From: Streptomyces sp. NBC_00433 | GTDB lineage: Bacteria; Actinomycetota; Actinomycetes; Streptomycetales; Streptomycetaceae | DNA length: 64,000 nt | Direction of reading: 5' to 3' | Assembly: GCA_036015235.1 (NCBI GenBank) | Contig: CP107926.1 | Coordinates: 3,166,001-3,230,000, forward strand | Shown: positions 1 to 64,000 of the stretch, in pieces | How positions within the stretch are numbered: the first letter of the stretch is position 1 | Layout: each line of letters opens with the position of its first letter | Position numbers and translations under genes: made by a program | The notes under the pieces: generated by a model | Databases searched by the model: none | Told to the model about the DNA's origin: nothing | Seen by the model: the letters and a program-made list of their open reading frames with translations, nothing else

Positions 1-591
1 CGTCAGCAGCACCTCGACGCCCGGGTTGACCTGCGCCACGTGGGAGCGGAAGGCCGCCTCGTCGAAGGCCGCGGGACCGGCGAGGTCCATCTTGGTCACC
101 ACGACCAGGTTCGCCAGGCCGAAGGCGGTCGGATACTTCAGCGGCTTGTCCTCGCCCTCGGTCACCGAGGCGAGCACCACGCGCAGCGTCTCGCCGAGGT
201 CGTAGGAGGCCGGGCACACCAGATTCCCGACGTTCTCCACGAAGAGCAGCTCCGTGGCGTCGGGCAGCCAGCCGTCCAGGTGGCGGGCGAGCATCCCGGC
301 CTCCAGGTGGCACAGCCCGTCCGTCAGCACCTGCTTGACGGGGGCGCCGGACCTGGCGAGGCGGATGGCGTCGTTCTCGGTGGCCAGGTCAGCGGTCAGC
401 GCGGCGATCCGCGTGCCGCGCTCGCGGGCCAGCGCCAGTTCCTGTTCGAGCAGTGCGGTCTTGCCGCTGCCGGGGCTGGACAGCAGGTTGACCACGGTGG
501 TGCCGCGGGCCGCGAGGTCGGCGCGCAGCTGCCGCGCCCGGAGGTCGTTCCCGGCCAGTACGGCCTGCTGGAGGTCCACCACTCGGCACAT
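1..591 (-). CDS. hypB: Hydrogenase/urease nickel incorporation GTPase HypB (3' end outside window)
   Basis: HypB is the GTPase that works with HypA to load nickel into the large subunit of [NiFe]-hydrogenase in the cytoplasm. The 197 visible residues show the Walker A loop SSPGSGKT near residue 40, DLATENDA, the ENVGNLVCP segment and the G4 motif VTKMD near residue 168. The gene runs off the left edge, so about the last 20-30 residues are missing. The N-terminus is short, without the His-rich stretch or CxxCGC motif of some HypB proteins, so it probably does not store nickel. The ATG lies 3 bases after the hypA stop, with GGGGAG inside the hypA end as ribosome site. It is the last gene visible of the hydrogenase operon; hypF/C/D/E would be expected beyond the edge. 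Confidence 0.95.
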   Translation of the reverse strand, partial: MCRVVDLQQAVLAGNDLRARQLRADLAARGTTVVNLLSSPGSGKTALLEQELALARERGTRIAALTADLATENDAIRLARSGAPVKQVLTDGLCHLEAGMLARHLDGWLPDATELLFVENVGNLVCPASYDLGETLRVVLASVTEGEDKPLKYPTAFGLANLVVVTKMDLAGPAAFDEAAFRSHVAQVNPGVEVLLT

Positions 592-594
592 CTT

Positions 595-987
595 TCAGCG
601 CTCCCCGCCGGTCGGTTCGAGAACAGGCCCGCCGGCGGTGCCGTCGGCGAACCGCACTCCGGTGATCTGGAGTTCGCGGCCGGACAGCAGCTCGTCCGCG
701 GCCGTGCCGCACAGCGGGCAGCACAGGTCGGGCGGCATCCCCACCGCCCACTCGTCCGCGCAGGGCCGGCATCTGGCGCGGCCCGGCACGGTCTCGGTGA
801 CGAGCCGGGCGCCTTCGAGCACGGTGCCCGCGCAGGCCAGCCCGAAGCCGAACTCCAGCGCGTCGGGGACGACTCCGGCCAGCTCGCCGACCTGGAGGTG
901 CACGGTGTGCACGGCGGTGGCCCCGGCGGTCCGCGCCGCCTCCTCCACCTGTCCGATCACCGCCATCGCGATGGACAACTCATGCAT
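595..987 (-). CDS. hypA: Hydrogenase nickel insertion protein HypA
   Basis: HypA is the nickel and zinc metallochaperone that hands Ni to the hydrogenase large subunit together with HypB. The protein (130 aa, a usual length for the family) begins MHELSIAM; the N-terminal Met-His-Glu is the known nickel site, and this fixes the start at 987 instead of the ATG 12 codons upstream. A structural zinc site is visible as two CxxC pairs, CRPC and CPLC, around residues 76-96. It sits between the 35-aa membrane peptide gene and hypB and is transcribed with the hydrogenase structural genes. Confidence 0.95.
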   Translation of the reverse strand: MHELSIAMAVIGQVEEAARTAGATAVHTVHLQVGELAGVVPDALEFGFGLACAGTVLEGARLVTETVPGRARCRPCADEWAVGMPPDLCCPLCGTAADELLSGRELQITGVRFADGTAGGPVLEPTGGER

Positions 988-1107
988 CGCCGTCCTCCGC
1001 TGCCGACTTGCCGCCGGCACCACTAAAGGACCCGGGGGCGGCGGCCGGCCGCCGCCACTCCGCCGCCGCGCCGGCAGGTGACCCGTTCGGCGCAGCGGCG
1101 TACGGGC

Positions 1108-1215
1108 TCACATCGCCCGCATCCGCAGGTAGCGCCTGATGTCCGGGAGCACCTGGACGAGCGCCGCGCCGACTGCCGCGCCGACGACGCCGACAGCCAG
1201 GATCTTCTTCACCAT
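1108..1215 (-). CDS. DUF6893-type 35-aa membrane peptide of hydrogenase operon
   Basis: This 35-residue peptide begins MVKKILAVGVVG, continues as one hydrophobic helix rich in Gly, Ala and Val, and ends with a basic tail RRYLRMRAM. It looks like a single-pass membrane peptide with a cytoplasmic positive end. Small proteins of this kind (DUF6893, from memory) sit at the same place in streptomycete group 1h hydrogenase operons. Its ATG overlaps the last codons of the maturation protease gene by 7 bases, which argues that it is translated and not a chance frame. A role in membrane tethering or assembly of the hydrogenase is conjecture; no function is known. Confidence 0.7.
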   Translation of the reverse strand: MVKKILAVGVVGAAVGAALVQVLPDIRRYLRMRAM

Positions 1216-1787
1216 GGAGATGGGTTCCTCTCGTAGTCGCTCTCGTGGTCCCTCTCGCAGCTGACCCCGTCGTCCCCGCCGGGCCGTCCCTCCCCGTCCC
1301 GCGCGCCGACCAGGCCGAGGACCAGCCCGACCGCGGCGGGCACCGCCGCCTCGACGGCGGGGCTCAGGCCCATGCCCTCGTCGACGCCGGCCGGCTCGCA
1401 CCCGACGACCATGATCCGGCGCGGGGGTGTGCCGCCGGTGCCCGCGCACAGCGTGCCCAGCAGCGCCAGGACGGCGTCGGGCGTCATCCGGTGGCCGTCG
1501 AGGACCGCGTCGGGGTTCTCCACCGCGCCGCACTCCCCCGCGTCCAGGACGTACAGCGTGCCGGGCACGCCGCCCCGGGCGGTGGCGTCGACCAGGACGA
1601 AGGTGTCGTAGCCGTCCAGCAGCCGGTAGGCGAGGTCGACCCCGCGCACCCCGGCGTCCAGCACCTCGACGCCTGCGGGCAGGTCCTCGGCGGACAGCCG
1701 CCGTACGGCCTCCACGCCGAAGCCGTCGTCGCCGAGGAAGATGTTGCCGACGCCGGCCACCAGGGTCCGGCCGGCGGCGGCGCTCAC
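1209..1787 (-). CDS. [NiFe]-hydrogenase maturation protease (HyaD/HycI family)
   Basis: This is the endopeptidase that removes the C-terminal extension of the hydrogenase large subunit after nickel insertion. The 192-aa protein opens with LVAGVGNIFLGDDGFG, the family signature with the nickel-sensing Asp/Glu region, followed by DAGVRGVDLAYRLLD and VDATARGG; a conserved VVGCEPA segment lies near residue 125. The GTG start at 1787 overlaps the stop of the upstream gene by 4 bases (GTGA). Its likely substrate is the large subunit encoded at 5047-6846, which keeps a 20-odd-residue tail after its DPCLPCGVH motif. Confidence 0.93.
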   Translation of the reverse strand: MSAAAGRTLVAGVGNIFLGDDGFGVEAVRRLSAEDLPAGVEVLDAGVRGVDLAYRLLDGYDTFVLVDATARGGVPGTLYVLDAGECGAVENPDAVLDGHRMTPDAVLALLGTLCAGTGGTPPRRIMVVGCEPAGVDEGMGLSPAVEAAVPAAVGLVLGLVGARDGEGRPGGDDGVSCERDHESDYERNPSPW

Positions 1788-3205
1788 GCGTCCCCCAGCG
1801 GAGTGACCTCGTCGGGCTGGAAGTAGAGGAATCTGCCCTGCTCGCGGCGGATGTCGGCGCCCGGGTCGCCCTCCACGGTGACCGCCAGGTGCACCCCGCC
1901 GTCCACGTCGTGCAGCACCGCCTCCACCAGGGCGCCGCGGCCGACCAGGAAGAGGTCCTGCGCGTCGGTGCGCCGCAGGCCGGGGCGCAGCGCGACCCGG
2001 CAGCCGGCGCCGACCTGGCGGCCGTCGATGACGACCCGGTCGGTGTCGGGGTCCACCGTGCGGTCGCCGCCCGGGTCCCACCACGGGGTGCCGGGCTCCA
2101 GCAGCGGGTCGGCGTCGCCCGCGGGTGTGCCCGAGCCGGTGATCTCGCGCAGCGACCGCACCGCGCCGTGCAGCCGTTCGAGCACCTCGGGCGGCATGGT
2201 GTCGGCCAGGTCGATGACGGCGGCGGCCCGCGGGTCGGTGCCGCGGGCCTCCCGCTTCTCCCGGTCGGTCAGCGTCGCGGTGCGCAGCGCGAGGATCTCG
2301 TCGATCTCCAGGCCGTCGTAGAGCGCGCCGGGGCTCTCCGGGGCGATCGCCGGATGGTCCTCAAGGATGATCGGCGAGGCGAGCACCACGTCCGCGCGGC
2401 CGTCGCACCCGGCGAGCACGGGCCAGGAGCGGACGTTCTCGCAGGCCTGCGAGGCGGCCGCCGCCCACTGCGGCGGGTCCGTCAGCGACAGGAAGCGGCC
2501 CGCGTCCAGACCCAGCATCAGGTGCGCGGAGATCAGCGAGCGGGGCAGCGCCGCCGTACGGTCGGCGCCGTCCCGGCCCTGGCCGGTGCCGGCGGGTGGC
2601 CAGTCGGCGGTGTTGTCCACCACCGCGGTCAGCCGCCGCACCGCGTAGGGGCCCGGCAGGTCGGCCGCCGACAGCACGATCCGGCCGTTCAGCTCCTCGC
2701 GGGTGTGGACCAGCCGGCCCACGAGCCGGCCGTCCTCGGTGACGTCCTCGGTCTCCTCGCGGGCAGGGACGGTGAAGGGGACGGTGTGGCCTTCGCCGAC
2801 CGCCGCCACGGGGACGGTGAAGGCGACGCGCTCCTCGACGCCTTCGTCCCAGGGCGTGAGCACCCGGTCGGCCAGCTCCAGTTCCGCGGCCGGGGCGAAT
2901 CCGCCGCCGGGCAGCGCCCGCTGGACCGTACGCCGCCGCGCGTGCAGGAAGCGCAGCTCGGCGAAGAGCCGGTCGCCGCCGCGCGGCTCCATCAGGCACT
3001 CGGTGCGCTGGAAGGACGACTCGCCGCTGTCCTGGCCCCACCGCGGCGGCACCAGCACGCCGAACTGCCAGCGCAGCCGGTTCTTCGCGGCCGAGGCCCG
3101 ATAGGGGTAGAGGACGTAGCCCTCGAAGAGCACCGCGTCCGCGACCGCCCGCGCCGCGTCGAAACGGCTGCCCACGTCCGCCGCCCCCGCCGTCGCCGCG
3201 CTCAC
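1784..3205 (-). CDS. Conserved hydrogenase-operon protein of unknown function
   Basis: A 473-aa cytoplasmic protein without recognisable catalytic motif, signal peptide or membrane segment. It begins VSAATAGAADVGSRF and includes the stretch VLFEGYVLYPYRASAAKN, typical of proteins annotated only as 'hypothetical' in group 1h hydrogenase operons. It is acidic and lacks clustered cysteines, so it is unlikely to bind an Fe-S cluster by itself. Both ends overlap neighbours by 4 bases (GTGA), so it is translationally coupled with DUF6084 upstream and the protease downstream. A structural or accessory role for the hydrogenase complex is inferred from position only. Confidence 0.85.
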   Translation of the reverse strand: MSAATAGAADVGSRFDAARAVADAVLFEGYVLYPYRASAAKNRLRWQFGVLVPPRWGQDSGESSFQRTECLMEPRGGDRLFAELRFLHARRRTVQRALPGGGFAPAAELELADRVLTPWDEGVEERVAFTVPVAAVGEGHTVPFTVPAREETEDVTEDGRLVGRLVHTREELNGRIVLSAADLPGPYAVRRLTAVVDNTADWPPAGTGQGRDGADRTAALPRSLISAHLMLGLDAGRFLSLTDPPQWAAAASQACENVRSWPVLAGCDGRADVVLASPIILEDHPAIAPESPGALYDGLEIDEILALRTATLTDREKREARGTDPRAAAVIDLADTMPPEVLERLHGAVRSLREITGSGTPAGDADPLLEPGTPWWDPGGDRTVDPDTDRVVIDGRQVGAGCRVALRPGLRRTDAQDLFLVGRGALVEAVLHDVDGGVHLAVTVEGDPGADIRREQGRFLYFQPDEVTPLGDA

Positions 3206-3873
3206 GACGCGGCTCCGCCGGTGACGAGCGGCGCGGTGTCCGCGGGCCGGGACGCCGCGCCGAGCAGCGCCTCCACGGTCGCCTCCCACGACGGCAGGGC
3301 CTGCCGCGAGCGGTAGGCGAGCAGCGCGTCCATCGTCGAGCGCGGCAGCCGCAGCCATCCGCAGCCGGGGAAGTGGTGCTCGACCATCTCCTGCCACACC
3401 TCGACGGGCATCGCGTACGAGGCCTCCCGGTCCCACGGCACCGGCTCCACCTGGAAGCCGCCGGGCCCGGCGAAGGCCGTGCCGGAGAACAGCACGAGCA
3501 GCGGCACCGTGCCGCCTTCCAGCGCGCGGAGGTAGCGCGTCGCGGCCACGTCCATGTCGTACGTGCACGGTACGGGCAGGTCCACCTCGGTCTCGCCGGT
3601 GAAGCCGGGGACCACGAGCGAGACCTGCGCGAACTGCACCGGCAGCAGCGTGCTGCCCCAGCGGGACCGCTCGCCGAACAGGTCGGCGAGCCCGGCCGCC
3701 TCCCCGGCGCCGTAGCCGCGGCGGGCCGGCTCGATGCGGAACTGGCAGCGCAGCGCCATGGCGTGCACGCGGGTGCCGGGTGTGGCGGTGATCCGCAGCC
3801 GGAAGACCAGGGTCGGGCCCGCGGCATAGCGGTCGGAGCGCACACCGGTGCAGGCGAAGGAGAACCGCGTCAC
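3202..3873 (-). CDS. DUF6084 family protein, hydrogenase operon
   Basis: A 223-aa protein that starts (GTG) with TRFSFACTGVRSDRYAAGP, matching what I remember of the DUF6084 family found in actinobacterial group 1h hydrogenase loci. It appears to be a soluble beta-rich protein; no catalytic or metal-binding motif is evident and there is no signal peptide. The GTG at 3873 overlaps the stop of the DUF5947 gene, and its stop overlaps the start of the next gene. Function is unknown; the conserved position suggests a role in assembly or electron transfer of the hydrogenase. Confidence 0.85.
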   Translation of the reverse strand: MTRFSFACTGVRSDRYAAGPTLVFRLRITATPGTRVHAMALRCQFRIEPARRGYGAGEAAGLADLFGERSRWGSTLLPVQFAQVSLVVPGFTGETEVDLPVPCTYDMDVAATRYLRALEGGTVPLLVLFSGTAFAGPGGFQVEPVPWDREASYAMPVEVWQEMVEHHFPGCGWLRLPRSTMDALLAYRSRQALPSWEATVEALLGAASRPADTAPLVTGGAAS

Positions 3874-4514
3874 CGGTCCCCCTCCCGCAGCGGCCGGGCA
3901 CGGGCGGCGGCGCGGGCGAAGAACTCGCCGAGCGCCGCCCGCGCCTCGGCGCCGCCGTCGAAGCCCTGCCAGAGCAGCCGCATGCGGCCCACCAGTTCGT
4001 AGCAGACGTCGATCGGCACCAGGTAGCAGTCGCATCCGGTGTCGCCGCGGCGCAGCAGCAGCGCCTCCACGTCGGGTTCGAGCAGCGCGGCGAGGCGGGT
4101 GCGGTCGAGCACCTGCTGCCAGTGGGCCGGGTCCAGCTCGCTCTCGGTGGCGCCCGCGGGGCTCGGGTAGAGCGCGGCATAGCGGCCGAGTTCGGAGTTG
4201 CGGAAGAAGAAGACGACGCCGACCGGGATCTGCAGGGCCTCCCAGGCGCCGTCGTCGACGGTGTGGCCGGGGTCGGCCAGCCAGCGGTCGGGCACGGTAC
4301 GGAAGCGGCCGCCGGTCGTGCCGGGGTTGTCGAAGAGCAGCGCGCAGGCCGTGCAGGCGCAGGCCAGGGCCCGCTTGTCGGTGTCGACCAGGTGCCGGTG
4401 GCCGTCCGCGACCTCCACCCCGCACAGCTCGCACCGCTCGGGGCGCGGCGGGGCGGGCGCGGTGAAGCGCCGCAGGCCCGGCAGGCGGCCTTCCGCGGCC
4501 TGTTGCAGGGTCAT
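3870..4514 (-). CDS. DUF5947 family protein, hydrogenase operon
   Basis: A 214-aa protein with an N-terminal zinc-ribbon-like arrangement: CELCGVE near residue 28 and CACTACALLF near residue 53. That spacing could hold a zinc or Fe-S centre. The middle part contains IPVGVVFFFRNSELGRYAA and a Cys pair GCDCY near residue 165. This fits the DUF5947 family that accompanies group 1h hydrogenases. The ATG at 4514 overlaps the stop of the NifU-like gene (ATGA). A redox or chaperone role is only inferred. Confidence 0.85.
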   Translation of the reverse strand: MTLQQAAEGRLPGLRRFTAPAPPRPERCELCGVEVADGHRHLVDTDKRALACACTACALLFDNPGTTGGRFRTVPDRWLADPGHTVDDGAWEALQIPVGVVFFFRNSELGRYAALYPSPAGATESELDPAHWQQVLDRTRLAALLEPDVEALLLRRGDTGCDCYLVPIDVCYELVGRMRLLWQGFDGGAEARAALGEFFARAAARARPLREGDR

Positions 4515-5050
4515 GGGCTCACCAGGCCGGGGCGCGGGGTGATCTGGAGCAGCACGGGTCCGTCCGCCGCGGCGGCCGGCTCGAACTCCACCCGGGTCAC
4601 CTCGCCGGCGAAGCACGCCAGCGCGTCCTCCACGGCCTGGCCGGACGCCGCCGGGGTGCTCCCGCAGCCGCAGCCGCCGGCCGGCGCGGACCGCAGCCGC
4701 AGCACACCGGTGTCCTGGTCGAAGCCCACCAGCTCGGCCGGTCCGCCCGGCAGGTCGCGCAGGGCGCGGCCGATCCTCGCCTCGACGCCTTCGGGGTGCA
4801 GGTCGTGCAGCACCAGCATCCCCGACACCAGGTCGTCGCCCAGCAGCCTCTCCAGCGCCCGCGGCCCGGCCTGCCCGGTCAGGGCCAGCACCCTGGCGAG
4901 ACCGGCGCCGTAGAAGTCCATCAGCGCCCGCACCAGGTCCTCGGCGGCGGCGCAGGCGGCGCGGTCGCCGGTCGCGGCGAGCCGGTCGAGCACCTCCTCG
5001 ACGCGCCGCCCGGCCCTCTCCGCGTCCCGCGCCGGTGCCTGCGCGGTCAT
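4511..5050 (-). CDS. NifU-like Fe-S scaffold/rubredoxin-type protein of hydrogenase operon
   Basis: The 179-aa protein resembles the NifU C-terminal scaffold family that sits directly after the large subunit gene in group 1h hydrogenase operons. The visible metal site is GGCGCGS near residue 125, a variant of the CxxC of NifU/Nfu domains (C-x-C here). The N-terminal half is helical (MTAQAPARDAERAGRRVEE onward) and may be a partner-binding domain. The ATG overlaps the large-subunit stop by 4 bases. Likely role: Fe-S delivery to, or electron transfer with, the hydrogenase; this is inference from family and position. Confidence 0.85.
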   Translation of the reverse strand: MTAQAPARDAERAGRRVEEVLDRLAATGDRAACAAAEDLVRALMDFYGAGLARVLALTGQAGPRALERLLGDDLVSGMLVLHDLHPEGVEARIGRALRDLPGGPAELVGFDQDTGVLRLRSAPAGGCGCGSTPAASGQAVEDALACFAGEVTRVEFEPAAAADGPVLLQITPRPGLVSP

Positions 5051-6846
5051 CCGCCCATCCCGCTCAGGCCGGTCGGCACGTGCATGGTCTGCACGGTCTT
5101 GCCGCCGCCGACGTACATGTGCACCCCGCAGGGCAGGCAGGGGTCGAAGCTGCGCACCGCGCGCATGATGTCGATGCCCTTGAAGTTCTCCGGCGGGTTC
5201 TCCTCGAAGATCGGCGTGTTCTGCACGGCGTCCTCGTAGGGCCCCGGGGTGCCGAAGGAGTCGCGGGTGCTGGCGTTCCACGGTGTCGGCGGATAGGGGT
5301 GGTAGTTGGCGATCTTGCCGTCCCTGATCACCATGTGGTGGGACAGCACACCGCGTACGGCCTCGGTGAAGCCGACGCCCAGGCCCTCGTCGGGCACCTC
5401 GAACTTCTCCCAGGTCTGGGTGCGTCCCGCGCGGACCTCGGCGAGGCCCTTCTCGGCGAAGTGCAGGGCGACGGCCGCCGCGTAGGCCTGGAAGTAGGTG
5501 CGGGCGCGGTTGCGCTCCAGCGCGTTGCTCCACTTGGGGATCTTCCACTCGAAGCTGGTCTCCGGCTTCGTCATCGTCCTGGGCAGGTTGATGACGACGC
5601 TGTGCCCGGTCGCCTTGACGTAGCCGATGTCGACCAGGCCCGACAGGGCGGTGGACCACAGGCGGGCGATCGGGCCGCCGCCGGTGTCCAGCGCCAGGTG
5701 GTCCTTGCCGTCGAACCAGCGCGGCGACATCACCCAGCTGTACTTGTCGTCGAAGTTCCGCTTCTGCGGCGCGGGAATGGTGTGCTGGTTCCACGGGTGC
5801 CGCGGGTCGACCGGGTTGCCGAGCGGGTCGTGGGTGACGAACTGCTCCTGGCCCTCCCAGTCCTTGTAGTAGGAGCTGCCGAGCAGGATGCGGATGCCGA
5901 GGTTGATCTCGGTGAGGTCGTTGGTGACCAGCTTGCCGTCCACGACCACGCCGGGCGTGACGAACATCCGCCGGCCCCAGTCGGTCATGTTGCGGTAGGT
6001 GAAGTCGCAGTGGTCGGGGTCGTTCAGCGCGCCCCAGCAGCCCAGCAGGATCCGCCGCCGGCCGACCTCCTCGTAACCGGGCAGCGCCTCGTAGAAGAAG
6101 TCGAAGAGGTCGTCGTGCAGCGGCACGACCCGCTTCATGAATTCCACGTAGCGCATCAGCCGGCTCAGGTAGTCGGTGAAGAGCTGGACCGAGGCGATCG
6201 TGCCGACACCGCCGGGGTAGAGCGTGGAGGGGTGCACGTGCCGCCCCTCCATCAGGCAGAACATCTCCCGCGTGTAGCGGCTCACCTGGAGCGCCTCGCG
6301 GTAGAACTCGCCCTCGATGGGGTTGAGGGAGCGCATGATGTCGGCGATGGTGCGGTAGCCGTGCTCGCCGGCGTGCGGCGCCTCGGTCCGCTCGGCCAGT
6401 TCGAGGACCCCGGGGTTGGTCTCCTTGACCATCCGCTCGCAGTAGTCGACCCCGACCAGGTTCTCCTGGAAGATGTTGTGGTCGAACATGTACTCGGCGG
6501 ACTCGCCCAGGTTGATGATCCACTCGGCCAGGGGCGGCGGCTTCACCCCGTAGGCCATGTTCTGCGCGTAGACCGAGCAGGTGGCGTGGTTGTCGCCGCA
6601 GATGCCGCAGATGCGGCTGGTGATGAAGTGCGCGTCCCGCGGGTCCTTGCCGCGCATGAAGACGCTGTAGCCGCGGAAGACCGACGAGGTGCTGTAGCAC
6701 TCGGCGACCTTCTTCTGCTTGAAGTCGATCTTCGTGTGGATGCCGAGGCTGCCCACGATCCGGGTGATCGGGTCCCAGGACATCTCCACCAGGCCGCTGC
6801 CGTCCCCGGCCGTCTTCGTCGTCGGTGATGCCATCGCTTGTGCCAT
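5047..6846 (-). CDS. hhyL: [NiFe]-hydrogenase large subunit, group 1h
   Basis: Catalytic subunit of an oxygen-tolerant uptake hydrogenase that oxidises H2, including atmospheric traces, and passes electrons towards the respiratory chain. The protein is 599 aa. The L1 motif RICGICGDNH (near residue 78) and the L2 motif DPCLPCGVH (near residue 570) supply the four cysteines that hold the Ni-Fe centre. The tail after that His (MYVGGGKTVQ onward) is the part expected to be cut by the maturation protease encoded at 1209-1787. No signal peptide is visible; group 1h enzymes lack the usual Tat leader. It follows the small subunit by 67 bases. Confidence 0.97.
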   Translation of the reverse strand: MAQAMASPTTKTAGDGSGLVEMSWDPITRIVGSLGIHTKIDFKQKKVAECYSTSSVFRGYSVFMRGKDPRDAHFITSRICGICGDNHATCSVYAQNMAYGVKPPPLAEWIINLGESAEYMFDHNIFQENLVGVDYCERMVKETNPGVLELAERTEAPHAGEHGYRTIADIMRSLNPIEGEFYREALQVSRYTREMFCLMEGRHVHPSTLYPGGVGTIASVQLFTDYLSRLMRYVEFMKRVVPLHDDLFDFFYEALPGYEEVGRRRILLGCWGALNDPDHCDFTYRNMTDWGRRMFVTPGVVVDGKLVTNDLTEINLGIRILLGSSYYKDWEGQEQFVTHDPLGNPVDPRHPWNQHTIPAPQKRNFDDKYSWVMSPRWFDGKDHLALDTGGGPIARLWSTALSGLVDIGYVKATGHSVVINLPRTMTKPETSFEWKIPKWSNALERNRARTYFQAYAAAVALHFAEKGLAEVRAGRTQTWEKFEVPDEGLGVGFTEAVRGVLSHHMVIRDGKIANYHPYPPTPWNASTRDSFGTPGPYEDAVQNTPIFEENPPENFKGIDIMRAVRSFDPCLPCGVHMYVGGGKTVQTMHVPTGLSGMGG

Positions 6847-6913
6847 GCCCTTCAGTGGAAGCAGGTCGGATCGGCCCGGTGGTGCCGCGGCCGGCGGGGT
6901 GCCGGCCGGCGGG

Positions 6914-7990
6914 TCACCACGGGGGCCGGTAGCCGGTGGTGAGGGTGTCGCCGCGGGTGCGCCACTTGGGCTCCGCGTCCACGGTGTGCATGGTCACCGC
7001 CCGCAGCCTGCGGACCACCGAGCCGTAGACGGTGCTCGCGGCGCTCGACACCTTGCCGCCGGGCGGCTCGTCCATGAACGGCATGAACTTGTCGGGAAAG
7101 CCCGGCATCGTGCAGGCGATGCAGATGCCGCCGACGTTCGGGCAGCCGCCGATGCCGTTCATCCACCCGCGCTTGGGCACGTTGCACTTCACGACCGGCC
7201 CCCAGCAGCCCAGCTTGACCAGGCACTTGGGCGAGTCGTACGTGTCGGCGAACTGCCCCTGCTCGTAGTAGCCGGCGCGGTCGCAGCCCTCGTGGACGGT
7301 GGCGCCGAACAGCCAGGCGGGCCGCAGCTGCTCGTCCAGCGGGATCATCGGGGCCGCCCCCGACGCCTGGTGCAGCAGGTAGACCAGCGTCTCCGCGAAG
7401 TTGTCCGGCTGGATGGGGCAGCCGGGCACGCACACCAGCGGGATGCCCGCGTGGGACTTCCAGTCCCAGCCCAGGTAGTCGGGTACGCCCATCGCCCCGG
7501 TGGGGTTGCCGGCCATCGCGTGGATGCCGCCGTAGGCGGCGCAGGTGCCGATCGCGACGACGGCCAGCGCCTTGGGTGCGAGCCGGTCGAGCCACTCGCT
7601 GGTGGTGATCGGCTGGCCGGTCTCCGGGTCGTCGCCGAAACCGCACCAGTAGCCCTCGGGCTTGATCGCCTCGTTGGGGATCGACCCCTCCACGACCAGC
7701 ACGAACGGGTCGATCTCGCCCCGCTCGCCCTTGAAGAACCACTCGATGAAGGTGTCCGCGCCCTGCACCGGGCCGCACTCGAAGTCGATCAGCGGCCAGT
7801 GCACCTCGATCTTCGGCAGACCGGGCAGCACGCTCAGCGCGATCTCCTCGATGCTCGGCTGGGTGGCCGCGGTCAGCGACACCGAGTCGCCGTCGCAGCT
7901 CAGCCCGGCGTTGATCCAGAGGATGTGGATCGGCTTGTCCTCCTGCTGCTCGGGCGCCGGGGCCTGCGCGGCCGGTGATGAGGTCGTCAT
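6914..7990 (-). CDS. hhyS: [NiFe]-hydrogenase small subunit, group 1h
   Basis: Electron-transfer subunit (358 aa) carrying three Fe-S clusters. Visible ligands are C in GLSCDGDS and GTCAAYGG, CVPGCP, the His/Cys of HEGCDRAGYY, then CLVKLGCWGPVVKC and GGCPNVGGICIAC. There is no Tat signal or C-terminal membrane anchor, as in other group 1h enzymes. The start at 7990 is preceded by a good ribosome site, GGAGGAATT. It is the first gene of the operon. The promoter should lie in the 363-bp gap upstream; no clear -10/-35 could be picked out. Confidence 0.97.
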   Translation of the reverse strand: MTTSSPAAQAPAPEQQEDKPIHILWINAGLSCDGDSVSLTAATQPSIEEIALSVLPGLPKIEVHWPLIDFECGPVQGADTFIEWFFKGERGEIDPFVLVVEGSIPNEAIKPEGYWCGFGDDPETGQPITTSEWLDRLAPKALAVVAIGTCAAYGGIHAMAGNPTGAMGVPDYLGWDWKSHAGIPLVCVPGCPIQPDNFAETLVYLLHQASGAAPMIPLDEQLRPAWLFGATVHEGCDRAGYYEQGQFADTYDSPKCLVKLGCWGPVVKCNVPKRGWMNGIGGCPNVGGICIACTMPGFPDKFMPFMDEPPGGKVSSAASTVYGSVVRRLRAVTMHTVDAEPKWRTRGDTLTTGYRPPW

Positions 7991-8353
7991 GGGGAATTCC
8001 TCCTCTGGGCGCGGGCGACAGGGCGAGGACCCGCACGTCAGACACCACTGTTCTGGCAGGGGCCGGACGGTGTGACATCGGACTGCGCCGTTCCGGTGGC
8101 GGCCCTGGCGCACGGCCCGCGGGAGGACGAGCCGACCCCGGCGACGCTACGGGCGGCCCGCGCCGCGGCGGCGGCGCCCCGGCCGCGCCGTCACACGAAT
8201 GCGTCCGGGGAATTCGCCCGCATGGCCGACCGCGGCCGCGCCGGGCGTACGGCCCGGGACGCGCGACCGCCCCGGGCGGCGGAGGATCGCGCGCCCGGGG
8301 CGGTACGGGTGGGGCAGGATCAGCTGCGGGGTGCGGTGCTCGGCCGCGCGGGG
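7991..8353. other. Intergenic gap between hydrogenase operon and LuxR regulator
   Basis: A 363-bp non-coding gap holding the presumed hydrogenase promoter on the right side of hhyS and a strong hairpin (8266-8304) below the LuxR gene. The small minus-strand frame extending hhyS upstream lacks a ribosome site and is not counted as coding. Confidence 0.6.
8266..8304 (-). terminator. Hairpin terminator after LuxR regulator gene
   Basis: Perfect 13-bp inverted repeat, ACCGCCCCGGGCG (8266-8278) and its complement (8292-8304), with a 13-nt loop. It lies about 50 bases past the stop of the LuxR-type gene, fitting a GC-rich streptomycete terminator without a U-tract. It would also insulate the hydrogenase operon from the cluster upstream. 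Confidence 0.6.
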
Positions 8354-10714
8354 TCAGGCGGACAGGCGGCGGGTGACCTGGACACGGGACTGGCAGCCGA
8401 GCTTCCGCATCACCTTGCGGAGGTGGTTCACCACGGTCCACTCGGCGATGCCGAGTTCCCGGGCGATGATGCGGTTGGTCAGGCCCTCGGCCACGAGCAG
8501 GGCGACTTCCAGCTCGCGCTTGGTGAGGGTCGCCGCGACGTCGGGGGACGTCGCAGGAGCCGGGGCCGGAGCCGCCGCCGGCGACTCCGCGGGGATCAAG
8601 CGCAGGGCAACGGCCCAGCCGAGGTCGGGGCCCGACCTGCGGGCACGGGCGTATTCGGCCGCGGTCAGTTCCAGGGCCGCGGCCGCCAGGACCGGGGCCA
8701 CCCGCCCGTGCAGATGCCTCGGGCGGGCCCGGCCACCGCGGCGCCGCAGGTGATCGGCCAGTGCCAGGGCCGCGGCGACACGCTGCCAGTCCGCGGTGCG
8801 GCCCCACTTGACCAGGGTGACGGCCAGGAATTCCAGGCACTCCGCCCGCTCGGGCGCCGCCTCGGGCAGGGTGCCGATCTGCTCGGCCGCGTCGGCGAAG
8901 AGGGCGCGGGCCTGCGCCGAATCGTGCTCCGACCAGCGGACCGTCGCCAGGACGTATCGCGCGAGCAGTGCGCCGGGGCCGCCGTCGGGTGACTGCCCCA
9001 GCTCCGCCGCCAGCGCGGCCAGGGCCAGTTCGCCGGCCCTGGGCAGGTCGCCCGCGTCGCGCAGGACGGCCGCGAGGCGCAGGGTCAGCTGCCCCCCGGC
9101 GGGCGGGGAGAGGCCCGCCCCGGCCGCGTGCGCCTCCTCGAAGAGCCGTCGTGCCCGGTCCAACTCCCCCGCCGCGTAGGCCTCCTCGCCGAGCAGCGCG
9201 AGGCAGCGCACCGCGCCCTGCTCGTCGTGCGCGGCGCGGTGGGCTTCGCGGGCCCGGGTGAGGTGCGCGCGGGCGGTCGGGGTGCCCAGGCGCAGCGCCA
9301 GTTCGCCGGCCGCCTCCAGGGTGCGGGCGTGCAGCCGGGGGTCGTCGACCCGGGCCCGTAGCGCCTCCTCGGTCAGCCGCAGGCAGTTCAAGGCCTGCGC
9401 CGGGGTCGGCGACTGCTCCCGCAGGGCCTGCGCGATGACCGCCATGGCGCGGCCGTCACCCGCCTCCCGCCAGTGCTCGAAGGCGGCGAGCAGGTCCGCC
9501 CGGGTCTCGGGGCCGATGCCCGCCCCGGCGGCAGCGGCGCGGCGGAAGTGCTCGGCGTGGGCACGCCGCAGAGCCGCGTGGGCGGGCAGCCGGGCCAGCA
9601 GGCCCGCGGCGGCGAGCCGTACGGCGTGCGGGATGGCCAACCGCACCTCGCCGCCGTGGCCTTCGTCGGGGACCAGGACGCTCTTGTCGATGAGCCCTTC
9701 CATGGTCCGCAGGTCGGCGCCGTGGCAGCCGTCCAGCACCCCGGCGGCCGCGCGCATGGTGAAAGGGCCCTCGAAGACGGCGAGTTGGACGAGCTGTGCG
9801 CGCTCCTCGGGACGGAGCCTGGCCAGCACCCAGGAGACCATGCCGCCGACGCTGGAATGCCGTGAGTAGGGGTGGTGGTCGGGCCGGTGCAGGGCGCCGG
9901 GGTCGTGGGCGAACCGCTCCAGGATCAGGTCGGGTTCGGCCAGGGTGATCTGGGAGGCGGCCAGTTCGATGGCCAGCGGCAGGCCGCCGGCCTGCCGGCA
10001 GAGGGCCAGCACGAAGCGCGAGTTCTCCGCGGTCAGCGCGAACTCGGGACGTACGGCCCGCGCGCACTGCACGAACAGCTCCACCGCGGGAACGGCGGAC
10101 AGCGGTGAGTCCTGCGCCGGGTCGCCGGTCGGCAGCGGGCCGAGCCGTACGACGCGCTCGCCGTAGAGCCCGAGCCGGGTCGTGCCGACGCAGACGATAC
10201 GGACCTGCGGGCAGGACCGGCGGAATTCGGCGAGCAGCGGCGCGAGGTCGTCGGCGACGTCCTCGTAGTGGTCGAACAGCAGGGTGTGCTTGCCCGCCGC
10301 CACCCTTTCCAGGGCCTTTCTGACGGCGGGCGAGCCCTCGTAGCACTGCTCCCTGAGCTGGCGCAGCATGAGTCCTGCCACCGAGGTGTCGGTCACCTGG
10401 GCGAAGTCGAAGACCTCGACGCCGCCGCCCGGACCGGTGCCGCGGTGCCGGAAGAACTCCATCACCAGCCGGCTCTTGCCGACCCCGGCCGGCCCGGTCA
10501 CGGTGACCAGGCCGGCGTCCGGGGCGGTGGTCACCGCGGCGAGCCGCGCCAGGTCGGCGGAGCGGCCGATCAGCCCGGTCGGGGTGGTGCCGATGTAGCC
10601 GGCCGGGGTGGTCATCCGGTTGAGCAGCAGGTCGCCCAGGCCGGATGTCCCCTCGTGGCCCTTGGCGCCCGTGCCCGTAGCCGTACTCGTACTTGTACTC
10701 GTAAAGGTGCTCAT
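8354..10714 (-). CDS. Large ATP-binding LuxR-type transcriptional regulator
   Basis: An approximately 786-aa regulator with an N-terminal NTPase module and a C-terminal LuxR-type helix-turn-helix, the plan of LAL-like and AfsR-like pathway regulators. The Walker A motif GPAGVGKSRL is near residue 55 and a helical TPR-like region fills the middle. The final 60 residues (LTKRELEVALLVAEGLTNR onward) are a standard LuxR HTH. Start is uncertain: ATG 10714 is used; GTG 10756, just after the methyltransferase stop, would add a Thr-Ser repeat tail, and ATG 10618 would remove it. It is the last gene of the THN-synthase operon, so it is probably cluster-situated and induced with it. Confidence 0.85.
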   Translation of the reverse strand: MSTFTSTSTSTATGTGAKGHEGTSGLGDLLLNRMTTPAGYIGTTPTGLIGRSADLARLAAVTTAPDAGLVTVTGPAGVGKSRLVMEFFRHRGTGPGGGVEVFDFAQVTDTSVAGLMLRQLREQCYEGSPAVRKALERVAAGKHTLLFDHYEDVADDLAPLLAEFRRSCPQVRIVCVGTTRLGLYGERVVRLGPLPTGDPAQDSPLSAVPAVELFVQCARAVRPEFALTAENSRFVLALCRQAGGLPLAIELAASQITLAEPDLILERFAHDPGALHRPDHHPYSRHSSVGGMVSWVLARLRPEERAQLVQLAVFEGPFTMRAAAGVLDGCHGADLRTMEGLIDKSVLVPDEGHGGEVRLAIPHAVRLAAAGLLARLPAHAALRRAHAEHFRRAAAAGAGIGPETRADLLAAFEHWREAGDGRAMAVIAQALREQSPTPAQALNCLRLTEEALRARVDDPRLHARTLEAAGELALRLGTPTARAHLTRAREAHRAAHDEQGAVRCLALLGEEAYAAGELDRARRLFEEAHAAGAGLSPPAGGQLTLRLAAVLRDAGDLPRAGELALAALAAELGQSPDGGPGALLARYVLATVRWSEHDSAQARALFADAAEQIGTLPEAAPERAECLEFLAVTLVKWGRTADWQRVAAALALADHLRRRGGRARPRHLHGRVAPVLAAAALELTAAEYARARRSGPDLGWAVALRLIPAESPAAAPAPAPATSPDVAATLTKRELEVALLVAEGLTNRIIARELGIAEWTVVNHLRKVMRKLGCQSRVQVTRRLSA

Positions 10715-10738
10715 ACCCGTACTCGTGCTCGTCGGAGC
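10676..10738 (-). repeat. Degenerate ACGAGT hexamer repeat at LuxR gene start
   Basis: About ten imperfect copies of the hexamer ACGAGT (minus strand) encode alternating Thr and Ser at the very start of the LuxR-type protein. The repeat spans the alternative start codons. Because the unit is 6 bp, copy-number change would keep the frame and only alter the length of the N-terminal tail. Confidence 0.6.
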
Positions 10739-10764
10739 TGCGGCGGCGCCGGTCACCGCTACCG

Positions 10765-11766
10765 CTACCGGGCGAAGATCAGCGTGGTCGGCGACAGCGT
10801 GGTCTGGAAGGTGATGTCGTCGTAGCCGGTCTTGCCGAGCCAGGCCTGGTAGTCGGCCCGCCGCCAACTGCTGCCGTGCCGGCTCTTGAGCAGCATCTCC
10901 GAGGCGAAGGTCAGCGGGTACTTCGGCCCGCTGCGGTCGTCGTCCACGACGTAGTCGGAGACGACCAGCGTCCCGCCGGGCTTGAGGACGTTCCGCACCC
11001 GGGCGAAGAGCGCCATGTTGTCCTCGGGGCCCTCCTGGTGCGCGATGTTGGAGTAGACGACGATGTCGTACGCGCCGGCGGCGCCGAGGTCGGCGGTGTG
11101 GAAGTCGCCGTCGACGTAGTCGACGCGGTCGGCCAGGCCCCGCTCGGCGAGCAGCCGGCGGGCGATCGCGTTGATGGGCGCCCAGTCGAGCTGGGTGGAG
11201 CGGGCGGCGGGGTTGCGCTCCAGCCAGGCGGCCGAGTAGACGCCGGAGCCGCCGCCGATGTCGAGGATCGACACCTCGCCGGCTTCGGCGATCCGCAGGG
11301 TGTCCGCGGCGGTGTGCGCCACCGGGACGGACTGGGCGGCGAGCGCCTGGACCAGCTCCTCCCAGTGCGGGTTGTCGGCGACCTCGACCACCGCGTCGGT
11401 GAGCGGCCCGCCGGCCCTGACGACGTCGGGCAGCCCCGCGAGCGAGGCCATGTGGCCGGCCTTGAGCTTCGCGAAGCCGCTCAGGCAGGTGGGGCGGCCC
11501 TCCACCAGGAAGGTGGAGGCCTCCGCGGTGTTGCGGTAGCGGCCGTCGCCCACCTCGACCAGGCCGACGCTGACCAGGCCGTCGAGCAGGGCCTGGGCGC
11601 CGCGCGACGATATCGCGGCACGGGCGGCGACGTCGTCGGCGGTGGTGGCGCCGTCCTCCAGGTGGGTGAAGACCGAGTGGGTCGCCGCCGCACCGACGAT
11701 GCCGGTGGCCCAGTAGCCGGTGATGAGCCCCATGATCCGATCGGACGACGGCTGGGTGCTGGTCAT
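10765..11766 (-). CDS. SAM-dependent O-methyltransferase
   Basis: A 333-aa small-molecule methyltransferase of the plant/actinomycete O-methyltransferase type: an N-terminal winged-helix dimerisation domain (residues 1-90) and a Rossmann domain with the SAM loop ILDIGGGSGVYS near residue 175. Downstream FHTADLG and YSNIAHQ segments fit the SAM/active-site walls. Its ATG overlaps the stop of the aminotransferase gene (ATGA), so it belongs to the THN-synthase operon. The likely substrate is a flaviolin- or aminoflaviolin-type naphthoquinone hydroxyl, inferred from the neighbours and not from the sequence. Confidence 0.9.
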   Translation of the reverse strand: MTSTQPSSDRIMGLITGYWATGIVGAAATHSVFTHLEDGATTADDVAARAAISSRGAQALLDGLVSVGLVEVGDGRYRNTAEASTFLVEGRPTCLSGFAKLKAGHMASLAGLPDVVRAGGPLTDAVVEVADNPHWEELVQALAAQSVPVAHTAADTLRIAEAGEVSILDIGGGSGVYSAAWLERNPAARSTQLDWAPINAIARRLLAERGLADRVDYVDGDFHTADLGAAGAYDIVVYSNIAHQEGPEDNMALFARVRNVLKPGGTLVVSDYVVDDDRSGPKYPLTFASEMLLKSRHGSSWRRADYQAWLGKTGYDDITFQTTLSPTTLIFAR

Positions 11767-13034
11767 GACGTACCTTCCTGGTTCTCGTGCGGGCTCGCGG
11801 TGGTGGCGGACGCCGCCACGGCCGTGCGCGGCCGCGGCTTCGCGTGGGCGCGCAGGGCGGTGCGCAGGGCGTGCGCGACCCTCTCCGCCTGGTCGACGGT
11901 CAGCTCCGCGTGCATGGGGATGGCGAGTTGGCGGGCGAAGAGGTCCGCGGAGACCGGGCAGGTCTGCTTGGAGTCGTAGACCGGCTGCGTGTGGCTCGCC
12001 CACGTGCCGTGGCCGCAGCCGATGCCCTGGGCCCGCAGGTCGGCGGCGACGGCGGCACGGTCCACGGCCGGGTCGAGCGCGACCAGGTAGGACTGCCAGG
12101 CGTGGGTGCGGTCGGCCGGCACGTGCGGCAGCGTCAGCAGCTCCTCGCCGGCGAGCAGTTCGGCGTAGCGGGCCGCCACCGTGTTGCGCCGCTCCAGCAG
12201 TTCGCCGATGCGGCCGAGCTGCACCTGGAGGATCGCGGCGGCGATGTCGGACAGCTTGTAGTTGTAGCCGATCTCGGTGAATTCCGGGATGGGCAGGCCG
12301 ATCAGCTGCGACTTGTCGAAGATGCTGCCGATGCCGAAGGACGACCGCAGCCGTACGTCGGCGCCGATCGCCGGGTCGGCGGCGAGCAGCGCGCCGCCCT
12401 CGCCGCTGGTGATGCCCTTGCGCCCGTGGAAGGACAGGCAGGCGATCGGGGCCAGCGCGCCGGCCGGCGCGCCACGGTAGGTGGCGCCCACCGCGCAGGC
12501 CGCGTCCTCGATGAGGAAGAGGCCGTGGCGGCCGGTGAGCGCCTGCAGTTCGGCGTAGTCGGCGGGCAGGCCGACGGTGTCGACGGCGATCACGCCGACG
12601 GTACGCGGGCCGATCAGGTCGGCCACCGCCTGCGGGTCGATCGTGCCGGTGTCGGGCCGGGCGTCGGCGAAGACCGGGACGGCGCCGACGTAGCGCGCCG
12701 CGTGGGCGGGCGCGGGGAAGGTGTAGTCGGCGACGATGATCTCGTCGCCCGGCTGGACGTTCAGCGCGAGCAGCGCCAGGTGCAGCGCCGCGGCGCAGCT
12801 GCTGAGCGTGACGGCGTCACCGACGCCGTAGCGCTCGGCAAGCTCCTTCTCCAGCGCCTTGCCGCGCGGGCCCTGGCCTGCCGTCCAGTCCGAGGCGAAC
12901 ACCTCCTCGACGGCTGCGAGTTCCAGCTTGCCCAGACTCGCGTGAACCAAGGGGATCGGGTCCAACGTGGCCACCTCCGGCGACACTTGGGGGAGACCGG
13001 CGGCCCGCGTGCGGACTTCCGGTGGTTGGGTCAT
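11763..13034 (-). CDS. DegT/DnrJ/EryC1/StrS-type PLP aminotransferase
   Basis: A 423-aa PLP enzyme of the sugar-aminotransferase superfamily. Motifs seen: VTLSSCAAALHLAL (cofactor phosphate), IEDAACAVGA (PLP-ring Asp) and SFHGRKGITSGEGG, which contains the Schiff-base lysine near residue 222. No sugar biosynthesis genes are nearby. Instead it lies between a THN synthase and a methyltransferase, the same company kept by aminotransferases that make 8-aminoflaviolin in furaquinocin- and flaviogeranin-type pathways. I therefore infer amination of a naphthoquinone. A 118-bp repeat-filled gap separates it from the PKS gene. Confidence 0.88.
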   Translation of the reverse strand: MTQPPEVRTRAAGLPQVSPEVATLDPIPLVHASLGKLELAAVEEVFASDWTAGQGPRGKALEKELAERYGVGDAVTLSSCAAALHLALLALNVQPGDEIIVADYTFPAPAHAARYVGAVPVFADARPDTGTIDPQAVADLIGPRTVGVIAVDTVGLPADYAELQALTGRHGLFLIEDAACAVGATYRGAPAGALAPIACLSFHGRKGITSGEGGALLAADPAIGADVRLRSSFGIGSIFDKSQLIGLPIPEFTEIGYNYKLSDIAAAILQVQLGRIGELLERRNTVAARYAELLAGEELLTLPHVPADRTHAWQSYLVALDPAVDRAAVAADLRAQGIGCGHGTWASHTQPVYDSKQTCPVSADLFARQLAIPMHAELTVDQAERVAHALRTALRAHAKPRPRTAVAASATTASPHENQEGTS

Positions 13035-13077
13035 GCGGTTTTCCTGGGCCGCGCGGACGACGGCCCGGTGCGGTGTG

Positions 13078-13163
13078 CGCGGGTCACACCGCGCGGGTCG
13101 ACGCCGCGCGGGTCACGCCTCGGGTGCCACCCGTCGGGTCACACCCCGCGGGTCACACCACGG
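13078..13163 (-). repeat. Tandem GTGTGACCCGCG-type repeats between PKS and aminotransferase genes
   Basis: Six degenerate copies of a 12-15 bp unit (GGGTCACACC on the plus strand, at about 13081, 13095, 13110, 13122, 13136 and 13150). They fill the gap between the THN-synthase stop and the aminotransferase start; the PKS stop codon is itself part of the last unit. They would be transcribed inside the operon. No function can be assigned. Confidence 0.65.
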
Positions 13164-14256
13164 GGGTCGCGGCTGCGGCGACCGGCGTGGCGAGCCGGGG
13201 GCGCGGTACGTCGGCGACCCAACTGCCCACCGCCATCTCGGCGGTGATACCCGGGCCGAAGCCGGCGATGATCCCGGTGCCGCCGGGCAGCATCTCGTCC
13301 TCCTCGAACAGCCTGCGCAGCGCTTCGAGGACGACGGCGCTGGCGATGTTGCCGTAGTCGCTCAGCGTCGACCAGCTGTGCCGGAACATGTCGCGGTCGA
13401 CGTTCAGGTACTTGCACAGGTCGTCCAGGATGCGCGGGCCGCCGGCGTGGATGATGTAGAAGTCCAGGTTGGCGACGTTCCACCCGTGACTCGCGGCGAG
13501 TTGCCGCAGGATGGGCGCGAGCGGCTCCATCGTGCCCGGCACCCGTCGGTCGAGCTGGAAGTGGAAGCCGGTGGAGCGCACCGCGTAGGAGATCCAGTCC
13601 TCGGTGTTCGGGATGAGGTAGGAGGCGTTGCGCTCCAACCGCACCCCCGTGCCGCCGTTGCCGCGGACGACGGCTGCCGCCACCGCGTCGCCGAACAGGC
13701 CGTCGGACAGCAGCGATCCGACGTTGTCGTCGACCGGCTGGTAGCACAGCGAGCACAGCTCGCAGGAGACGATCAGGACGTTGGAGTCCGGGTGCGCCTC
13801 GCAGAAGTCGTTGGCGCGGTTGATCGCCGCGCCGCCCGCCGCGCAGCCGAGCTGCGCTATGGGGATCTGCCGGGTGTCGTAGCGGAAGCCCATGGCATTG
13901 ATGAGCCATGCCGTCAGCGACGGCATCATGAAACCGGTGCAGGACACGTAGATGATGGCGTCGATGTCCTGCGCCTTGACGCCCGCGTTGGCCAGGGCCC
14001 GCTCGATGACCGGCGGGCACAGCTTCTTGGACTCCAGCTCGTAGACCCGGTTGCGCTCCTCGAAGCCCGGGTGCCGGAGTGTCTGCTCGATGGGCTGGAC
14101 GATATGCCGCTTTCTTACCCCGGTCTTCTCGATCAGCCGAAGAGCCAACGGAAGCTGAGGCTTTCCCTTGTGCACCTTCTTAGCGAATTCAAGGGTGTCT
14201 TCCATGGTGATGACGTTTTCCGGCACGCTCACCGCTGGCTTGCACAGAGTTGCCAT
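13153..14256 (-). CDS. rppA: Type III polyketide synthase, 1,3,6,8-tetrahydroxynaphthalene synthase
   Basis: A 367-aa RppA-type enzyme that condenses five malonyl-CoA to 1,3,6,8-tetrahydroxynaphthalene, which oxidises to flaviolin. It begins MATLCKPAVSVPEN, the usual RppA N-terminus. The catalytic Cys is in QLGCAAGGAAI near residue 138, the His in FYIIHAGGPRIL near residue 270 and the Asn in HSWSTLSDYGNIASA near residue 303. An upstream in-frame ATG at 14265 is nearer to an AAGGCGG ribosome site and would add three residues; 14256 fits family proteins better. It is the first gene of a four-gene operon and is driven by repeat-type operator site A. Confidence 0.95.
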   Translation of the reverse strand: MATLCKPAVSVPENVITMEDTLEFAKKVHKGKPQLPLALRLIEKTGVRKRHIVQPIEQTLRHPGFEERNRVYELESKKLCPPVIERALANAGVKAQDIDAIIYVSCTGFMMPSLTAWLINAMGFRYDTRQIPIAQLGCAAGGAAINRANDFCEAHPDSNVLIVSCELCSLCYQPVDDNVGSLLSDGLFGDAVAAAVVRGNGGTGVRLERNASYLIPNTEDWISYAVRSTGFHFQLDRRVPGTMEPLAPILRQLAASHGWNVANLDFYIIHAGGPRILDDLCKYLNVDRDMFRHSWSTLSDYGNIASAVVLEALRRLFEEDEMLPGGTGIIAGFGPGITAEMAVGSWVADVPRPRLATPVAAAATPVV

Positions 14257-14317
14257 ACCTCGCATCCGCCTTCTGTGGGTAGAGATTTCCCCGAAGTCTC
14301 CCGACACGGTACGTCTT

Positions 14318-14360
14318 ATCGTTCCCCATTTAACTTGCGATCGACTTGGCGGCGGCTTGG
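14318..14360 (-). promoter_or_regulatory. SARP-type operator/promoter A (THN-synthase operon)
   Basis: On the minus strand CCAAG, CCAAG and GCAAG start at 14360, 14349 and 14338, exactly 11 bp apart. Eight bases after the third heptamer is AACGAT (14323-14318), a fair -10 hexamer. This is the geometry known for SARP activators: direct heptamers in 11-bp register with the last one 8 bp from -10. It points to the type III PKS gene, whose start is about 60 bases on. Confidence 0.75.
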
Positions 14361-14467
14361 CAGGGTACGGAAAGGCCCGCAGGATGGTGTCATCGCAGGT
14401 CACAGCCCTGACAGCAGGTATCTCACACCCTGTCGCGAGGCACTTCGATCATCGTTCGCGCATGCCG

Positions 14468-14522
14468 CCAAGCCGCCGCCAACTCACCGGACAGTCGGCA
14501 CGGGTTACCCGGCCCCGACTTA
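14468..14522 (+). promoter_or_regulatory. SARP-type operator B (ispH-fusion operon)
   Basis: On the plus strand CCAAG (14468), CCAAC (14479) and GACAG (14490) are spaced 11 bp, the same register as the other four sites. A fourth repeat and a convincing -10 are not seen at the conserved distance. The site faces the IspH-polyprenyl synthase gene at 14610 and is back to back with site A, so one 280-bp region serves both divergent operons. Confidence 0.65.
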
Positions 14523-14609
14523 CCGGCCGGCTCTTTGTGACGGGGTGACAATAATCTGCCCCACCGGGAAGCTTGTGTTCGGCTCCGCGGCTCAAGCACC
14601 CTTTTCCAT

Positions 14610-16631
14610 ATGGCTACCACACTGGACAACGAGCGGCAATCGGGCGGCAAGAAGGTCATTCTGGCGGAGCCGCGCGGCTTCTGCGCCGGTGTGCGCAGGG
14701 CCATCGAGATCGTGGAGCGTGCTCTCGAACTGCACGGCGCCCCCGTCTACGTACGCAAGCAGATCGTGCACAACGAACACGTGGTGCGGGATCTGGAGGA
14801 GCGCGGCGCCAGGTTCGTCGACTCCGAGACCGAGGTGCCGGACGGGGCGGTGTGCATCTTCTCCGCGCACGGCGTGTCCCCGCAGGTGCGGGACAACGCC
14901 GCCGAGCGGGACCTCACCGTCATCGACGCCACCTGCCCGCTGGTCGCCAAGGTGCACCAGGAGGCCCGCAGATACGCCCGCGACGGGCGGACGCTGATCC
15001 TCGTCGGGCACGCCGACCACGAGGAGATCGAGGGCACCTTCGGCGAGGCGCCGGACCGTACGGTCATCGTGCAGGACGCCGAGGAGGCCAGGCGGCTCGA
15101 CCTGCCGCCGGGGGCACCGGTCAGCTATCTCACCCAGACCACGCTGTCGCTGGACGACACCGAGGAGATCGTGTCGATCCTCCAGGAGCGCTTCCCCGGA
15201 CTGACCGGGCCGGGCACCGACGACGTCTGCTACGCCAGCCAGAACCGGCAGAATTCCGTGAAGTCGATCGCCGGGCGCAGCGACCTGGTGCTGGTCGTCG
15301 GCTCGGCCAACTCCAGCAACTCCGTGCGGATGGTGGAGGTCGCCCAGGACGCCGGCACCCGGGCCCATCTGCTGCCCGACGCCGGGCACCTGGACCCCGC
15401 ATGGCTCGACGGCGTGGCCACCGTGGGCCTGAGCGCCGGGGCCAGCGCACCCGAGGTGCTGGTCGAGCAGGTCGTCGCGCGGCTCGCCGAACTGGGCTAC
15501 ACCGACACCGAGACCGAGGTCACCGCGACGGAAACCGTGGTCTTCCGGCCGCCGTTGGGCCTGGAGCCCGCTTCGCCGCGGCGCGCGGACACCCGCGACG
15601 CCGGCGCCGAACTGCTCGACCGGGTCAGCGCCAGGATTACGGATTTGCTGAACGCCGAGGCAGCGCAATGGGGTTCGGTCGACGCGCGGGCGGCGGTGCC
15701 GGTCGAGGCGGTCGGGGAGCTGGTCGCCGCGGGCGGCAAGCGGCTGCGCCCCACCTTCTGCGTCAGCGGCTACCTGGCGGCCGGCGGCACCCTCGACGAC
15801 ACGGCGGGCGCCGACGCGGTCGTCGCGGCGGCGGCGGGCCTGGAACTGCTGCACGCCCACGCCCTCATCCACGACGACGTGCTGGACAACTCCCCCACCC
15901 GGCGCGGCGTCCCGACGGTGCACGCCAAACACGCCGGAATCCACGCGGAGCTGGGCTGGACCGGCGAGGCGCGGCGGTACGGCGAAGGCGTCGCGATCCT
16001 CGCCGGCGACCTGGCCTTCGGCTACGCCCACCAACTGGCCGGCGGCCTGCCCGCGCAGGCCAGGGACATCTGGATGCGGCTGGGCACCGAGATGCTGGTC
16101 GGCCAGCACCTGGACATCGCGCTCGCCGCGGAGGCCGCGCCCGACCCGGCCCTGGCCCGCTGGATCGCGGTGTGCAAGTCCGGCCGCTACACCATCCACC
16201 GCCCGCTCTCGCTCGGCGCGTCCCTGGCGGGGCGGCCCGACCTGCAGGAGGCCTTCGAGGTGTACGGCCTCGCCGCCGGTGAGGCCTTCCAGTTGCGCGA
16301 CGACCTGCTGGACGCCTTCGGCGACGCGGCGGCGACCGGCAAGCCCGCCGGACTCGACGTCAGCGAGCACAAGATGAACCTGCTGCTGGCGCTGGCGGCC
16401 ACCGGCGACGCCGAGGTGGCCAGGCTGCTGGAGGCGGGCAGGCAGGGCGACTTCGACCCGGCCGGGCTGCGCGCCGCGCTGCTGGCCTCCGGGGTGCGCG
16501 AGGAGATCGAGAAGCGGATCGACGCGCTGGTGACGACCGCCCGCACCGCGCTCGACACGGCGCCGCTGGCGGACGGCTGGCGGGAGCGGCTGGGCGAGAT
16601 GGCCGCGCAGGTGGCCTACCGGGACCGCTGA
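14610..16631 (+). CDS. ispH: Fusion: HMBPP reductase IspH + polyprenyl diphosphate synthase
   Basis: A 673-aa two-domain enzyme. Residues about 15-325 are IspH, the [4Fe-4S] enzyme making IPP and DMAPP in the last MEP step: its three cluster cysteines are in GFCAGV (~25), DATCPLV (~109) and DVCYASQNRQ (~206), with the GSANSSNS substrate motif. Residues about 345-672 are a trans-prenyltransferase with both Asp-rich motifs, HDDVLD (~424) and RDDLLD (~563). The fusion would make IPP/DMAPP and couple them directly, presumably to geranyl diphosphate for the NphB-like enzyme. Ordinary IspH is about 310-330 aa. No clear Shine-Dalgarno precedes the ATG. It heads an operon with ispG under operator site B. 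Confidence 0.95.
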   Translation: MATTLDNERQSGGKKVILAEPRGFCAGVRRAIEIVERALELHGAPVYVRKQIVHNEHVVRDLEERGARFVDSETEVPDGAVCIFSAHGVSPQVRDNAAERDLTVIDATCPLVAKVHQEARRYARDGRTLILVGHADHEEIEGTFGEAPDRTVIVQDAEEARRLDLPPGAPVSYLTQTTLSLDDTEEIVSILQERFPGLTGPGTDDVCYASQNRQNSVKSIAGRSDLVLVVGSANSSNSVRMVEVAQDAGTRAHLLPDAGHLDPAWLDGVATVGLSAGASAPEVLVEQVVARLAELGYTDTETEVTATETVVFRPPLGLEPASPRRADTRDAGAELLDRVSARITDLLNAEAAQWGSVDARAAVPVEAVGELVAAGGKRLRPTFCVSGYLAAGGTLDDTAGADAVVAAAAGLELLHAHALIHDDVLDNSPTRRGVPTVHAKHAGIHAELGWTGEARRYGEGVAILAGDLAFGYAHQLAGGLPAQARDIWMRLGTEMLVGQHLDIALAAEAAPDPALARWIAVCKSGRYTIHRPLSLGASLAGRPDLQEAFEVYGLAAGEAFQLRDDLLDAFGDAAATGKPAGLDVSEHKMNLLLALAATGDAEVARLLEAGRQGDFDPAGLRAALLASGVREEIEKRIDALVTTARTALDTAPLADGWRERLGEMAAQVAYRDR

Positions 16632-16640
16632 GGTGCCCCA

Positions 16641-16667
16641 CCCGGGGGCCGGCCGACGGCCCCCGGG
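16641..16667 (+). other. GC hairpin between ispH-fusion and ispG
   Basis: Perfect 11-bp stem CCCGGGGGCCG (16641-16651) with a 5-nt loop, ten bases after the fusion-gene stop. It could attenuate or process the transcript between the two genes; there is no U-tract, and ispG has its own AGGAT-type ribosome site, so read-through is expected. Confidence 0.5.
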
Positions 16668-16733
16668 AGAAGGCGACGGGCGGAGCACCCGATGTGCCGG
16701 CCCGGCACGACCGAACGGAGAGGATGACCGCAC

Positions 16734-17891
16734 ATGGTGGATCTCGGCATACCGCAGATACCGCTGTCCCTCGGCCCGCGCCGGGTGAGCAGGCAGCTCA
16801 GACTCGGCCACGACGACAGAGCCGTACTGGTCGGCGGCGGGGCGCCGGTGAGCGTCCAGTCCATGACGACCACGGTGACCGCGGACGTCAACGCCACGCT
16901 CCAGCAGATCGCCGAACTGACCGCGTCCGGCTGCCAGATCGTACGGGTGGCGGTGCCGTCCGCCGACGACGCGGAAGCGCTGCCGGAGATCGCCCGCAAG
17001 TCGCAGATCCCGGTGATCGCCGACATCCACTTCCAGCCGCGGTACGTCTTCGCCGCGATCGACGCCGGGTGCGCCGCGGTGCGGGTGAACCCGGGCAACA
17101 TCAAGGAGTTCGACGACAAGGTCGCCCAGATCGCCAAGGCCGCGGCCGACGCGCGGGTGCCCATCAGGATCGGGGTCAACGCGGGTTCGCTGGACAAGCG
17201 GCTGCTGGCCAAGCACGGCAGCGCCACGCCGGACGCGCTCGTGGAGTCGGCGCTGTGGGAGTGCTCGCTCTTCGAGGAGCACGGCTTCCAGGACATCAAG
17301 ATCTCCGTCAAGCACCACGACCCGGTCGTGATGATCGCCGCCTACCGCAAGCTCGCGGCGGCCTGCGACTACCCCCTGCACCTCGGGGTGACCGAGGCCG
17401 GCCCCTCCTTCCAGGGCACGGTGAAGTCGGCGGTCGCCTTCGGCGCGCTGCTCGCCGAGGGCATCGGCGACACCATCCGGGTGTCGCTGTCGGCCCCTCC
17501 GGCGGAGGAGGCCAAGGTCGGTATCGCGATCCTGGAGTCGCTGAACCTGCGCCAGCGCCGCCTGGAGATCGTCTCCTGCCCCTCCTGCGGCCGCGCCCAG
17601 GTCGACGTCTACAAGCTCGCCGACCAGGTCACCGCCGGCCTTGAGGGCATGGAAGTGCCGTTGCGCGTCGCTGTGATGGGCTGCGTCGTCAACGGTCCTG
17701 GCGAGGCCCGCGAGGCGGACCTCGGCGTTGCCTCGGGGAATGGGAAGGGGCAGATCTTCGTCAAGGGCAAGGTCGTTGCGACCGTGCCGGAGTCGAAGAT
17801 CGTCGAGACGCTCATCGATGAGGCCATGCGTCTGGCCGAGGAGGCCACCGCCCAGGGCCTCACGGGCAAGCCCGAGGTCATCACGGCCTGA
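16734..17891 (+). CDS. ispG: 4-hydroxy-3-methylbut-2-enyl diphosphate synthase IspG
   Basis: A 385-aa Fe-S enzyme of the MEP pathway that converts MEcPP to HMBPP, the substrate of the IspH half encoded just upstream. The TIM-barrel part begins near [13 protein letters not shown]; the cluster cysteines are in [15 protein letters not shown] (~281) and GCVVNGPGE (~316). The family's full length is present. The 102-bp gap to the fusion gene and the same strand suggest one operon. It is likely a second, pathway-dedicated copy, since streptomycetes keep a housekeeping ispG elsewhere; this cannot be checked in the window. Confidence 0.96.
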
Positions 17892-17926
17892 CCCCGTGCG
17901 GGGTGCGCTTACATCCCACCTACGGC

Positions 17927-17944
17927 CCCCTGAAAAACCAGGGG
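17927..17944 (+). terminator. Hairpin terminator after ispG
   Basis: CCCCTG (17927-17932), loop AAAAAC, CAGGGG (17939-17944), placed 36 bases after the ispG stop. It can act in both directions and would also end the convergent ebo operon transcript. Confidence 0.6.
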
Positions 17945-17974
17945 CGAACGTCGGACGCAGGAGGACGCAGGCCC

Positions 17975-18159
17975 AAAGGGGCGCGGGGAACTGCGCGCAC
18001 AGCCCCCACCGGGCCGCAGGCAAGCAACGCCACAGCAAGTGGCACCCACCCAGGGGCGCGGGGAACTGCGCGCACAGCCACCCACACAGAGCAACTGTGG
18101 AATCCGTGACAGCACCCCGCAGGGAGTGGCGGGGAACTGCGCGACAAGCCCCCGCCGGG
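17975..18159. repeat. Three copies of Streptomyces interspersed element between ispG and ebo operon
   Basis: GGCGCGGGGAACTGCGCG occurs at about 17979, 18054 and (as GTGGCGGGGAACTGCGCG) 18126, each followed by an ACAGCC/ACAAGCC-type flank. The same family is seen at 54761-55015 and, in coding sequence, at 50551-50665. Such GC-rich palindromes are common between convergent genes in Streptomyces (general knowledge). No gene is visible in this gap. Confidence 0.7.
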
Positions 18160-19548
18160 CTATGGCGTGGTCAGGGAGAGGAGGAGCGGCTTGACCTCCG
18201 TGGCTTCGTAGTGGGCGCGCGCACCGCGAGGGTGGGAGCAGAGGAGCACCGGCCCGTCCTGCGGGTCAAGGGGCAGCCGCCCGTGCGTACCGCGCACGGC
18301 GGCCGCGCCCGCGTCGAGTCCGATGGCCGTCATCAGATAGCGCAAGCCCAGCTTCTTGCGGGCCAGCGCCACGCCGGCCCGGCGCTTGGCGGCGCCCGGC
18401 GCGGCCGGGTCGAAGAACAGCTCGGCCGGGTCGTAGCCGGGCTTGCGGTGGATTTCCACCAGGCGGGCGAAGTCGGGGGCGCGGGCGTCGTCGAGCCAGT
18501 AGTAGTAGGTGAACCAGGCGTCGGGTTCGGCGACCAGGACGAGGTCGCCGGCCCGCGGGTGGTCGAGGCCGAACGCCGCCTTCTCCGGCCCGCCGAGCAC
18601 CTCGGCCACGCCGGGCAGTTCGGCGCAGAGTTTGCGGACCAGGGGGAGGTCGGCCGGGTCGGGCACGTAGACGTGTGCGATCTGGTGGTCGGCGACGGCG
18701 AAGGCGCGGGACGTCCAGGGGTCGAGGTATTCCATGCCGGCCTGGGTGTGGACGCGCAGCAGGTTCTCGCGGCGCAGCAGGCGGTTGACGTCGACCGGGC
18801 GCTTCGCCTCGGTGATGCCGTATTCGGACAGCGCCACGACGGTGGCACCGCGGTCGCGCGCCAGGTCCAGGAGCGGGCCGAGCACCGCGTCCAGCTCGGC
18901 CGCCGCCGCGGCGGCCTGCGGGCCCGAGGGGCCGAATCGCTGGAGGTCGTAGTCGAGGTGCGGGACGTAGACCAGTGTCAGGTCGGGTTCGTGCCGCGCC
19001 ATGATCTGCTGGGCGGCGGCGCAGATCCATGCCGAGGACGGCAGCCCGGCGCCGGGGCCCCAGTAGCTGAAGAGCGGGAACGTGCCGAGTGCCGAGGTGA
19101 GTTCGTCGTGCAGCTCGGGCGGGTCGGTGTAGCAGTCGGGTTCCTTGCGGCCGTCGGCGTGGTAGATCGGGCGGGGGGTGACCGTCCAGTCGGTGTCGGC
19201 GCCCATCGCGTACCACCAGCAGATGTTGGCGACCGTGTAGCCGGGGTGCAGGCGGCGGGCGGCGTCCCAGAGCTTGTCGCCGCCCATGAGTCCGTTGTGC
19301 TGGCGCCACAGCAGGACTTCGCCGAGGTCGCGGAAATACCAGCCGTTGCCCACGATGCCGTGCTCGCGCGGCATCGCGCCGGTGAGGAGGGTGGCCTGCA
19401 CCGAGCAGGTGACGGCGGGCAGCACGGGGGTGAGCGCGGCCTGCCAGCCGGTGTCGGCGACGGCGGCGAGGCGCGGCATGTGCCGCAGCAGCCGCGGGGT
19501 GAGGCCGACGATGTCGAGGACGACGAGCGGGGTCGGCGGCGGGGTCAC
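18160..19548 (-). CDS. eboF: EboF-like alkaline phosphatase/nucleotide pyrophosphatase family protein
   Basis: A 462-aa member of the type I phosphodiesterase/nucleotide pyrophosphatase family. The metal and nucleophile region lies at the N-terminus: VVLDIVGLTPRLL followed by PAVTCSVQATLLTG, where the Thr of the VTC segment is the probable nucleophile; LVYVPHLDYDLQRFG and ALSEYGI supply further metal ligands. There is no signal peptide. In cyanobacteria eboF encodes such an enzyme and the ebo operon is needed to move a pigment precursor to the periplasm. Substrate here is unknown. GTG overlaps the EboE stop (GTGA); it is the last gene of the operon. Confidence 0.85.
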   Translation of the reverse strand: MTPPPTPLVVLDIVGLTPRLLRHMPRLAAVADTGWQAALTPVLPAVTCSVQATLLTGAMPREHGIVGNGWYFRDLGEVLLWRQHNGLMGGDKLWDAARRLHPGYTVANICWWYAMGADTDWTVTPRPIYHADGRKEPDCYTDPPELHDELTSALGTFPLFSYWGPGAGLPSSAWICAAAQQIMARHEPDLTLVYVPHLDYDLQRFGPSGPQAAAAAAELDAVLGPLLDLARDRGATVVALSEYGITEAKRPVDVNRLLRRENLLRVHTQAGMEYLDPWTSRAFAVADHQIAHVYVPDPADLPLVRKLCAELPGVAEVLGGPEKAAFGLDHPRAGDLVLVAEPDAWFTYYYWLDDARAPDFARLVEIHRKPGYDPAELFFDPAAPGAAKRRAGVALARKKLGLRYLMTAIGLDAGAAAVRGTHGRLPLDPQDGPVLLCSHPRGARAHYEATEVKPLLLSLTTP

Positions 19549-20714
19549 CGGGTCATCTCCCTCACGGGTCGGTCGTGCAGGCCCAGGGCGAGCAGTTCGC
19601 CGCGGGTGAAGGCCAGTTCGGCCGCGATGCCCTCGGCCAGCTCCGCGGGCCCGGTGGGGCGCCGGTCGGGCGGCAGGACGTTCCAGGTGTACGTCTCCAC
19701 CTCCAGGTGGTCGCACACGGCCTGCTCGCCGCCGACGAGTTCGGCGAGCGCGGCGCGCAGCACGTCGACGGTGGAGCGCAGCGGCGGCTGCGGGTCGGCG
19801 TGCAGCGGCACGTGGTAGTGGACCCGCCAGGGTCCCGGGAGGCCCGCGTCGAGTGCCTCGGGGAGGTCGTCGGCGGCGGGACCGGCGGCCGAGCGGGTCT
19901 GGTGCAGGAAGCGCGGCTCGGCGTACGAGCGCAGCGCCGCGGCGGTGGCCGGGTCCTGCGGGTGCTCGGCGGCGAGGGCCGCGGACACCTGGACCTTGAC
20001 CACGGGCAGGCCGGCCGCCGCCAGCCGGGCGAGCGCGTCGGCGGGTTCCTCCCAGGCGCAGGCCAGATGGGCCAGGTCCAGGCACACCCCGAGGTAGCGG
20101 GTGTCGACGCCGGCCAGTCCCGCGGCGACCTGCTCGGTGGTCTCCAGGACGCAGCCGGGTTCCGCCTCGAAGCCGACCCTGACCAGCCGGCCGGTCCGCT
20201 CGTGCACGGCGGCGAGCCGGTCGGCGAGTTCGGCGAGCCGCCGCCGCGCCGCGGCCTGGTCCGCGCCGGTCCAGGGGGTGCGCCAGGCGAGCGGCAGGGT
20301 GGAGACCGAGCCGCGGGCGGCGTCGTCGGGGAGCAGCCCGGCGAGCACCAGGGCCAGGTCGGCGGTGTAGTCCAGCCGTGCGTCGGTGAGCCAGTCGGGT
20401 CGGTAGACGGCGTGCTTCACGACCGGGGCGTGGAAGGCCCGGTAGGGGAAGCCGTTGCAGGTGACGACGTCGAGGCCGCGCAGGTCCAGGTCGTGCCGCA
20501 GCCGGGCCACCGCGCGCGGGTTGGCGGCGAGTCGGGCGGCGACGGGGGCGGTCAGCCACAGGCCGACGCCGAGCCGGTCGGCGCCGAGCAGCTTCCTGGC
20601 GGGGACCGCGTAGGTGTCCAACTGGGCGATGATCTCGGGGAGTTCCTCGCCCGCGTGCACGTTGGTGCAGTAGCCGAGGTGGACGGTCTGCCCGTCGCGG
20701 TGCCGCAGCCGCAT
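19545..20714 (-). CDS. eboE: EboE-like metabolite traffic protein (TIM-barrel)
   Basis: A 389-aa TIM-barrel protein of the xylose-isomerase/AP-endonuclease superfamily. It starts MRLRHRDGQTVHLGYCTNVH, the characteristic opening of the EboE family, and carries the metal-site-like segments FEAEPGCVLE and GVCLDLAHLACAWE. Position between eboF and eboB and the TGATG one-base overlap with eboB support the assignment. In Nostoc the ebo genes act in export of a scytonemin monomer; the chemistry of EboE itself is unknown. Confidence 0.88.
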   Translation of the reverse strand: MRLRHRDGQTVHLGYCTNVHAGEELPEIIAQLDTYAVPARKLLGADRLGVGLWLTAPVAARLAANPRAVARLRHDLDLRGLDVVTCNGFPYRAFHAPVVKHAVYRPDWLTDARLDYTADLALVLAGLLPDDAARGSVSTLPLAWRTPWTGADQAAARRRLAELADRLAAVHERTGRLVRVGFEAEPGCVLETTEQVAAGLAGVDTRYLGVCLDLAHLACAWEEPADALARLAAAGLPVVKVQVSAALAAEHPQDPATAAALRSYAEPRFLHQTRSAAGPAADDLPEALDAGLPGPWRVHYHVPLHADPQPPLRSTVDVLRAALAELVGGEQAVCDHLEVETYTWNVLPPDRRPTGPAELAEGIAAELAFTRGELLALGLHDRPVREMTR

Positions 20715-21565
20715 CAGCTGCCCCCGCGGGCCAGGGTGTTGCCGGCGAAGGCCGCGGGCTGCTCCTGCGCCGGGGACAGGTCGAGCCGGCCGGACTGGCC
20801 GTAGAAGTCGGCGGGATTGCGCCACAGCACCCGGTCCACGTCGTCCTCGGTGAAGCCGGCCGCCAGCATGGCGTGCCCGGTGGCGAGCGTCAGCAGCGGG
20901 TCGCTGCGGCCCCAGTCGGCCGCGGAGTTGACGAGGATGCGCTCAGGACCGTACTCGCGCAGCACCGCGGCCATCCGGTCGGGCGACATCTTGGTGCCGG
21001 GGTAGATGGAGAAGCCCATCCAGCAGCCGCTGCCGGCCACCGAGCCGACCGTCACCTCGTTGAGGTGGTCCACGACGACATGCGCCGGGTCGATGCCGGA
21101 CTCCTTGACGACGTCCAGGGTGCGCAGGGTGCCGCGCTGCTTGTCGCGGTGCGGGGTGTGCACCAGCGCGGGCAGTTCGTGCGCCACGGCCAGGGCGAGT
21201 TGGGCGGCGAAGACCTCGTCCTCCCGCGGGGTCATGGAGTCGTAGCCGAGTTCGCCCACCGCGACGACGCCGTCCTTGGCCAGGTAGCGGGGCAGCAGGC
21301 CGAGCACCTCGCGGCAGCGCGGGTCGTTGGCCTCCTTGGGGTTCAGGCCGATGGCGCAGTGGTGCCGGATGCCGAACTGGGCGGCACGGTAGGGCTCCCA
21401 GCCGATCAGCGCGTCGAAGTAGTCGGTGAAGGAGCCGGCGTTGGTGCGCGGCTGGCCGAGCCAGAAGGCCGGTTCGACCAGTGCTCTGACGCCGGCGGCG
21501 GCCATCCGCTCGTAGTCGTCGGTGGTCCGTGAGGTCATGTGGATGTGCGGGTCGAAGATGCGCAT
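20714..21565 (-). CDS. eboB: EboB-like TatD-family metal-dependent hydrolase
   Basis: A 283-aa TatD-like amidohydrolase. It begins MRIFDPHIHMTSRTTDDYE, giving the HxH metal pair at residues 7-9; further ligands appear in VGELGYDS (Glu), LVHTPHRDKQRG (His), VVVDHLNE (His) and NSAADWGRSDP (Asp). Start and stop overlap neighbours as TGATG. It matches the EboB position of ebo clusters. The substrate is not known. Confidence 0.88.
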   Translation of the reverse strand: MRIFDPHIHMTSRTTDDYERMAAAGVRALVEPAFWLGQPRTNAGSFTDYFDALIGWEPYRAAQFGIRHHCAIGLNPKEANDPRCREVLGLLPRYLAKDGVVAVGELGYDSMTPREDEVFAAQLALAVAHELPALVHTPHRDKQRGTLRTLDVVKESGIDPAHVVVDHLNEVTVGSVAGSGCWMGFSIYPGTKMSPDRMAAVLREYGPERILVNSAADWGRSDPLLTLATGHAMLAAGFTEDDVDRVLWRNPADFYGQSGRLDLSPAQEQPAAFAGNTLARGGS

Positions 21566-22242
21566 CAGCCTGCCTTCCCCTCGCGTTCGTCCTGCCGGTC
21601 CGCCGTGTCGCCGCCGCGCGGCAGGTCGCCGATGAGCGCCAGCAGGACGTCGGCGTCCTCGGGCATCGACCGTCCCGCGGCGTGCCGCTCGGCGGCCAGG
21701 TCGGCGAGCATGCGGCCGAGTTCGCCGTCGGCCCGCCGGTCCAGGTCGGCGACCGCGGTCAGCGGGATGTCCATGAAGACGCACTTGAGCACGGCCTGCC
21801 GCCACATCGCGTCGTCGAGGTGGCGGGCGTAGGGCCCGACGGCGGCGGCGACCAGCCGGGTGTCGTTGGTACGGATCGCGTCGTGCAGGATCTCCGCGCA
21901 GGCCGCCCCGAGGTCCAGCAGCGGCAGGGCGCGCAGGACGGCACGCTTCTCGTCGGCGCTGCCGTAGCGGTAGAGGGCGTCCACCTGCGCGGCCAGCGCG
22001 GGCCCGCGCAGCGGCAGCGCGGTCAGCAGCAGGACGCGGGCCGCGTCGTCCACGGTCCACCCCGCCTTGCCCTCCGGGGAGTCGGACCCGGGCAGCGGCC
22101 CGCGTCCGCAGCGGCGGCCCGCCGCGGGGAAGAGCACGCCGACCGCGTCCGGGTCCCGCGCCACCCGGTCCACCGCGTCGGCCAGCCACCCCGGGTCGGC
22201 GACCCGCCCTTCGAGCACCTCCGCGAGCTGCCCGCCGGTCAT
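21565..22242 (-). CDS. eboA: EboA domain-containing protein
   Basis: A 225-aa helical protein with the EboA-type core LYRYGSADEKRAVLRALPLL and AEILHDAIRTNDTRLVAAA, followed by a segment FMDIPLTAVADLDRRAD. No catalytic motif is visible. EboA is the namesake of the operon and its biochemical role is unknown. The ATG overlaps the stop of the TIM-barrel gene (ATGA). Confidence 0.88.
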   Translation of the reverse strand: MTGGQLAEVLEGRVADPGWLADAVDRVARDPDAVGVLFPAAGRRCGRGPLPGSDSPEGKAGWTVDDAARVLLLTALPLRGPALAAQVDALYRYGSADEKRAVLRALPLLDLGAACAEILHDAIRTNDTRLVAAAVGPYARHLDDAMWRQAVLKCVFMDIPLTAVADLDRRADGELGRMLADLAAERHAAGRSMPEDADVLLALIGDLPRGGDTADRQDEREGKAG

Positions 22243-23132
22243 CGCCCGACCTCCTCGGCGCCACGCCGGCCGCCTGCCGCCTGGGCTTGGCGGGGTCCGG
22301 CCGAGGCGAGTGCCGCCGCGAGGAAGGCCAGGGACGACCGCGCCACCTCGGGTGCGGCGTGGGAGTGGCGGGGTAGTTCCACCGCGGTCAGGCCGGTGTA
22401 TCCGGTGGAGGCGAGCGCGGCCAGGGCCGCGGGGAAGTCGACCTCGCCCCGGCCGAATTCCAGGTGCTCGTGGACGTCGCGGACCATGTCGTCGATCTGG
22501 ACGTTGACCAGGTGCGGGCCCGCCTTGGCGACGCATTCCGCGACCGGCCACGGCTCGATGCAGCGGCAGTGGCCGATGTCGAGGGTGAGGCCGAAGCAGT
22601 CGGGGCCGCCGAGCCTGGCGTGCAGGGTGAACCAGTCGTCGATGGTCTGCACGAGCATGCCGGGTTCGGGTTCGAAGCCGAGCCGCACCCCGGCGGCGTC
22701 CGCGACGGCCGCGGCCTCGTCGCAGCCCCGTAGGAGCCGGTCCCACGCGGCGGGGGCCGGCAGCGCGGCGGGGCGTATCCCGGCCCAGAAGGAGACGGCC
22801 TCGGCCCCCAGGTCGGCGCCGACGCGGATCGCCCGGCGCAGGAAGTCCAGCCGCGGGCCGGGCTCGTCGTCCAGCAGGGTCGGCGCGTGCTTGCGCCACG
22901 GGTCGAGCAGGTAGCGGGCGCCGGTCTCGATGACGACGGCGAGCCCGAGCCGGTCGAGCCGGGCCGCCAGCGCGGCCGTCCTGCGGGGCAGGTCGGGGCC
23001 GAAGGGGTCGAGGTGCTGGTGGTCCAGGGTCAGCGCGACGCCCTCGTAGCCCAGGTCGGCGATGACGGCGAGCGCGTCTTCGAGGCGGTGGTTGGCGAAG
23101 CCGTTGGTGCCGTAGCCGAAGCGGACGCTCAC
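22239..23132 (-). CDS. Xylose-isomerase-like TIM-barrel sugar phosphate isomerase/epimerase
   Basis: A 297-aa protein of the AP-endonuclease-2/xylose-isomerase superfamily. Metal-ligand candidates are LGFEPEPGML (Glu), FGLTLDIGHCRC (Asp/His), VQIDDMV and EFGRGEVDF (Glu). It is shorter than, and distinct from, the EboE-like protein two genes on, so the operon has two TIM-barrel proteins. GTG start overlaps the UbiA stop. An isomerase or epimerase acting on a cyclitol or sugar phosphate is a reasonable guess given the adjacent inositol-phosphate synthase. Confidence 0.82.
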   Translation of the reverse strand: MSVRFGYGTNGFANHRLEDALAVIADLGYEGVALTLDHQHLDPFGPDLPRRTAALAARLDRLGLAVVIETGARYLLDPWRKHAPTLLDDEPGPRLDFLRRAIRVGADLGAEAVSFWAGIRPAALPAPAAWDRLLRGCDEAAAVADAAGVRLGFEPEPGMLVQTIDDWFTLHARLGGPDCFGLTLDIGHCRCIEPWPVAECVAKAGPHLVNVQIDDMVRDVHEHLEFGRGEVDFPAALAALASTGYTGLTAVELPRHSHAAPEVARSSLAFLAAALASAGPRQAQAAGGRRGAEEVGR

Positions 23133-24001
23133 GTCGGGGACACCTTCCTGGCCAGGGCCCGGCCGAGCGGGGCGCATACGGCGACGAGCGCGGCCGGCAG
23201 CGGTCCCGCCGACCGGGCGATCAGCGAGCCCTGGAGCGCGGGCAGTCCGGTGATCCCGGCGCCGACCGCGGCCCGGACATGACCCGCGTCCGGCGTGGCG
23301 ACGGCCCGCGCCTGCGGCGCCCCGTAACCGGCGGCATACCATCCGGCGAGGCCGCGGGCCGGCCACGTCCGCTGCGGCTGGGCGGGCGCGGCCGGGAGCT
23401 CGGCGGCGGCGAGCGCGATGCCCGCGGTGCCGGCCAGTGTCGCGGCGGGCAGCAGGCGGCCGCCGCCGGTGACCTCGCGGCGGGACAGGGCGGTCACCGT
23501 ATAGGTGTGCGCGGCGATAGTGAGCGCGGGCAGCACCGCGGGCCGCCACCTGCCGGGGCGGGTGGTCGCGCCGAGCAGCACGTCGAGCCCGCGGCAGGCG
23601 GCCATCGCGGCGGGACCCGCGGGGGTGCCCTTCAGCTTGAGGTCGTACGCCCACACCGCCGCCGTCAGCGGGACCGCCACGGCGAGCGCGCGCGGGCCGC
23701 CGGTGAGCCAGGCGAGGGTGAGGCCCGCGGCGCTGAGGCCGGCCGCGACGCCCAGCGCGGCGGCGGCCGGCACGCGGCCGGACGGGATCGGCCGCTCGGG
23801 GCGCTCCTTGGCGTCCAACTCGCGGTCGGCCCAGTCGTTGGCGGCCATGCCCGACCAGTACAGGCACACGGCCGACGCGGACAGCCCGACGGTCCTGGCC
23901 CCGAGCCCGCCGGCCGCCGCGGCCCCCGCGACGGCGTCGCCGGGCACGGACAGGGCGGCGGGGGCCCTGACCAGCTCGGCGAGGTCCCGCAGCCCGGTCA
24001 T
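23129..24001 (-). CDS. eboC: EboC-like UbiA-family membrane prenyltransferase
   Basis: A 290-aa polytopic membrane protein of the UbiA family, which joins prenyl diphosphates to small acceptors in the membrane. The first Asp motif reads NDWADRELDAKERPERPIPS (near residue 55) and the second YDLKLKG (near residue 119). About eight hydrophobic segments follow. In ebo clusters this is EboC. A lipid carrier role, attaching a cyclitol or sugar phosphate to a polyprenyl anchor, has been speculated for the family; nothing in the sequence names the substrate. Confidence 0.88.
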   Translation of the reverse strand: MTGLRDLAELVRAPAALSVPGDAVAGAAAAGGLGARTVGLSASAVCLYWSGMAANDWADRELDAKERPERPIPSGRVPAAAALGVAAGLSAAGLTLAWLTGGPRALAVAVPLTAAVWAYDLKLKGTPAGPAAMAACRGLDVLLGATTRPGRWRPAVLPALTIAAHTYTVTALSRREVTGGGRLLPAATLAGTAGIALAAAELPAAPAQPQRTWPARGLAGWYAAGYGAPQARAVATPDAGHVRAAVGAGITGLPALQGSLIARSAGPLPAALVAVCAPLGRALARKVSPT

Positions 24002-25236
24002 CGCCCGCCCCCGGACCCGGCGCCCAGCCCGCCCCCGGACCCGGCGCCCAGCCCGGCACCGGACCCGGCACCCGGCGCGCCGCCGGACCCGGCGCTGGAA
24101 CCCGCACCCAGCCCCGCCACGTACGCCCGCAGCGCGGCCCACTGGGCGTGCAGCGCGTGGTCCACGTCGCCGAGCGGGTCCTTGAAGAAGTAGGCCAGCG
24201 CCTCCAGCGGGCCGCTTCGGCCCGCTTCCTGTGCGGCCAGGGTGATCCTGGCCAGGTCGAGCACCAGGGGGGCGGCGAGGGCCGAGTCGCAGCCCTGCCA
24301 GGTGAATTGCAGGCACATGCCGGTGCCGAGGAAGCCCTCGAAGGTGATCAGGTCCCAGGCGGTCTTGAAGTCGCCGATGTCGGCCACGTAGTCGATACGG
24401 GTGTCGCCGGCGGGCGCGTAGCCGAGGGTCTCGCGCAGCACCCGCTGCTTGCTGACCGACTTGGCGGCGTTCGCGCCCGGGTCCACGAGGTTGGCGCCGT
24501 CGCCGCCGCCGAGCAGGTTGACGCCGGACCAGGAGCGGACGGCGAGGTTGCGCATCGCGAACATCGGGGCGAGCACCGACTTCAGCAGCGTCTCGCCGGT
24601 CTTGCCGTCGTGTCCGGCGTAGGGCAGGCCGCGCCGGGCGGCGAGTTCGGCCAGCGCGGGCAGCCGGGCCCCGGTGGAGGGGGTGAAGTCGACGTAGGGG
24701 CAGTCCGCGGAGAAGGCCGCGTAGGCGTAGAGCGAGCTGGGCGGCAGCACACTGCCCGGCGCGTCCAAAGCTTCGGTGAGGGAGGCGAGTTCGGCGTGGG
24801 CGGGGTGCGGCGGGGCGGCGGCCTCGGTGGAGGCGACGTTGACGACGACGACCCGGTCGAGGCGGTGGCGGGCGCGGAATTCGGTGAGGTCGCGGGCGAC
24901 GGCCGCGGCGGTCAGGCCCTGCGTGGCGCCCTCGGGGGCGTGCCGCAGGTCGGCGTCGACCGCGTCGAGGTCCGCGGCCAGGGCCTGGACCAGCCGGGCC
25001 GGCACGACTCCGGCGGCGGCGAGCTGCTCGGCCTTCTTGACCAGCGGGCCGGTGGCCAGGTCGTGGCCGCCGAAGTAGAGGTCGCCGAAGCCGGGCAGGG
25101 CAGCGCTGTCGAGTTCGGGGTGGGCGGTCACGCAGCCCACGGGTTCCGTCAGCCCGGCGCGCAGCGCGAGCGCGCCGACCACGCTGGTGGTGGCGACGGA
25201 TCCGCGGGCGCCGATGAACCAGATGCCAGCACGCAC
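23998..25236 (-). CDS. ino1: Inositol-3-phosphate synthase family protein
   Basis: A 412-aa NAD-dependent sugar phosphate cyclase that would turn glucose 6-phosphate into inositol phosphate. Seen: the N-terminal NAD loop FIGARGSVATT, the VVVNVASTEA segment, GHDGKTGETLLKS (near residue 210) and the GGGDGANL and DYVADIGDFKTAWD signatures. The last 38 residues are a Gly-Ala-Ser repeat tail that is probably not part of the fold. GTG start with CGGAGGAC ribosome site. It sits where known ebo clusters have the 3-dehydroquinate-synthase-like eboD, so it may provide an equivalent cyclisation step. Confidence 0.9.
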   Translation of the reverse strand: MRAGIWFIGARGSVATTSVVGALALRAGLTEPVGCVTAHPELDSAALPGFGDLYFGGHDLATGPLVKKAEQLAAAGVVPARLVQALAADLDAVDADLRHAPEGATQGLTAAAVARDLTEFRARHRLDRVVVVNVASTEAAAPPHPAHAELASLTEALDAPGSVLPPSSLYAYAAFSADCPYVDFTPSTGARLPALAELAARRGLPYAGHDGKTGETLLKSVLAPMFAMRNLAVRSWSGVNLLGGGDGANLVDPGANAAKSVSKQRVLRETLGYAPAGDTRIDYVADIGDFKTAWDLITFEGFLGTGMCLQFTWQGCDSALAAPLVLDLARITLAAQEAGRSGPLEALAYFFKDPLGDVDHALHAQWAALRAYVAGLGAGSSAGSGGAPGAGSGAGLGAGSGGGLGAGSGGGR

Positions 25237-25300
25237 GTTCTTGTCCTCCGATCACGAACACAGCGGGCACAGCGGACACAGCGAACCGATCTGCGGGGCT

Positions 25301-25344
25301 CCCGTCGCGGGCCGCGGGCCCGAGGGCGCGCCTCCCGCGACGGG
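25301..25344 (-). other. Inverted repeat between ScyD/E-like gene and ino1
   Basis: Perfect 11-bp arms CCCGTCGCGGG (25301-25311) and complement (25334-25344) with a 22-nt loop, in the 126-bp gap after the ScyD/E-like stop. It could lower read-through from the secreted-protein gene into the ebo genes. A short tandem ACAGCGGAC-type repeat (25258-25283) lies next to it. Confidence 0.5.
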
Positions 25345-25362
25345 GTGACCTGGCGGGCGGGG

Positions 25363-26553
25363 TCAGCCGATCCTGACGATCTCCCCGTCGTGCGCGGTGA
25401 CGTCCGAGGCGGTGGTGCAGGCCGGGGCGTCGTCGCAGGCGGGCCACATCATGGTCTTGTTGGCGACGTAGATGGAGCCGTCGCGGCCGGCGAGGAAGCC
25501 GGTGGGCGCGAAGAGCTTGCCCGCCGCGAGGACGGTCCGCTCGTTGGTGCGGTGGTTGATCTGGACGACGTCGCCGATCGGGTCGCCGGTCGGCAGGAAG
25601 CCGGTGGTGTCGAACTCGGTGACGTAGAAGTCGCCGTTGGCGCCGAAGCCGCAGCCGCTGATGGCGCTGAAGCCGCTCTGCCAGACCGCCAGCTTCCCGT
25701 TGTGCGGGTTGTACTTGTAGACCTTGGCCTCGGTGGACGAGCTGGGCTTGCCGGTGATCTCACCGACGTAGACCGAGTCGTCGGGGCCGACGGCGACGCA
25801 GGACGGTACGGCGTCGACTCCGGTCGAGGTCTTGGGGATGAACGCGAGGATGTGGACGTTGCCCCGTCGGTCCACCGAGTCGAGGACGTTGGACGCCGCG
25901 TCGACGAGGTAGAAGCCGCCGCCGGGCTTGGTGGTCAGCGCGTACGGATTGGACTCGGGATAGCTGGTGCCCTGGTCCTTGTGCGCGTTCGTCCACTCGT
26001 AGTCGACGTAGCCGGGGTTCGCGACGGCCTTCACGGAGTGGCCGCTGACCTTGAGCAGGGCGCCGTACTGCGTGACGAGCGCCGCCTTCAGGTCGGCGGG
26101 GATCGTGTCCGGGGTCTGCTGCGCGGAGCCGGTCTCCAGGACGTAGAGGTGGCCGTCGGAGTAGGCCAGGCCGTTGGCGCCGACCACCTCCTCCTGGTTG
26201 AAGTTCGACGCCAGGCCGTCCACGATCCGCACCGGGGTGCCGGAGGAGACGTCGGCGAGGGACCCGGTGAAGCCGAAGCACCGGGTGGGGAAGCCGGTGC
26301 CGACACAGGTCGGCGGTGTCTCGCCGACCTCGGAGACGATGAGGTGTCCGCGCGGCCCCCAGACCAGGCTCCGCGGCGAGTTCAGGCCGCTCGCCACGAC
26401 GGTGACCGGCGCGTTTCCGGTCAGATGGGCGGGATGGGCGGGACGGGCGGCCGCCTGGGCCTCCTGCCCCGACGGTCCTGCGCCCACGCCGACGAGCGCT
26501 GTCGCCGCCGCCACGCCGGCGAACAGCAACCGGCTCGTTTTGAGACGCCACAT
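25363..26553 (-). CDS. Secreted ScyD/ScyE-family beta-propeller protein
   Basis: A 396-aa exported protein. The N-terminus MWRLKTSRLLFAGVAAATAL is a Sec signal with cleavage likely after AQA near residue 34. The rest repeats an NHL/SMP-30-like blade pattern (GLNSPRSLVWGPRGHLIVSE, NGLAYSDGHLYVLE, SCVAVGPDDSVYVGE and similar), as in the ScyD/ScyE family named after two scytonemin-cluster proteins of cyanobacteria. Its function is unknown. Four cysteines near the ends may form disulfides. It is first in line behind operator C and upstream of the ebo genes on the same strand. Confidence 0.88.
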   Translation of the reverse strand: MWRLKTSRLLFAGVAAATALVGVGAGPSGQEAQAAARPAHPAHLTGNAPVTVVASGLNSPRSLVWGPRGHLIVSEVGETPPTCVGTGFPTRCFGFTGSLADVSSGTPVRIVDGLASNFNQEEVVGANGLAYSDGHLYVLETGSAQQTPDTIPADLKAALVTQYGALLKVSGHSVKAVANPGYVDYEWTNAHKDQGTSYPESNPYALTTKPGGGFYLVDAASNVLDSVDRRGNVHILAFIPKTSTGVDAVPSCVAVGPDDSVYVGEITGKPSSSTEAKVYKYNPHNGKLAVWQSGFSAISGCGFGANGDFYVTEFDTTGFLPTGDPIGDVVQINHRTNERTVLAAGKLFAPTGFLAGRDGSIYVANKTMMWPACDDAPACTTASDVTAHDGEIVRIG

Positions 26554-26715
26554 CTTGGCCTCATCTCCTCCGGGTTCGGATGATCTGGGTGGTCCTGCGG
26601 CACGTGGTCCTGCGGCACGTGACCTCCGTGGCCGCGCGTGACCCCGTGCACGCCGAGTCGCGCGGAAAACCCCGTCACCGTGGTGATCGGCCGTTTCCCG
26701 CTGCTCCGGGCGCCT

Positions 26716-26770
26716 CAGCATTGATCAAGCCGCTTGGTCCGCACTGTTGGGCAACTTGGCTCCGACTTGG
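26716..26770 (-). promoter_or_regulatory. SARP-type operator/promoter C (ScyD/E-ebo operon)
   Basis: Minus strand, reading from 26770: CCAAG, CCAAG, AACAG, CCAAG at positions 0, 11, 22 and 33, then AATGCT at 48-53. The gap between the last heptamer and this -10-like hexamer is exactly 8 bp. The two other complete sites, D and E, share the register and the hexamer (A/G)ATGCTG. It lies 163 bases before the ScyD/E-like start. Confidence 0.78.
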
Positions 26771-26788
26771 CGGCGGCCGCAAAGGGGC

Positions 26789-26817
26789 GGCGGGCCCGGC
26801 ATAATGCCGGGCCCGCC
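26789..26817 (-). terminator. Terminator hairpin after MFS exporter gene
   Basis: Perfect 12-bp stem GGCGGGCCCGGC with loop ATAAT, 27 bases beyond the exporter stop codon. It separates the monooxygenase-exporter operon from operator C. Confidence 0.75.
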
Positions 26818-26843
26818 GATGTCCGTGCGAGAGGGGGAAGCCG

Positions 26844-28376
26844 TCAGGAGTGCGCCTTTTCGGCCGGTGCCGCGGGCTTGGCCGCGGGCCCGAAGGCGGG
26901 CGCGGGCAGCGGGCCGCTGCGCAGCAGGGCGGCGCAGACGACCGCGCCGACCCCGAAGATGGCGGTGCACCACCAGAAGACGGTGCTGTAGCCGTGGATC
27001 GTCGCGAGGTGGATCTGCGCGGCGGCGGGTTTGCCGTGCACGTGGCTGCTCAGGTAGTCGCCGGCGGAGCTGGCCGCGATCGTGTTGAGCAGCGCGGTGC
27101 CGATCGCGCCGCCGAGCTGCTGCCCGGTGCTGATGGACGCCGAGGCGATGCCCGCGTCGTGCGGCGCGACGCCTGCCGTGCCGGTACGCAGGGCCGCCGC
27201 GTAGATCAGGCCCATGCCGAGGCCGATCACCATGGTCGGGCCGAGCAGGGCCCCGGCGTAACCCGAGTCGGGGCCGATCCTGGTCAGCCAGGCCATGCCG
27301 CCCGCGTTGAGCAGCATGCCGACGCCGATCAGCGGGCGCGGGCCGACCTTCGGCATCACCATGATGTTGCCGACGTTGGTCGCGACGGCGGTGACCACGA
27401 CCATCGGCAGCAGGGCGACGCCGGAGGTGATGGCCGAGTAGCCGAGGTCGGTCTGCATGTAGTAGATGAGGAAGAGCAGGACGCCGAAGGCGCCGACGCC
27501 GACGATCAGCGCGGTCAGGTAGGCGCCGCCGCGGTTGCGGTCAAGGACGACGCGGGGCGGCAGCAGCGGGTGCGGGGCGCGGGTCTGCCAGAAGGTGAAG
27601 ATCAGCAGCAGGACGCCGCCGGTCGCCAGGACGCCCCAGGTGGTGGCCGCGTGCCAGCTGTGGGTGGCGGCGTTGGAGAAGCCGTAGACCAGGCAGAACA
27701 TCCCGGCGGAGGCCACGATCACGCCGGGGACGTCCATCTTGGCGCCGGTCCTGGGCTGCCTGGGCAGCAGCGTGAGGCCGCCGATCAGCGAGAAGGCGGC
27801 GAAGACCAGGTTGACGTACATGCACCAGCGCCAGTTGAGGCCGGAGGTCAGCGCGCCGCCGAGCAGCAGGCCGAGGCCGCCGCCGCTGGCCGCGACCGCG
27901 CTGAAGACGCCGAAGGCCTTGCCGCGCTCCTTGGGGTCGGTGAAGGTCGTGGACAGCAGCGACAGGGCGGTCGGCGCCAGCAGGGCGGCGAAGACGCCCT
28001 GGCAGGCGCGGGCGGCCACCAGCATGCCGAAGCTGTTCGCGGCGCCGCCGACGGCGGAGGAGAGCGCGAAGCCGCTCAGCCCGATGAGGAAGGTCTCCTT
28101 GCGGCCGACCAGGTCGGCCAGCCGCCCGCAGAAGAGCAGCAGGCTGCCGAAGCACAGGGCGTAGGCGGTCAGGATCCACTGCTTGTCGGCGTTCGAGAAG
28201 TGCAGGGCGTCCTGGGCCGACGGCAGCGCGAGGTTCATCACCGTCACGTCGAGGGTGATCATCAGATAGGCGGTGCATATGACGGTGAGGATCAGCCACC
28301 GCCGGGAATCGCCGGCCGCTGACCCGGCCGCCCCCGCACCCGGTCCGGCCGCGGGGGCGGCGCTCCGTGCTGACAT
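26844..28376 (-). CDS. DHA2-type MFS drug/metabolite exporter (14 TM)
   Basis: A 510-aa EmrB/QacA-type proton antiporter with about 14 hydrophobic helices. Visible family signatures are the DVTVMNLALPSAQ segment of helix 1, GRLADLVGRKETFLIG (motif A) near residue 80 and the helix 5 motif with GLGLLLGG near residue 155. Start has an AGGAG ribosome site 7 bases upstream. It lies 98 bases after the FAD monooxygenase on the same strand, so both probably come from operator D. Likely role: export of, and self-resistance to, the cluster product. Confidence 0.92.
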   Translation of the reverse strand: MSARSAAPAAGPGAGAAGSAAGDSRRWLILTVICTAYLMITLDVTVMNLALPSAQDALHFSNADKQWILTAYALCFGSLLLFCGRLADLVGRKETFLIGLSGFALSSAVGGAANSFGMLVAARACQGVFAALLAPTALSLLSTTFTDPKERGKAFGVFSAVAASGGGLGLLLGGALTSGLNWRWCMYVNLVFAAFSLIGGLTLLPRQPRTGAKMDVPGVIVASAGMFCLVYGFSNAATHSWHAATTWGVLATGGVLLLIFTFWQTRAPHPLLPPRVVLDRNRGGAYLTALIVGVGAFGVLLFLIYYMQTDLGYSAITSGVALLPMVVVTAVATNVGNIMVMPKVGPRPLIGVGMLLNAGGMAWLTRIGPDSGYAGALLGPTMVIGLGMGLIYAAALRTGTAGVAPHDAGIASASISTGQQLGGAIGTALLNTIAASSAGDYLSSHVHGKPAAAQIHLATIHGYSTVFWWCTAIFGVGAVVCAALLRSGPLPAPAFGPAAKPAAPAEKAHS

Positions 28377-28474
28377 GATCGTCTCCTACTCGCAGTTGAC
28401 GGACAGGCTCCGCTCGTATGACAGACCCCGGCGACAGGATGTGACCGGGCCTTTGCGGGGCGGAACCGGCCGGG

Positions 28475-30259
28475 TCATTCGGCGGCTTCGTGGTCCAGCA
28501 GGTACGAGAGCGCCTGGCCCAGGTCGTCCGCGGGGGTGTCGGCCGCGCCCATGGAGCGCCAGGCCACGTGGTTGTCGGGCCGTACGAGGACGGCGCCCGC
28601 GTCGCTGATCTCCCGTACGGCCGCCCAGCCGCCGTCGGTGTCGGCGTAGTCCGCCCCGTCCGCGGAAGTGCCGATGAGGGCGGTGGTGATCGGGATCGCG
28701 AACTTCTCCGCGACCTGCGCGGCCGCCTCGCACCAGGGGGCGCCCTCGGGGCCGGTGATGAGGGCGAAGCCGGTCCCGGAGCCCGTCAGGTCGTGGGTCG
28801 ACAGGCGGCGGCCCCCGTGCTCGATCCAGGCGTGCGCCAGCAGGTGCCCGGGACGGGTGGTGGGGCGGTAGGTGTCGCCCATCGGCGAGCGGGCGGGCGG
28901 CGGGGTGCCGTCGGGCAGGACGGCGCCGTCCTCGTAGGCGAAGCCGATCTCCAGGTCGTGCGCCTGGCATTCGGCGCGGTGCGTGGCGAATATCTCCGCC
29001 GCCCGCGCCCTGACGACGTCGCCGACCGGTGACGGGTCGAAGTACGAGGTGAAGGCCGACGGCCGGCGCTGCGGCGGGATGTGCGCGCCCAGGCCCACCG
29101 CGGCCTCGGTCATCAGCCGGTGGTGGAACCAGGTGGACAGCCCCCACTCGACATTGCGCCGGCCCAGCGGGCGCCGCTCCGCCTCGTAGGTGTCGAGCAG
29201 GCTGTCGTGCGCGCGGCCCGAGACGACGGCGGCGAGCTTCCAGGCGAGGTTGTGCACGTCCTGGATGCCGCCGTTCAGGCCGAGGCCGGTGGTGGGCGGC
29301 TGGCGGTGCGCGGCGTCGCCGACGATCAGCACCCGGCCGTCGCGGTAGCGGTCGGCGAGCACGCCCTCGACGCTCCAGTGCGACACCTTGTGCAACGTCA
29401 GGTCCAGGTCCGGCAGGCCGAGGACCTCGCGGATCCTGGCGGTGACGGCCGGGTGGTCGGCGCGGTCGGCGCCGCCGGGCGCGAAGTGCAGGCCCCACTC
29501 CTCGCAGTCCCTGCCCCAGCTGGGGCCCATCTCCAGCAGCGTGCTCGACAGGTCGGGGCGGTAGGGGTTGAGGAACCAGGTGATGATCGTGCCCTCGTGC
29601 CACCAGCGCGACAGGTCGGCGGAGAAGTACGCGGTGGTGACGTCGGCCATCGCGGACACGCCCTCCATCCGGACGCCCAGCGCGGGGCCGAGGGTGCGGC
29701 CGCCGTCGGCCGCGATGACGTAGCGCGCGACGACCGTGGTGGTCCCGCCGGTCGCGGTGTCGCGGATCTCGGCGACGACGCGGCCGGCGCCGGCGTCCTC
29801 GGTGAAGGACACCAGCTCGCTGCCTAATCGCACCCGGCCCGGATTGCGCCGCTCGGCCTGGGCGCGCAGGATCGGTTCGAGGCGCAGCTGCGGCAGCTTG
29901 ATGGGCAGGACGGGGCCGGCCGCCGCGTAGGTCCCGGTGAGCGCGCCGCCGCCGAAGGCGTCCATCTCGTGGATGACCCGCCGGTCCAGGGGCCCGTCGC
30001 CGGTGAGGGTGGTCTGCCAGCGGACCCGGCCGAATTTCTCCGGCGGCGCCGCCCGCTCGACGACCGCCTCGTGGAGGCCGTGCTGGCGGAAGATCTCCAT
30101 CGTGCGCTGGTTGAGATAGTGCGCCTTCGGCAGCTTCGACGTGTCCGAGTGCCTTTCCACCAGCAGGTGGTCGACCCCGTGGTCGGACAGGAAGACGGAC
30201 GCGGACAGCCCGCATCCGCCGCCGCCGACGATCAGGACCGGAACCTCGATAGCCGCCAT
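28475..30259 (-). CDS. PheA/TfdB-type FAD-dependent aromatic monooxygenase
   Basis: A 594-aa flavoprotein of the aromatic hydroxylase class. The FAD motifs are GGGGCGLSAS (~13-22), the DG motif AADGGRTLG (~180) and the GD motif VGDAAHRQPPTTGLGLNGG (~310); the C-terminal 180 residues form the thioredoxin-like domain of this class. It would hydroxylate or oxidise a phenol/naphthol, for example THN or flaviolin derivatives. Codon 145 is TTA (plus-strand 29825-29827), so translation should depend on the bldA tRNA. Expressed from operator D with the exporter. Substrate is inferred from context. Confidence 0.92.
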   Translation of the reverse strand: MAAIEVPVLIVGGGGCGLSASVFLSDHGVDHLLVERHSDTSKLPKAHYLNQRTMEIFRQHGLHEAVVERAAPPEKFGRVRWQTTLTGDGPLDRRVIHEMDAFGGGALTGTYAAAGPVLPIKLPQLRLEPILRAQAERRNPGRVRLGSELVSFTEDAGAGRVVAEIRDTATGGTTTVVARYVIAADGGRTLGPALGVRMEGVSAMADVTTAYFSADLSRWWHEGTIITWFLNPYRPDLSSTLLEMGPSWGRDCEEWGLHFAPGGADRADHPAVTARIREVLGLPDLDLTLHKVSHWSVEGVLADRYRDGRVLIVGDAAHRQPPTTGLGLNGGIQDVHNLAWKLAAVVSGRAHDSLLDTYEAERRPLGRRNVEWGLSTWFHHRLMTEAAVGLGAHIPPQRRPSAFTSYFDPSPVGDVVRARAAEIFATHRAECQAHDLEIGFAYEDGAVLPDGTPPPARSPMGDTYRPTTRPGHLLAHAWIEHGGRRLSTHDLTGSGTGFALITGPEGAPWCEAAAQVAEKFAIPITTALIGTSADGADYADTDGGWAAVREISDAGAVLVRPDNHVAWRSMGAADTPADDLGQALSYLLDHEAAE

Positions 30260-30323
30260 GGTCTGCCTTCCCTCGCATGGCGGCCCGAGCCGAACGGCCC
30301 GGGCCGACGTGTCACGGCCGGTG

Positions 30324-30380
30324 CTGGGGCCTGTCTGACAGATCCCGTCTGGCTCGCGGGATTTGTCAGACAGGCCCCAG
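30324..30380 (-). repeat. Near-perfect 24-bp inverted repeat at the expected transcript start of the monooxygenase operon
   Basis: Left arm 30324-30347 (CTGGGGCCTGTCTGACAG...) and right arm 30357-30380 differ from perfect complementarity at one base, which would be a G-U pair in RNA; the loop is 9 nt. It begins 8 bases downstream of the -10-like hexamer of operator D, so the mRNA would start with the hairpin. It could stabilise the transcript, bind a regulator as DNA, or be a remnant of a short transposon whose two ends are TIRs. Confidence 0.75.
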
Positions 30381-30387
30381 GGGCACC

Positions 30388-30442
30388 CAGCATCGGCCGC
30401 GGGAGTTGGGCGGCACTGGTCGGCGGGTTGGCGCCGGCTTGG
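30388..30442 (-). promoter_or_regulatory. SARP-type operator/promoter D (monooxygenase-exporter operon)
   Basis: Minus strand from 30442: CCAAG, CCAAC, ACCAG, CCAAC at positions 0, 11, 22 and 33, then GATGCT at 48-53, 8 bp after the last heptamer. Same register as sites C and E. It points away from the SARP gene and into the FAD monooxygenase, 129 bases from its start. Confidence 0.78.
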
Positions 30443-30502
30443 TGTCGGGAGGGCAGGTCGGCACGGCAGGAGGAACGGTTCGCCGCGGGTGGGAGAGGGG
30501 GC

Positions 30503-31564
30503 TCAGGCCGACTTGGCGATCACCCGCGGATGCGGGCGCCAGTCCAGGGCCGGGGCGTGGTTCAGTATCTCGTTCTCCAGGTGCTGGAGCGCCGGTCTGG
30601 GGTCGATGCCCAGCTCCTCCGCCAGCCGCTTCTGGTTGGTCCGCAGCACCCCCAGCGCGTCGGCCTGCCGGCCGGCCCGGTAGAGCGCCAGGCTCAGCAG
30701 CTCGCAGCCGTATTCGCGCAAGGGGTGGGCCCGGGTGAAGGCCTCCAGCTCCGCCACCGCCATCTCGTGGGCGCCGACGGCCAGCAGCGCGGCGCAGCGC
30801 CCCTCGACCACGGAGAGCCGCAGCTCTTCGAGCCGGGCCACGTCCGGCCGCACATAGGTGGTGTCGGCGACCTCCGCGTAGGCCTGCCCGCGCCACAGGG
30901 CGAGGCCCGCCTCGAACTCCCGCACCGCCTGCTGCGGTTCGCCCCAGTCCAGCGCCTGCCAGCCGGCGGTGGCGCGCTCGCTGAAGCGGTGGACGTCGAC
31001 CTCGACGACCCGGCTGTCCAGCAGGTAGCCGCGGCCGTAGGTCCGTAACACCGACGCCGGGGTCCGCGGGGCGCGGCCGGGTTCGAGCACCCGCCGCAGA
31101 TTGGCCACATAGGCCTGCAGCGAGGTGATCGCCGACGGCGGCGGCTTCCCGGTCCACAGCTCCTCGACGATCATGTCGACGGCCACCGGCTGGCCCACCT
31201 TGCTGACCAGCAGCGCAAGGAGTGCCCGCTGCTTGGGCGCCCCGGGGTCCACCAGGCGGCCGCCGACGACCGCTTCGATCGGGCCGAGCGCCCGGAACTC
31301 GGCCATGGGTTGCGGGCTTCTGTCGCTCACCACACGGGGCGGGGGCGCTGGTGTGAGGTCGACGTCCGTCCCGGAACCGAAATGCTCTTTCAAGAACTCG
31401 TTGGTGCGCCGCAGCTCCCACACTTCGCGTTCCAGCTCCGCGATGCGGCGCGCGTCCACGCTGCCGGTATCTGAGGACCGCCCGTCATCGGTCTGCGAAG
31501 GGCGGCCGCCGGCTAACTCGGCGCCGATGACAGGGGTATTCCCGTGGATTTCCTCGTTCGCCAT
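30503..31564 (-). CDS. SARP-family activator with transposase-like coiled-coil N-terminus
   Basis: A 353-aa Streptomyces antibiotic regulatory protein. Residues about 88-180 are the winged-helix DNA-binding domain (FRALGPIEAVVGGRLVDPGA ... LRTYGRGYLLD) and 185-340 the BTAD domain. Ahead of this is an unusual ~85-residue extension whose RRIAELEREVWELRRTNEFL (39-58) reads like the leucine zipper of IS3-family OrfA transposases. Codons 17 and 173 are TTA (plus 31514-31516, 31046-31048), so production should need bldA. ATG 31564 has GGGAG 8 bases upstream. It is the obvious candidate to bind the five CCAAG-repeat sites. Confidence 0.92.
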   Translation of the reverse strand: MANEEIHGNTPVIGAELAGGRPSQTDDGRSSDTGSVDARRIAELEREVWELRRTNEFLKEHFGSGTDVDLTPAPPPRVVSDRSPQPMAEFRALGPIEAVVGGRLVDPGAPKQRALLALLVSKVGQPVAVDMIVEELWTGKPPPSAITSLQAYVANLRRVLEPGRAPRTPASVLRTYGRGYLLDSRVVEVDVHRFSERATAGWQALDWGEPQQAVREFEAGLALWRGQAYAEVADTTYVRPDVARLEELRLSVVEGRCAALLAVGAHEMAVAELEAFTRAHPLREYGCELLSLALYRAGRQADALGVLRTNQKRLAEELGIDPRPALQHLENEILNHAPALDWRPHPRVIAKSA

Positions 31565-31748
31565 CCCGAACTCCCAATATCTCACCGCCCGGTCCGGGCG
31601 CCCGACCAGGACCGGGTTGCGGCCTGGCAGGCTGCCGGGCACCTCGGCCAGGCAGTATCCGATCACCGAACGCTCCGTACAGCGTGGGCGAACGGTCCAC
31701 ATGAGACGACATTTCAGAGTGCACTCACCACATGCCGGGCAAGCAAGA

Positions 31749-31781
31749 GGTCACGCATCCCCACATAGGATGCGTGACCTT
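31749..31781. promoter_or_regulatory. Perfect 13-bp inverted repeat upstream of SARP gene
   Basis: AGGTCACGCATCC (31749-31761), 7-nt spacer, GGATGCGTGACCT (31769-31781). It sits 185 bases before the SARP start and is followed by a smaller dyad GACA-TGATG-TGTC. Such a long perfect dyad is a candidate operator for a dimeric repressor or activator of the SARP gene; a terminator role is less likely because no gene ends here. Confidence 0.6.
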
Positions 31782-32057
31782 GGACATGATGTGTCGCCCG
31801 ATACGGCAACGGTGATTGGAGTTGTGCTGCTTTCTCTATCCAATAACTGCACTTCGCGCCCCCGCTGCGCTAAATCACCCAGTCAACCCCGGAGAGTGTA
31901 GCCGCGAAGTGATAGCCAGTCAAGAGTGTCAACAATGCGCGGCAGTGCGCCAAATAGGCACTAATCCGGTGCAATGAAGAATCACTTGCCCGCCCCCCTG
32001 CCGGCCGCCCGCCGCGGTGCGGGAGACGGGCCGGAGCAGGAGCCGTGGCACGTACAG

Positions 32058-32073
32058 TGACAGGAAACTGTCA
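32058..32073. promoter_or_regulatory. TGACAG-GAAA-CTGTCA dyad upstream of dxs
   Basis: Perfect 6-bp arms with a 4-bp centre, 77 bases before the dxs ATG. It may be an operator of dxs; the arms are short, so chance is possible. Confidence 0.4.
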
Positions 32074-32149
32074 TGCGGCTCGGTGACGGCAATATGTTGC
32101 CCCCGGCGCTGGGTTGACGGTATTTCACCGGCGCCAGGAGTGTAGCCGT

Positions 32150-34108
32150 ATGACACTCCTCGATTCGATCCGCGGCCCGCGGGATCTGCAGGATCTCGGG
32201 CCGAATGAGCTGACGTCGCTGGCCGCGGAGATCAGGAGCCGCTTGATCTCCACGGTGTCCGCGAACAGCGGGCACCTGGGCCCCAACCTCGGTGTGGTGG
32301 AGCTGACCATCGCCCTGCACCGGGTCTTCGAGTCGCCGCGCGACCCGCTGGTCTTCGACACCGGCCACCAGTCGTACGTGCACAAGCTGCTCACCGGCCG
32401 GCAGGCGGACTTCGACACGCTGCGGCAGCCCGGCGGCATGTCGGGCTACCCGAGCCGGGCCGAGTCGCCGCACGACCACGTGGAGAATTCGCACGCGTCG
32501 ACCTCGATGTCGTACGCCGACGGCCTCGCGAAGGCCTTCCGGCTGCGCGGGGAGCGGGACCGCACGGCGGTGGCGATCATCGGCGACGGGGCCCTGACCG
32601 GCGGCATGGCCTGGGAAGCGCTCAACAACATCGCGGCGGACCGCACCAACCGGGTGGTCGTCGTCGTCAACGACAACGGCCGCTCGTACTCCCCCACCCA
32701 CGGCGCCATCGCGACGCACCTGGCCCATGTGCGCACCACGCGGCGCTACGAGAGCGTGCTGGACTCGGTCAAGTCGACGCTGCCGCGGGCCCCGCTGGTC
32801 GGTGCCCCGCTCTACGAGACGCTGCACGGGATCAAGAAGGGGATCAAGGACGTACTCCAGCCGCAGGTGATGTTCGAGGACCTGGGCCTGAAGTACGTCG
32901 GCCCGATCGACGGCCACGACCAGGCCGCGCTGGAGCGGGCGCTGGCGCACGCCCGGGGCTTCGGCGGGCCGGTGATCGTGCACGTCCTGACCCGCAAGGG
33001 CCACGGCTACGCGCCCGCGGAGAACAACGACGAGGACCGCCTGCACCAGGTCGCGGCGGGCACCGACCCGCTGACGGGTACGACCGCGAAGGCGGCCGCT
33101 CGCACCTGGTCGCATGTCTTCGCCGACGAGATCCTGCGGATCGGGGCCCGGCGCGAGGACGTGGTGGCGATCACCGCGGCGATGCTGCACCCGACGGGTC
33201 TGGGGCCCTTCGCGGCCGCCTTCCCCGACCGGGTCTTCGACGTCGGGATCGCCGAGCAGCACGCGGTGACCAGCGCGGCCGGCCTCGCCATGGGCGGCCT
33301 GCACCCGGTGGTGGCGCTCTACTCGACCTTCCTCAACCGGGCCTTCGACCAGCTGCTGATGGACGTGGCCCTGCACCGGCTGCCGGTCACCTTCGTGCTG
33401 GACCGCGCCGGGGTGACGGGCCCCGACGGGGCGAGCCACAACGGCATGTGGGACGGCTCGATCAGCCAGCTCGTGCCCGGCCTGCGGATCGCAGCGCCGC
33501 GGGACGCGGCACGGCTGGCCGAGCTGCTCGCCGAGGCGCTGGACGACGACTCGGGCCCGACCCTGCTGCGCTTCCCGAAGGCGCCGGCCGGCGACGAGGT
33601 CCCCGGCCACGGCAGGCTGGGCGGCATGGACGTCGTGGCCCGCCCGCAGGAGGGGGCGGCCGTGGACGTGCTGCTCGTCGGCGCCGGGGTGATGGCCGGC
33701 GTCTGCGCGGAGGCGGCGGGCCGGCTGGCCGACCAGGGCATCGGCGCGCTGGCCGTCGACCCGCGCTGGGTCAAGCCGGTGGACCCGGCGCTGGCCCCGG
33801 CGGCGCGCGAGGCGCGGCTGGTGGTCACCGTCGAGGACAACGGCATCGCGGGCGGCTTCGGCGACGCGGTGGCCCGCGCGCTGCGCGAGGCAGGCGTCGA
33901 CACTCCCGTGCTGCCCTTCGGGCTGCCGCAGGAGTTCCTCACCCACGACACCCGGCGGGACATCCTGGAGCGGGCCGGGCTGACCGGCCGGGACATCGCC
34001 AGGTCGGTCACCGAGGCGGTCTCGGGCGGGGTGCGGCGCGATCCGGATCCCGCAAGGGGCCGCCAAGCCGGCGCCAACCGGCCGCACAGTCCGGCCCAAG
34101 GCGGGTGA
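32150..34108 (+). CDS. dxs: 1-deoxy-D-xylulose-5-phosphate synthase
   Basis: A 652-aa thiamine diphosphate enzyme that joins pyruvate and glyceraldehyde 3-phosphate, the first MEP step. Motifs: [20 protein letters not shown] near the N-terminus, the ThDP motif [16 protein letters not shown] (~145-160), and [17 protein letters not shown] (~365) in the pyrimidine domain with the catalytic Glu. ATG 32150 has AGGAG 10 bases upstream. The last ~20 residues (after [12 protein letters not shown]) are an extra tail, and operator E lies in this coding end. It is probably a dedicated extra copy that raises isoprenoid supply for the cluster. Confidence 0.96.
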
Positions 34109-34117
34109 CGAATGCTG
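34063..34117 (+). promoter_or_regulatory. SARP-type operator/promoter E (prenyltransferase gene)
   Basis: Plus strand CCAAG (34063), CCAAC (34074), CACAG (34085), CCAAG (34096), then AATGCT at 34111-34116, 8 bp after the last heptamer. Alignment with site C matches at the CGG(A/C)CCAAG and AATGCTG blocks. The site overlaps the 3' end of dxs and lies 41 bases before the prenyltransferase ATG. Confidence 0.78.
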
Positions 34118-34157
34118 GAGCGCGACAGACCGTCACGATCGACGCGTGGAGGATGCG

Positions 34158-35075
34158 ATGTCCGGAGCCGCTGAAGTCGAGCGCGTGTATTCGGCCATGG
34201 AGGAAGCGGCCGGACTGCTCGATGTCGCCTGCTCACCCGAGAAGGTCCGGCCGATTCTGACCGCGTTCAAGGACGTGCTCTCCGACGGCGTGATCGTCTA
34301 CTCGATGGCGAGCGGCCGGCACGCGACGGAGCTGGACTTCAGCATCTCGGTGCCGGCCGGCCACGGCGACCCGTATACCGCCGCGCTGGCGAACGGGCTC
34401 ATCGCGGAGACGGACCACCCGGTCGGCAATCTGCTCGCCGACACCCAGAAGGCGCTGCCGGTCTCGATGTTCGCCGTGGACGGTGAAGTCACCAGCGGCT
34501 TCAAGAAGACCTACGCATTCTTCCCCACCGACGACATGCCGGGTGTCGCGCAGCTGAGGGACATCCCGTCGATGCCGCCGAGCGTCGCGGAGAACGCCGA
34601 ACTCTTCGCCCGCTACGGCCTCGACAAAGTGCAGATGACGTCGCTCGACTACAAGCGCAAACAGGTCAATCTCTACTTCAGCGATCTCCAGCCGGAATTC
34701 CTGGAGCCGGAGCCCGTCCTGTCGTTGGTCCGCGAGCTGGGGCTCGAACTGCCGGGTGAGAAGGGGCTGAAGTTCGCCCGCCGGTCGTTCGCCATTTACC
34801 CGACGCTCAGTTGGGAGTCCGGGAAGATCGAGCGGCTCTGCTTCGCCGTGATATCGACCGACCCCACTCTGGTGCCCGCGCAGGACGAGGCGGACCGCGA
34901 GCTCTTCGCGACCTACGCGAACAACGCGCCTTACGCGTACGCCGGTGAGAAGCGCACGCTCGTCTACGGTCTCACGCTCTCGCCGACCGAGGAATACTAC
35001 AAGCTCGGCTCGTACTACCAGATCACCGATATCCAGCGGACACTGCTGAAGGCCTTCGACGCGCTGACGGACTGA
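34158..35075 (+). CDS. nphB: NphB-like ABBA aromatic prenyltransferase
   Basis: A 305-aa soluble ABBA-fold enzyme. As I recall NphB of the naphterpin producer (307 aa), it shares long identical stretches such as YSMASGRHATELDFSISVP, FKKTYAFFPTDDMPGVAQL and AYAGEKRTLVYGLTLSP-like segments. NphB is a soluble, Mg-dependent geranyltransferase that acts on dihydroxynaphthalenes, flaviolin and plant polyketides. It should attach geranyl from the IspH-fusion-derived GPP to the THN-derived core. ATG 34158 has GGAGG 6 bases upstream and matches the MSEAADVERVY-type start of NphB. Has its own operator (E) inside the end of dxs. Confidence 0.95.
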   Translation: MSGAAEVERVYSAMEEAAGLLDVACSPEKVRPILTAFKDVLSDGVIVYSMASGRHATELDFSISVPAGHGDPYTAALANGLIAETDHPVGNLLADTQKALPVSMFAVDGEVTSGFKKTYAFFPTDDMPGVAQLRDIPSMPPSVAENAELFARYGLDKVQMTSLDYKRKQVNLYFSDLQPEFLEPEPVLSLVRELGLELPGEKGLKFARRSFAIYPTLSWESGKIERLCFAVISTDPTLVPAQDEADRELFATYANNAPYAYAGEKRTLVYGLTLSPTEEYYKLGSYYQITDIQRTLLKAFDALTD

Positions 35076-35238
35076 GGGCTGTCCTGTAATCCGCGGTGGA
35101 CCAGCGCGCGGCGTCAGACGCGGTACACCGCAAGGCGAAGGGCCGCCCTCATACCGGGTCGTGTTCGGGCGAGCCCGACAACGCAGCGAGGTGCCGTAGC
35201 TGTCGTCGCGCGCCCGCCGGGGATTAGCGGGACAGCCC
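35076..35238. mobile_element. MITE-like element directly after prenyltransferase stop
   Basis: A 163-bp stretch without a gene whose ends are inverted: GGGCTGTCCTGTAATCC on the left and the complement of GGGCTGTCCCGCTAATCCCC on the right. From memory, closely similar short elements with GGCTGTCCCGTAATCC ends recur in Streptomyces genomes and match IS5-type termini. It abuts the TGA of the prenyltransferase. No target duplication could be identified. Confidence 0.65.
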
Positions 35239-35256
35239 TTGGCGGGCGCGCGGTGG

Positions 35257-35290
35257 TCGAGGGGCGGCCTCCCTGGAGGCCGCCCCTCGA
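35257..35290. terminator. Bidirectional terminator between prenyltransferase and sigma factor
   Basis: Perfect 16-bp inverted repeat TCGAGGGGCGGCCTCC (35257-35272) and its complement (35275-35290) separated by CT, giving an effective 4-nt loop. It serves the convergent prenyltransferase (plus) and sigma factor (minus, stop 35298) genes. Confidence 0.8.
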
Positions 35291-35297
35291 CGCGTGC

Positions 35298-36230
35298 TCA
35301 GGACATGACGATGTCGAGGCCGGCCAGCTCGGCCTGGATGGTGATGGCGCTGATCCTGTCGTCCTCGATGGTGAAGCGGAAGACGGCCCGCGGTGTGCCG
35401 TTCTGCACCCAGACCAGGCCCGCGGAGCCGTTGACGAGCGCGGGGACCGGGGACCAGACGCGGTTGAGGAAGGCGCGGGTGACGGCGTCGGCGCCGTGGA
35501 GCTCGGGGGCGAAGCCGCCCACGTTGGCCTGGGCGCTCATGTTGATGGCGGCCTGGTCGGTGCGGACGACGATGTCCGGGTCGAGCACCGCGAGCAGCGC
35601 CTCGAACTCGCCCTCGCGGGAGGCGGCCAGGAAGGCGCGGACCAGGTCGGCCCGGCCCGCCTGGGCGACGGCGTCGCCGGCGTCGTCGAGTGCCTTGGCC
35701 CCGGCGCCGCCCTCCGCGGCCGAGTCGGAGCCCGCCTGCTGGACACGGCGGCGGGCGCGGCTGGCCAGCTGGCGGGCGGCGGCCGGGGTGCGGTCCACGA
35801 TGGGCGCGATGTCCTCGTAGGGGACGGCGAACATGTCGTGCAGGACGAAGGCGAGCCGCTCGGCGGGGGTCAGGGTGTCGAGGACGACGAGCAGGGCGAG
35901 GCCGACGGAGTCGGCGAGCAGCGCCTCCTGCTCCGGGTCGGCGGTCGCGTCGGCGCCGTGCGCGGCGGTGCCCGGCTCCGGGGCGTCCACCAGGTCCTCG
36001 CGGCGGGATCTGCGGGACTTGAGCATGTTCAGCGACACCCGGGCGACGATCGTGGTGAGCCAGCCGCTCAGATTCTCCACGGCGTCGACGTCCGCGCGAC
36101 TCGTCCGGATCCAGGCCTCCTGGACGGCGTCGTCCGCCTCGGCGAGTGAGCCGAGCATCCGGTAGGCGACCGCACGCAAACGGGGTCGGTCGGTCTCGAA
36201 GCGTTCGACCAGCCAGTCGTGTTCGTTCAT
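35298..36230 (-). CDS. ECF41/SigJ-like RNA polymerase sigma factor
   Basis: A 310-aa ECF sigma factor. Region 2 is visible as AVAYRMLGSLAEADDAVQEAW (without its first residue, AYRMLGSLAEADDAVQEAW) and region 4 as LTPAERLAFVLHDMFAVPYE. The extra C-terminal ~120 residues (FLAASREGEFEALLAVLDPD onward) form the SnoaL-like domain of the ECF41 group, which modulates the sigma activity in cis. ECF41 genes are often next to a DoxX or carboxymuconolactone-type gene; none is here. Start at 36230 has only a weak GACGAG site. Outside the meroterpenoid regulon by operator content. Confidence 0.9.
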   Translation of the reverse strand: MNEHDWLVERFETDRPRLRAVAYRMLGSLAEADDAVQEAWIRTSRADVDAVENLSGWLTTIVARVSLNMLKSRRSRREDLVDAPEPGTAAHGADATADPEQEALLADSVGLALLVVLDTLTPAERLAFVLHDMFAVPYEDIAPIVDRTPAAARQLASRARRRVQQAGSDSAAEGGAGAKALDDAGDAVAQAGRADLVRAFLAASREGEFEALLAVLDPDIVVRTDQAAINMSAQANVGGFAPELHGADAVTRAFLNRVWSPVPALVNGSAGLVWVQNGTPRAVFRFTIEDDRISAITIQAELAGLDIVMS

Positions 36231-36426
36231 CTCGTCACATTCTCTCACCGGTGCCTGCGAAGTAATGACGCCCAGGAGCCCGCCGATGTGACGGGCGGAC
36301 GATTCGCCGGCTGCCACACCCGTCACCCGGGGGTCCGCTCACCACACCGCCGACGATACGGGCCGCGCCCCCGCGCGGTGCGGTGTCCCCCCGGTGCTGC
36401 GGCCGCATGGGGGTAACCTGGCGCGC

Positions 36427-38214
36427 ATGCACGGCGGTTGGGGCACCGACATCGATCTGGGCGGCAGTGGCGCCCTCCCGCTCGGCGAGCGTGATCCGCG
36501 GCTTATCGGGCGGTTTCCGGTGGTCGGGGTCCTGGGTTCCGGCGGGATGGGGCGGGTCTACCTCGGGGTGTCCGCGCCCGGACGCTATGCGGCGGTGAAG
36601 CAGGTGCTGCCGGCGCTCGCCGGGGACGACGGCCTCCTGCGGGACTTCGGCGCGGAGTTGGACAGCCTGGCCCGGCTGCCCGCCGGTGCCGGCGCCGCGC
36701 TGCTGGACAGCGACCGTGACGCGCGCCCGCCCTGGTTCGCCACCGCCTACATACCGGGGCTGACGCTGGCCGACGCGCTGCGGGCGCACGGCGGGCCGCT
36801 GCCGGTCGGCGCGCTGTGGGCGCTGCTGCGGGACGCGGCCCGCGGGCTGGCGGACCTGCACGCGGCGGACATGGTGCACCGGGGCGTCAAGCCGTCCAAC
36901 GTCCTGCTGACGGAGGGCGGCGTCACCCTCATCGACTTCGGCGTCGCGCGCGAGGCGGACCGCGGCAGGCCGGCCAGGACCGGCGCGGCCATCGGCAGCC
37001 CGGCCTACACGGCCCCCGAACAGGCCTCGGCCGAAGGGGACGTGACCGGTGCGGCGGACGTCTTCGCGCTGGCCGCGGTGCTGTCCTACGCGGCGATCGG
37101 CGCACCGCCCTTCGGCGAGGGCGCCGGGCCCGACGTGCTCGACCGCATCGCGCACGGCGAGCCGGAGTTGGGCCCGGTGCGCGCGGTGGACGCCGCCCTG
37201 GCCGACCTCCTGGCGAAGTGCCTGGCCAAGGACCCCGGGGCCCGGCCCGCCGCGGCCGAGGTGGCGGAGGCGGCCGGTGAGCACGCGGGCGAGGGCGCCG
37301 AGTCCGCCGGGCCGTGGCCGGCGTCCGTACGGGACCGGATAGCGCTGCGGGCGGCCTTCGCCTCGACGGCTCCCGACCCCGCCGCGCTCACCGCGCCGGG
37401 CGACCCGCACGAGCCGCCGGGCACGCCCGCCGCCGGGCCCGAGGCGGAGAAGCGCCGCAAGCGCCGTACGAAGGCCCTGCTCCTGGCGCTGCCCGTGGTG
37501 GTGGTCGCCGCCGCGACCCTGTCCTTCGTGCTCGTCCCCGACAGCGGTTCCGCCCAGGGCTCGGCGGCTCCCGGCTCCTCCGCCTCGGCCCCCGCCGGCC
37601 CCGCGGCACCCGCCCCGCACACCTCGGGCGGTACAGCCTCGCCGCCGTCCGCGGACGGCCCGGCCGCCGCCGGCCCAGCGCACCAGGACGGCGGCGCCCG
37701 GACGAGCGGTAGGCCGGGCGTGTCCGGCGAGCCCGCGGCCACGGCGACGGCCCCGGGTGCGACGGGGAGCGCCGTGGCCCCGGCGCCGACGGCGACCACC
37801 GGCCCGCCCACCGGGAAGGGCCAGGTGCGCAGTTACGCCGGCGCGAAGTGCCTGGCCGACGTGTCCTTCCTCACCGGCCACGCCCCGCAGGTCGCGGTGT
37901 GCGGCTCGAAGAGCCCCTACGGCGGCCCGGCGACGTACGGCTGGACCTTCGCCGCCGAGCCGGGCAGCGCCTTCCGGCTGGTCAGCGAGACCGGCGGCAC
38001 CTGCCTCGGCGTGAACGCGCTCACCGGCGCCGCGACCCTCGGCAAGTGCGACGGCTCCGCGGGCCAGCAGTGGCGGATCGGGGCGGCGGCCGCCCACGGA
38101 AGCACGTATCAGAACGTGTCGAGCGGCCGCTGCCTCGCGGCCTCGTCGCTCGGGAGCGCGGTGACCGACCCGTGCGACAGCGCCAAGGCGGGGCAGGTCT
38201 GGTACCGGCCCTGA
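36427..38214 (+). CDS. Ser/Thr kinase-like membrane protein with ricin-type lectin domain; catalytic Asp replaced
   Basis: A 595-aa protein: PknB-type kinase domain (residues 20-275), a linker, one transmembrane helix near 355-375 (LLLALPVVVVAAATLSFVLV), a Pro/Ala/Gly/Ser/Thr-rich extracellular stalk and a C-terminal ricin-B-like lectin domain (~470-595) with CLGVNALTG and WRIGA repeats. Gly-rich loop GSGGMGRVY, VK lysine in AAVKQV and IDFG are present, but the catalytic loop reads HRGVKPSN instead of HRDxKPSN. That loss predicts a pseudokinase, or a kinase with a changed mechanism. A carbohydrate-sensing receptor is a fair inference. ATG 36427 is used; a GTG 11 codons upstream is possible. 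Confidence 0.88.
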   Translation: MHGGWGTDIDLGGSGALPLGERDPRLIGRFPVVGVLGSGGMGRVYLGVSAPGRYAAVKQVLPALAGDDGLLRDFGAELDSLARLPAGAGAALLDSDRDARPPWFATAYIPGLTLADALRAHGGPLPVGALWALLRDAARGLADLHAADMVHRGVKPSNVLLTEGGVTLIDFGVAREADRGRPARTGAAIGSPAYTAPEQASAEGDVTGAADVFALAAVLSYAAIGAPPFGEGAGPDVLDRIAHGEPELGPVRAVDAALADLLAKCLAKDPGARPAAAEVAEAAGEHAGEGAESAGPWPASVRDRIALRAAFASTAPDPAALTAPGDPHEPPGTPAAGPEAEKRRKRRTKALLLALPVVVVAAATLSFVLVPDSGSAQGSAAPGSSASAPAGPAAPAPHTSGGTASPPSADGPAAAGPAHQDGGARTSGRPGVSGEPAATATAPGATGSAVAPAPTATTGPPTGKGQVRSYAGAKCLADVSFLTGHAPQVAVCGSKSPYGGPATYGWTFAAEPGSAFRLVSETGGTCLGVNALTGAATLGKCDGSAGQQWRIGAAAAHGSTYQNVSSGRCLAASSLGSAVTDPCDSAKAGQVWYRP

Positions 38215-38226
38215 CCTGCCGTGCGG

Positions 38227-38376
38227 TCAGCTCTGCACCATGCTGGACTCGGCGGCCGGGGCGGGGACTTCGGCCCGGCCGGCGGCGGCGACGCGTCGGC
38301 GGGCGAGGCGCCCCGATATCAGGTAGCCGGCGACCATCAGGCCGATGAGCAGGACGGTCTCCGACGTGCCCCACAC
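38227..38376 (-). CDS. Possible small single-pass membrane protein
   Basis: A 49-residue frame (GTG start) with one hydrophobic stretch, SETVLLIGLMVAGYLISGRL, and a basic Arg-rich flank, just downstream of the P450 gene on the same strand. It looks like the C-terminal anchor of a small membrane protein; an upstream part could exist in another frame, so it may also be a frameshifted remnant. No convincing ribosome site precedes the GTG. Reported because the 253-bp gap otherwise has no feature. Confidence 0.3.
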   Translation of the reverse strand: MWGTSETVLLIGLMVAGYLISGRLARRRVAAAGRAEVPAPAAESSMVQS

Positions 38377-38467
38377 CCAGGCGCCGGGCCCGCACCCCGG
38401 ACAGCCCCCTGGCCGCTCGAACCCCCGGCGGGCACACCTGTCCCCCCGACGGCCTCCTCCTCGGCCT

Positions 38468-39868
38468 CTAGTCCTTGCGCAGGCGCACCGGGAAGGTCTG
38501 GTAGCCGCGCAGCACCGACCGGTCGCGGCGGGTGGGGGCTGCGGCCGGGGCGAGGTCGGGGAAGCGGGCGAGCAGGCGGGGGAAGGCGACGGCGGCCTCC
38601 AGGCGGGCGAGGCCGTTGCCGAGGCAGACGTGGGCGCCGACGCCGAAGCTGAGCGGCTTGATCGCGGTACGGGACGGGTCGAAGACGTCGGGGTCCCGGT
38701 AGCGGGAGGGGTCGCGGTTGGCGGCGCCCAGCAGCAGGATCAGCCGCGAACCGGACGGGACCGCCACACCGGCCACTTCGAGGCCGTCCGCCAGCGCGAT
38801 CCGCGAGGTCAGCTGGACCGGGGACTCGTAGCGCAGCACCTCCTCGACGAAAGCCGCCACGTCGCCGTCCGGTGAGCCGAGCCGGCGGGCGGTGCCCGGA
38901 TGGTCGAAGAGCACGCCGAGTCCGTTGCCCAGCAGGTCCGTCGTCGTCTCGAAGCCGGCGACGAGCAACAGGGTGAGGTTGGCCAGCAGTTCGGCCTCGG
39001 AGAGCCGGGCGTCCTCGGCGTCGCGGGCCGCGAGCAGCGCGCCGACGAGGTCGTCCTCGCCGTCCTTCCCGCGGGCGCCGCGCCGGTCGGCGATCAACGC
39101 CGAGAAGTAGTCGGCCAGTTCGGCGGCGGCCGCGTCGGCGGGCGCGAGTCCCGCCGGGTCGGACATGAATTCCAGCGCGGTCGTCAGCCCGGCGGCCAGC
39201 GTACGGAAGCGGTGCCGGTCGGCGTGCGGCACGCCGAGCATCTCGCAGATGACGGTGACCGGGAGCGGGAAGGCGAATTCCGCCATGAAGTCGACGGTGC
39301 CGCCGTCCGCGCCCCGCGCGCCGGTCTCGGCGAGGCGGTCGAGCAGCGCGTCCACGGCCGCCGCGATCATCGGTTCGAGCGCGGTGATGCGGCGCTGGGT
39401 GAAGACCGAGCCGATCAGCGAGCGCATCCGGGTGTGCTCGGGCGGGTCGCTCTCCAGGATCGACGGGGCGAGCAGCCCGAGCGAGGCGTGCTCGGCGAGC
39501 CGCTCCGGGCTGATCTGCGCCCCGGTGACGCCGAAGTCGGTGCGCCGCAGCACCTGGTTGACGGCGTCGTAGCCGGCCACCACGAACCAGCCGCCGCCGA
39601 TCTCGGAGACCGGGCCGAGCCGGTGGGCGGCCGCGTAGAGCGGGTAGGGGTCGGCCCTGCCCTCGGGTGAGAGCAGTTCCATGGCGACGGTCACCGCGTC
39701 CGGCGGGGTCCGGGCCGGCGCGGCGGGACCGTCACCCCCCGGGTCGCCCTGGGGGGCCGGTTCCCCGGCCCGCTCGTGGGCTTCCTCGTGGGCCTGTTCG
39801 AGCGACGCCGCCAGGGCCGTTCTGCCCATCGGGGCCGGGCGGTCCGCCGGGTCCGGGACAACGGCCAT
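38468..39868 (-). CDS. Cytochrome P450 with long N-terminal extension
   Basis: A 466-aa class I bacterial P450. Seen: the I-helix oxygen motif AGFETTTDLLGNG (~285), the ExxR motif in EEVLRYESPVQLTSR (~318) and the heme loop FGVGAHVCLGNGLARLE with the ligand Cys near residue 412. The first ~55 residues are Ala/Pro/Glu-rich and have no family counterpart; the ATG is nevertheless backed by a strong GGAGAGGAG ribosome site. It lies 152 bp after the StrR/ParB-like gene. It could tailor the naphthoquinone, but it lies outside the operator-marked region, so this is unproven. Confidence 0.93.
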   Translation of the reverse strand: MAVVPDPADRPAPMGRTALAASLEQAHEEAHERAGEPAPQGDPGGDGPAAPARTPPDAVTVAMELLSPEGRADPYPLYAAAHRLGPVSEIGGGWFVVAGYDAVNQVLRRTDFGVTGAQISPERLAEHASLGLLAPSILESDPPEHTRMRSLIGSVFTQRRITALEPMIAAAVDALLDRLAETGARGADGGTVDFMAEFAFPLPVTVICEMLGVPHADRHRFRTLAAGLTTALEFMSDPAGLAPADAAAAELADYFSALIADRRGARGKDGEDDLVGALLAARDAEDARLSEAELLANLTLLLVAGFETTTDLLGNGLGVLFDHPGTARRLGSPDGDVAAFVEEVLRYESPVQLTSRIALADGLEVAGVAVPSGSRLILLLGAANRDPSRYRDPDVFDPSRTAIKPLSFGVGAHVCLGNGLARLEAAVAFPRLLARFPDLAPAAAPTRRDRSVLRGYQTFPVRLRKD

Positions 39869-40020
39869 GGTGGCTCCTCTCCTTGACCGGCCCCGGCGGC
39901 TGCCGTGCCGGTCTCGCCGAACTCGTGCGCACTCTTTCGAAACACTCTGTCGCTGTCAATACACATCGGCCCATACCCGTCGTCGGGCGGGCGGCGCGTC
40001 GAGGCGGCGGCCCCCGGGCC

Positions 40021-41082
40021 TCAGCGGCGCTCGTCCAGCTCGTCGGCCAGCGTCAGCCACGCCGTCGCACAGGCGCGGGCCAGGTCGGCGACGGGGGCGG
40101 ACCAGTGGTCGGGGATGGTGCCGCCGACACCGCGGCAGGCGTCGAGGTCCACCGCGTGGTGGTGCAGCCAGCGCAGCGCCACCCGGCCGGCCTCACTGAA
40201 GCGCAGCGACGGGTCGCTCATCAACTTGGACAGCAGCGCCCTGCCGTCCATGCCGGGCCCGCCGGCCTGGCGGCGTACCGGCGCCGTGTCGGGCGCCTGC
40301 TCCCGCACCGGCTCCGCCGCGGGCGGGCAGGGCCGCGACACGGGGCCCGCCGGGTCCGGCGCCTTGCGGTATTTGGCCGGGACCGGGTCCTCGCCGCGGT
40401 CGGTCCGCAGCCGTACGTCCCTGACGGTGGCGGGCGACAGACCGGTCGCCCTGGCGATCTCCCGCAGGCCCGCCTCGGGGCGCTCGGCGATCAGCACGGC
40501 CGCCTGGCGGCGTTTGGCCGCGCTGTTGAGCGGCCTGACCCGGCCGTCCCTGCCGATGCGGTCGCGCGGCTGCGAGGACTCCGCCGCGGGGCGGCTGCGC
40601 AGGCCGGAGACGGTCTTGTCGGAGAGCCCGGCGGCCGCCGCGACCGCGCGGTCCGACCAGTTGGGGTGCAGGGCGATGATGAACTCGGCTGCGGTCCTGC
40701 GGTCCTGCGGCGAAAGCGGCAGGCCGTGCGTGACATTCGCCCGCACCGCGAGCACGAAGGCGGTGGCCGAATCGCAGTCGACAAGCCGGGCCTTGATGAC
40801 GGAGCGGCCGTTGAGCAGCGCCGCCCGCACCCGGTGCATCCCGTCGATCACCTGCATCGTGGCGCGGTGCACGAGGATCGGCGGCAGGTCGGCGATATCG
40901 GCCAGCGTCCTTGTGTGCGCCGGGTTCTCACCGCCCGACCGCGGTGAGCCGACCAGTACCAGATGTCTGATTTCTATGATGCGGATCGGGTAACTTTCCA
41001 CGGAAATCGCGGGCGCGGCATCCTTGCGCCCGGTCATGGCTCCGACGTAGCCCTCGTCCGGTATCCGGACCAGATCCAACAT
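40021..41082 (-). CDS. StrR/NovG-type ParB-domain transcriptional regulator
   Basis: A 353-aa DNA-binding protein with an N-terminal ParB/sulfiredoxin-like domain (VHRATMQVIDGMHRVRAALL, ~72-91) and two helix-turn-helix segments (WSDRAVAAAAGLSDKTVSGL near 140; LREIARATGLSPATVRDVRL near 203), the arrangement of StrR and NovG pathway activators. The start has a GAGGGG site. An imperfect TGTCCGAATGTTTTCGGGACA dyad sits just upstream (41098-41118) and may be its own operator. Its targets may include the P450 downstream or the MMPL exporter behind it. Confidence 0.87.
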   Translation of the reverse strand: MLDLVRIPDEGYVGAMTGRKDAAPAISVESYPIRIIEIRHLVLVGSPRSGGENPAHTRTLADIADLPPILVHRATMQVIDGMHRVRAALLNGRSVIKARLVDCDSATAFVLAVRANVTHGLPLSPQDRRTAAEFIIALHPNWSDRAVAAAAGLSDKTVSGLRSRPAAESSQPRDRIGRDGRVRPLNSAAKRRQAAVLIAERPEAGLREIARATGLSPATVRDVRLRTDRGEDPVPAKYRKAPDPAGPVSRPCPPAAEPVREQAPDTAPVRRQAGGPGMDGRALLSKLMSDPSLRFSEAGRVALRWLHHHAVDLDACRGVGGTIPDHWSAPVADLARACATAWLTLADELDERR

Positions 41083-41230
41083 GTTCCCAACCCCTCGTGT
41101 CCGAATGTTTTCGGGACATTGGAACGTGCCTGTGATCTTGTAAAACGGCTGCGACCTCGTCGTACGCCGTTCCCCCGAACGGCCGGGACGTGCCCGGGAG
41201 ATGGCCGGGACGCACCGGGGAGGTACAAGG

Positions 41231-41271
41231 GACAGCAGCCGACCCCCCGGGGGAAGGGGCCGGCCGCTGTC
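41231..41271 (-). terminator. Terminator hairpin after MMPL gene
   Basis: Arms GACAGCAGCCG (41231-41241) and CGGCCGCTGTC (41261-41271), one mismatch in 11 bp, 12 bases past the MMPL stop codon (41283). Confidence 0.5.
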
Positions 41272-41282
41272 GGTTCATGGGG

Positions 41283-43463
41283 TCACACCAGATCGGGCTC
41301 CTCCACGCGCGGCTCGGGCCCGTCGGTCTCGCTGATGCCGACCCGGCCGTGCAGCTTGGCCAGCGGGCCGGGCGCCCACCAGGCCGAGCGGCCGAGCAGC
41401 CGCAGCACCGCGGGCATCAGCACCACGCGGACCAGGGTGGCGTCCACGATCAGCGCGATGACCATGCCGATGCCGATCATCTTGGTGAAGACGATGCCGC
41501 TGGTGGAGAAGCCTGCGTCGACCACGCCCAGCAGCAGGGCGGCCGCGGTGATGATCCGCCCGGTGCGCTGGAGTCCGCCCGCGATGGCCTTCTTCGCGCC
41601 GGCCGCGCCCTCGCCCTCGGCTCCGGCGGGCCATGCCTCGCGGATCGCGGAGACGAGGAAGAGCTCGTAGTCGGTGGCGAGGCCGTACAGCGTGGCGAGG
41701 ATCAGCACCGGGACGGTCGGTTCGAGGAAGCCGGTCGGGGTGAAGTGCAGCATCCCCGACAGGTGGCCCTGCTGGAAGATCCAGATGATGACGCCGAAGG
41801 AGGCGCCGATCGACACCAGGTTCATCACCACGGCGACCAGCGGCAGCACGACCGAGCCGAAGGCCAGGAAGAGCAGCACAAAGGTGGCCGCCGCCATGAT
41901 GCCGAGCATCCAGGGCAGCCCGTCGCCGAGCGTCGCGAGCCGGTCCACGTCCATCGCGGGCCTGCCGCCCACCAGCACCTGCACACCGGCGGGTTCGTCC
42001 AGCGCCCTGATGCCGCGCACCGCGTCGTAGGCGGTGTCGCCGGTCCGGTCGCCCTGGTAGCCGGCGGTGAGCATCGCCGAAGTGCCGCGCTGGGCCTCGA
42101 CCTTGACGTCGGTGATTCCGGCGACCTTGTCGATCTTGGCGCCGATGTCCTGGAGTTGGGCGGCGGTGGCGTGGGCGACGTATATCTCCAGCGGTGCTTC
42201 CGAGCCGCCGGGGAAGTCGGCGGCGAGCCGCTCGGAGACGATCCGCGCCTCGGTGGACTTGGGCAGCACCCGCTCGTCGCTGCCGGCGAAGTGCACCTTC
42301 ATGAAGGGCGCGGCGAAGACGCCGAGGATGACCAGGACGCCGACGGTGTAGACGACCGGGCGGCGCATCACGGTGTGCGCGATCCGCTCCCAGCTGCCGC
42401 CGCCGCCTTCGGCGGCCGCGGCCTCGCGGCGCCGCCTCCCGGGCAGCGGGACGCGCCAGGAGTTGATCCGGCGGCCGAGCACCGCGAGCATCGCGGGCAG
42501 CACGGTCAGCGCGCTGAGCATGGCGACGAAGACCGCGGACATGCCGCCGAAGCCGATCGAGCGCAGGAAGACCAGCGGGAAGATCAGCAGGCTGGACAGC
42601 GCGAGCACCACGGTCAGCCCGGAGACCAGGACGGTGCGTCCCGCGGTGGCCATGGTGCGGGCGATGGCCTCGGCGGGCTCGTGCTCCAGCAGCTCCTTGC
42701 GGTAGCGGCTGACGATGAGCAGCGAGTAGTCGATGGCCAGGCCGAGCCCGAGCAGGGTGATGGTGTTCACCGCGAAGGTGGACACGTCGGTGAACTCGGT
42801 GATCACCCGGGTCGCGGTGAAGGCGCCCAGGATGGCCAGGATGCCGACGAGCAGCGGCATTCCGGCCGCGACCACGCCGCCGAAGATGATGGTCAGCAGC
42901 ACCAGCAGGGCGGGGAAGGCGATCATCTCGCCCTTGCTGATGTCCTTCTTGGCCATGTCGTCGGTGACGACGGCGAGCGGGACGACGCCGCCGACCTGCT
43001 TGGTCAGCCCTGGTGCGGCCAGGTCGTCCCTGATGTCCTTGTACTGCTTGCTCTTGATGTCCTGGTCCTGCGACTTCAGGGTGATCAGGACGCCGGTGGA
43101 GTGCCCGTCCCTGGAGCGCAGCGACGGCAGGTGCGTGTCGGCGTAGGTCGCGATGTTCGCGATCTCCGGGCGGGCGTGCAGGCGGGCGACGGTGGATCGC
43201 ACCGCGCCGGCGAAGGCGGGGTCGTCCACCGTGGCGGTGGGGCTGGAGTACAGCACCACCACGTCGACGTCGCGCGCGCCGAGGTCGGCGGCGATACGGG
43301 CCGAGGCGCGCCCCGACTCGCTGCTGGGGTCGTCGAAGCCGCCGGACTTCAGGGTGTTGAACACGCCCCCGCCCCAGGCTCCGCCGATCAGGACGACCGC
43401 GATGCCGGCGGCGATCGCCGCCCAGCGGAACCTGACCAGGAGACGGCCCCAGGTCGTTAACAT
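41283..43463 (-). CDS. MMPL/RND-family membrane exporter
   Basis: A 726-aa MMPL-type transporter with the duplicated RND plan: an N-terminal helix, a ~130-residue extracytoplasmic loop (residues 40-170), a block of five or six helices containing the charged LGLAIDYSLLIVSRYR segment (~240), then a second loop and helix block with LYGLATDYELFLVSAIREAW (~590). Such proteins export lipids or drugs by proton motive force. ATG 43463 has GGGAGTG upstream; a longer start at 43556 lacks one. A double inverted repeat in the upstream region suggests repressor control. Confidence 0.92.
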   Translation of the reverse strand: MLTTWGRLLVRFRWAAIAAGIAVVLIGGAWGGGVFNTLKSGGFDDPSSESGRASARIAADLGARDVDVVVLYSSPTATVDDPAFAGAVRSTVARLHARPEIANIATYADTHLPSLRSRDGHSTGVLITLKSQDQDIKSKQYKDIRDDLAAPGLTKQVGGVVPLAVVTDDMAKKDISKGEMIAFPALLVLLTIIFGGVVAAGMPLLVGILAILGAFTATRVITEFTDVSTFAVNTITLLGLGLAIDYSLLIVSRYRKELLEHEPAEAIARTMATAGRTVLVSGLTVVLALSSLLIFPLVFLRSIGFGGMSAVFVAMLSALTVLPAMLAVLGRRINSWRVPLPGRRRREAAAAEGGGGSWERIAHTVMRRPVVYTVGVLVILGVFAAPFMKVHFAGSDERVLPKSTEARIVSERLAADFPGGSEAPLEIYVAHATAAQLQDIGAKIDKVAGITDVKVEAQRGTSAMLTAGYQGDRTGDTAYDAVRGIRALDEPAGVQVLVGGRPAMDVDRLATLGDGLPWMLGIMAAATFVLLFLAFGSVVLPLVAVVMNLVSIGASFGVIIWIFQQGHLSGMLHFTPTGFLEPTVPVLILATLYGLATDYELFLVSAIREAWPAGAEGEGAAGAKKAIAGGLQRTGRIITAAALLLGVVDAGFSTSGIVFTKMIGIGMVIALIVDATLVRVVLMPAVLRLLGRSAWWAPGPLAKLHGRVGISETDGPEPRVEEPDLV

Positions 43464-43487
43464 GAGCACTCCCGTAGTTGTACGTCG

Positions 43488-43529
43488 CAACCCTCGGAGG
43501 GAGAATACCCAAAGAGGGTTGTCCGCGGC
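43488..43529. promoter_or_regulatory. Overlapping inverted repeats upstream of MMPL gene
   Basis: CAACCCTC (43488-43495) pairs with GAGGGTTG (43514-43521), and GGGTTG-TCCGCGG-CAACCC forms a second dyad overlapping the right arm. The spacing and the promoter location are as expected for a TetR- or MarR-type operator controlling efflux. No such regulator gene is adjacent. Confidence 0.45.
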
Positions 43530-43761
43530 AACCCATCCCGGCGCCTCGCCGTGCACACCTCGCGAGCCGCCGCCTCTGCCAACCCCCCTATCGCCAGCCG
43601 CGTTTGGGCGGCGGCGGCTGACCGCGGCGTTTGACTGCGCGGCCGCCGCGCCGGCCTCCGCAGTTGAACCTCCCGGGACCCGCGGTGACCGTGGTTAGTC
43701 TGGTGCGCGCCGTCGGCGGACCGGCACTCACCAGACTTCCCGTCGCCCGACTGGAGCGAAC

Positions 43762-44901
43762 GTGACGAACTGCAATGTCTGCTCGCTCAGCGGCGAGCAC
43801 CCCGGGATCAGCGTCGACGCGACCGGCCTGTGCAATCTCTGCCGCCTCGATATCGCGGGCGACCTGCTGGTGAACTTCCGCTACACCAGCGGGGTGTTCG
43901 ACGAATTCCAGCGGGCCCCGCGGGATCCCGCGGCGCGCTACGACTGCCTGTTCATGTACAGCGGCGGCAAGGACAGCACCTACATGCTGGACAAGTTCGT
44001 CAACGAATACGGCAAGCGGGTCCTCGCCTACACCTTCGACGTCCCCTTCGAGAGCGCGCACGCCGCCGACAACATCAGGCTCGCCCGGGATCGGATCGAC
44101 GCCGACTTCGTGCTCGACGCCGACGACGAGAACATCAAGAAGGTGATGCGGGAGGTCTTCAACCGCCCCGCGCCCGCCAAGCCCGGCTCGTACCTGGACG
44201 AGAAGCTGCCCTGCGCCTCCTGCCGGACCTTCTTCGTGCTGCGGGCCGTGCTGCACGCCTACCGCGGCGGCATCAAATACATCGCCATGTGCGCCGACCC
44301 GCAGCAGATCCTCACCATGGAGTCCAACGTCAGGGAGATCGTCCGCGGCTTCTACCAGCGCTTCGGCGACCGGCTCACCGACGAGGTCTTCCGCGGCGAG
44401 CTGGAACAGATCCTCTTCGCCGAGGACGACGAACTGCCGCGCATCGTCTTCCCCTTCATCGCCATGCGGCACGACTACGACCCGGACGCGATCGTGGCCG
44501 AGCTGAAGGCCAAGGGGCTCTACGAGTCCTCGCCGCTGGAGACCCACTGCACGCTCTTCCCGCTGCTGAACTACTACGCCTTCAAGCACTGGAACTGCAT
44601 GTTCTACAAGCTCAACGCGGCCAGCCACGCGCGGGCGGTCCGGCGCAACGGCACCGGGAACGAGCGCTCGACCTTCAGCATCAAATTCCCGCAGGTCCTG
44701 GACATCACCGGCATCGAGGAACGGCTGCGGGAGGTGACCCTGGAGATCGCCGCGGGCGGGGGCGACCGCGAGGCGCAGCTGCGCGAGGTGACCGCGATCT
44801 TCCGCGACCTCGACGCCGACGAGGACGCGGCGCGCTTCGTCGCCAAGAGCTTCGTCGACATGCCCGAGGTCGCCGCCGACGTGGGCATCCGGCTGCCCTG
44901 A
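43762..44901 (+). CDS. PP-loop ATP-pyrophosphatase with N-terminal zinc ribbon
   Basis: A 379-aa adenylating enzyme. It starts TNCNVCSLSG and has CNLCRL near residue 25, forming a zinc ribbon; the PP-loop MYSGGKDSTYML is at ~65-76, and CASC near 150 may be the active thiols. This is the plan of N-acetyl sugar amidotransferases (WbpG/LegG-like) and other alpha-hydrolases that activate a carbonyl for N or S transfer. No sugar genes are near. It precedes the KS-AT-ACP gene by 91 bp on the same strand, so it may modify that pathway's product (amide, amidine or thio group). GTG start with GGAG site. Confidence 0.85.
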   Translation: MTNCNVCSLSGEHPGISVDATGLCNLCRLDIAGDLLVNFRYTSGVFDEFQRAPRDPAARYDCLFMYSGGKDSTYMLDKFVNEYGKRVLAYTFDVPFESAHAADNIRLARDRIDADFVLDADDENIKKVMREVFNRPAPAKPGSYLDEKLPCASCRTFFVLRAVLHAYRGGIKYIAMCADPQQILTMESNVREIVRGFYQRFGDRLTDEVFRGELEQILFAEDDELPRIVFPFIAMRHDYDPDAIVAELKAKGLYESSPLETHCTLFPLLNYYAFKHWNCMFYKLNAASHARAVRRNGTGNERSTFSIKFPQVLDITGIEERLREVTLEIAAGGGDREAQLREVTAIFRDLDADEDAARFVAKSFVDMPEVAADVGIRLP

Positions 44902-44992
44902 CCGGGCCGCCCGACAGCTGACGGCCGGCCGCGCAGGGCCGAGGACGTAAGAGGACGGCCGCGTAAGGCCGAGGACGTAAGGACGCAAATCC

Positions 44993-47548
44993 GTGGCTCC
45001 AGTGGATCTTTCAGACGACGTCCGCGAGTCGGACGTGGCCATCGTCGGCATGGCCTGCCGCTTCCCCGGAGCGGAGAACACCGAGCGCTTCTGGCAGAAC
45101 CTCCGCGACGGCACCAGGACGACGACCTACTTCACCGACGAGGAGCTGCTCGCGGCGGGCGTCGGCCCGCGCGACCTGGCCGACCCGCAGTATGTGAAGG
45201 CCGGCCAGATCCTGCCGGGGATCGACCGCTTCGACGCCGGGCTCTTCCGCATCCCCCGCGACGAGGCCGAGATCCTCGACCCGCAGCAGCGGATCTTCCT
45301 GGAATGCGCGCTCACCGCCCTGGAGGACGCCGGCTGCGACCCTGACCGGCACGCGGGCCCCATCGGGGTCTACGCGGGCGTCGGCCTCAACGCCTACGCG
45401 CTGCACCGGCTGGCGCAGCGGTACCGGGACGCCTCCGAGGTCGAGCGCTACCGGCTGATGATCGCCGTCGACAAGGACTTCCTGGCCACCCGGGTCTCCT
45501 ACAAGCTCGGCCTGCGCGGGCCCAGCGTGAACGTCGGCACCGCCTGCTCCACCTCGCTCGTCGCTGTCCACCTGGCGTGCCTGGCGCTGCTCGGCGGCGA
45601 GTGCGACGCGGCGCTCGCCGGCAGCGCGCACATCCGATTCCCGCAGGACCAGGGCTACTTGCACCAGCCCGGCATGATCTTCTCCCCCGACGGCCACTGC
45701 CGCGCCTTCGACTCCAAGGCCCAGGGCACGGTCATCGGCAGCGGCGTCGGCGTGGTGCTCCTCAAGCGGCTCACCGACGCGCTGGCCGCCGGCGACCGGG
45801 TGCACGCGGTCATCAAGGGCTCGGCGATCAACAACGACGGCGCACTGAAGGCCAGTTACACCGCGCCCAGCGTCCAGGGCCAGGCGTCCGTCATCGCCGA
45901 CGCGCTGGCCGTGGCGCAGTGCCCCCCGCAGACGATCGGCTACGTCGAGGCGCACGGCACCGGCACGGCGCTCGGCGACCCCATCGAAGTGGCCGCGCTG
46001 AACGAGGCGTTCGCCGCGGCGGGACCGACGCACTCGTGCGCGCTCGGCTCGGTGAAGTCCAACGTCGGCCACCTGGACACCGCCGCGGGCATGGCAGGGC
46101 TGATCAAGACGTCGCTGATGCTGCGGCACGCGACGCTGGTGCCGACCCTGGACTTCGAGGCGCCGAACCCCGAGATCCCCTTCGCGGAGGGGCCGTTCGA
46201 GGTCGCCACCGAGCTGTGCGACTGGCCGGCGCCGGACGGCTCCCCCCGGCGGGCGGGCGTCAGCGCCTTCGGCATCGGCGGGACCAACGCCCACGTCGTC
46301 CTCGAAGAGGCGCCGCCCGCCGCCCGGCGGCTCGAAGACCTCCCCACCGGACCCGAGCTGCTGCTGGTCTCCGCCGCCACCCCGGAGGCCGCCGACCGCG
46401 CCACCGCCGACCTCTCCCGCCACCTCCGCCGCCACGCCGCCACCCCCCTCCGCGACGTCGCCGCCACCCTCGCCCTCGGCCGCCGCACCCACCCCCACCG
46501 CCGCTTCGTCGTCGCGGCGGACACCCGCGACGCCGCCATGGCCCTCGCGGTGGCGGACCCCGCCCGGGTCCCCTCGGCGGAGGCCGCCTCCCCGGCGCAC
46601 GGCGCCGCCTTCCTCTGTACCGGCGAGCCCGCCCCCGAGGCGGCCGCCCTCTACGCCCACTCCCCCGCCTTCCGCGCGGCGGTGGACGACTGCCTGGCGG
46701 CGGCGGGCGCCGACGGTGACGCCGTGGCCGCGCTGAGCGCGGGCGACGCCGTCTCCGCGGCGCTGGCCGAATACGCGACGGCGCAGCTGCTACGGGCCTG
46801 GGGCGTCCCGCCCGCCGCCCTCCTCGCCACGACCCCGTCCGGCTGGCGCGCGGCGGGCTGCCTTGCGGGCGCTTTCCCCCCGGCGACGATGCTCGACCCG
46901 GCGGCTACCTGCCCGCCCTTGCCTGCGGCGGGGCTGCCGCTGTGGGTGGCGGGAGCGTGGGCCGGTACGTCCGGCGGTACGCCCGCCGACGCGGCCGACG
47001 TGGACGCGGCCCTGGACGGCACCGGCTGGGCCCGGCTCGCCCTGGCCCCGGGTACGAGCACCCTGCTCACCACGCTCGGGCAGGCCTGGCTCGCGGGACT
47101 CGCCGTCGACTGGTCGGCCTTCTACGCCGACCGCCCCTTCCTCCGCACCTCCCTGCCGACCTACCCCTTCCAACGCGAGCGCTTCTGGTACGACCCGGCG
47201 CCCGACCCGGCCGCGTCCGGACCCGAACGCACCTCGCTCCGCGTCCAGTTGGCGGGCCGCCCGCTCGTCGTCCAGGTGTCCCTCCTCACCGAATACCTCC
47301 GCGACGAGATCGGCCGTGCCCTCGGCCCGCAGCCCACGGAGGACGGCCTCCCCGACCCGACGGCCGAACTGTTCGACCTCAACGCGGAGTCGCTGATGCT
47401 GATCGAGCTGACGGCGAAGCTCAGCGACGAACTGTCCTACCCGGTCCCGGCGACCGGCTTCATCGACTACCCGACGATCGACTCGTTCGTCGAGAACCTC
47501 TTCGAGGAGATGCGCTCGGCGGGCGCGACCCTGGATCAGCCCGCCTGA
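44993..47548 (+). CDS. Type I PKS protein: KS - vestigial AT - ACP
   Basis: An 851-aa modular PKS protein. The KS (residues 12-430) is complete: Cys in TACSTSLVAVHLA (~184), His in EAHGTGTALGD (~320) and NVGHLDTAAG (~359). The following ~300 residues keep the AT flanks (LYAHSPAFRAAVDDCLAAAG; DWSAFYADRPFLRTSLPTYP) but the GHSxGE active site is missing, replaced by ATTPSGWRAAG. Residues ~770-845 are an ACP whose Ser sits in NAESLMLIEL instead of DSL. It must be loaded by another acyltransferase or used in chain transfer. Overlapping direct repeats (GCCGAGGACGTAAG) precede the GTG. Confidence 0.9.
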   Translation: MAPVDLSDDVRESDVAIVGMACRFPGAENTERFWQNLRDGTRTTTYFTDEELLAAGVGPRDLADPQYVKAGQILPGIDRFDAGLFRIPRDEAEILDPQQRIFLECALTALEDAGCDPDRHAGPIGVYAGVGLNAYALHRLAQRYRDASEVERYRLMIAVDKDFLATRVSYKLGLRGPSVNVGTACSTSLVAVHLACLALLGGECDAALAGSAHIRFPQDQGYLHQPGMIFSPDGHCRAFDSKAQGTVIGSGVGVVLLKRLTDALAAGDRVHAVIKGSAINNDGALKASYTAPSVQGQASVIADALAVAQCPPQTIGYVEAHGTGTALGDPIEVAALNEAFAAAGPTHSCALGSVKSNVGHLDTAAGMAGLIKTSLMLRHATLVPTLDFEAPNPEIPFAEGPFEVATELCDWPAPDGSPRRAGVSAFGIGGTNAHVVLEEAPPAARRLEDLPTGPELLLVSAATPEAADRATADLSRHLRRHAATPLRDVAATLALGRRTHPHRRFVVAADTRDAAMALAVADPARVPSAEAASPAHGAAFLCTGEPAPEAAALYAHSPAFRAAVDDCLAAAGADGDAVAALSAGDAVSAALAEYATAQLLRAWGVPPAALLATTPSGWRAAGCLAGAFPPATMLDPAATCPPLPAAGLPLWVAGAWAGTSGGTPADAADVDAALDGTGWARLALAPGTSTLLTTLGQAWLAGLAVDWSAFYADRPFLRTSLPTYPFQRERFWYDPAPDPAASGPERTSLRVQLAGRPLVVQVSLLTEYLRDEIGRALGPQPTEDGLPDPTAELFDLNAESLMLIELTAKLSDELSYPVPATGFIDYPTIDSFVENLFEEMRSAGATLDQPA

Positions 47549-47551
47549 CGC

Positions 47552-47581
47552 GGTGCCACCCGACCCCCGCCGGGTGGCACC
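47552..47581 (+). terminator. Terminator hairpin after KS-AT-ACP gene
   Basis: Perfect 11-bp arms GGTGCCACCCG (47552-47562) and CGGGTGGCACC (47571-47581) with an 8-nt loop, 4 bases after the stop codon. Confidence 0.75.
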
Positions 47582-48106
47582 ACCCCAGCGCCCGCACCGA
47601 CCGTCCATCCGCCCGGCGCACTCCGGCGCTGTCACCGCCGCGACACCCTCACCTGCGGGCCGCGGCCGCTCCGGCGGAACAAGCTACGCGCCGACGCGGC
47701 CACCGCGCGACCGCGCCTGTGCATTCACGGTTCGCGGTGAATCTGCTGGCGCGTCGTCATGAGCAGTTGGCGCAGGTCTTCGCGGGTCGGCAGGCGCCGG
47801 CTGCGGGGCGGGTGCCGGCGAGGCCCCCGCGCCGGCCGGTCACGCGTCCACCGCGGTGCGCCGTCCTGAGCCGTCGCCGGGCTCCCGGCCGACCCCACGC
47901 GCAGCCCCCGCCCACCTCCCCGCCGCCCGCGGGGCGAACGCGCCGACTCCGTCGGCCGCACAGCCCGCGCGGGCGAGCCGGGACGCCCCGCTCGCGGCAG
48001 CGCCCAAGGCATCTGCCGCTCCGGCGGCGGTGGGCGACGTGCGGTCGATGCGGTGCGCCCGCCGGCAGCCGCCCCGGGCGGGCCCAGCCCGCCCGCTCGG
48101 CGGTGG
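47582..48106. other. 525-bp gap between convergent PKS and NRPS genes
   Basis: No gene with credible start, ribosome site or homology is seen. GC content dips around 47700-47770. Several overlapping frames on both strands are shadow frames of GC-rich sequence. Confidence 0.5.
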
Positions 48107-51704
<3,598 letters not shown>

Positions 51705-51715
<11 letters not shown>

Positions 51716-53009
51716 GGTCCGTACCGCCGGCGGCACGGGCGGCGGTCCTGGCGAGGCGGGTGCTGGGCGGCTGGAAGACCAGGGCGACGTTGTGGCCGCC
51801 GAAGGCGGAGGACGTCGACAGGGCGGCCCTGACCGGCGCGGTGCGGGCGCCGCCCCTGACGTGGTCGAGGTCGCACTTCGGGTCCGGGTCGTCCAGGTTG
51901 TGGGTCGGCGGCAGTGTGCCGCCGGCCAGCGCCAGGACGGTGGCCGCCGCCTCCACCGCGCCGGAGCCGCCGAGCAGGTGCCCGGTGACGCCCTTGGTCG
52001 AGCTGACCGCGGGCTGGTCGGGCCCGAACACCTGCTGGATCGCGGCGGCTTCCGCCATGTCGCCGATCTTCGTGCCGGTGCCGTGCGCGTTGACGTAGCC
52101 GATGTCGGCGAGGTCGAGCCCGGCACGGGCGATCGCGCTGCGCAGGCAGGCGGCGACGCCGGAGCCGTCCGGGTTGGGCATGATCAGGTGGAAGGCGTCG
52201 GTGGTGGAGCCCCAGCCGACCAGGTCGGCGTATCCGGCGGCGCCGCGCGCGTCGGCGAAGTCGGCGCGCTCCACGACCAGCATGCCGCCGCCCTCGCCGA
52301 GCACGAAGCCGTTGCGCCGGGAGTCGAAGGGGCGGCTGGCCGCGGTCGGGTCGTCCTCCCAACCGGTGGCCAGCGCACGGGCGTTGCGGAAGCCGGCGAT
52401 GCCGGTGAGGCCGCCGAGGGTGGCCTCGGTGCCGCCGCACACCACGACGTCGGCGTCACCGGCGGAGATCAGCCGGAAGGCCTCCGCGATGGCGTGCGCG
52501 CTCGCCGCGCAGGCGGTGGTGACGGTCGAACTGAAGCCGCGGATACCGTGCTTGAGCGCGATGCGCGCGGTCGCCATGTTCGGCAGGAAGGCCGAGTAGA
52601 GGTACGAGCTGACACCGGGGGCGCCGCGCTCGCCGGACGCGCGGGCCTGCCGCTCGAAGGTGATCATGCCGCCGGCGCCGGTGGCGGCGATGACGGCGAC
52701 CCGGTAGGGGTCCACGTCCTCGCCGATCGTGATGCCCGCGTCGGCGAGCGCCGCGTCCGCCGCGGCGACGGCCATCAGCGTGAAGCGGTCGGCGACGCTG
52801 CGGTCGTGCCGCGGCACCAGGGCTGCGGGGTCGAGGTCGGGGGCGATGCCCGCCGAGTCGATGATGCCGTGCGCCACATGGCCTTCCGGGGGGCGTACGA
52901 GTCCGGAGCGCGGCTCGCACAGCGCCTCGAAGAATTCCGCCACGTCCGTGCCCAGGGGGGTGACCAGGCCGATGCCGGTCACCACCGCCCGCGGTGCTGT
53001 GCTGTTCAC
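51705..53009 (-). CDS. Stand-alone beta-ketoacyl-ACP synthase (FabF-like)
   Basis: A 434-aa KS with the full triad: Cys in VTTACAASAHAIAEA (~165), His in YVNAHGTGTKIGD (~305) and KGVTGHLLGGSGA (~341). It resembles FabF and the KS-alpha chains of type II systems; no chain-length-factor partner gene is adjacent. GTG start at 53009, 19 bases after the ACP stop. Likely partners are the ACP upstream and the NRPS whose start it overlaps. Confidence 0.92.
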
Positions 53010-53028
53010 TGCCCGGCCGCCTTCCGTT

Positions 53029-53301
53029 TCAGGCCGCGGGACCGGCGGCCGAGGTGGTGCCCATCCGCTCGACCACCAGCGAGGCGAATTCGTCGAGGGT
53101 GAGGTCCGCCATCCCGGGCAGTTCCTCGTCGGCGAACTTCACGCCGAAGTCGTCCTCGATGCGGACCGCGAGTTCCGCGACGGCGAGCGACTCCAGGTCG
53201 AGCCCGGCCGGGCCGAGCACCGTGGTGTCCGTCAACTCGCTGACGTCGTAGTCCATCTCGGTCAGGGCCGTCTTGACCGCGTCTCGTATCGTCTCGAACA
53301 C
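53029..53301 (-). CDS. Acyl carrier protein
   Basis: A 90-aa ACP. The phosphopantetheine Ser is in GLDLESLAVAELAVRIE (~39), with Glu in place of the usual Asp before it, the same change as in the KS-AT-ACP protein at 44993. GTG 53301 has CAGGAG 6 bases upstream and is preferred to upstream ATGs. It heads the ACP-KS-NRPS operon, 172 bp after larC. Confidence 0.9.
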   Translation of the reverse strand: MFETIRDAVKTALTEMDYDVSELTDTTVLGPAGLDLESLAVAELAVRIEDDFGVKFADEELPGMADLTLDEFASLVVERMGTTSAAGPAA

Positions 53302-53423
53302 ACCGACTCCTGATTCCTGGCCACCGCGTGCCATGCCTCTACGCAGGTCCCTCACCGGCTGTCACCCTGGCATGGGGTGCGCCCCGAAGGCACGCGGTGG
53401 CCGGGTTGCACACGGGGCGGCTG

Positions 53424-53450
53424 TGCGACCTCGGAGAATCCGAGGTTGCA
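53424..53450. promoter_or_regulatory. Inverted repeat between larC and ACP genes
   Basis: GTGCGACCTCGG-AGAAT-CCGAGGTTGCAC: 12-bp arms (counting one G-T pair) with a 5-nt loop, 24 bases past the larC stop. It is a candidate terminator for larC or an operator for the ACP-KS-NRPS operon. Confidence 0.5.
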
Positions 53451-53473
53451 CGGATCTCCCGGTGGCGCCGCCC

Positions 53474-54676
53474 TTACGCGGGCCCGGCTTTCGCGCCGAG
53501 GGCGCGGGCCTGGTCCAGTACGTCCGCGAGCGGCGTGCCGGTGCGGCGGGCCACCGCGGCGGCCTCGTCGTACTCCGGCTGGACCGTGACGATCCGGCCG
53601 CCCAGATAGCCCCGCTTCACCCCGACCGTGCTGCCCGCGACGGTCACCTCGACGCGGTCGCGCGGCAGCGAGCGGCGGGCGACCGGGGAGACGCGTACGC
53701 CCAGCGTGGTCGTCTGCTCGAAGACCAACCCGCAGACCAGGTCGAGCCGTTCGTCGTCCACGAGGACGCTGAGCAGCTGGGCCGGGCGGCCCTTCCTGGT
53801 CAGCGCCGGCACGCACCAGGCGTCGGCGGCGCCAGCCTCCCGAAGGGCGTTCAGCAGGTCGGGCCACACGCGCGGGTCGAGGTCGTCCACGGTGGTGTCC
53901 ACGCGGTGCAGGGCGGAGGTCGCCCAGCGCGCGGGCTCGCCGGCGCTCTCGCCGAGCACGACGCGCAGCACGTTGGGGTGCGTGCGCGGGTCCGCGGTGC
54001 CCGCGCCGACCCCGACGGCTCGCGGCGTCATCGCGGGCGGCGGGCCCCACTCGGTCGCGAGAGCGCACAGCAGGGCGGCGCCGGTGGGTGTGCACAGCTC
54101 CATCGCCGCCGGGTGCGCGGCGATCGGGGCGCGGGCGGCGGTGAGCAGCTCCAGTACGGCGGGCCCGGGTATCGGGATCGCCCCGTGCGCCCCCGCGACC
54201 GTCCCCGACCCCACCGCGACGGGCCCGACGACCCGCCGCACGCCGGGCCCGAGCAGGCCGAGGCTGTGCAGGGCGGTCGCGCAGCCCACGACGTCGGCGA
54301 TGGCGTCGAGGGCGCCGACCTCGTGGAAGTGGACGTCCGCCGGGGCGATCCCGTGCACCTTCGCCTCGGCGGCGGCCAGCCGCCGGAACACCGCCTCGGC
54401 GAACTCCGCCACCTCCTGCGGCAGTTCCGCCCTGTCGACGACCCCCAGGACGTCCGCCAGCCCCCGCCGGACCTCGGTCTCACCCGTCTCCACGCTCACG
54501 TGGACGGCGCGGAACCCATGCCGTCTGACCTCCCGTCGGGTGAGCCCGATCCCTTCGACGTCCAGCTCTCGCAGGGCTGCCTCGACGGCGTCTTCTTCGG
54601 CCCCCGCGTCGAGCAACGCGGCCATCACCATGTCCCCGGCGGCCCCGTTCCCGGGATCAACCCACACGACCTTCAC
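53474..54676 (-). CDS. larC: Nickel-pincer cofactor nickel insertase LarC
   Basis: A 400-aa LarC, the CTP-dependent cyclometallase that inserts nickel into the pyridinium bis-thiocarboxylate precursor. It begins VVWVDPGNGAAGDMVMAAL after GTG-Lys, has HGIAPADVHFHEVGALDAIA (~110-129) and the C-terminal part with RKGRPAQLLSVL and VGVKRGYLGG. In lactobacilli LarC needs a programmed frameshift; here both halves are in one frame. GGAGG 5-6 bases upstream supports GTG 54676. Same strand as larB, 357 bp upstream. Confidence 0.95.
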   Translation of the reverse strand: MKVVWVDPGNGAAGDMVMAALLDAGAEEDAVEAALRELDVEGIGLTRREVRRHGFRAVHVSVETGETEVRRGLADVLGVVDRAELPQEVAEFAEAVFRRLAAAEAKVHGIAPADVHFHEVGALDAIADVVGCATALHSLGLLGPGVRRVVGPVAVGSGTVAGAHGAIPIPGPAVLELLTAARAPIAAHPAAMELCTPTGAALLCALATEWGPPPAMTPRAVGVGAGTADPRTHPNVLRVVLGESAGEPARWATSALHRVDTTVDDLDPRVWPDLLNALREAGAADAWCVPALTRKGRPAQLLSVLVDDERLDLVCGLVFEQTTTLGVRVSPVARRSLPRDRVEVTVAGSTVGVKRGYLGGRIVTVQPEYDEAAAVARRTGTPLADVLDQARALGAKAGPA

Positions 54677-54760
54677 CGGCTCCTCCCCCGCTCTGACGTC
54701 CGTCCCGCACCGAACAGCCCCTTCCCACCACTGGCGGCGCCCACCCCCACCGAAGCCGCA

Positions 54761-55015
54761 CCGTTCCCCGCGCCCCCGAGACGCGGCCCTGCCGCAGAGG
54801 GCACCCCCAAGGGGCGCGAGGAACTGCGCGCGCAACCACCCACCCACCGGGGGCCCGGAACGAACCGAACGGCCCCTCACGGCCGGTAACAACGTGCAGC
54901 CCATCGACGGCTAGTCACGCCGTTCCCCGCGCCCCCAAGACGCGGCCCCCGCCGCAGAGGGCACCCCCCTGGGGCGCGAGGAACTGCGCGCGCAACCACC
55001 CACGCACCGGGGGCC
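54761..55015 (-). repeat. Two ~95-bp direct repeats between larB and larC
   Basis: Copies at 54761-54855 and 54920-55015 are nearly identical. Each contains an inverted repeat (GTTCCCCGCGCCCC and its near complement GGGGCGCGAGGAAC). The spacer also carries the CAGCCCATCGACGGCTAGTC part of the longer element. No gene is present in the 357-bp gap (54677-55033). Confidence 0.8.
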
Positions 55016-55033
55016 GAGGGCGGGGGGTGGTGC

Positions 55034-55723
55034 TCACGCGTCCCCCCGGCGGGACTGGCGGGCGATGCGCGCCGCCGCAACCCCGGCTCCGAAGCCGTTG
55101 TCGACGTTCACGGTCAGTACGCCGGGCGCGCAGGTGTTGAGGGTCGCGAGCCAGGCCGTCAGGCCGTCCATGTGCCAGCCGTAGCCGATGCTGGTGGGGA
55201 CGGCGATGAGGGGGAGGCCGGTGAGGCCGCCGAGGACGGAGGGGAGGGCGGCCTCCATGCCGGCGACGGCGACGATGACGTCGGATGCGGCGATGCGGTC
55301 GCGCTGCGCGAGCAGCCGGTGGAGGCCGGCGACGCCGACGTCGACGATCTCGTCGGTGTGGGCGCCGAAGACGTTGACCGTGGTCGCGCACTCCCGCAGC
55401 ACCGGCAGGTCCGCGGTGCCGGCGCACACGACGGCGACGCTGCCGGAGCGCGGCGCCGGCGGGCCGAGGGTCGCGGTGCGGCCGACGTCGTCCACCGCGA
55501 CCCCGGGCAGGTCGCGGCGGCACAGCTCGCGGGCCTCGGGCGACAGCCGGGTCGCGAGGACGGGCCGGCCGGCGTGCGCCAGCGACAGCGCGCGCATGGC
55601 GCCGACGATCTGCTCGGGGGTCTTGCCCGCGCCGTAGACGACCTCGGGGTCACCCGTGCGGGCGGCGCGGTCGACGTCGAGCCTGGCGTAGCCGAGGTCG
55701 ACTTCGGGCGACTTCTGATCCAT
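55034..55723 (-). CDS. larB: Nickel-pincer cofactor biosynthesis protein LarB
   Basis: A 229-aa LarB, the PurE-like carboxylase/hydrolase that acts on nicotinic acid adenine dinucleotide in the first step of the cofactor. Visible: EVVYGAGKTPEQIVGAM (~28), VVCAGTADLPVLRECA (~100) and the C-terminal VAGMEAALPSVLGGLTGLPL followed by VPTSIGYGW, all family signatures. It is divergent to larE, with 66 bases between the starts, which must hold both promoters. Confidence 0.95.
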   Translation of the reverse strand: MDQKSPEVDLGYARLDVDRAARTGDPEVVYGAGKTPEQIVGAMRALSLAHAGRPVLATRLSPEARELCRRDLPGVAVDDVGRTATLGPPAPRSGSVAVVCAGTADLPVLRECATTVNVFGAHTDEIVDVGVAGLHRLLAQRDRIAASDVIVAVAGMEAALPSVLGGLTGLPLIAVPTSIGYGWHMDGLTAWLATLNTCAPGVLTVNVDNGFGAGVAAARIARQSRRGDA

Positions 55724-55789
55724 CGTGTTCCGACCCTTCCTTCTGACCGGCCTGACGGCCGGCCTTCCGACTCCCCGGAGGTGGCGCAC

Positions 55790-56626
55790 GTGGCGGCGTT
55801 CGATTCGGCGGCGGACGCGGCGCGCGCGCTGCTCGCCGAGACCGCCGCCTACGGCGGCACCGGCGGCACTCTGGTCGCATTCTCCGGTGGCGTCGACTCC
55901 AGTGTGGTGGTGGCGGCGGCCGCGCGGGCGCTCGGCACGGGCGGCATGGCGGCGGTGACGGCGGTCTCCCCGGCGCTGCCCGCCGCGGAGTTGGCGGCGG
56001 CCCGCCGCTTCTGCGCGGACCTCGGGGTGGTCCACCACCTCGTGGAGACCGGCGAACTCGACGTCGCGGGCTATCGCGACAACGGCACGCAGCGCTGCTT
56101 CTTCTGCAAGAGCACCTTGCTGGACGCCGCCCTGGAGGTGGCGGCGCGGCTGGACTTCGGGTGCGTGGCGACGGGCACGAACGCCACCGACGTCGCCGAC
56201 CGCTTCCGCCCCGGCATCGCGGCGGCGGCCCAGCGGGGGGCGCGTACGCCGCTGGCCGACGCGGGGCTCGACAAGGCGGCGGTACGCGCGGTGGCCCGGT
56301 TGTGGTCGCTGCCGACGTGGGACAAGCCGGCGATGGCGTGCCTGTCGAGCCGGATCGCCTACGGCCTGCAGATCACTCCGGGCAGGCTGGCGCGGGTGGA
56401 GCGGGCTGAGGTGCTGGTGCGCGCGGCGCTGGGGCAGGGCGCGGACCGTACGGACGTAAGGGTCAGGGACCTGGGCGAGGCGGGGGTGCGGGTCGAGGTC
56501 GACCCGGGGGTCGCGGCCGACCGAACGGCCCACCCGCCGCTGGTGGAGGCGGTGCGCCTGGCGGGCTTCGCCGAAGCCCCGGTCAGCGTCGAGGTGTTCA
56601 GGTCGGGCTCGATGAACGCCCGCTGA
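55790..56626 (+). CDS. larE: ATP-dependent sulfur transferase LarE
   Basis: A 278-aa PP-loop enzyme that adds sulfur to the pincer precursor. The PP-loop is VAFSGGVDSSVVV (~28). Three cysteines stand where LarE proteins carry their sulfur chemistry: RCFFCK (two Cys, ~101-104) and AMACLSSRIAYGL (~182). This is the three-Cys pattern of LarE types proposed to bind a [4Fe-4S] cluster, in contrast to the single sacrificial Cys of Lactobacillus LarE. GTG 55790 follows GGAGGTG; a GTG three codons upstream is also possible. Confidence 0.94.
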   Translation: MAAFDSAADAARALLAETAAYGGTGGTLVAFSGGVDSSVVVAAAARALGTGGMAAVTAVSPALPAAELAAARRFCADLGVVHHLVETGELDVAGYRDNGTQRCFFCKSTLLDAALEVAARLDFGCVATGTNATDVADRFRPGIAAAAQRGARTPLADAGLDKAAVRAVARLWSLPTWDKPAMACLSSRIAYGLQITPGRLARVERAEVLVRAALGQGADRTDVRVRDLGEAGVRVEVDPGVAADRTAHPPLVEAVRLAGFAEAPVSVEVFRSGSMNAR

Positions 56627-56969
56627 GGGCACCCCGCCCCGCGGCGGCCGCGGACGCCTCGGAGACCGCCGGGGCCTCGGGCGTCGTGCGCACGATGCGG
56701 GCGACCGGCAAGCCCCGCCGTGCCGCTGCAGCACCGCGCGCCGCGGCCGGCGTGCCTCACCGCCGAGGTGTTCAGGTCGGCCTCCGTGCACACCCGCCAA
56801 AGCCGCCCTGACCTGCGGCAATGCCAACTCCCGTGCGAGCGGCGGGCATTGTGCGCCCCCGAGGGGTGACCTAACCTGAGCCGCGTCGACGGGGCGGCAC
56901 ACTTCCTCACGCATTCCGGGCCGCAGCCGCCTGCTCACCAACTCACGGAATCCGTACGGAGGTTCTGCC
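56627..56969. other. 343-bp gap before reductase-HAD operon, with larE 3' remnant
   Basis: No gene is seen. At 56762-56802 a sequence resembles the last codons of larE (shared block GAGGTGTTCAGGTCGG), so part of the gap looks like a decayed duplication. The promoter of the following operon should lie near 56850-56950, but no clear boxes were found. Confidence 0.45.
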
Positions 56970-59267
56970 GTGGCGCCATCAGTACCGCCGCCGGCAGCGG
57001 ACCCGGCTGGACCGGGCGGGCATGTGCTGCTCACCGGCGCGACCGGTTTCCTCGGGCAGGCGATGCTGGAGCGGCTGGTCGTCGCGCACCCGGGCGTCCG
57101 GGTCACCGTGCTGGCCAGGCGGCGGGGCGACGCCTCGGCCGCCGACCGCCTGGCGGGCCTGGCCCGCAAGCCGGTCTTCCGCACGCTGCGCGAACGTATC
57201 GGCTACGCCGGGGTCCAGGCGGCGCTGGCCGAGCGGGTGGACAGCCTGGAGGGCGACCTGGGCAGCGGCATGCCGCCGCTGCCGGGCACGGTGACGACGG
57301 TGCTGCACTGCGCCTCCACCGTGTCCTTCGACCCCCCGGTGGACGAGGCCTTCCGGATCAACGTGCAGGGTGCCCGCGACCTCTACGAGGCGGTCCTGGC
57401 GTCCGCGAACCGGCCGCATGTGGTGCACGTGTCCACGGCGTACGTCTCGGCGCTGCACCGCGGCACCGTCGCCGAGCGGGCGCTGGACCACGAGGTGGAC
57501 TGGCGGGCCGAGTTGCGGCACGCGCTGGCCGCGCGGGAGGAGGCCGAGCAGCTGTCGCGTACGGCGGAGGTGCTGCGGCCGCTGCTGGACGCGGCCCGCG
57601 CGGAGCACGGCAAGGCGGGGTCCACGGCGACGGCGGCGGCCGCGGAGCGGGCCCGCGGGGACTGGGTGCACGACCGGCTGGTCGCGGCCGGGCGGCTGCG
57701 CGGGCAGAGCCTGGGGTGGACGGACGTCTACACCTTCACCAAGGCGCTGGGCGAGCGGGTCGCCGAGGAGTACGCCCGCGAGGCGGGCCTGCGGCTGTCC
57801 GTCGTGCGGCCGACGATCGTGCAGGCCGCGCTGGAGCGGCCGTATCCGGGCTGGTTCGAGTCGTACAAGATGATGGACCCGATCACGCTGGCCTACGGCC
57901 GCGGGGAGATCCCGGAATTCCCGGTCCACGCCGAGAGCGTGGTCGACATCGTGCCGGTGGACTTCGTCACCTCCGCCGCCCTCGCGGTGGCCGCCGCGCC
58001 GCCCCCGCCGGGCGAGCCGGCGTATTTCCACGTGGGCACCGGCGCCCGCAATCCGCTGACGCAGGCGGACTTGCACCGCCATGTGTCGCGCTACTTCACC
58101 GAGCACCCGCTGCCCGACGCCGGGCGCGGCCACGTCAAGGTGCCGCCGTGGCGCTTCCCCGGCGCGGCCCGGGTGGAGCGGACGCTGAAGGCCGGGGAGC
58201 GGGCGGCGGGCCTGGTCGACCGGGCGCTGCCGCTGCTGCCCGCCACAGCGGGGATCAGGGACCGGGTCGACAGGGCCCGCGCCGACACCCAGCGCACCCG
58301 CACCCTGCGCAGGCTGCTCGACCTCTACGGCGGCTACGGCGGGGTGGAGGCGGTCTACGGCGACGGCAATGTCATCGCGCTGCACCGCGCCCGCCCCGCG
58401 GGCAGCCCCGGCTTCGACGTGGCCGGGATCTCCTGGCCGCATTATGTGGCCGACGTCTACTGCCCGGCGGTCACGGCGGTGGCCCGGCGCACCGCGGCAC
58501 CGCGCAGGAAGCGGGCCGCCGCCTCCGACGTGCTGCCGCAGGGGCGGGACATCATGGCGGTCTTCGACCTGGAGGGCACGGTGCTCGCCTCGAACCTGGT
58601 CGAGGTCTTCGTGTGGACGCGGCTGGTCGGCGGCCCGCGCTCGTCGTGGGCGGGCGAGATCGCCTCGCTGGCGCTGGCGGTGCCCGGGTATCTGCAGGCC
58701 GAGCGGCGCGACCGGGGCGATTTCGTGCGGGCCTTCATGCGGCGCTACGCGGGCTGCTCGGAGGCGGAGTTGCGGGCCGTGGTGCGGCACAGGATCGGGG
58801 ACGCGCTGCTGCACCGGTCCTTCCCCGAGGCGATCCGCCGCGTCCGGGCGCACCGGGCGGCGGGCCACCGCACGGTGCTGATCACGGGCACCGCCGACCT
58901 GTTCGTGCAGCCGCTCGGCCCGCTCTTCGACGAGATCGCCGCCACCCGCCTCCAGGTCCGCGGCGGCGTCCTGACCGGGCGGCTCGAACGGCCCCCGGTG
59001 GTGGGCGAGGCGCGGGCGGCGTGGGCGCGGCGCTACGCCGAGACGGCGGGCGTCGACCTGAAGCGGTCCTACGCGTACGGCGACAGCTTCTCCGACAGCG
59101 CGCTGCTCGACCTGGTCGGCAACCCGGTCGCGGTCAATCCCGACCACCGGCTGCACCGGCACGCGGCACGGCGGGCCTGGCGGGTCGAGGAGTGGGGCGC
59201 GCACACCGGCGGCCGGATCGACGCGGCACTGACCGCGATGTCGGGCCCGGCGGAGGTGCTGCGGTGA
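56970..59267 (+). CDS. Fusion: fatty acyl-CoA reductase-type SDR + HAD-IB phosphatase
   Basis: A 765-aa two-domain protein. Residues 15-~480 are a male-sterility/FAR-type NAD(P)-binding domain with LLTGATGFLGQAML (~20) and the catalytic YTFTK (~255). Residues ~525-750 are a SerB-like HAD-IB domain with FDLEGTVLASN (~531), LITGTADLF and GDSFSDSALL. The HAD nucleophile motif reads DLEGT, so the second Asp, the usual acid/base, is Glu. The family appears in actinobacterial lipid loci and may reduce an acyl thioester and dephosphorylate a product. GTG with GGAGG. First gene of a four-gene operon. Confidence 0.9.
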   Translation: MAPSVPPPAADPAGPGGHVLLTGATGFLGQAMLERLVVAHPGVRVTVLARRRGDASAADRLAGLARKPVFRTLRERIGYAGVQAALAERVDSLEGDLGSGMPPLPGTVTTVLHCASTVSFDPPVDEAFRINVQGARDLYEAVLASANRPHVVHVSTAYVSALHRGTVAERALDHEVDWRAELRHALAAREEAEQLSRTAEVLRPLLDAARAEHGKAGSTATAAAAERARGDWVHDRLVAAGRLRGQSLGWTDVYTFTKALGERVAEEYAREAGLRLSVVRPTIVQAALERPYPGWFESYKMMDPITLAYGRGEIPEFPVHAESVVDIVPVDFVTSAALAVAAAPPPPGEPAYFHVGTGARNPLTQADLHRHVSRYFTEHPLPDAGRGHVKVPPWRFPGAARVERTLKAGERAAGLVDRALPLLPATAGIRDRVDRARADTQRTRTLRRLLDLYGGYGGVEAVYGDGNVIALHRARPAGSPGFDVAGISWPHYVADVYCPAVTAVARRTAAPRRKRAAASDVLPQGRDIMAVFDLEGTVLASNLVEVFVWTRLVGGPRSSWAGEIASLALAVPGYLQAERRDRGDFVRAFMRRYAGCSEAELRAVVRHRIGDALLHRSFPEAIRRVRAHRAAGHRTVLITGTADLFVQPLGPLFDEIAATRLQVRGGVLTGRLERPPVVGEARAAWARRYAETAGVDLKRSYAYGDSFSDSALLDLVGNPVAVNPDHRLHRHAARRAWRVEEWGAHTGGRIDAALTAMSGPAEVLR

Positions 59268-60496
59268 GCCAGGCGCTGGAGTTCTACCGCTCGCCGGCCC
59301 GCTATCTGGCGGCCCGCGGTATCGCCGCGACGGGGGCGGGCGGGCGGCTCGCCGGTGCGGTGGCGGGGTCCGTGTCGCCGCTGCGGCTGGTGGAGCGGCC
59401 CGCGGAGCGGCGGGACGAGCCGGGCTGGGTGCGGCTGCGGCCGCTGCTGTCCGGGATCTGCGGGTCCGATCTGGCGCTGCTCGGCGGCCACTCGTCGCCG
59501 TATCTGACGGCGCTGGCCTCGCTGCCGTTCGTGCCGGGGCACGAGATCGTCGCCGAGACGGTGGGGGCCGCGCCCGGTCTGCCCGCGGGCAGCCGGGTGG
59601 TGGTGGACCCGGTGCTGCCGTGCGTGGCGCGCGGCACCCGGCCCTGCCCCGAATGCCGGGCGGGGCGGCGGAACCGCTGCGGGCACATCACCACCGGCGC
59701 GCTCAAGGCCGGTCTCCAGACGGGTTTCTGCGCGGACACCGGGGGCGGCTGGTCCCGCTCTGTGGTCGCGCACGTCTCCCAACTGCACCGGGTCCCGGAC
59801 CAGTTGGACGACCGCACCGCGGTCCTGGTGGAGCCGCTGGCCTGCGCGGTCCACTCGGTGCGGCGGGCGGCGATCGCCCCGGGCGCCTCGGTGCTGGTGG
59901 TCGGCACGGGCACGGTCGGGCTGCTGACGATCCTGGCCCTGCGGGAGTTCACCGCGGCCGGGCCGGTCTACGCGGTGGCCAAGCACCCGCACCAGCGGGC
60001 GCTGGCGGAGGCGCTGGGCGCGACCGAGACCTTCGGGGTGCGGCGGCTGGCCCGGAGCTTGCGGATGCTGACCGGCGGCACCCTCGAACACCCGGACCTG
60101 GGGGCGGAGTTCCTGCTCGGCGGGGTCGATGTGGCCTTCGACTGCACGGGCGGCGCGGGCGGCCTGGACACGGCGCTGCGCACGGTACGGGCCGGCGGCA
60201 CGGTGGTGATGTCGGGGATGCCGTCGGGGTCGGTGGACCTGGCGCCGGTGTGGTTCAGGGAGTTGCACCTGATCGGCTCCTACGCGTCGGCGGGCGGTCC
60301 CGAGCGGGCCGAGCCCGCCGAGGGGCAGGCGCCGGACTTCGCCGAGGCCGTACGGCTGGCGGGGCGGGTGGCGCCGCTGGCGGGTTTCGTGGACGCGGTC
60401 TACCCGCTGGCCCGCTGGCGCGAGGCGATCGGGCACGCGCTCTCGGCGGGCCGCCTGGGCAGCGTCAAAGTCGCTTTTGATCCGAACCGGAGCTAG
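59264..60496 (+). CDS. Zinc-dependent alcohol dehydrogenase (MDR family)
   Basis: A 410-aa medium-chain dehydrogenase. Catalytic zinc ligands appear in SGICGSDLALLGG (~67) and VPGHEIV (~95); the structural zinc Cys set is in CVARGTRPCPECRAGRRNRC (~118-137). The NAD loop is VVGTGTVGLL (~214). GTG overlaps the upstream stop (GTGA). An N-terminal ~45-residue extension (SQALEFYRSPARYLAARG) marks a subfamily often placed beside the reductase-HAD fusion. Likely oxidises or reduces a lipid or polyol hydroxyl; substrate unknown. Confidence 0.9.
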   Translation: MSQALEFYRSPARYLAARGIAATGAGGRLAGAVAGSVSPLRLVERPAERRDEPGWVRLRPLLSGICGSDLALLGGHSSPYLTALASLPFVPGHEIVAETVGAAPGLPAGSRVVVDPVLPCVARGTRPCPECRAGRRNRCGHITTGALKAGLQTGFCADTGGGWSRSVVAHVSQLHRVPDQLDDRTAVLVEPLACAVHSVRRAAIAPGASVLVVGTGTVGLLTILALREFTAAGPVYAVAKHPHQRALAEALGATETFGVRRLARSLRMLTGGTLEHPDLGAEFLLGGVDVAFDCTGGAGGLDTALRTVRAGGTVVMSGMPSGSVDLAPVWFRELHLIGSYASAGGPERAEPAEGQAPDFAEAVRLAGRVAPLAGFVDAVYPLARWREAIGHALSAGRLGSVKVAFDPNRS

Positions 60497-60505
60497 GAGC
60501 ACCAC

Positions 60506-62083
60506 GTGGGCAGACCGGGTTTTGTGCTCGAAGTCGACGAGCGGACACCGGCGTTGCTGGTCAACGAGGGCGAGGCGGCCCGGCTTGAGCGCTTTCCGCT
60601 GGGCACCAGGGTGATCTATCCGCCGGACTCGCTGCCCGGCATCAGGGATGTCGGGGGCGCGATCCGGCAGGCCCTGCTGCACCCGCACGGCGAGGACCCG
60701 CTGCCTGCGCTGCTGCGCGCGGGGATGCGGCTGACGATCGTCTTCGACGACATCTCGCTGCCGCTGCCGCAGATGCGCGCCCCCGACATGCGGCAGCGGA
60801 TCATCGAGCAGGTGCTGGAGATGGCGGCGGCCGCGGGTGTGGACGACGTCGAGCTGCTCGCCGCGAACGCGCTGCACCGGCGGATGACCCCGGCGGAGCT
60901 GAAGAGGACCGTCGGCGACCGGGTGTTCAGGTCCTTCTTCCCCGGCCACCTCAACAACCACGACGCCGAGGACCGGGCCAATCTGACCGAGGTCGGCACC
61001 ACCCGGCACGGCGAGGTCGTGGAGATCAACCGGCGGGCCGCCGAGAGCGACCTGATCGTCTACGTCAACATCACGCTGACCGGTATGAGCGGCGGCAGCA
61101 AGTCCGTCGCGGTGGGGCTCGCCTCGTACCGCAGCCTGCGGCACCACCACAATGTGCACACGCTGCGGCACTCGCGGTCCTTCAACGACCCGCCGCAGTC
61201 GGCGATGCACCACTCCTACGACCGGATGGCCGCCGTACTGGCGGGGCATGTGCGGGTGTTCACGATCGAGTCGACGGTGAACGGCGACTCGTACCCGCCG
61301 CAGGTCGGCTTCATGAACAAGCGCGAGTGGGAGTGGTCGGCGGCCGACCAGGCGTCGTATCTGGCCTTCAGGAAGCTCAACGCGATGGCGCCGGCCAAGG
61401 TGCGCCGGCAGATGTGGCAGCGCAGTTACGCCCCTTACGGCATCACCGGGGTCCACGCGGGCGCGCCCGCCGAGGTCCACCCGCACACCCTGGCCAACGT
61501 GCACCGCCAGCAGCTCACCGAGATCGACGGGCAGAGCGACATCGGGGTGTGGGGCCTGCCCTTCATCTGCCCCTACAACGTCAACTCGATCATGAACCCG
61601 ATCCTGGTGATGTCGCTGGGCCTCGGCTACTTCTTCAACCTCTACCGCAACAAGCCGATCGTGCGGCAGGGCGGGGTCGGGATCTTCTACCACCCGATGC
61701 CGGAGGAATTCCATCCGGTGCACCACCCCAGCTACATCGACTTCTACGAGTCGGTGCTGTCCAGGACGAAGGACCCGGCGCTGATCGAGGAGAAGTACGA
61801 GGAGCAGTTCGCCACCGACCCCTGGTACACCCACCTCTACCGCACCAGCCACGCCTACCACGGGGTCCACCCGCTCTACATGTGGTACTGGGGCGCGCAC
61901 GCCCTCCAGCACCTGGGCGACGTCATCTTCGTCGGCGCCGAGCGCGGCACCGCCTCCCGGCTGGGCTTCCGCACCGCGAGCACGCTGGGCGACGCGCTGG
62001 AGATGGCCCGCGAGACGGTCGGATCGAGCCCGTCGATCACCTACCACCACAGCCCGCCGCTGGCCCTGGCGGACGTCCGATGA
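60506..62083 (+). CDS. LarA-like nickel-pincer-dependent racemase/epimerase family protein (DUF2088)
   Basis: A 525-aa homologue of lactate racemase LarA (about 420-440 aa). Visible: VFDDISLPLPQMR (the DDxxxP loop, ~79), ANALHRRMTPAELK (His, ~130) and LNNHDAEDRANLTEVG (~151), then TGMSGGSKSVAVGLASYRSL (~192-211) with the Lys that would hold the cofactor and a HHH cluster after it. The usual PH before the SGG loop is replaced by LT. The C-terminal 150 residues are Tyr/Trp/His-rich and not lactate-racemase-like. With larB/C/E beside it, a nickel-pincer enzyme on a 2-hydroxy acid or related lipid is likely. GTG with AGGAG. Confidence 0.87.
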   Translation: MGRPGFVLEVDERTPALLVNEGEAARLERFPLGTRVIYPPDSLPGIRDVGGAIRQALLHPHGEDPLPALLRAGMRLTIVFDDISLPLPQMRAPDMRQRIIEQVLEMAAAAGVDDVELLAANALHRRMTPAELKRTVGDRVFRSFFPGHLNNHDAEDRANLTEVGTTRHGEVVEINRRAAESDLIVYVNITLTGMSGGSKSVAVGLASYRSLRHHHNVHTLRHSRSFNDPPQSAMHHSYDRMAAVLAGHVRVFTIESTVNGDSYPPQVGFMNKREWEWSAADQASYLAFRKLNAMAPAKVRRQMWQRSYAPYGITGVHAGAPAEVHPHTLANVHRQQLTEIDGQSDIGVWGLPFICPYNVNSIMNPILVMSLGLGYFFNLYRNKPIVRQGGVGIFYHPMPEEFHPVHHPSYIDFYESVLSRTKDPALIEEKYEEQFATDPWYTHLYRTSHAYHGVHPLYMWYWGAHALQHLGDVIFVGAERGTASRLGFRTASTLGDALEMARETVGSSPSITYHHSPPLALADVR

Positions 62084-63015
62084 GGCGCCGCGGGAAGGCG
62101 GAGACGAGTGTCGTGGGGTCCCTGCGGCTGCTCGCGCAGGGCAGGGACCTGCGCGGCAGGGCCACCGTGCCGCGGTCGGCGCAGGAGTGGGAGGAGACGC
62201 CGGAGCGTACGCGCTTCCCGACCGGGTGGGCCCGCACCCCGGTGGCCGGCGCGGTCCGCTACGGCTTGCAGCGCGGGCTGCTCAAGCCCACCGCCTGGTC
62301 GGTGTGCGCCCCCGACGTGGAGGGCCTGGAGCGGCTCGAAGGGCTGCGCGGCCCGGTGGTCTTCGTCGCCAACCACGCCAGCCATCTGGACACCCCGCTG
62401 ATCCTGGGCTCGCTGCCGCCCAGGTTCGCCCGCAGGATCGCGGTCGGCGCGGCGGCCGACTACTTCTTCGACACCCCCTGGCGTGCCGTGCTGACCGCGC
62501 TGGCCATCAACGGCTTCCCCATCGAGCGCAAGGGCTCCCACCGGCTGAAGAGCCTGGCGCCGCAACTCGTGGCGGAGCGCTGGAATCTGCTGCTCTTCCC
62601 GGAGGGCACCCGCTCGGAGGACGGCTGGATGAACCGGGTACGGGCCGGCAGCGCGCACCTGTGCTGCGGCTTCGGCATCCCCGCGGTCCCGATCGCGGTC
62701 CGCGGCTCCTACGCCGCCATGCCGCGCGGCCGCGGCTGGCCGATCCCGGGCCGCCCGCGGGTGTCCGTACGCTACGGCGACCCGCTGCACCCGGAGGCCG
62801 GCGAGAACGCCTGGGACTTCAACTCCCGGCTGTCCACTGCCGTGGCCCGGCTGTGGAACGAGGAGGACCTCGGCTGGTACGCCGCCCTGCGCGACCCGAA
62901 GGACGCGGCCGTCGCGCGCCCGGCGGGCCCGCCCGCCGCCGGGTCGTGGCGGCGCAGCTGGGAGGCGGGCCGCCCGCTGCCGAAGTCCCGGCCGCTGGGC
63001 GGCGACGACGAGTAA
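62080..63015 (+). CDS. 1-acyl-sn-glycerol-3-phosphate acyltransferase family protein (PlsC-like)
   Basis: A 311-aa acyltransferase with the HX4D motif NHASHLD (~98) and the FPEGTRSEDGW block (~173), the acceptor-binding signature of PlsC enzymes. There is no strong transmembrane helix; association with the membrane is likely peripheral. ATG overlaps the LarA-like stop (ATGA), so it is the fourth gene of the operon. It suggests that the pathway ends with acylation of a hydroxyl, for instance of a glycerol- or polyol-phosphate. Confidence 0.92.
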   Translation: MRRRGKAETSVVGSLRLLAQGRDLRGRATVPRSAQEWEETPERTRFPTGWARTPVAGAVRYGLQRGLLKPTAWSVCAPDVEGLERLEGLRGPVVFVANHASHLDTPLILGSLPPRFARRIAVGAAADYFFDTPWRAVLTALAINGFPIERKGSHRLKSLAPQLVAERWNLLLFPEGTRSEDGWMNRVRAGSAHLCCGFGIPAVPIAVRGSYAAMPRGRGWPIPGRPRVSVRYGDPLHPEAGENAWDFNSRLSTAVARLWNEEDLGWYAALRDPKDAAVARPAGPPAAGSWRRSWEAGRPLPKSRPLGGDDE

Positions 63016-63029
63016 GCCCTGGCCGCGGG

Positions 63030-64000
63030 TTACGCCCGCCGCCGCCCCTTGGTCCGCGTCGGGTACGGGAAGAGCCGGGGGCGGCGCTTGGCGGCCGCGT
63101 CCTCCACCCAGCCGAACAGCAGCAGCGCGAGGGCGATCAGCGGCACCGCGACCAGCAGCGGCAGCCACTGGCTGGACAGCAGCCAGCGCAGGTGGGCGTA
63201 GCAGAACGGGTTGTCCCACAGCGGGTTGATCAGCGGCTCGGTCAGCACCAGGGCCACGCAGTGCCACAGGTAGACGGTGACCGCGCGGGAGTTGAGCAGG
63301 GTGATGATCCCGTTGAATCTCTCCAGCGGTTTGGGCCACCGCTCCCAGGACGGGCTCAGGTGCAGCAGCAGCATCACGCAGCCGAAGGACCAGATCGCCT
63401 GGGCCAGCGGCACCGCCTCCAGGTCGGGGCCGATCCTGGGGTCGTCGACCGGCGCCTGTTGCAGCCACCAGAAGCCGGCCGCGAGCACCAGCGGTGCCAG
63501 CGACGGGATGACGTACTGCGGGATGCGGCGCAGCAGGCCCTCCTGGTGGGCCATGCCGAGCAGCCAGCAGGAGCCGAAGGTGGTGAAGTCGGTGGCGGTC
63601 TCCATGATCCGGCCCGACTGGTCGAGGAGCCCGGAGTTGAGGATCGCGGACAGCACCAGCGGCACCAGCAGCGTCACCCAGGGCAGCCGGCGCATCGCCT
63701 TGAGCATCAGTGGCGACAGCAGCACGTACCAGAGGTAGGCGCGCAGATACCACAGCGGGACGACGATCTGCTCGGCCCAACTGGTCGGCAGGTGGCCGCC
63801 GAAGCCGTGGACGGTCTCCGCGAAGGGCGGGGTGCTCAGCGGCAGCACCCAGAAGGCGAGCTTGCCCCACCACCAGTTGGGGTGGCCCTCGGATTGCGGG
63901 CCCCATCCGTCGAGGACCATCGCGGTCACCACGACCGCGCCGAACATCCACATCGGCGGCAGCAGCCGGCGCAGCCGCGCACGGATGACGCTCCACGCGG
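63030..64000 (-). CDS. Membrane acyltransferase family protein (5' end outside window)
   Basis: The C-terminal 323 residues of an OafA/YrhL-type integral membrane acyltransferase that is still open at the right edge. It has about eight hydrophobic helices, including WYLRAYLWYVLLSPLMLKAM and a YLWHCVALVLTEPLI segment near the end, plus a basic C-terminal tail (KRRPRLFPYPTRTKGRRRA). An in-frame ATG at 63953 exists but the preceding codons look coding. It converges on the PlsC gene with only 14 bp between stops. Confidence 0.85.
   Translation of the reverse strand, partial: AWSVIRARLRRLLPPMWMFGAVVVTAMVLDGWGPQSEGHPNWWWGKLAFWVLPLSTPPFAETVHGFGGHLPTSWAEQIVVPLWYLRAYLWYVLLSPLMLKAMRRLPWVTLLVPLVLSAILNSGLLDQSGRIMETATDFTTFGSCWLLGMAHQEGLLRRIPQYVIPSLAPLVLAAGFWWLQQAPVDDPRIGPDLEAVPLAQAIWSFGCVMLLLHLSPSWERWPKPLERFNGIITLLNSRAVTVYLWHCVALVLTEPLINPLWDNPFCYAHLRWLLSSQWLPLLVAVPLIALALLLFGWVEDAAAKRRPRLFPYPTRTKGRRRA

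Follow-up and report, generated by a model that had tools for sequence, protein, structure and literature searches.

The window, that is, the whole stretch of 64,000 nucleotides analysed here, contains a run of eight genes on the minus strand, from 26553 down to 18160. The first-pass annotation had described them as same-strand, mostly overlapping genes of the ebo type, and the gene calls and family profile matches agree with this. Of the seven junctions, six are overlaps of 1 or 4 bp (4, 4, 4, 1, 1, and 4 in order); the sole exception is the scyD-ino1 junction, which has a gap of 126 bp.

25363..26553, minus strand: scyD, ScyD/ScyE-family beta-propeller, probably secreted, 396 aa (NF033206, 242 bits; NHL)
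23998..25236, minus strand: ino1, archaeal-type myo-inositol-1-phosphate synthase in the place of EboD (PF07994/PF01658)
23129..24001, minus strand: eboC/ubiA, EboC-type UbiA prenyltransferase of the SCO3242 family (NF045897, 366 bits)
22239..23132, minus strand: TIM barrel gene, xylose-isomerase-like, not EboE (PF01261)
21565..22242, minus strand: eboA, EboA-domain protein with an all-alpha repeat fold (NF035938, 164 bits)
20714..21565, minus strand: eboB, TatD-like metal-dependent hydrolase (PF01026, 48 bits)
19545..20714, minus strand: eboE, EboE TIM barrel (NF035939, 413 bits)
18160..19548, minus strand: eboF, type I phosphodiesterase/nucleotide pyrophosphatase family (PF01663, 214 bits)

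The profile cut-offs were 80 bits for NF033206, 260 for NF045897, 50 for NF035938, 250 for NF035939 and NF035940, and 320 for NF035937. EboE, EboA, EboB, and EboF of the ebo cluster were all recovered by profile matches. EboA passes the NF035938 domain model, but its score of 81 bits is below the cut-off of the narrower NF035937 family; its structure model is confident (pLDDT 92), and a fold search with it gave no match below E 1e-3. The UbiA protein fails the EboC equivalog NF035940 (126 bits) but passes the sister family NF045897, and its NDxxDxxxD motif and R137 are invariant and D140 is nearly so. Profile searches of the operon did not find EboD, a sugar-phosphate cyclase of the DHQ synthase family. 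Ino1 lies at its position, and its best structure match is 1u1i (E 4.5e-67), with the equivalents of K274, K278, K306, D332, and K367 retained. Since EboD is absent and Ino1 is in its place, the operon was classified as an ebo variant rather than a canonical eboABCDEF.

The ScyD protein matches NF033206 over its full length. Its conserved N-terminus, MWRLKTSRLLFAGVAAATALVG...AQAA, has positive, hydrophobic, and AQA-A segments as judged by eye, and the protein is probably secreted. The start codon and the RBS of scyD are kept in relatives. The structure model is a propeller whose structural neighbours include 3das, a PQQ-bound aldose dehydrogenase from S. coelicolor.

The run is embedded in a cluster with the following genes.

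13153..14403, minus strand: THN synthase, RppA-type III PKS, 1,3,6,8-tetrahydroxynaphthalene synthase (1u0m, E 4e-172); coordinates of the listed ORF, the gene probably beginning downstream of 14333
14610..16631, plus strand: ispH-PPS, IspH fused to a polyprenyl diphosphate synthase
16734..17891, plus strand: ispG, IspG
26844..28376, minus strand: MFS efflux transporter, DHA2/EmrB type (PF07690; TIGR00711 narrowly under cut-off)
28475..30259, minus strand: aromatic FAD monooxygenase (PF01494)
30503..31702, minus strand: SARP-family regulator (AfsR/SARP matches)
32114..34108, plus strand: dxs, DXS for isoprenoid supply (TIGR00204, 595 bits)
34146..35075, plus strand: nphB, NphB-type ABBA aromatic prenyltransferase (7fhb/1zb6 (NphB), E about 1e-149; 1zb6, E 2.7e-149)

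Both a THN synthase and an NphB-type prenyltransferase are present, and by its predicted gene content, which includes the SARP gene, the cluster is naphterpin-like. An RppA/NphB core stands in place of the scytonemin core scyA, scyB, and scyC. The window also contains a type I PKS.

A shared operator connects these units. Its pattern, CCAAG-N5-GCCAA-N9-CAGT, has four exact sites in the 8.99 Mb genome, all of them inside the cluster.

26743..26770, minus strand: operator upstream of scyD, putative SARP-type site CCAAGTCGGAGCCAAGTTGCCCAACAGT, exact
14333..14360, minus strand: THN synthase copy, one mismatch, 11-bp repeats at 0, 11, and 22, kept in relatives
14468..14495, plus strand: copy facing ispH-PPS/ispG, exact
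30415..30442, minus strand: copy of the FAD monooxygenase/MFS transcription unit, exact
34063..34090, plus strand: copy of nphB, within the 3′ end of dxs, exact

A chance occurrence was rejected, as five sites with at most two mismatches lie in the window against 0.22 expected from shuffles, and reversed-pattern controls gave at most two per genome. Among 395 Streptomycetaceae genomes, only eight have exact sites. The first-pass annotation had assigned the operator to four units: scyD, THN synthase, monooxygenase, and prenyltransferase. The operator is real and its copies at scyD, the monooxygenase, and nphB are exact, whereas the THN synthase copy has one mismatch and the fourth exact site is the one facing ispH-PPS/ispG. 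Because the THN synthase copy falls inside the longest ORF, the true start of that gene is probably downstream.

A SARP site consists of direct repeats spaced by 11 or 22 bp, the 3′ one lying 8 bp from the −10 element (PMC10936776). The operator geometry fits this rule, with repeats at 0, 11, and 33 and RATGCT at 48-53 for scyD, the monooxygenase, and nphB in nearly every genome. At scyD, a further CCAAG lies at +33, and a −10-like AATGCT follows 8 bp past that heptamer. Thus, the operator qualifies as a putative SARP-type site, and the SARP-family regulator is presumed to be its binding protein.

It was found that the operator precedes scyD in 9/9 genomes with the cluster, one unlinked copy included. 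No genome with the cassette lacks it before scyD, Streptomyces Act143, NK08204, and G328 included (with one mismatch in G328), while the spacer bases drift. In NK08204, the scyD-ino1-ebo cassette lies on another contig than RppA and NphB and retains the operator. The ScyD-ebo cassettes form one clade (support 1.0), and their genes have dN/dS values of 0.09-0.47, indicating purifying selection. The scyD-ino1-ebo arrangement is maintained by selection. This ebo lineage was found only together with the operator and the meroterpenoid genes. An ebo site conserved in relatives without the meroterpenoid pathway and its control, which the first-pass annotation had named as counter-evidence, was looked for and not found; none of the further ebo operons inspected within the genus, Actinacidiphila, has the operator, and a ScyE-family gene is missing from most of them. 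The proposal that the ebo operon is part of the meroterpenoid regulon is thus borne out at the level of sequence, by the conserved operator before scyD as before other cluster units and by the recurrent link described below. It is very probable that the ebo set is a co-regulated functional part of the meroterpenoid pathway.

Is the association seen elsewhere? In G013 and G002, an NphB cluster is joined by an ebo lineage other than the present one, together with a ScyE-family gene, and the G013 contig also carries RppA; the identity of ScyD with these ScyE-family proteins is just 27-31%. In G126, scyE-ino1-ebo lies within a type II PKS cluster. A scyE-ebo locus in G184 was set aside as an aromatic case, as its nearby KS pair is not clearly type II by sequence. 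In 16/34 cases, a full-length ScyE-family gene has an NphB-type gene no more than 30 kb away (expected, 0.41). A contrast of 7/12 versus 2/88 was also obtained, but it is a guide and no test because the KS query, taken from the type I PKS of the window, is a weak probe and most ScyE-less ebo loci had flanks of ~10 kb. The co-occurrence of ebo with rppA-nphB clusters, raised by the first-pass annotation, recurs with a separate ebo lineage, but RppA/NphB clusters without ebo inside exist in G012 and G276, and the G012 genome has no ebo at all.

One species shows a reciprocal loss. The G030 cluster has lost eboC-eboF and retained scyD-ino1, while the remaining ebo core, at 0.6 Mb and without the operator, has lost its ino1. 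Since the core survives only there, its co-regulation is dispensable, and the ebo product would work in trans rather than for this cluster alone. The reciprocal loss suggests that the product is common to the whole cell and that Ino1 is part of the ebo pathway; it amounts to a natural complementation test between the two loci.

Ebo proteins are spread across bacteria and algae. Here, Ino1 would supply inositol phosphate where EboD would give a cyclitol, and EboC would couple the inositol phosphate with an isoprenyl diphosphate. The TIM barrel, EboE, EboB, and EboF would trim or isomerise the prenylated product, with EboA as a scaffold of the Ebo enzymes. That these enzymes make a prenylated cyclitol may equally well be right or wrong. 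The resulting small membrane factor would work in trans and aid a phenolic or naphthoquinol intermediate in reaching the outer membrane face, where the secreted propeller would perform a late, probably oxidative, step, similar to the role proposed for ScyE in scytonemin synthesis. I hold such export for finishing by ScyD only tentatively. The reading of naphthoquinone export or extracytoplasmic assembly is suggested by the Nostoc precedent, the signal-peptide-like N-terminus of ScyD, and the propeller fold. Against export, the cluster's own MFS exporter could suffice, and a monoderm lacks an outer-membrane periplasm; against a cluster-dedicated role, ebo operons are found in half of the Streptomycetaceae genomes, the RppA/NphB genome G012 lacks ebo, and the unlinked, operator-less locus can supply the ebo core. 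The low identity of ScyD with the G013/G002 ScyE-family proteins, the dispensable co-regulation of the core in G030, the RppA/NphB clusters without ebo, and the many ebo operons beside sugar-oxidation genes also count against the reading. The whole reading, an export-and-finish module under the SARP activator of the cluster, is on balance slightly favoured.

The Nostoc data bear on the alternatives. Each ebo deletion keeps the scytonemin monomer in the cytoplasm, unlike the scyE mutation; ScyE is periplasmic, and the ebo mutants build up one unmodified monomer (PMC6282210). It is unlikely that the Ebo product is a membrane redox cofactor or quinone-like prenyl-cyclitol for secreted beta-propeller oxidoreductases rather than a transport carrier. 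Transport fits these phenotypes better, and some ScyE-family genes have no ebo in their vicinity. Yet many ordinary actinobacterial ebo operons adjoin sugar-oxidation genes rather than aromatic clusters, often with secreted GSDH propellers, ThuA proteins, sugar ABC transporters, and levoglucosan-dehydrogenase-like enzymes as neighbours. A secreted propeller is the partner in both settings, and that of ScyD resembles the PQQ-bound 3das. A broader idea is speculative and rather doubtful: an Ebo prenyl-cyclitol, as carrier or redox cofactor, would generally serve secreted beta-propellers, those of ScyD/ScyE type in aromatic pathways and those of glucose/sorbosone type in sugar oxidation, with EboD and Ino1 as unrelated, interchangeable head-group sources and a product shared in trans between loci.

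Tailoring of the meroterpenoid itself, by a second prenyl group from EboC or an inositol unit on the naphthoquinone, is improbable. The ebo genes do lie inside the cluster under common control, and Ubi-297, a homologue of EboC, transfers farnesyl groups to quinoline acids in vitro (PMC9235831). However, the ebo core is replaceable by an unlinked copy outside any such cluster, the same enzymes accompany clusters with very different products, and the Nostoc mutants accumulate a single unmodified monomer. Least probable is that scyD alone is the operator-led pathway gene and ebo a generally useful housekeeping operon fused behind it: the operator does precede only scyD, ebo occurs in 198/395 Streptomycetaceae genomes, mostly without such clusters, Actinacidiphila species carry a ScyE-family gene next to a second NphB gene without ebo, and G030 dropped the core from its cluster, but the NK08204 cassette is intact and operator-led though unlinked, association with ScyE-family genes and aromatic clusters is seen in at least two separate ebo lineages, and G030 kept ino1 with scyD while losing it at the other locus.

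A regulon defined by sequence links ebo here to a naphthoquinone pathway of streptomycetes, a group in which genes are routinely deleted and metabolites analysed. Because the variant ebo set is very probably switched on with a Streptomyces-type cluster and the pairing is recurrent, the ebo genes could be studied in an easy host. That ebo recurs beside aromatic polyketide clusters of both type III and type II suggests that late steps in making these antibiotics are in part carried out outside the membrane.

The present operon belongs to a monoderm actinomycete. Compared with the Nostoc punctiforme scytonemin genes (PMC6282210), both sets combine EboA, EboB, a UbiA-type EboC, EboE, and EboF with a ScyE-family protein, probably secreted in the present case, and co-regulation with an aromatic metabolite pathway, very probable here, is common to both. 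In contrast, the present operon has Ino1 for EboD, an extra TIM barrel, scyD fused to its head, and predicted SARP-type control, and the substrate would be a THN-derived meroterpenoid instead of an indole-phenol. The gene order Ino1-EboC-TIM-EboA-B-E-F is that of most of the 80 actinobacterial SCO3242-type (NF045897) loci examined, although no ino1 was seen in the Streptomyces loci L110, L133, and L151-L154. These operons have neither the ScyD head nor the operator, and many adjoin sugar-oxidation genes. SCO3242-3244 of S. coelicolor are probably an ebo operon adjoining the CDA cluster, for which the literature searched holds few mentions. A Saccharomonospora ebo region has been noted (PMC9235831). 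In the open-access literature searched, no description of an ebo link to naphterpin/furaquinocin-type clusters was found, in line with the first-pass annotation. In cyanobacteria, ebo is already known to take a scytonemin precursor out of the cytoplasm, whereas the present variant lies inside a prenylated-naphthoquinone cluster. The present cluster has the THN synthase, DegT aminotransferase, methyltransferase, NphB-type prenyltransferase, and FAD monooxygenase in common with naphterpin/furaquinocin-type RppA-NphB clusters, and adds to them MEP-pathway genes and the embedded ScyD-ebo module.

It was found that the window, which is part of a complete chromosome of 8.99 Mb, carries an ebo operon preceded by the same putative promoter element as the surrounding RppA/NphB naphthoquinone meroterpenoid genes.

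26553 to 18160, minus strand: scyD, ino1, eboC, TIM barrel, eboA, eboB, eboE and eboF, eight genes in that order
Before ispH, scyD, the monooxygenase gene and nphB: exact copies of the operator (genome-wide pattern search)
14333-14360: operator copy of the THN synthase gene, one mismatch

Overlaps of 1 or 4 bases occur at six of the seven junctions from scyD to eboF, and the gap between scyD and ino1 is 126 bases. Gene calls and family matches bore out the gene order and names of the first-pass annotation, with two refinements: the UbiA protein is a member of the SCO3242 family, sister to EboC, and the operon has no EboD, which in canonical ebo clusters is a DHQ-synthase-like cyclase. An archaeal-type Ino1 occupies the place of EboD and retains the equivalents of the A. 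fulgidus catalytic residues K274, K278, K306, D332 and K367. EboC retains NDxxDxxxD and the R/D pair. The predicted ScyD model (pLDDT 76, pTM 0.79) resembles six-bladed propellers (SMP30-type lactonases, strictosidine synthase and PQQ sugar dehydrogenase), while the EboA model (pLDDT 92) is an all-helical repeat protein for which the fold search gave no close PDB match. Between the convergent ends of ispG and eboF (17958-18160), there are 32-50 nt repeats containing GCGGGGAACTGCGCG, in three copies.

The type III PKS best matched structure 1u0m (E 4e-172), the S. coelicolor THN synthase, and the prenyltransferase matched 1zb6 (E 2.7e-149), NphB. The cluster also encodes a DegT-type aminotransferase, a methyltransferase, an FAD monooxygenase, an MFS exporter and a SARP regulator, together with DXS, IspG and an IspH-polyprenyl synthase fusion. 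By its gene content, it is assigned to the naphterpin/furaquinocin-like meroterpenoid type, supplied by its own MEP genes. The fusion (14610-16631; a single ORF of 673 aa joining IspH and polyprenyl diphosphate synthase, kept in relatives) unusually unites the last MEP step with prenyl elongation. A pair of NiFe hydrogenase large and small subunit genes (5047-8113) borders the cluster, as it also does in Actinacidiphila paucisporea, one relative in the genus of the window genome. The genes at 41283-47548 (an MmpL3-like RND transporter, a WbuX-like amidotransferase and a type I PKS) probably form a separate gene cluster.

A genome-wide search for exact copies of the operator, CCAAG-N5-GCCAA-N9-CAGT, gives four, every one within the cluster. 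For the THN synthase, the ORF as listed (13153-14403) begins upstream of the gene's own operator; thus, the real start is probably downstream. When the cluster-bearing genomes are aligned, nearly all rows keep CCAAG at 0, 11 and 33 and RATGCT at 48-53 before scyD, the monooxygenase gene and nphB, while the spacers drift. In SARP promoters as described (PMC10936776), the repeat spacing is 11 or 22 bp, and 8 bp separate the final repeat from the -10 element. From this architecture, the operator is a putative site of the cluster SARP. Exact sites occur in 8 of 395 Streptomycetaceae genomes; few lie outside this cluster, and those inspected adjoin SARP, RppA or NphB paralogues.

Might the ebo operon be conserved at this site in strains lacking the meroterpenoid genes, and not be co-regulated with them, a pattern that would speak against the reading of the first-pass annotation? 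This was not what was found; the link is conserved. Six genomes of Actinacidiphila and three of Streptomyces (Act143, NK08204 and G328) have the same cluster, which comes in two gene orders, and the operator precedes scyD in every one, the G328 copy carrying one mismatch. The cassette of scyD and ebo in NK08204 keeps an exact operator deep inside a 95 kb contig, RppA and NphB being on other contigs. The operator is absent from the other ebo operons inspected within the genus. The operator-led operons sampled form one clade (support 1.0; EboB/EboE/EboF/TIM tree), and purifying selection acts on all eight operon genes.

A further ebo operon (ebo2), not linked to the cluster, lies at 0.61 Mb in the window genome (607-613 kb; L032/L033). 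At the syntenic site in G011 (L186) and G005 (L188), with about 87-94% DNA identity, eboC-eboF are gone and ino1 is retained; the meroterpenoid clusters of both genomes are complete, that of G005 spanning a contig break. In G030 (L046/L063), the second site has lost ino1 alone, and the cluster shows a clean loss of eboC-eboF with scyD-ino1 retained under the operator; a single ebo-type Ino1 remains. The window genome and G025 have two full ebo sets. These reciprocal losses between species amount to a natural complementation test. Each of these genomes retains at least one ebo core and at least one Ino1, which argues that Ino1 belongs to the pathway and that the core acts in trans. Since G030 lost the cluster core and kept that of the second site, the core need not be co-regulated with the cluster.

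Is the association found in other aromatic clusters? The meroterpenoid cluster of G013 and G002 is a different one (NphB 43-44%; RppA 79%, encoded on that contig in G013 and on another in G002). Their ebo operon, a separate tree branch, has ispH ahead of ino1, and a ScyE-family gene follows eboF. In G126 (L196/L203), a type II polyketide cluster (KS pair, ACP, ketoreductase and several FAD monooxygenases) contains ino1-ebo with a ScyE-family gene at its head. Strong full-length ScyE-family genes were found at 34 loci in the 395 genomes; of these, 16 have an NphB-type gene within 30 kb, against 0.41 expected. Related genomes are non-independent, but the cases span about five distinct settings. 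At least nine of the 34 are within 30 kb of EboE among the EboE matches listed, and G328 and G184 come on top. The window genome has two further NphB-type loci (L034/L191, 4.500-4.537 Mb; L035/L036, 5.620-5.660 Mb), both with near-matches to the operator; one has a ScyE-family paralogue (57% to ScyD) without ebo, and the other has FAD monooxygenase (67%) and SARP genes (67% and 80%).

The ebo genes are themselves common (EboE in 198 of the 395 genomes). Among 80 loci fetched by EboC, ordinary ebo operons often adjoin secreted glucose/sorbosone dehydrogenase (GSDH), ThuA and 3-keto-disaccharide hydrolase proteins; a sugar ABC transporter and a levoglucosan-dehydrogenase-like enzyme are further neighbours. 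A polyprenyl synthase-like gene is often downstream of eboF in Micromonosporaceae. Loci L086-L162 (Micromonosporaceae and others) show the GSDH/ThuA/hydrolase/ABC transporter setting, often with that gene. G012 has RppA and NphB, and neither EboE nor ebo-type Ino1 was found in its genome.

The open-access literature searched yielded no account of an ebo operon within a meroterpenoid cluster, of EboD being replaced by Ino1 or of ebo genes controlled by a SARP. It is favoured here that the metabolite would be exported and then undergo late extracytoplasmic processing by ScyD; I infer the transport step. The main rival is that the Ebo product serves a redox-cofactor role instead. Export with late ScyD processing is favoured since the gene content fits a cyclitol-isoprenoid product: EboD is swapped for another cyclitol-phosphate maker, isoprenoid genes stand beside ebo in several lineages and the EboC motif is intact. 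These features agree with the cyclitol-lipid carrier suggested earlier as the Ebo product and with the hybrid isoprenoid-cyclitol product suggested in PMC5133447.
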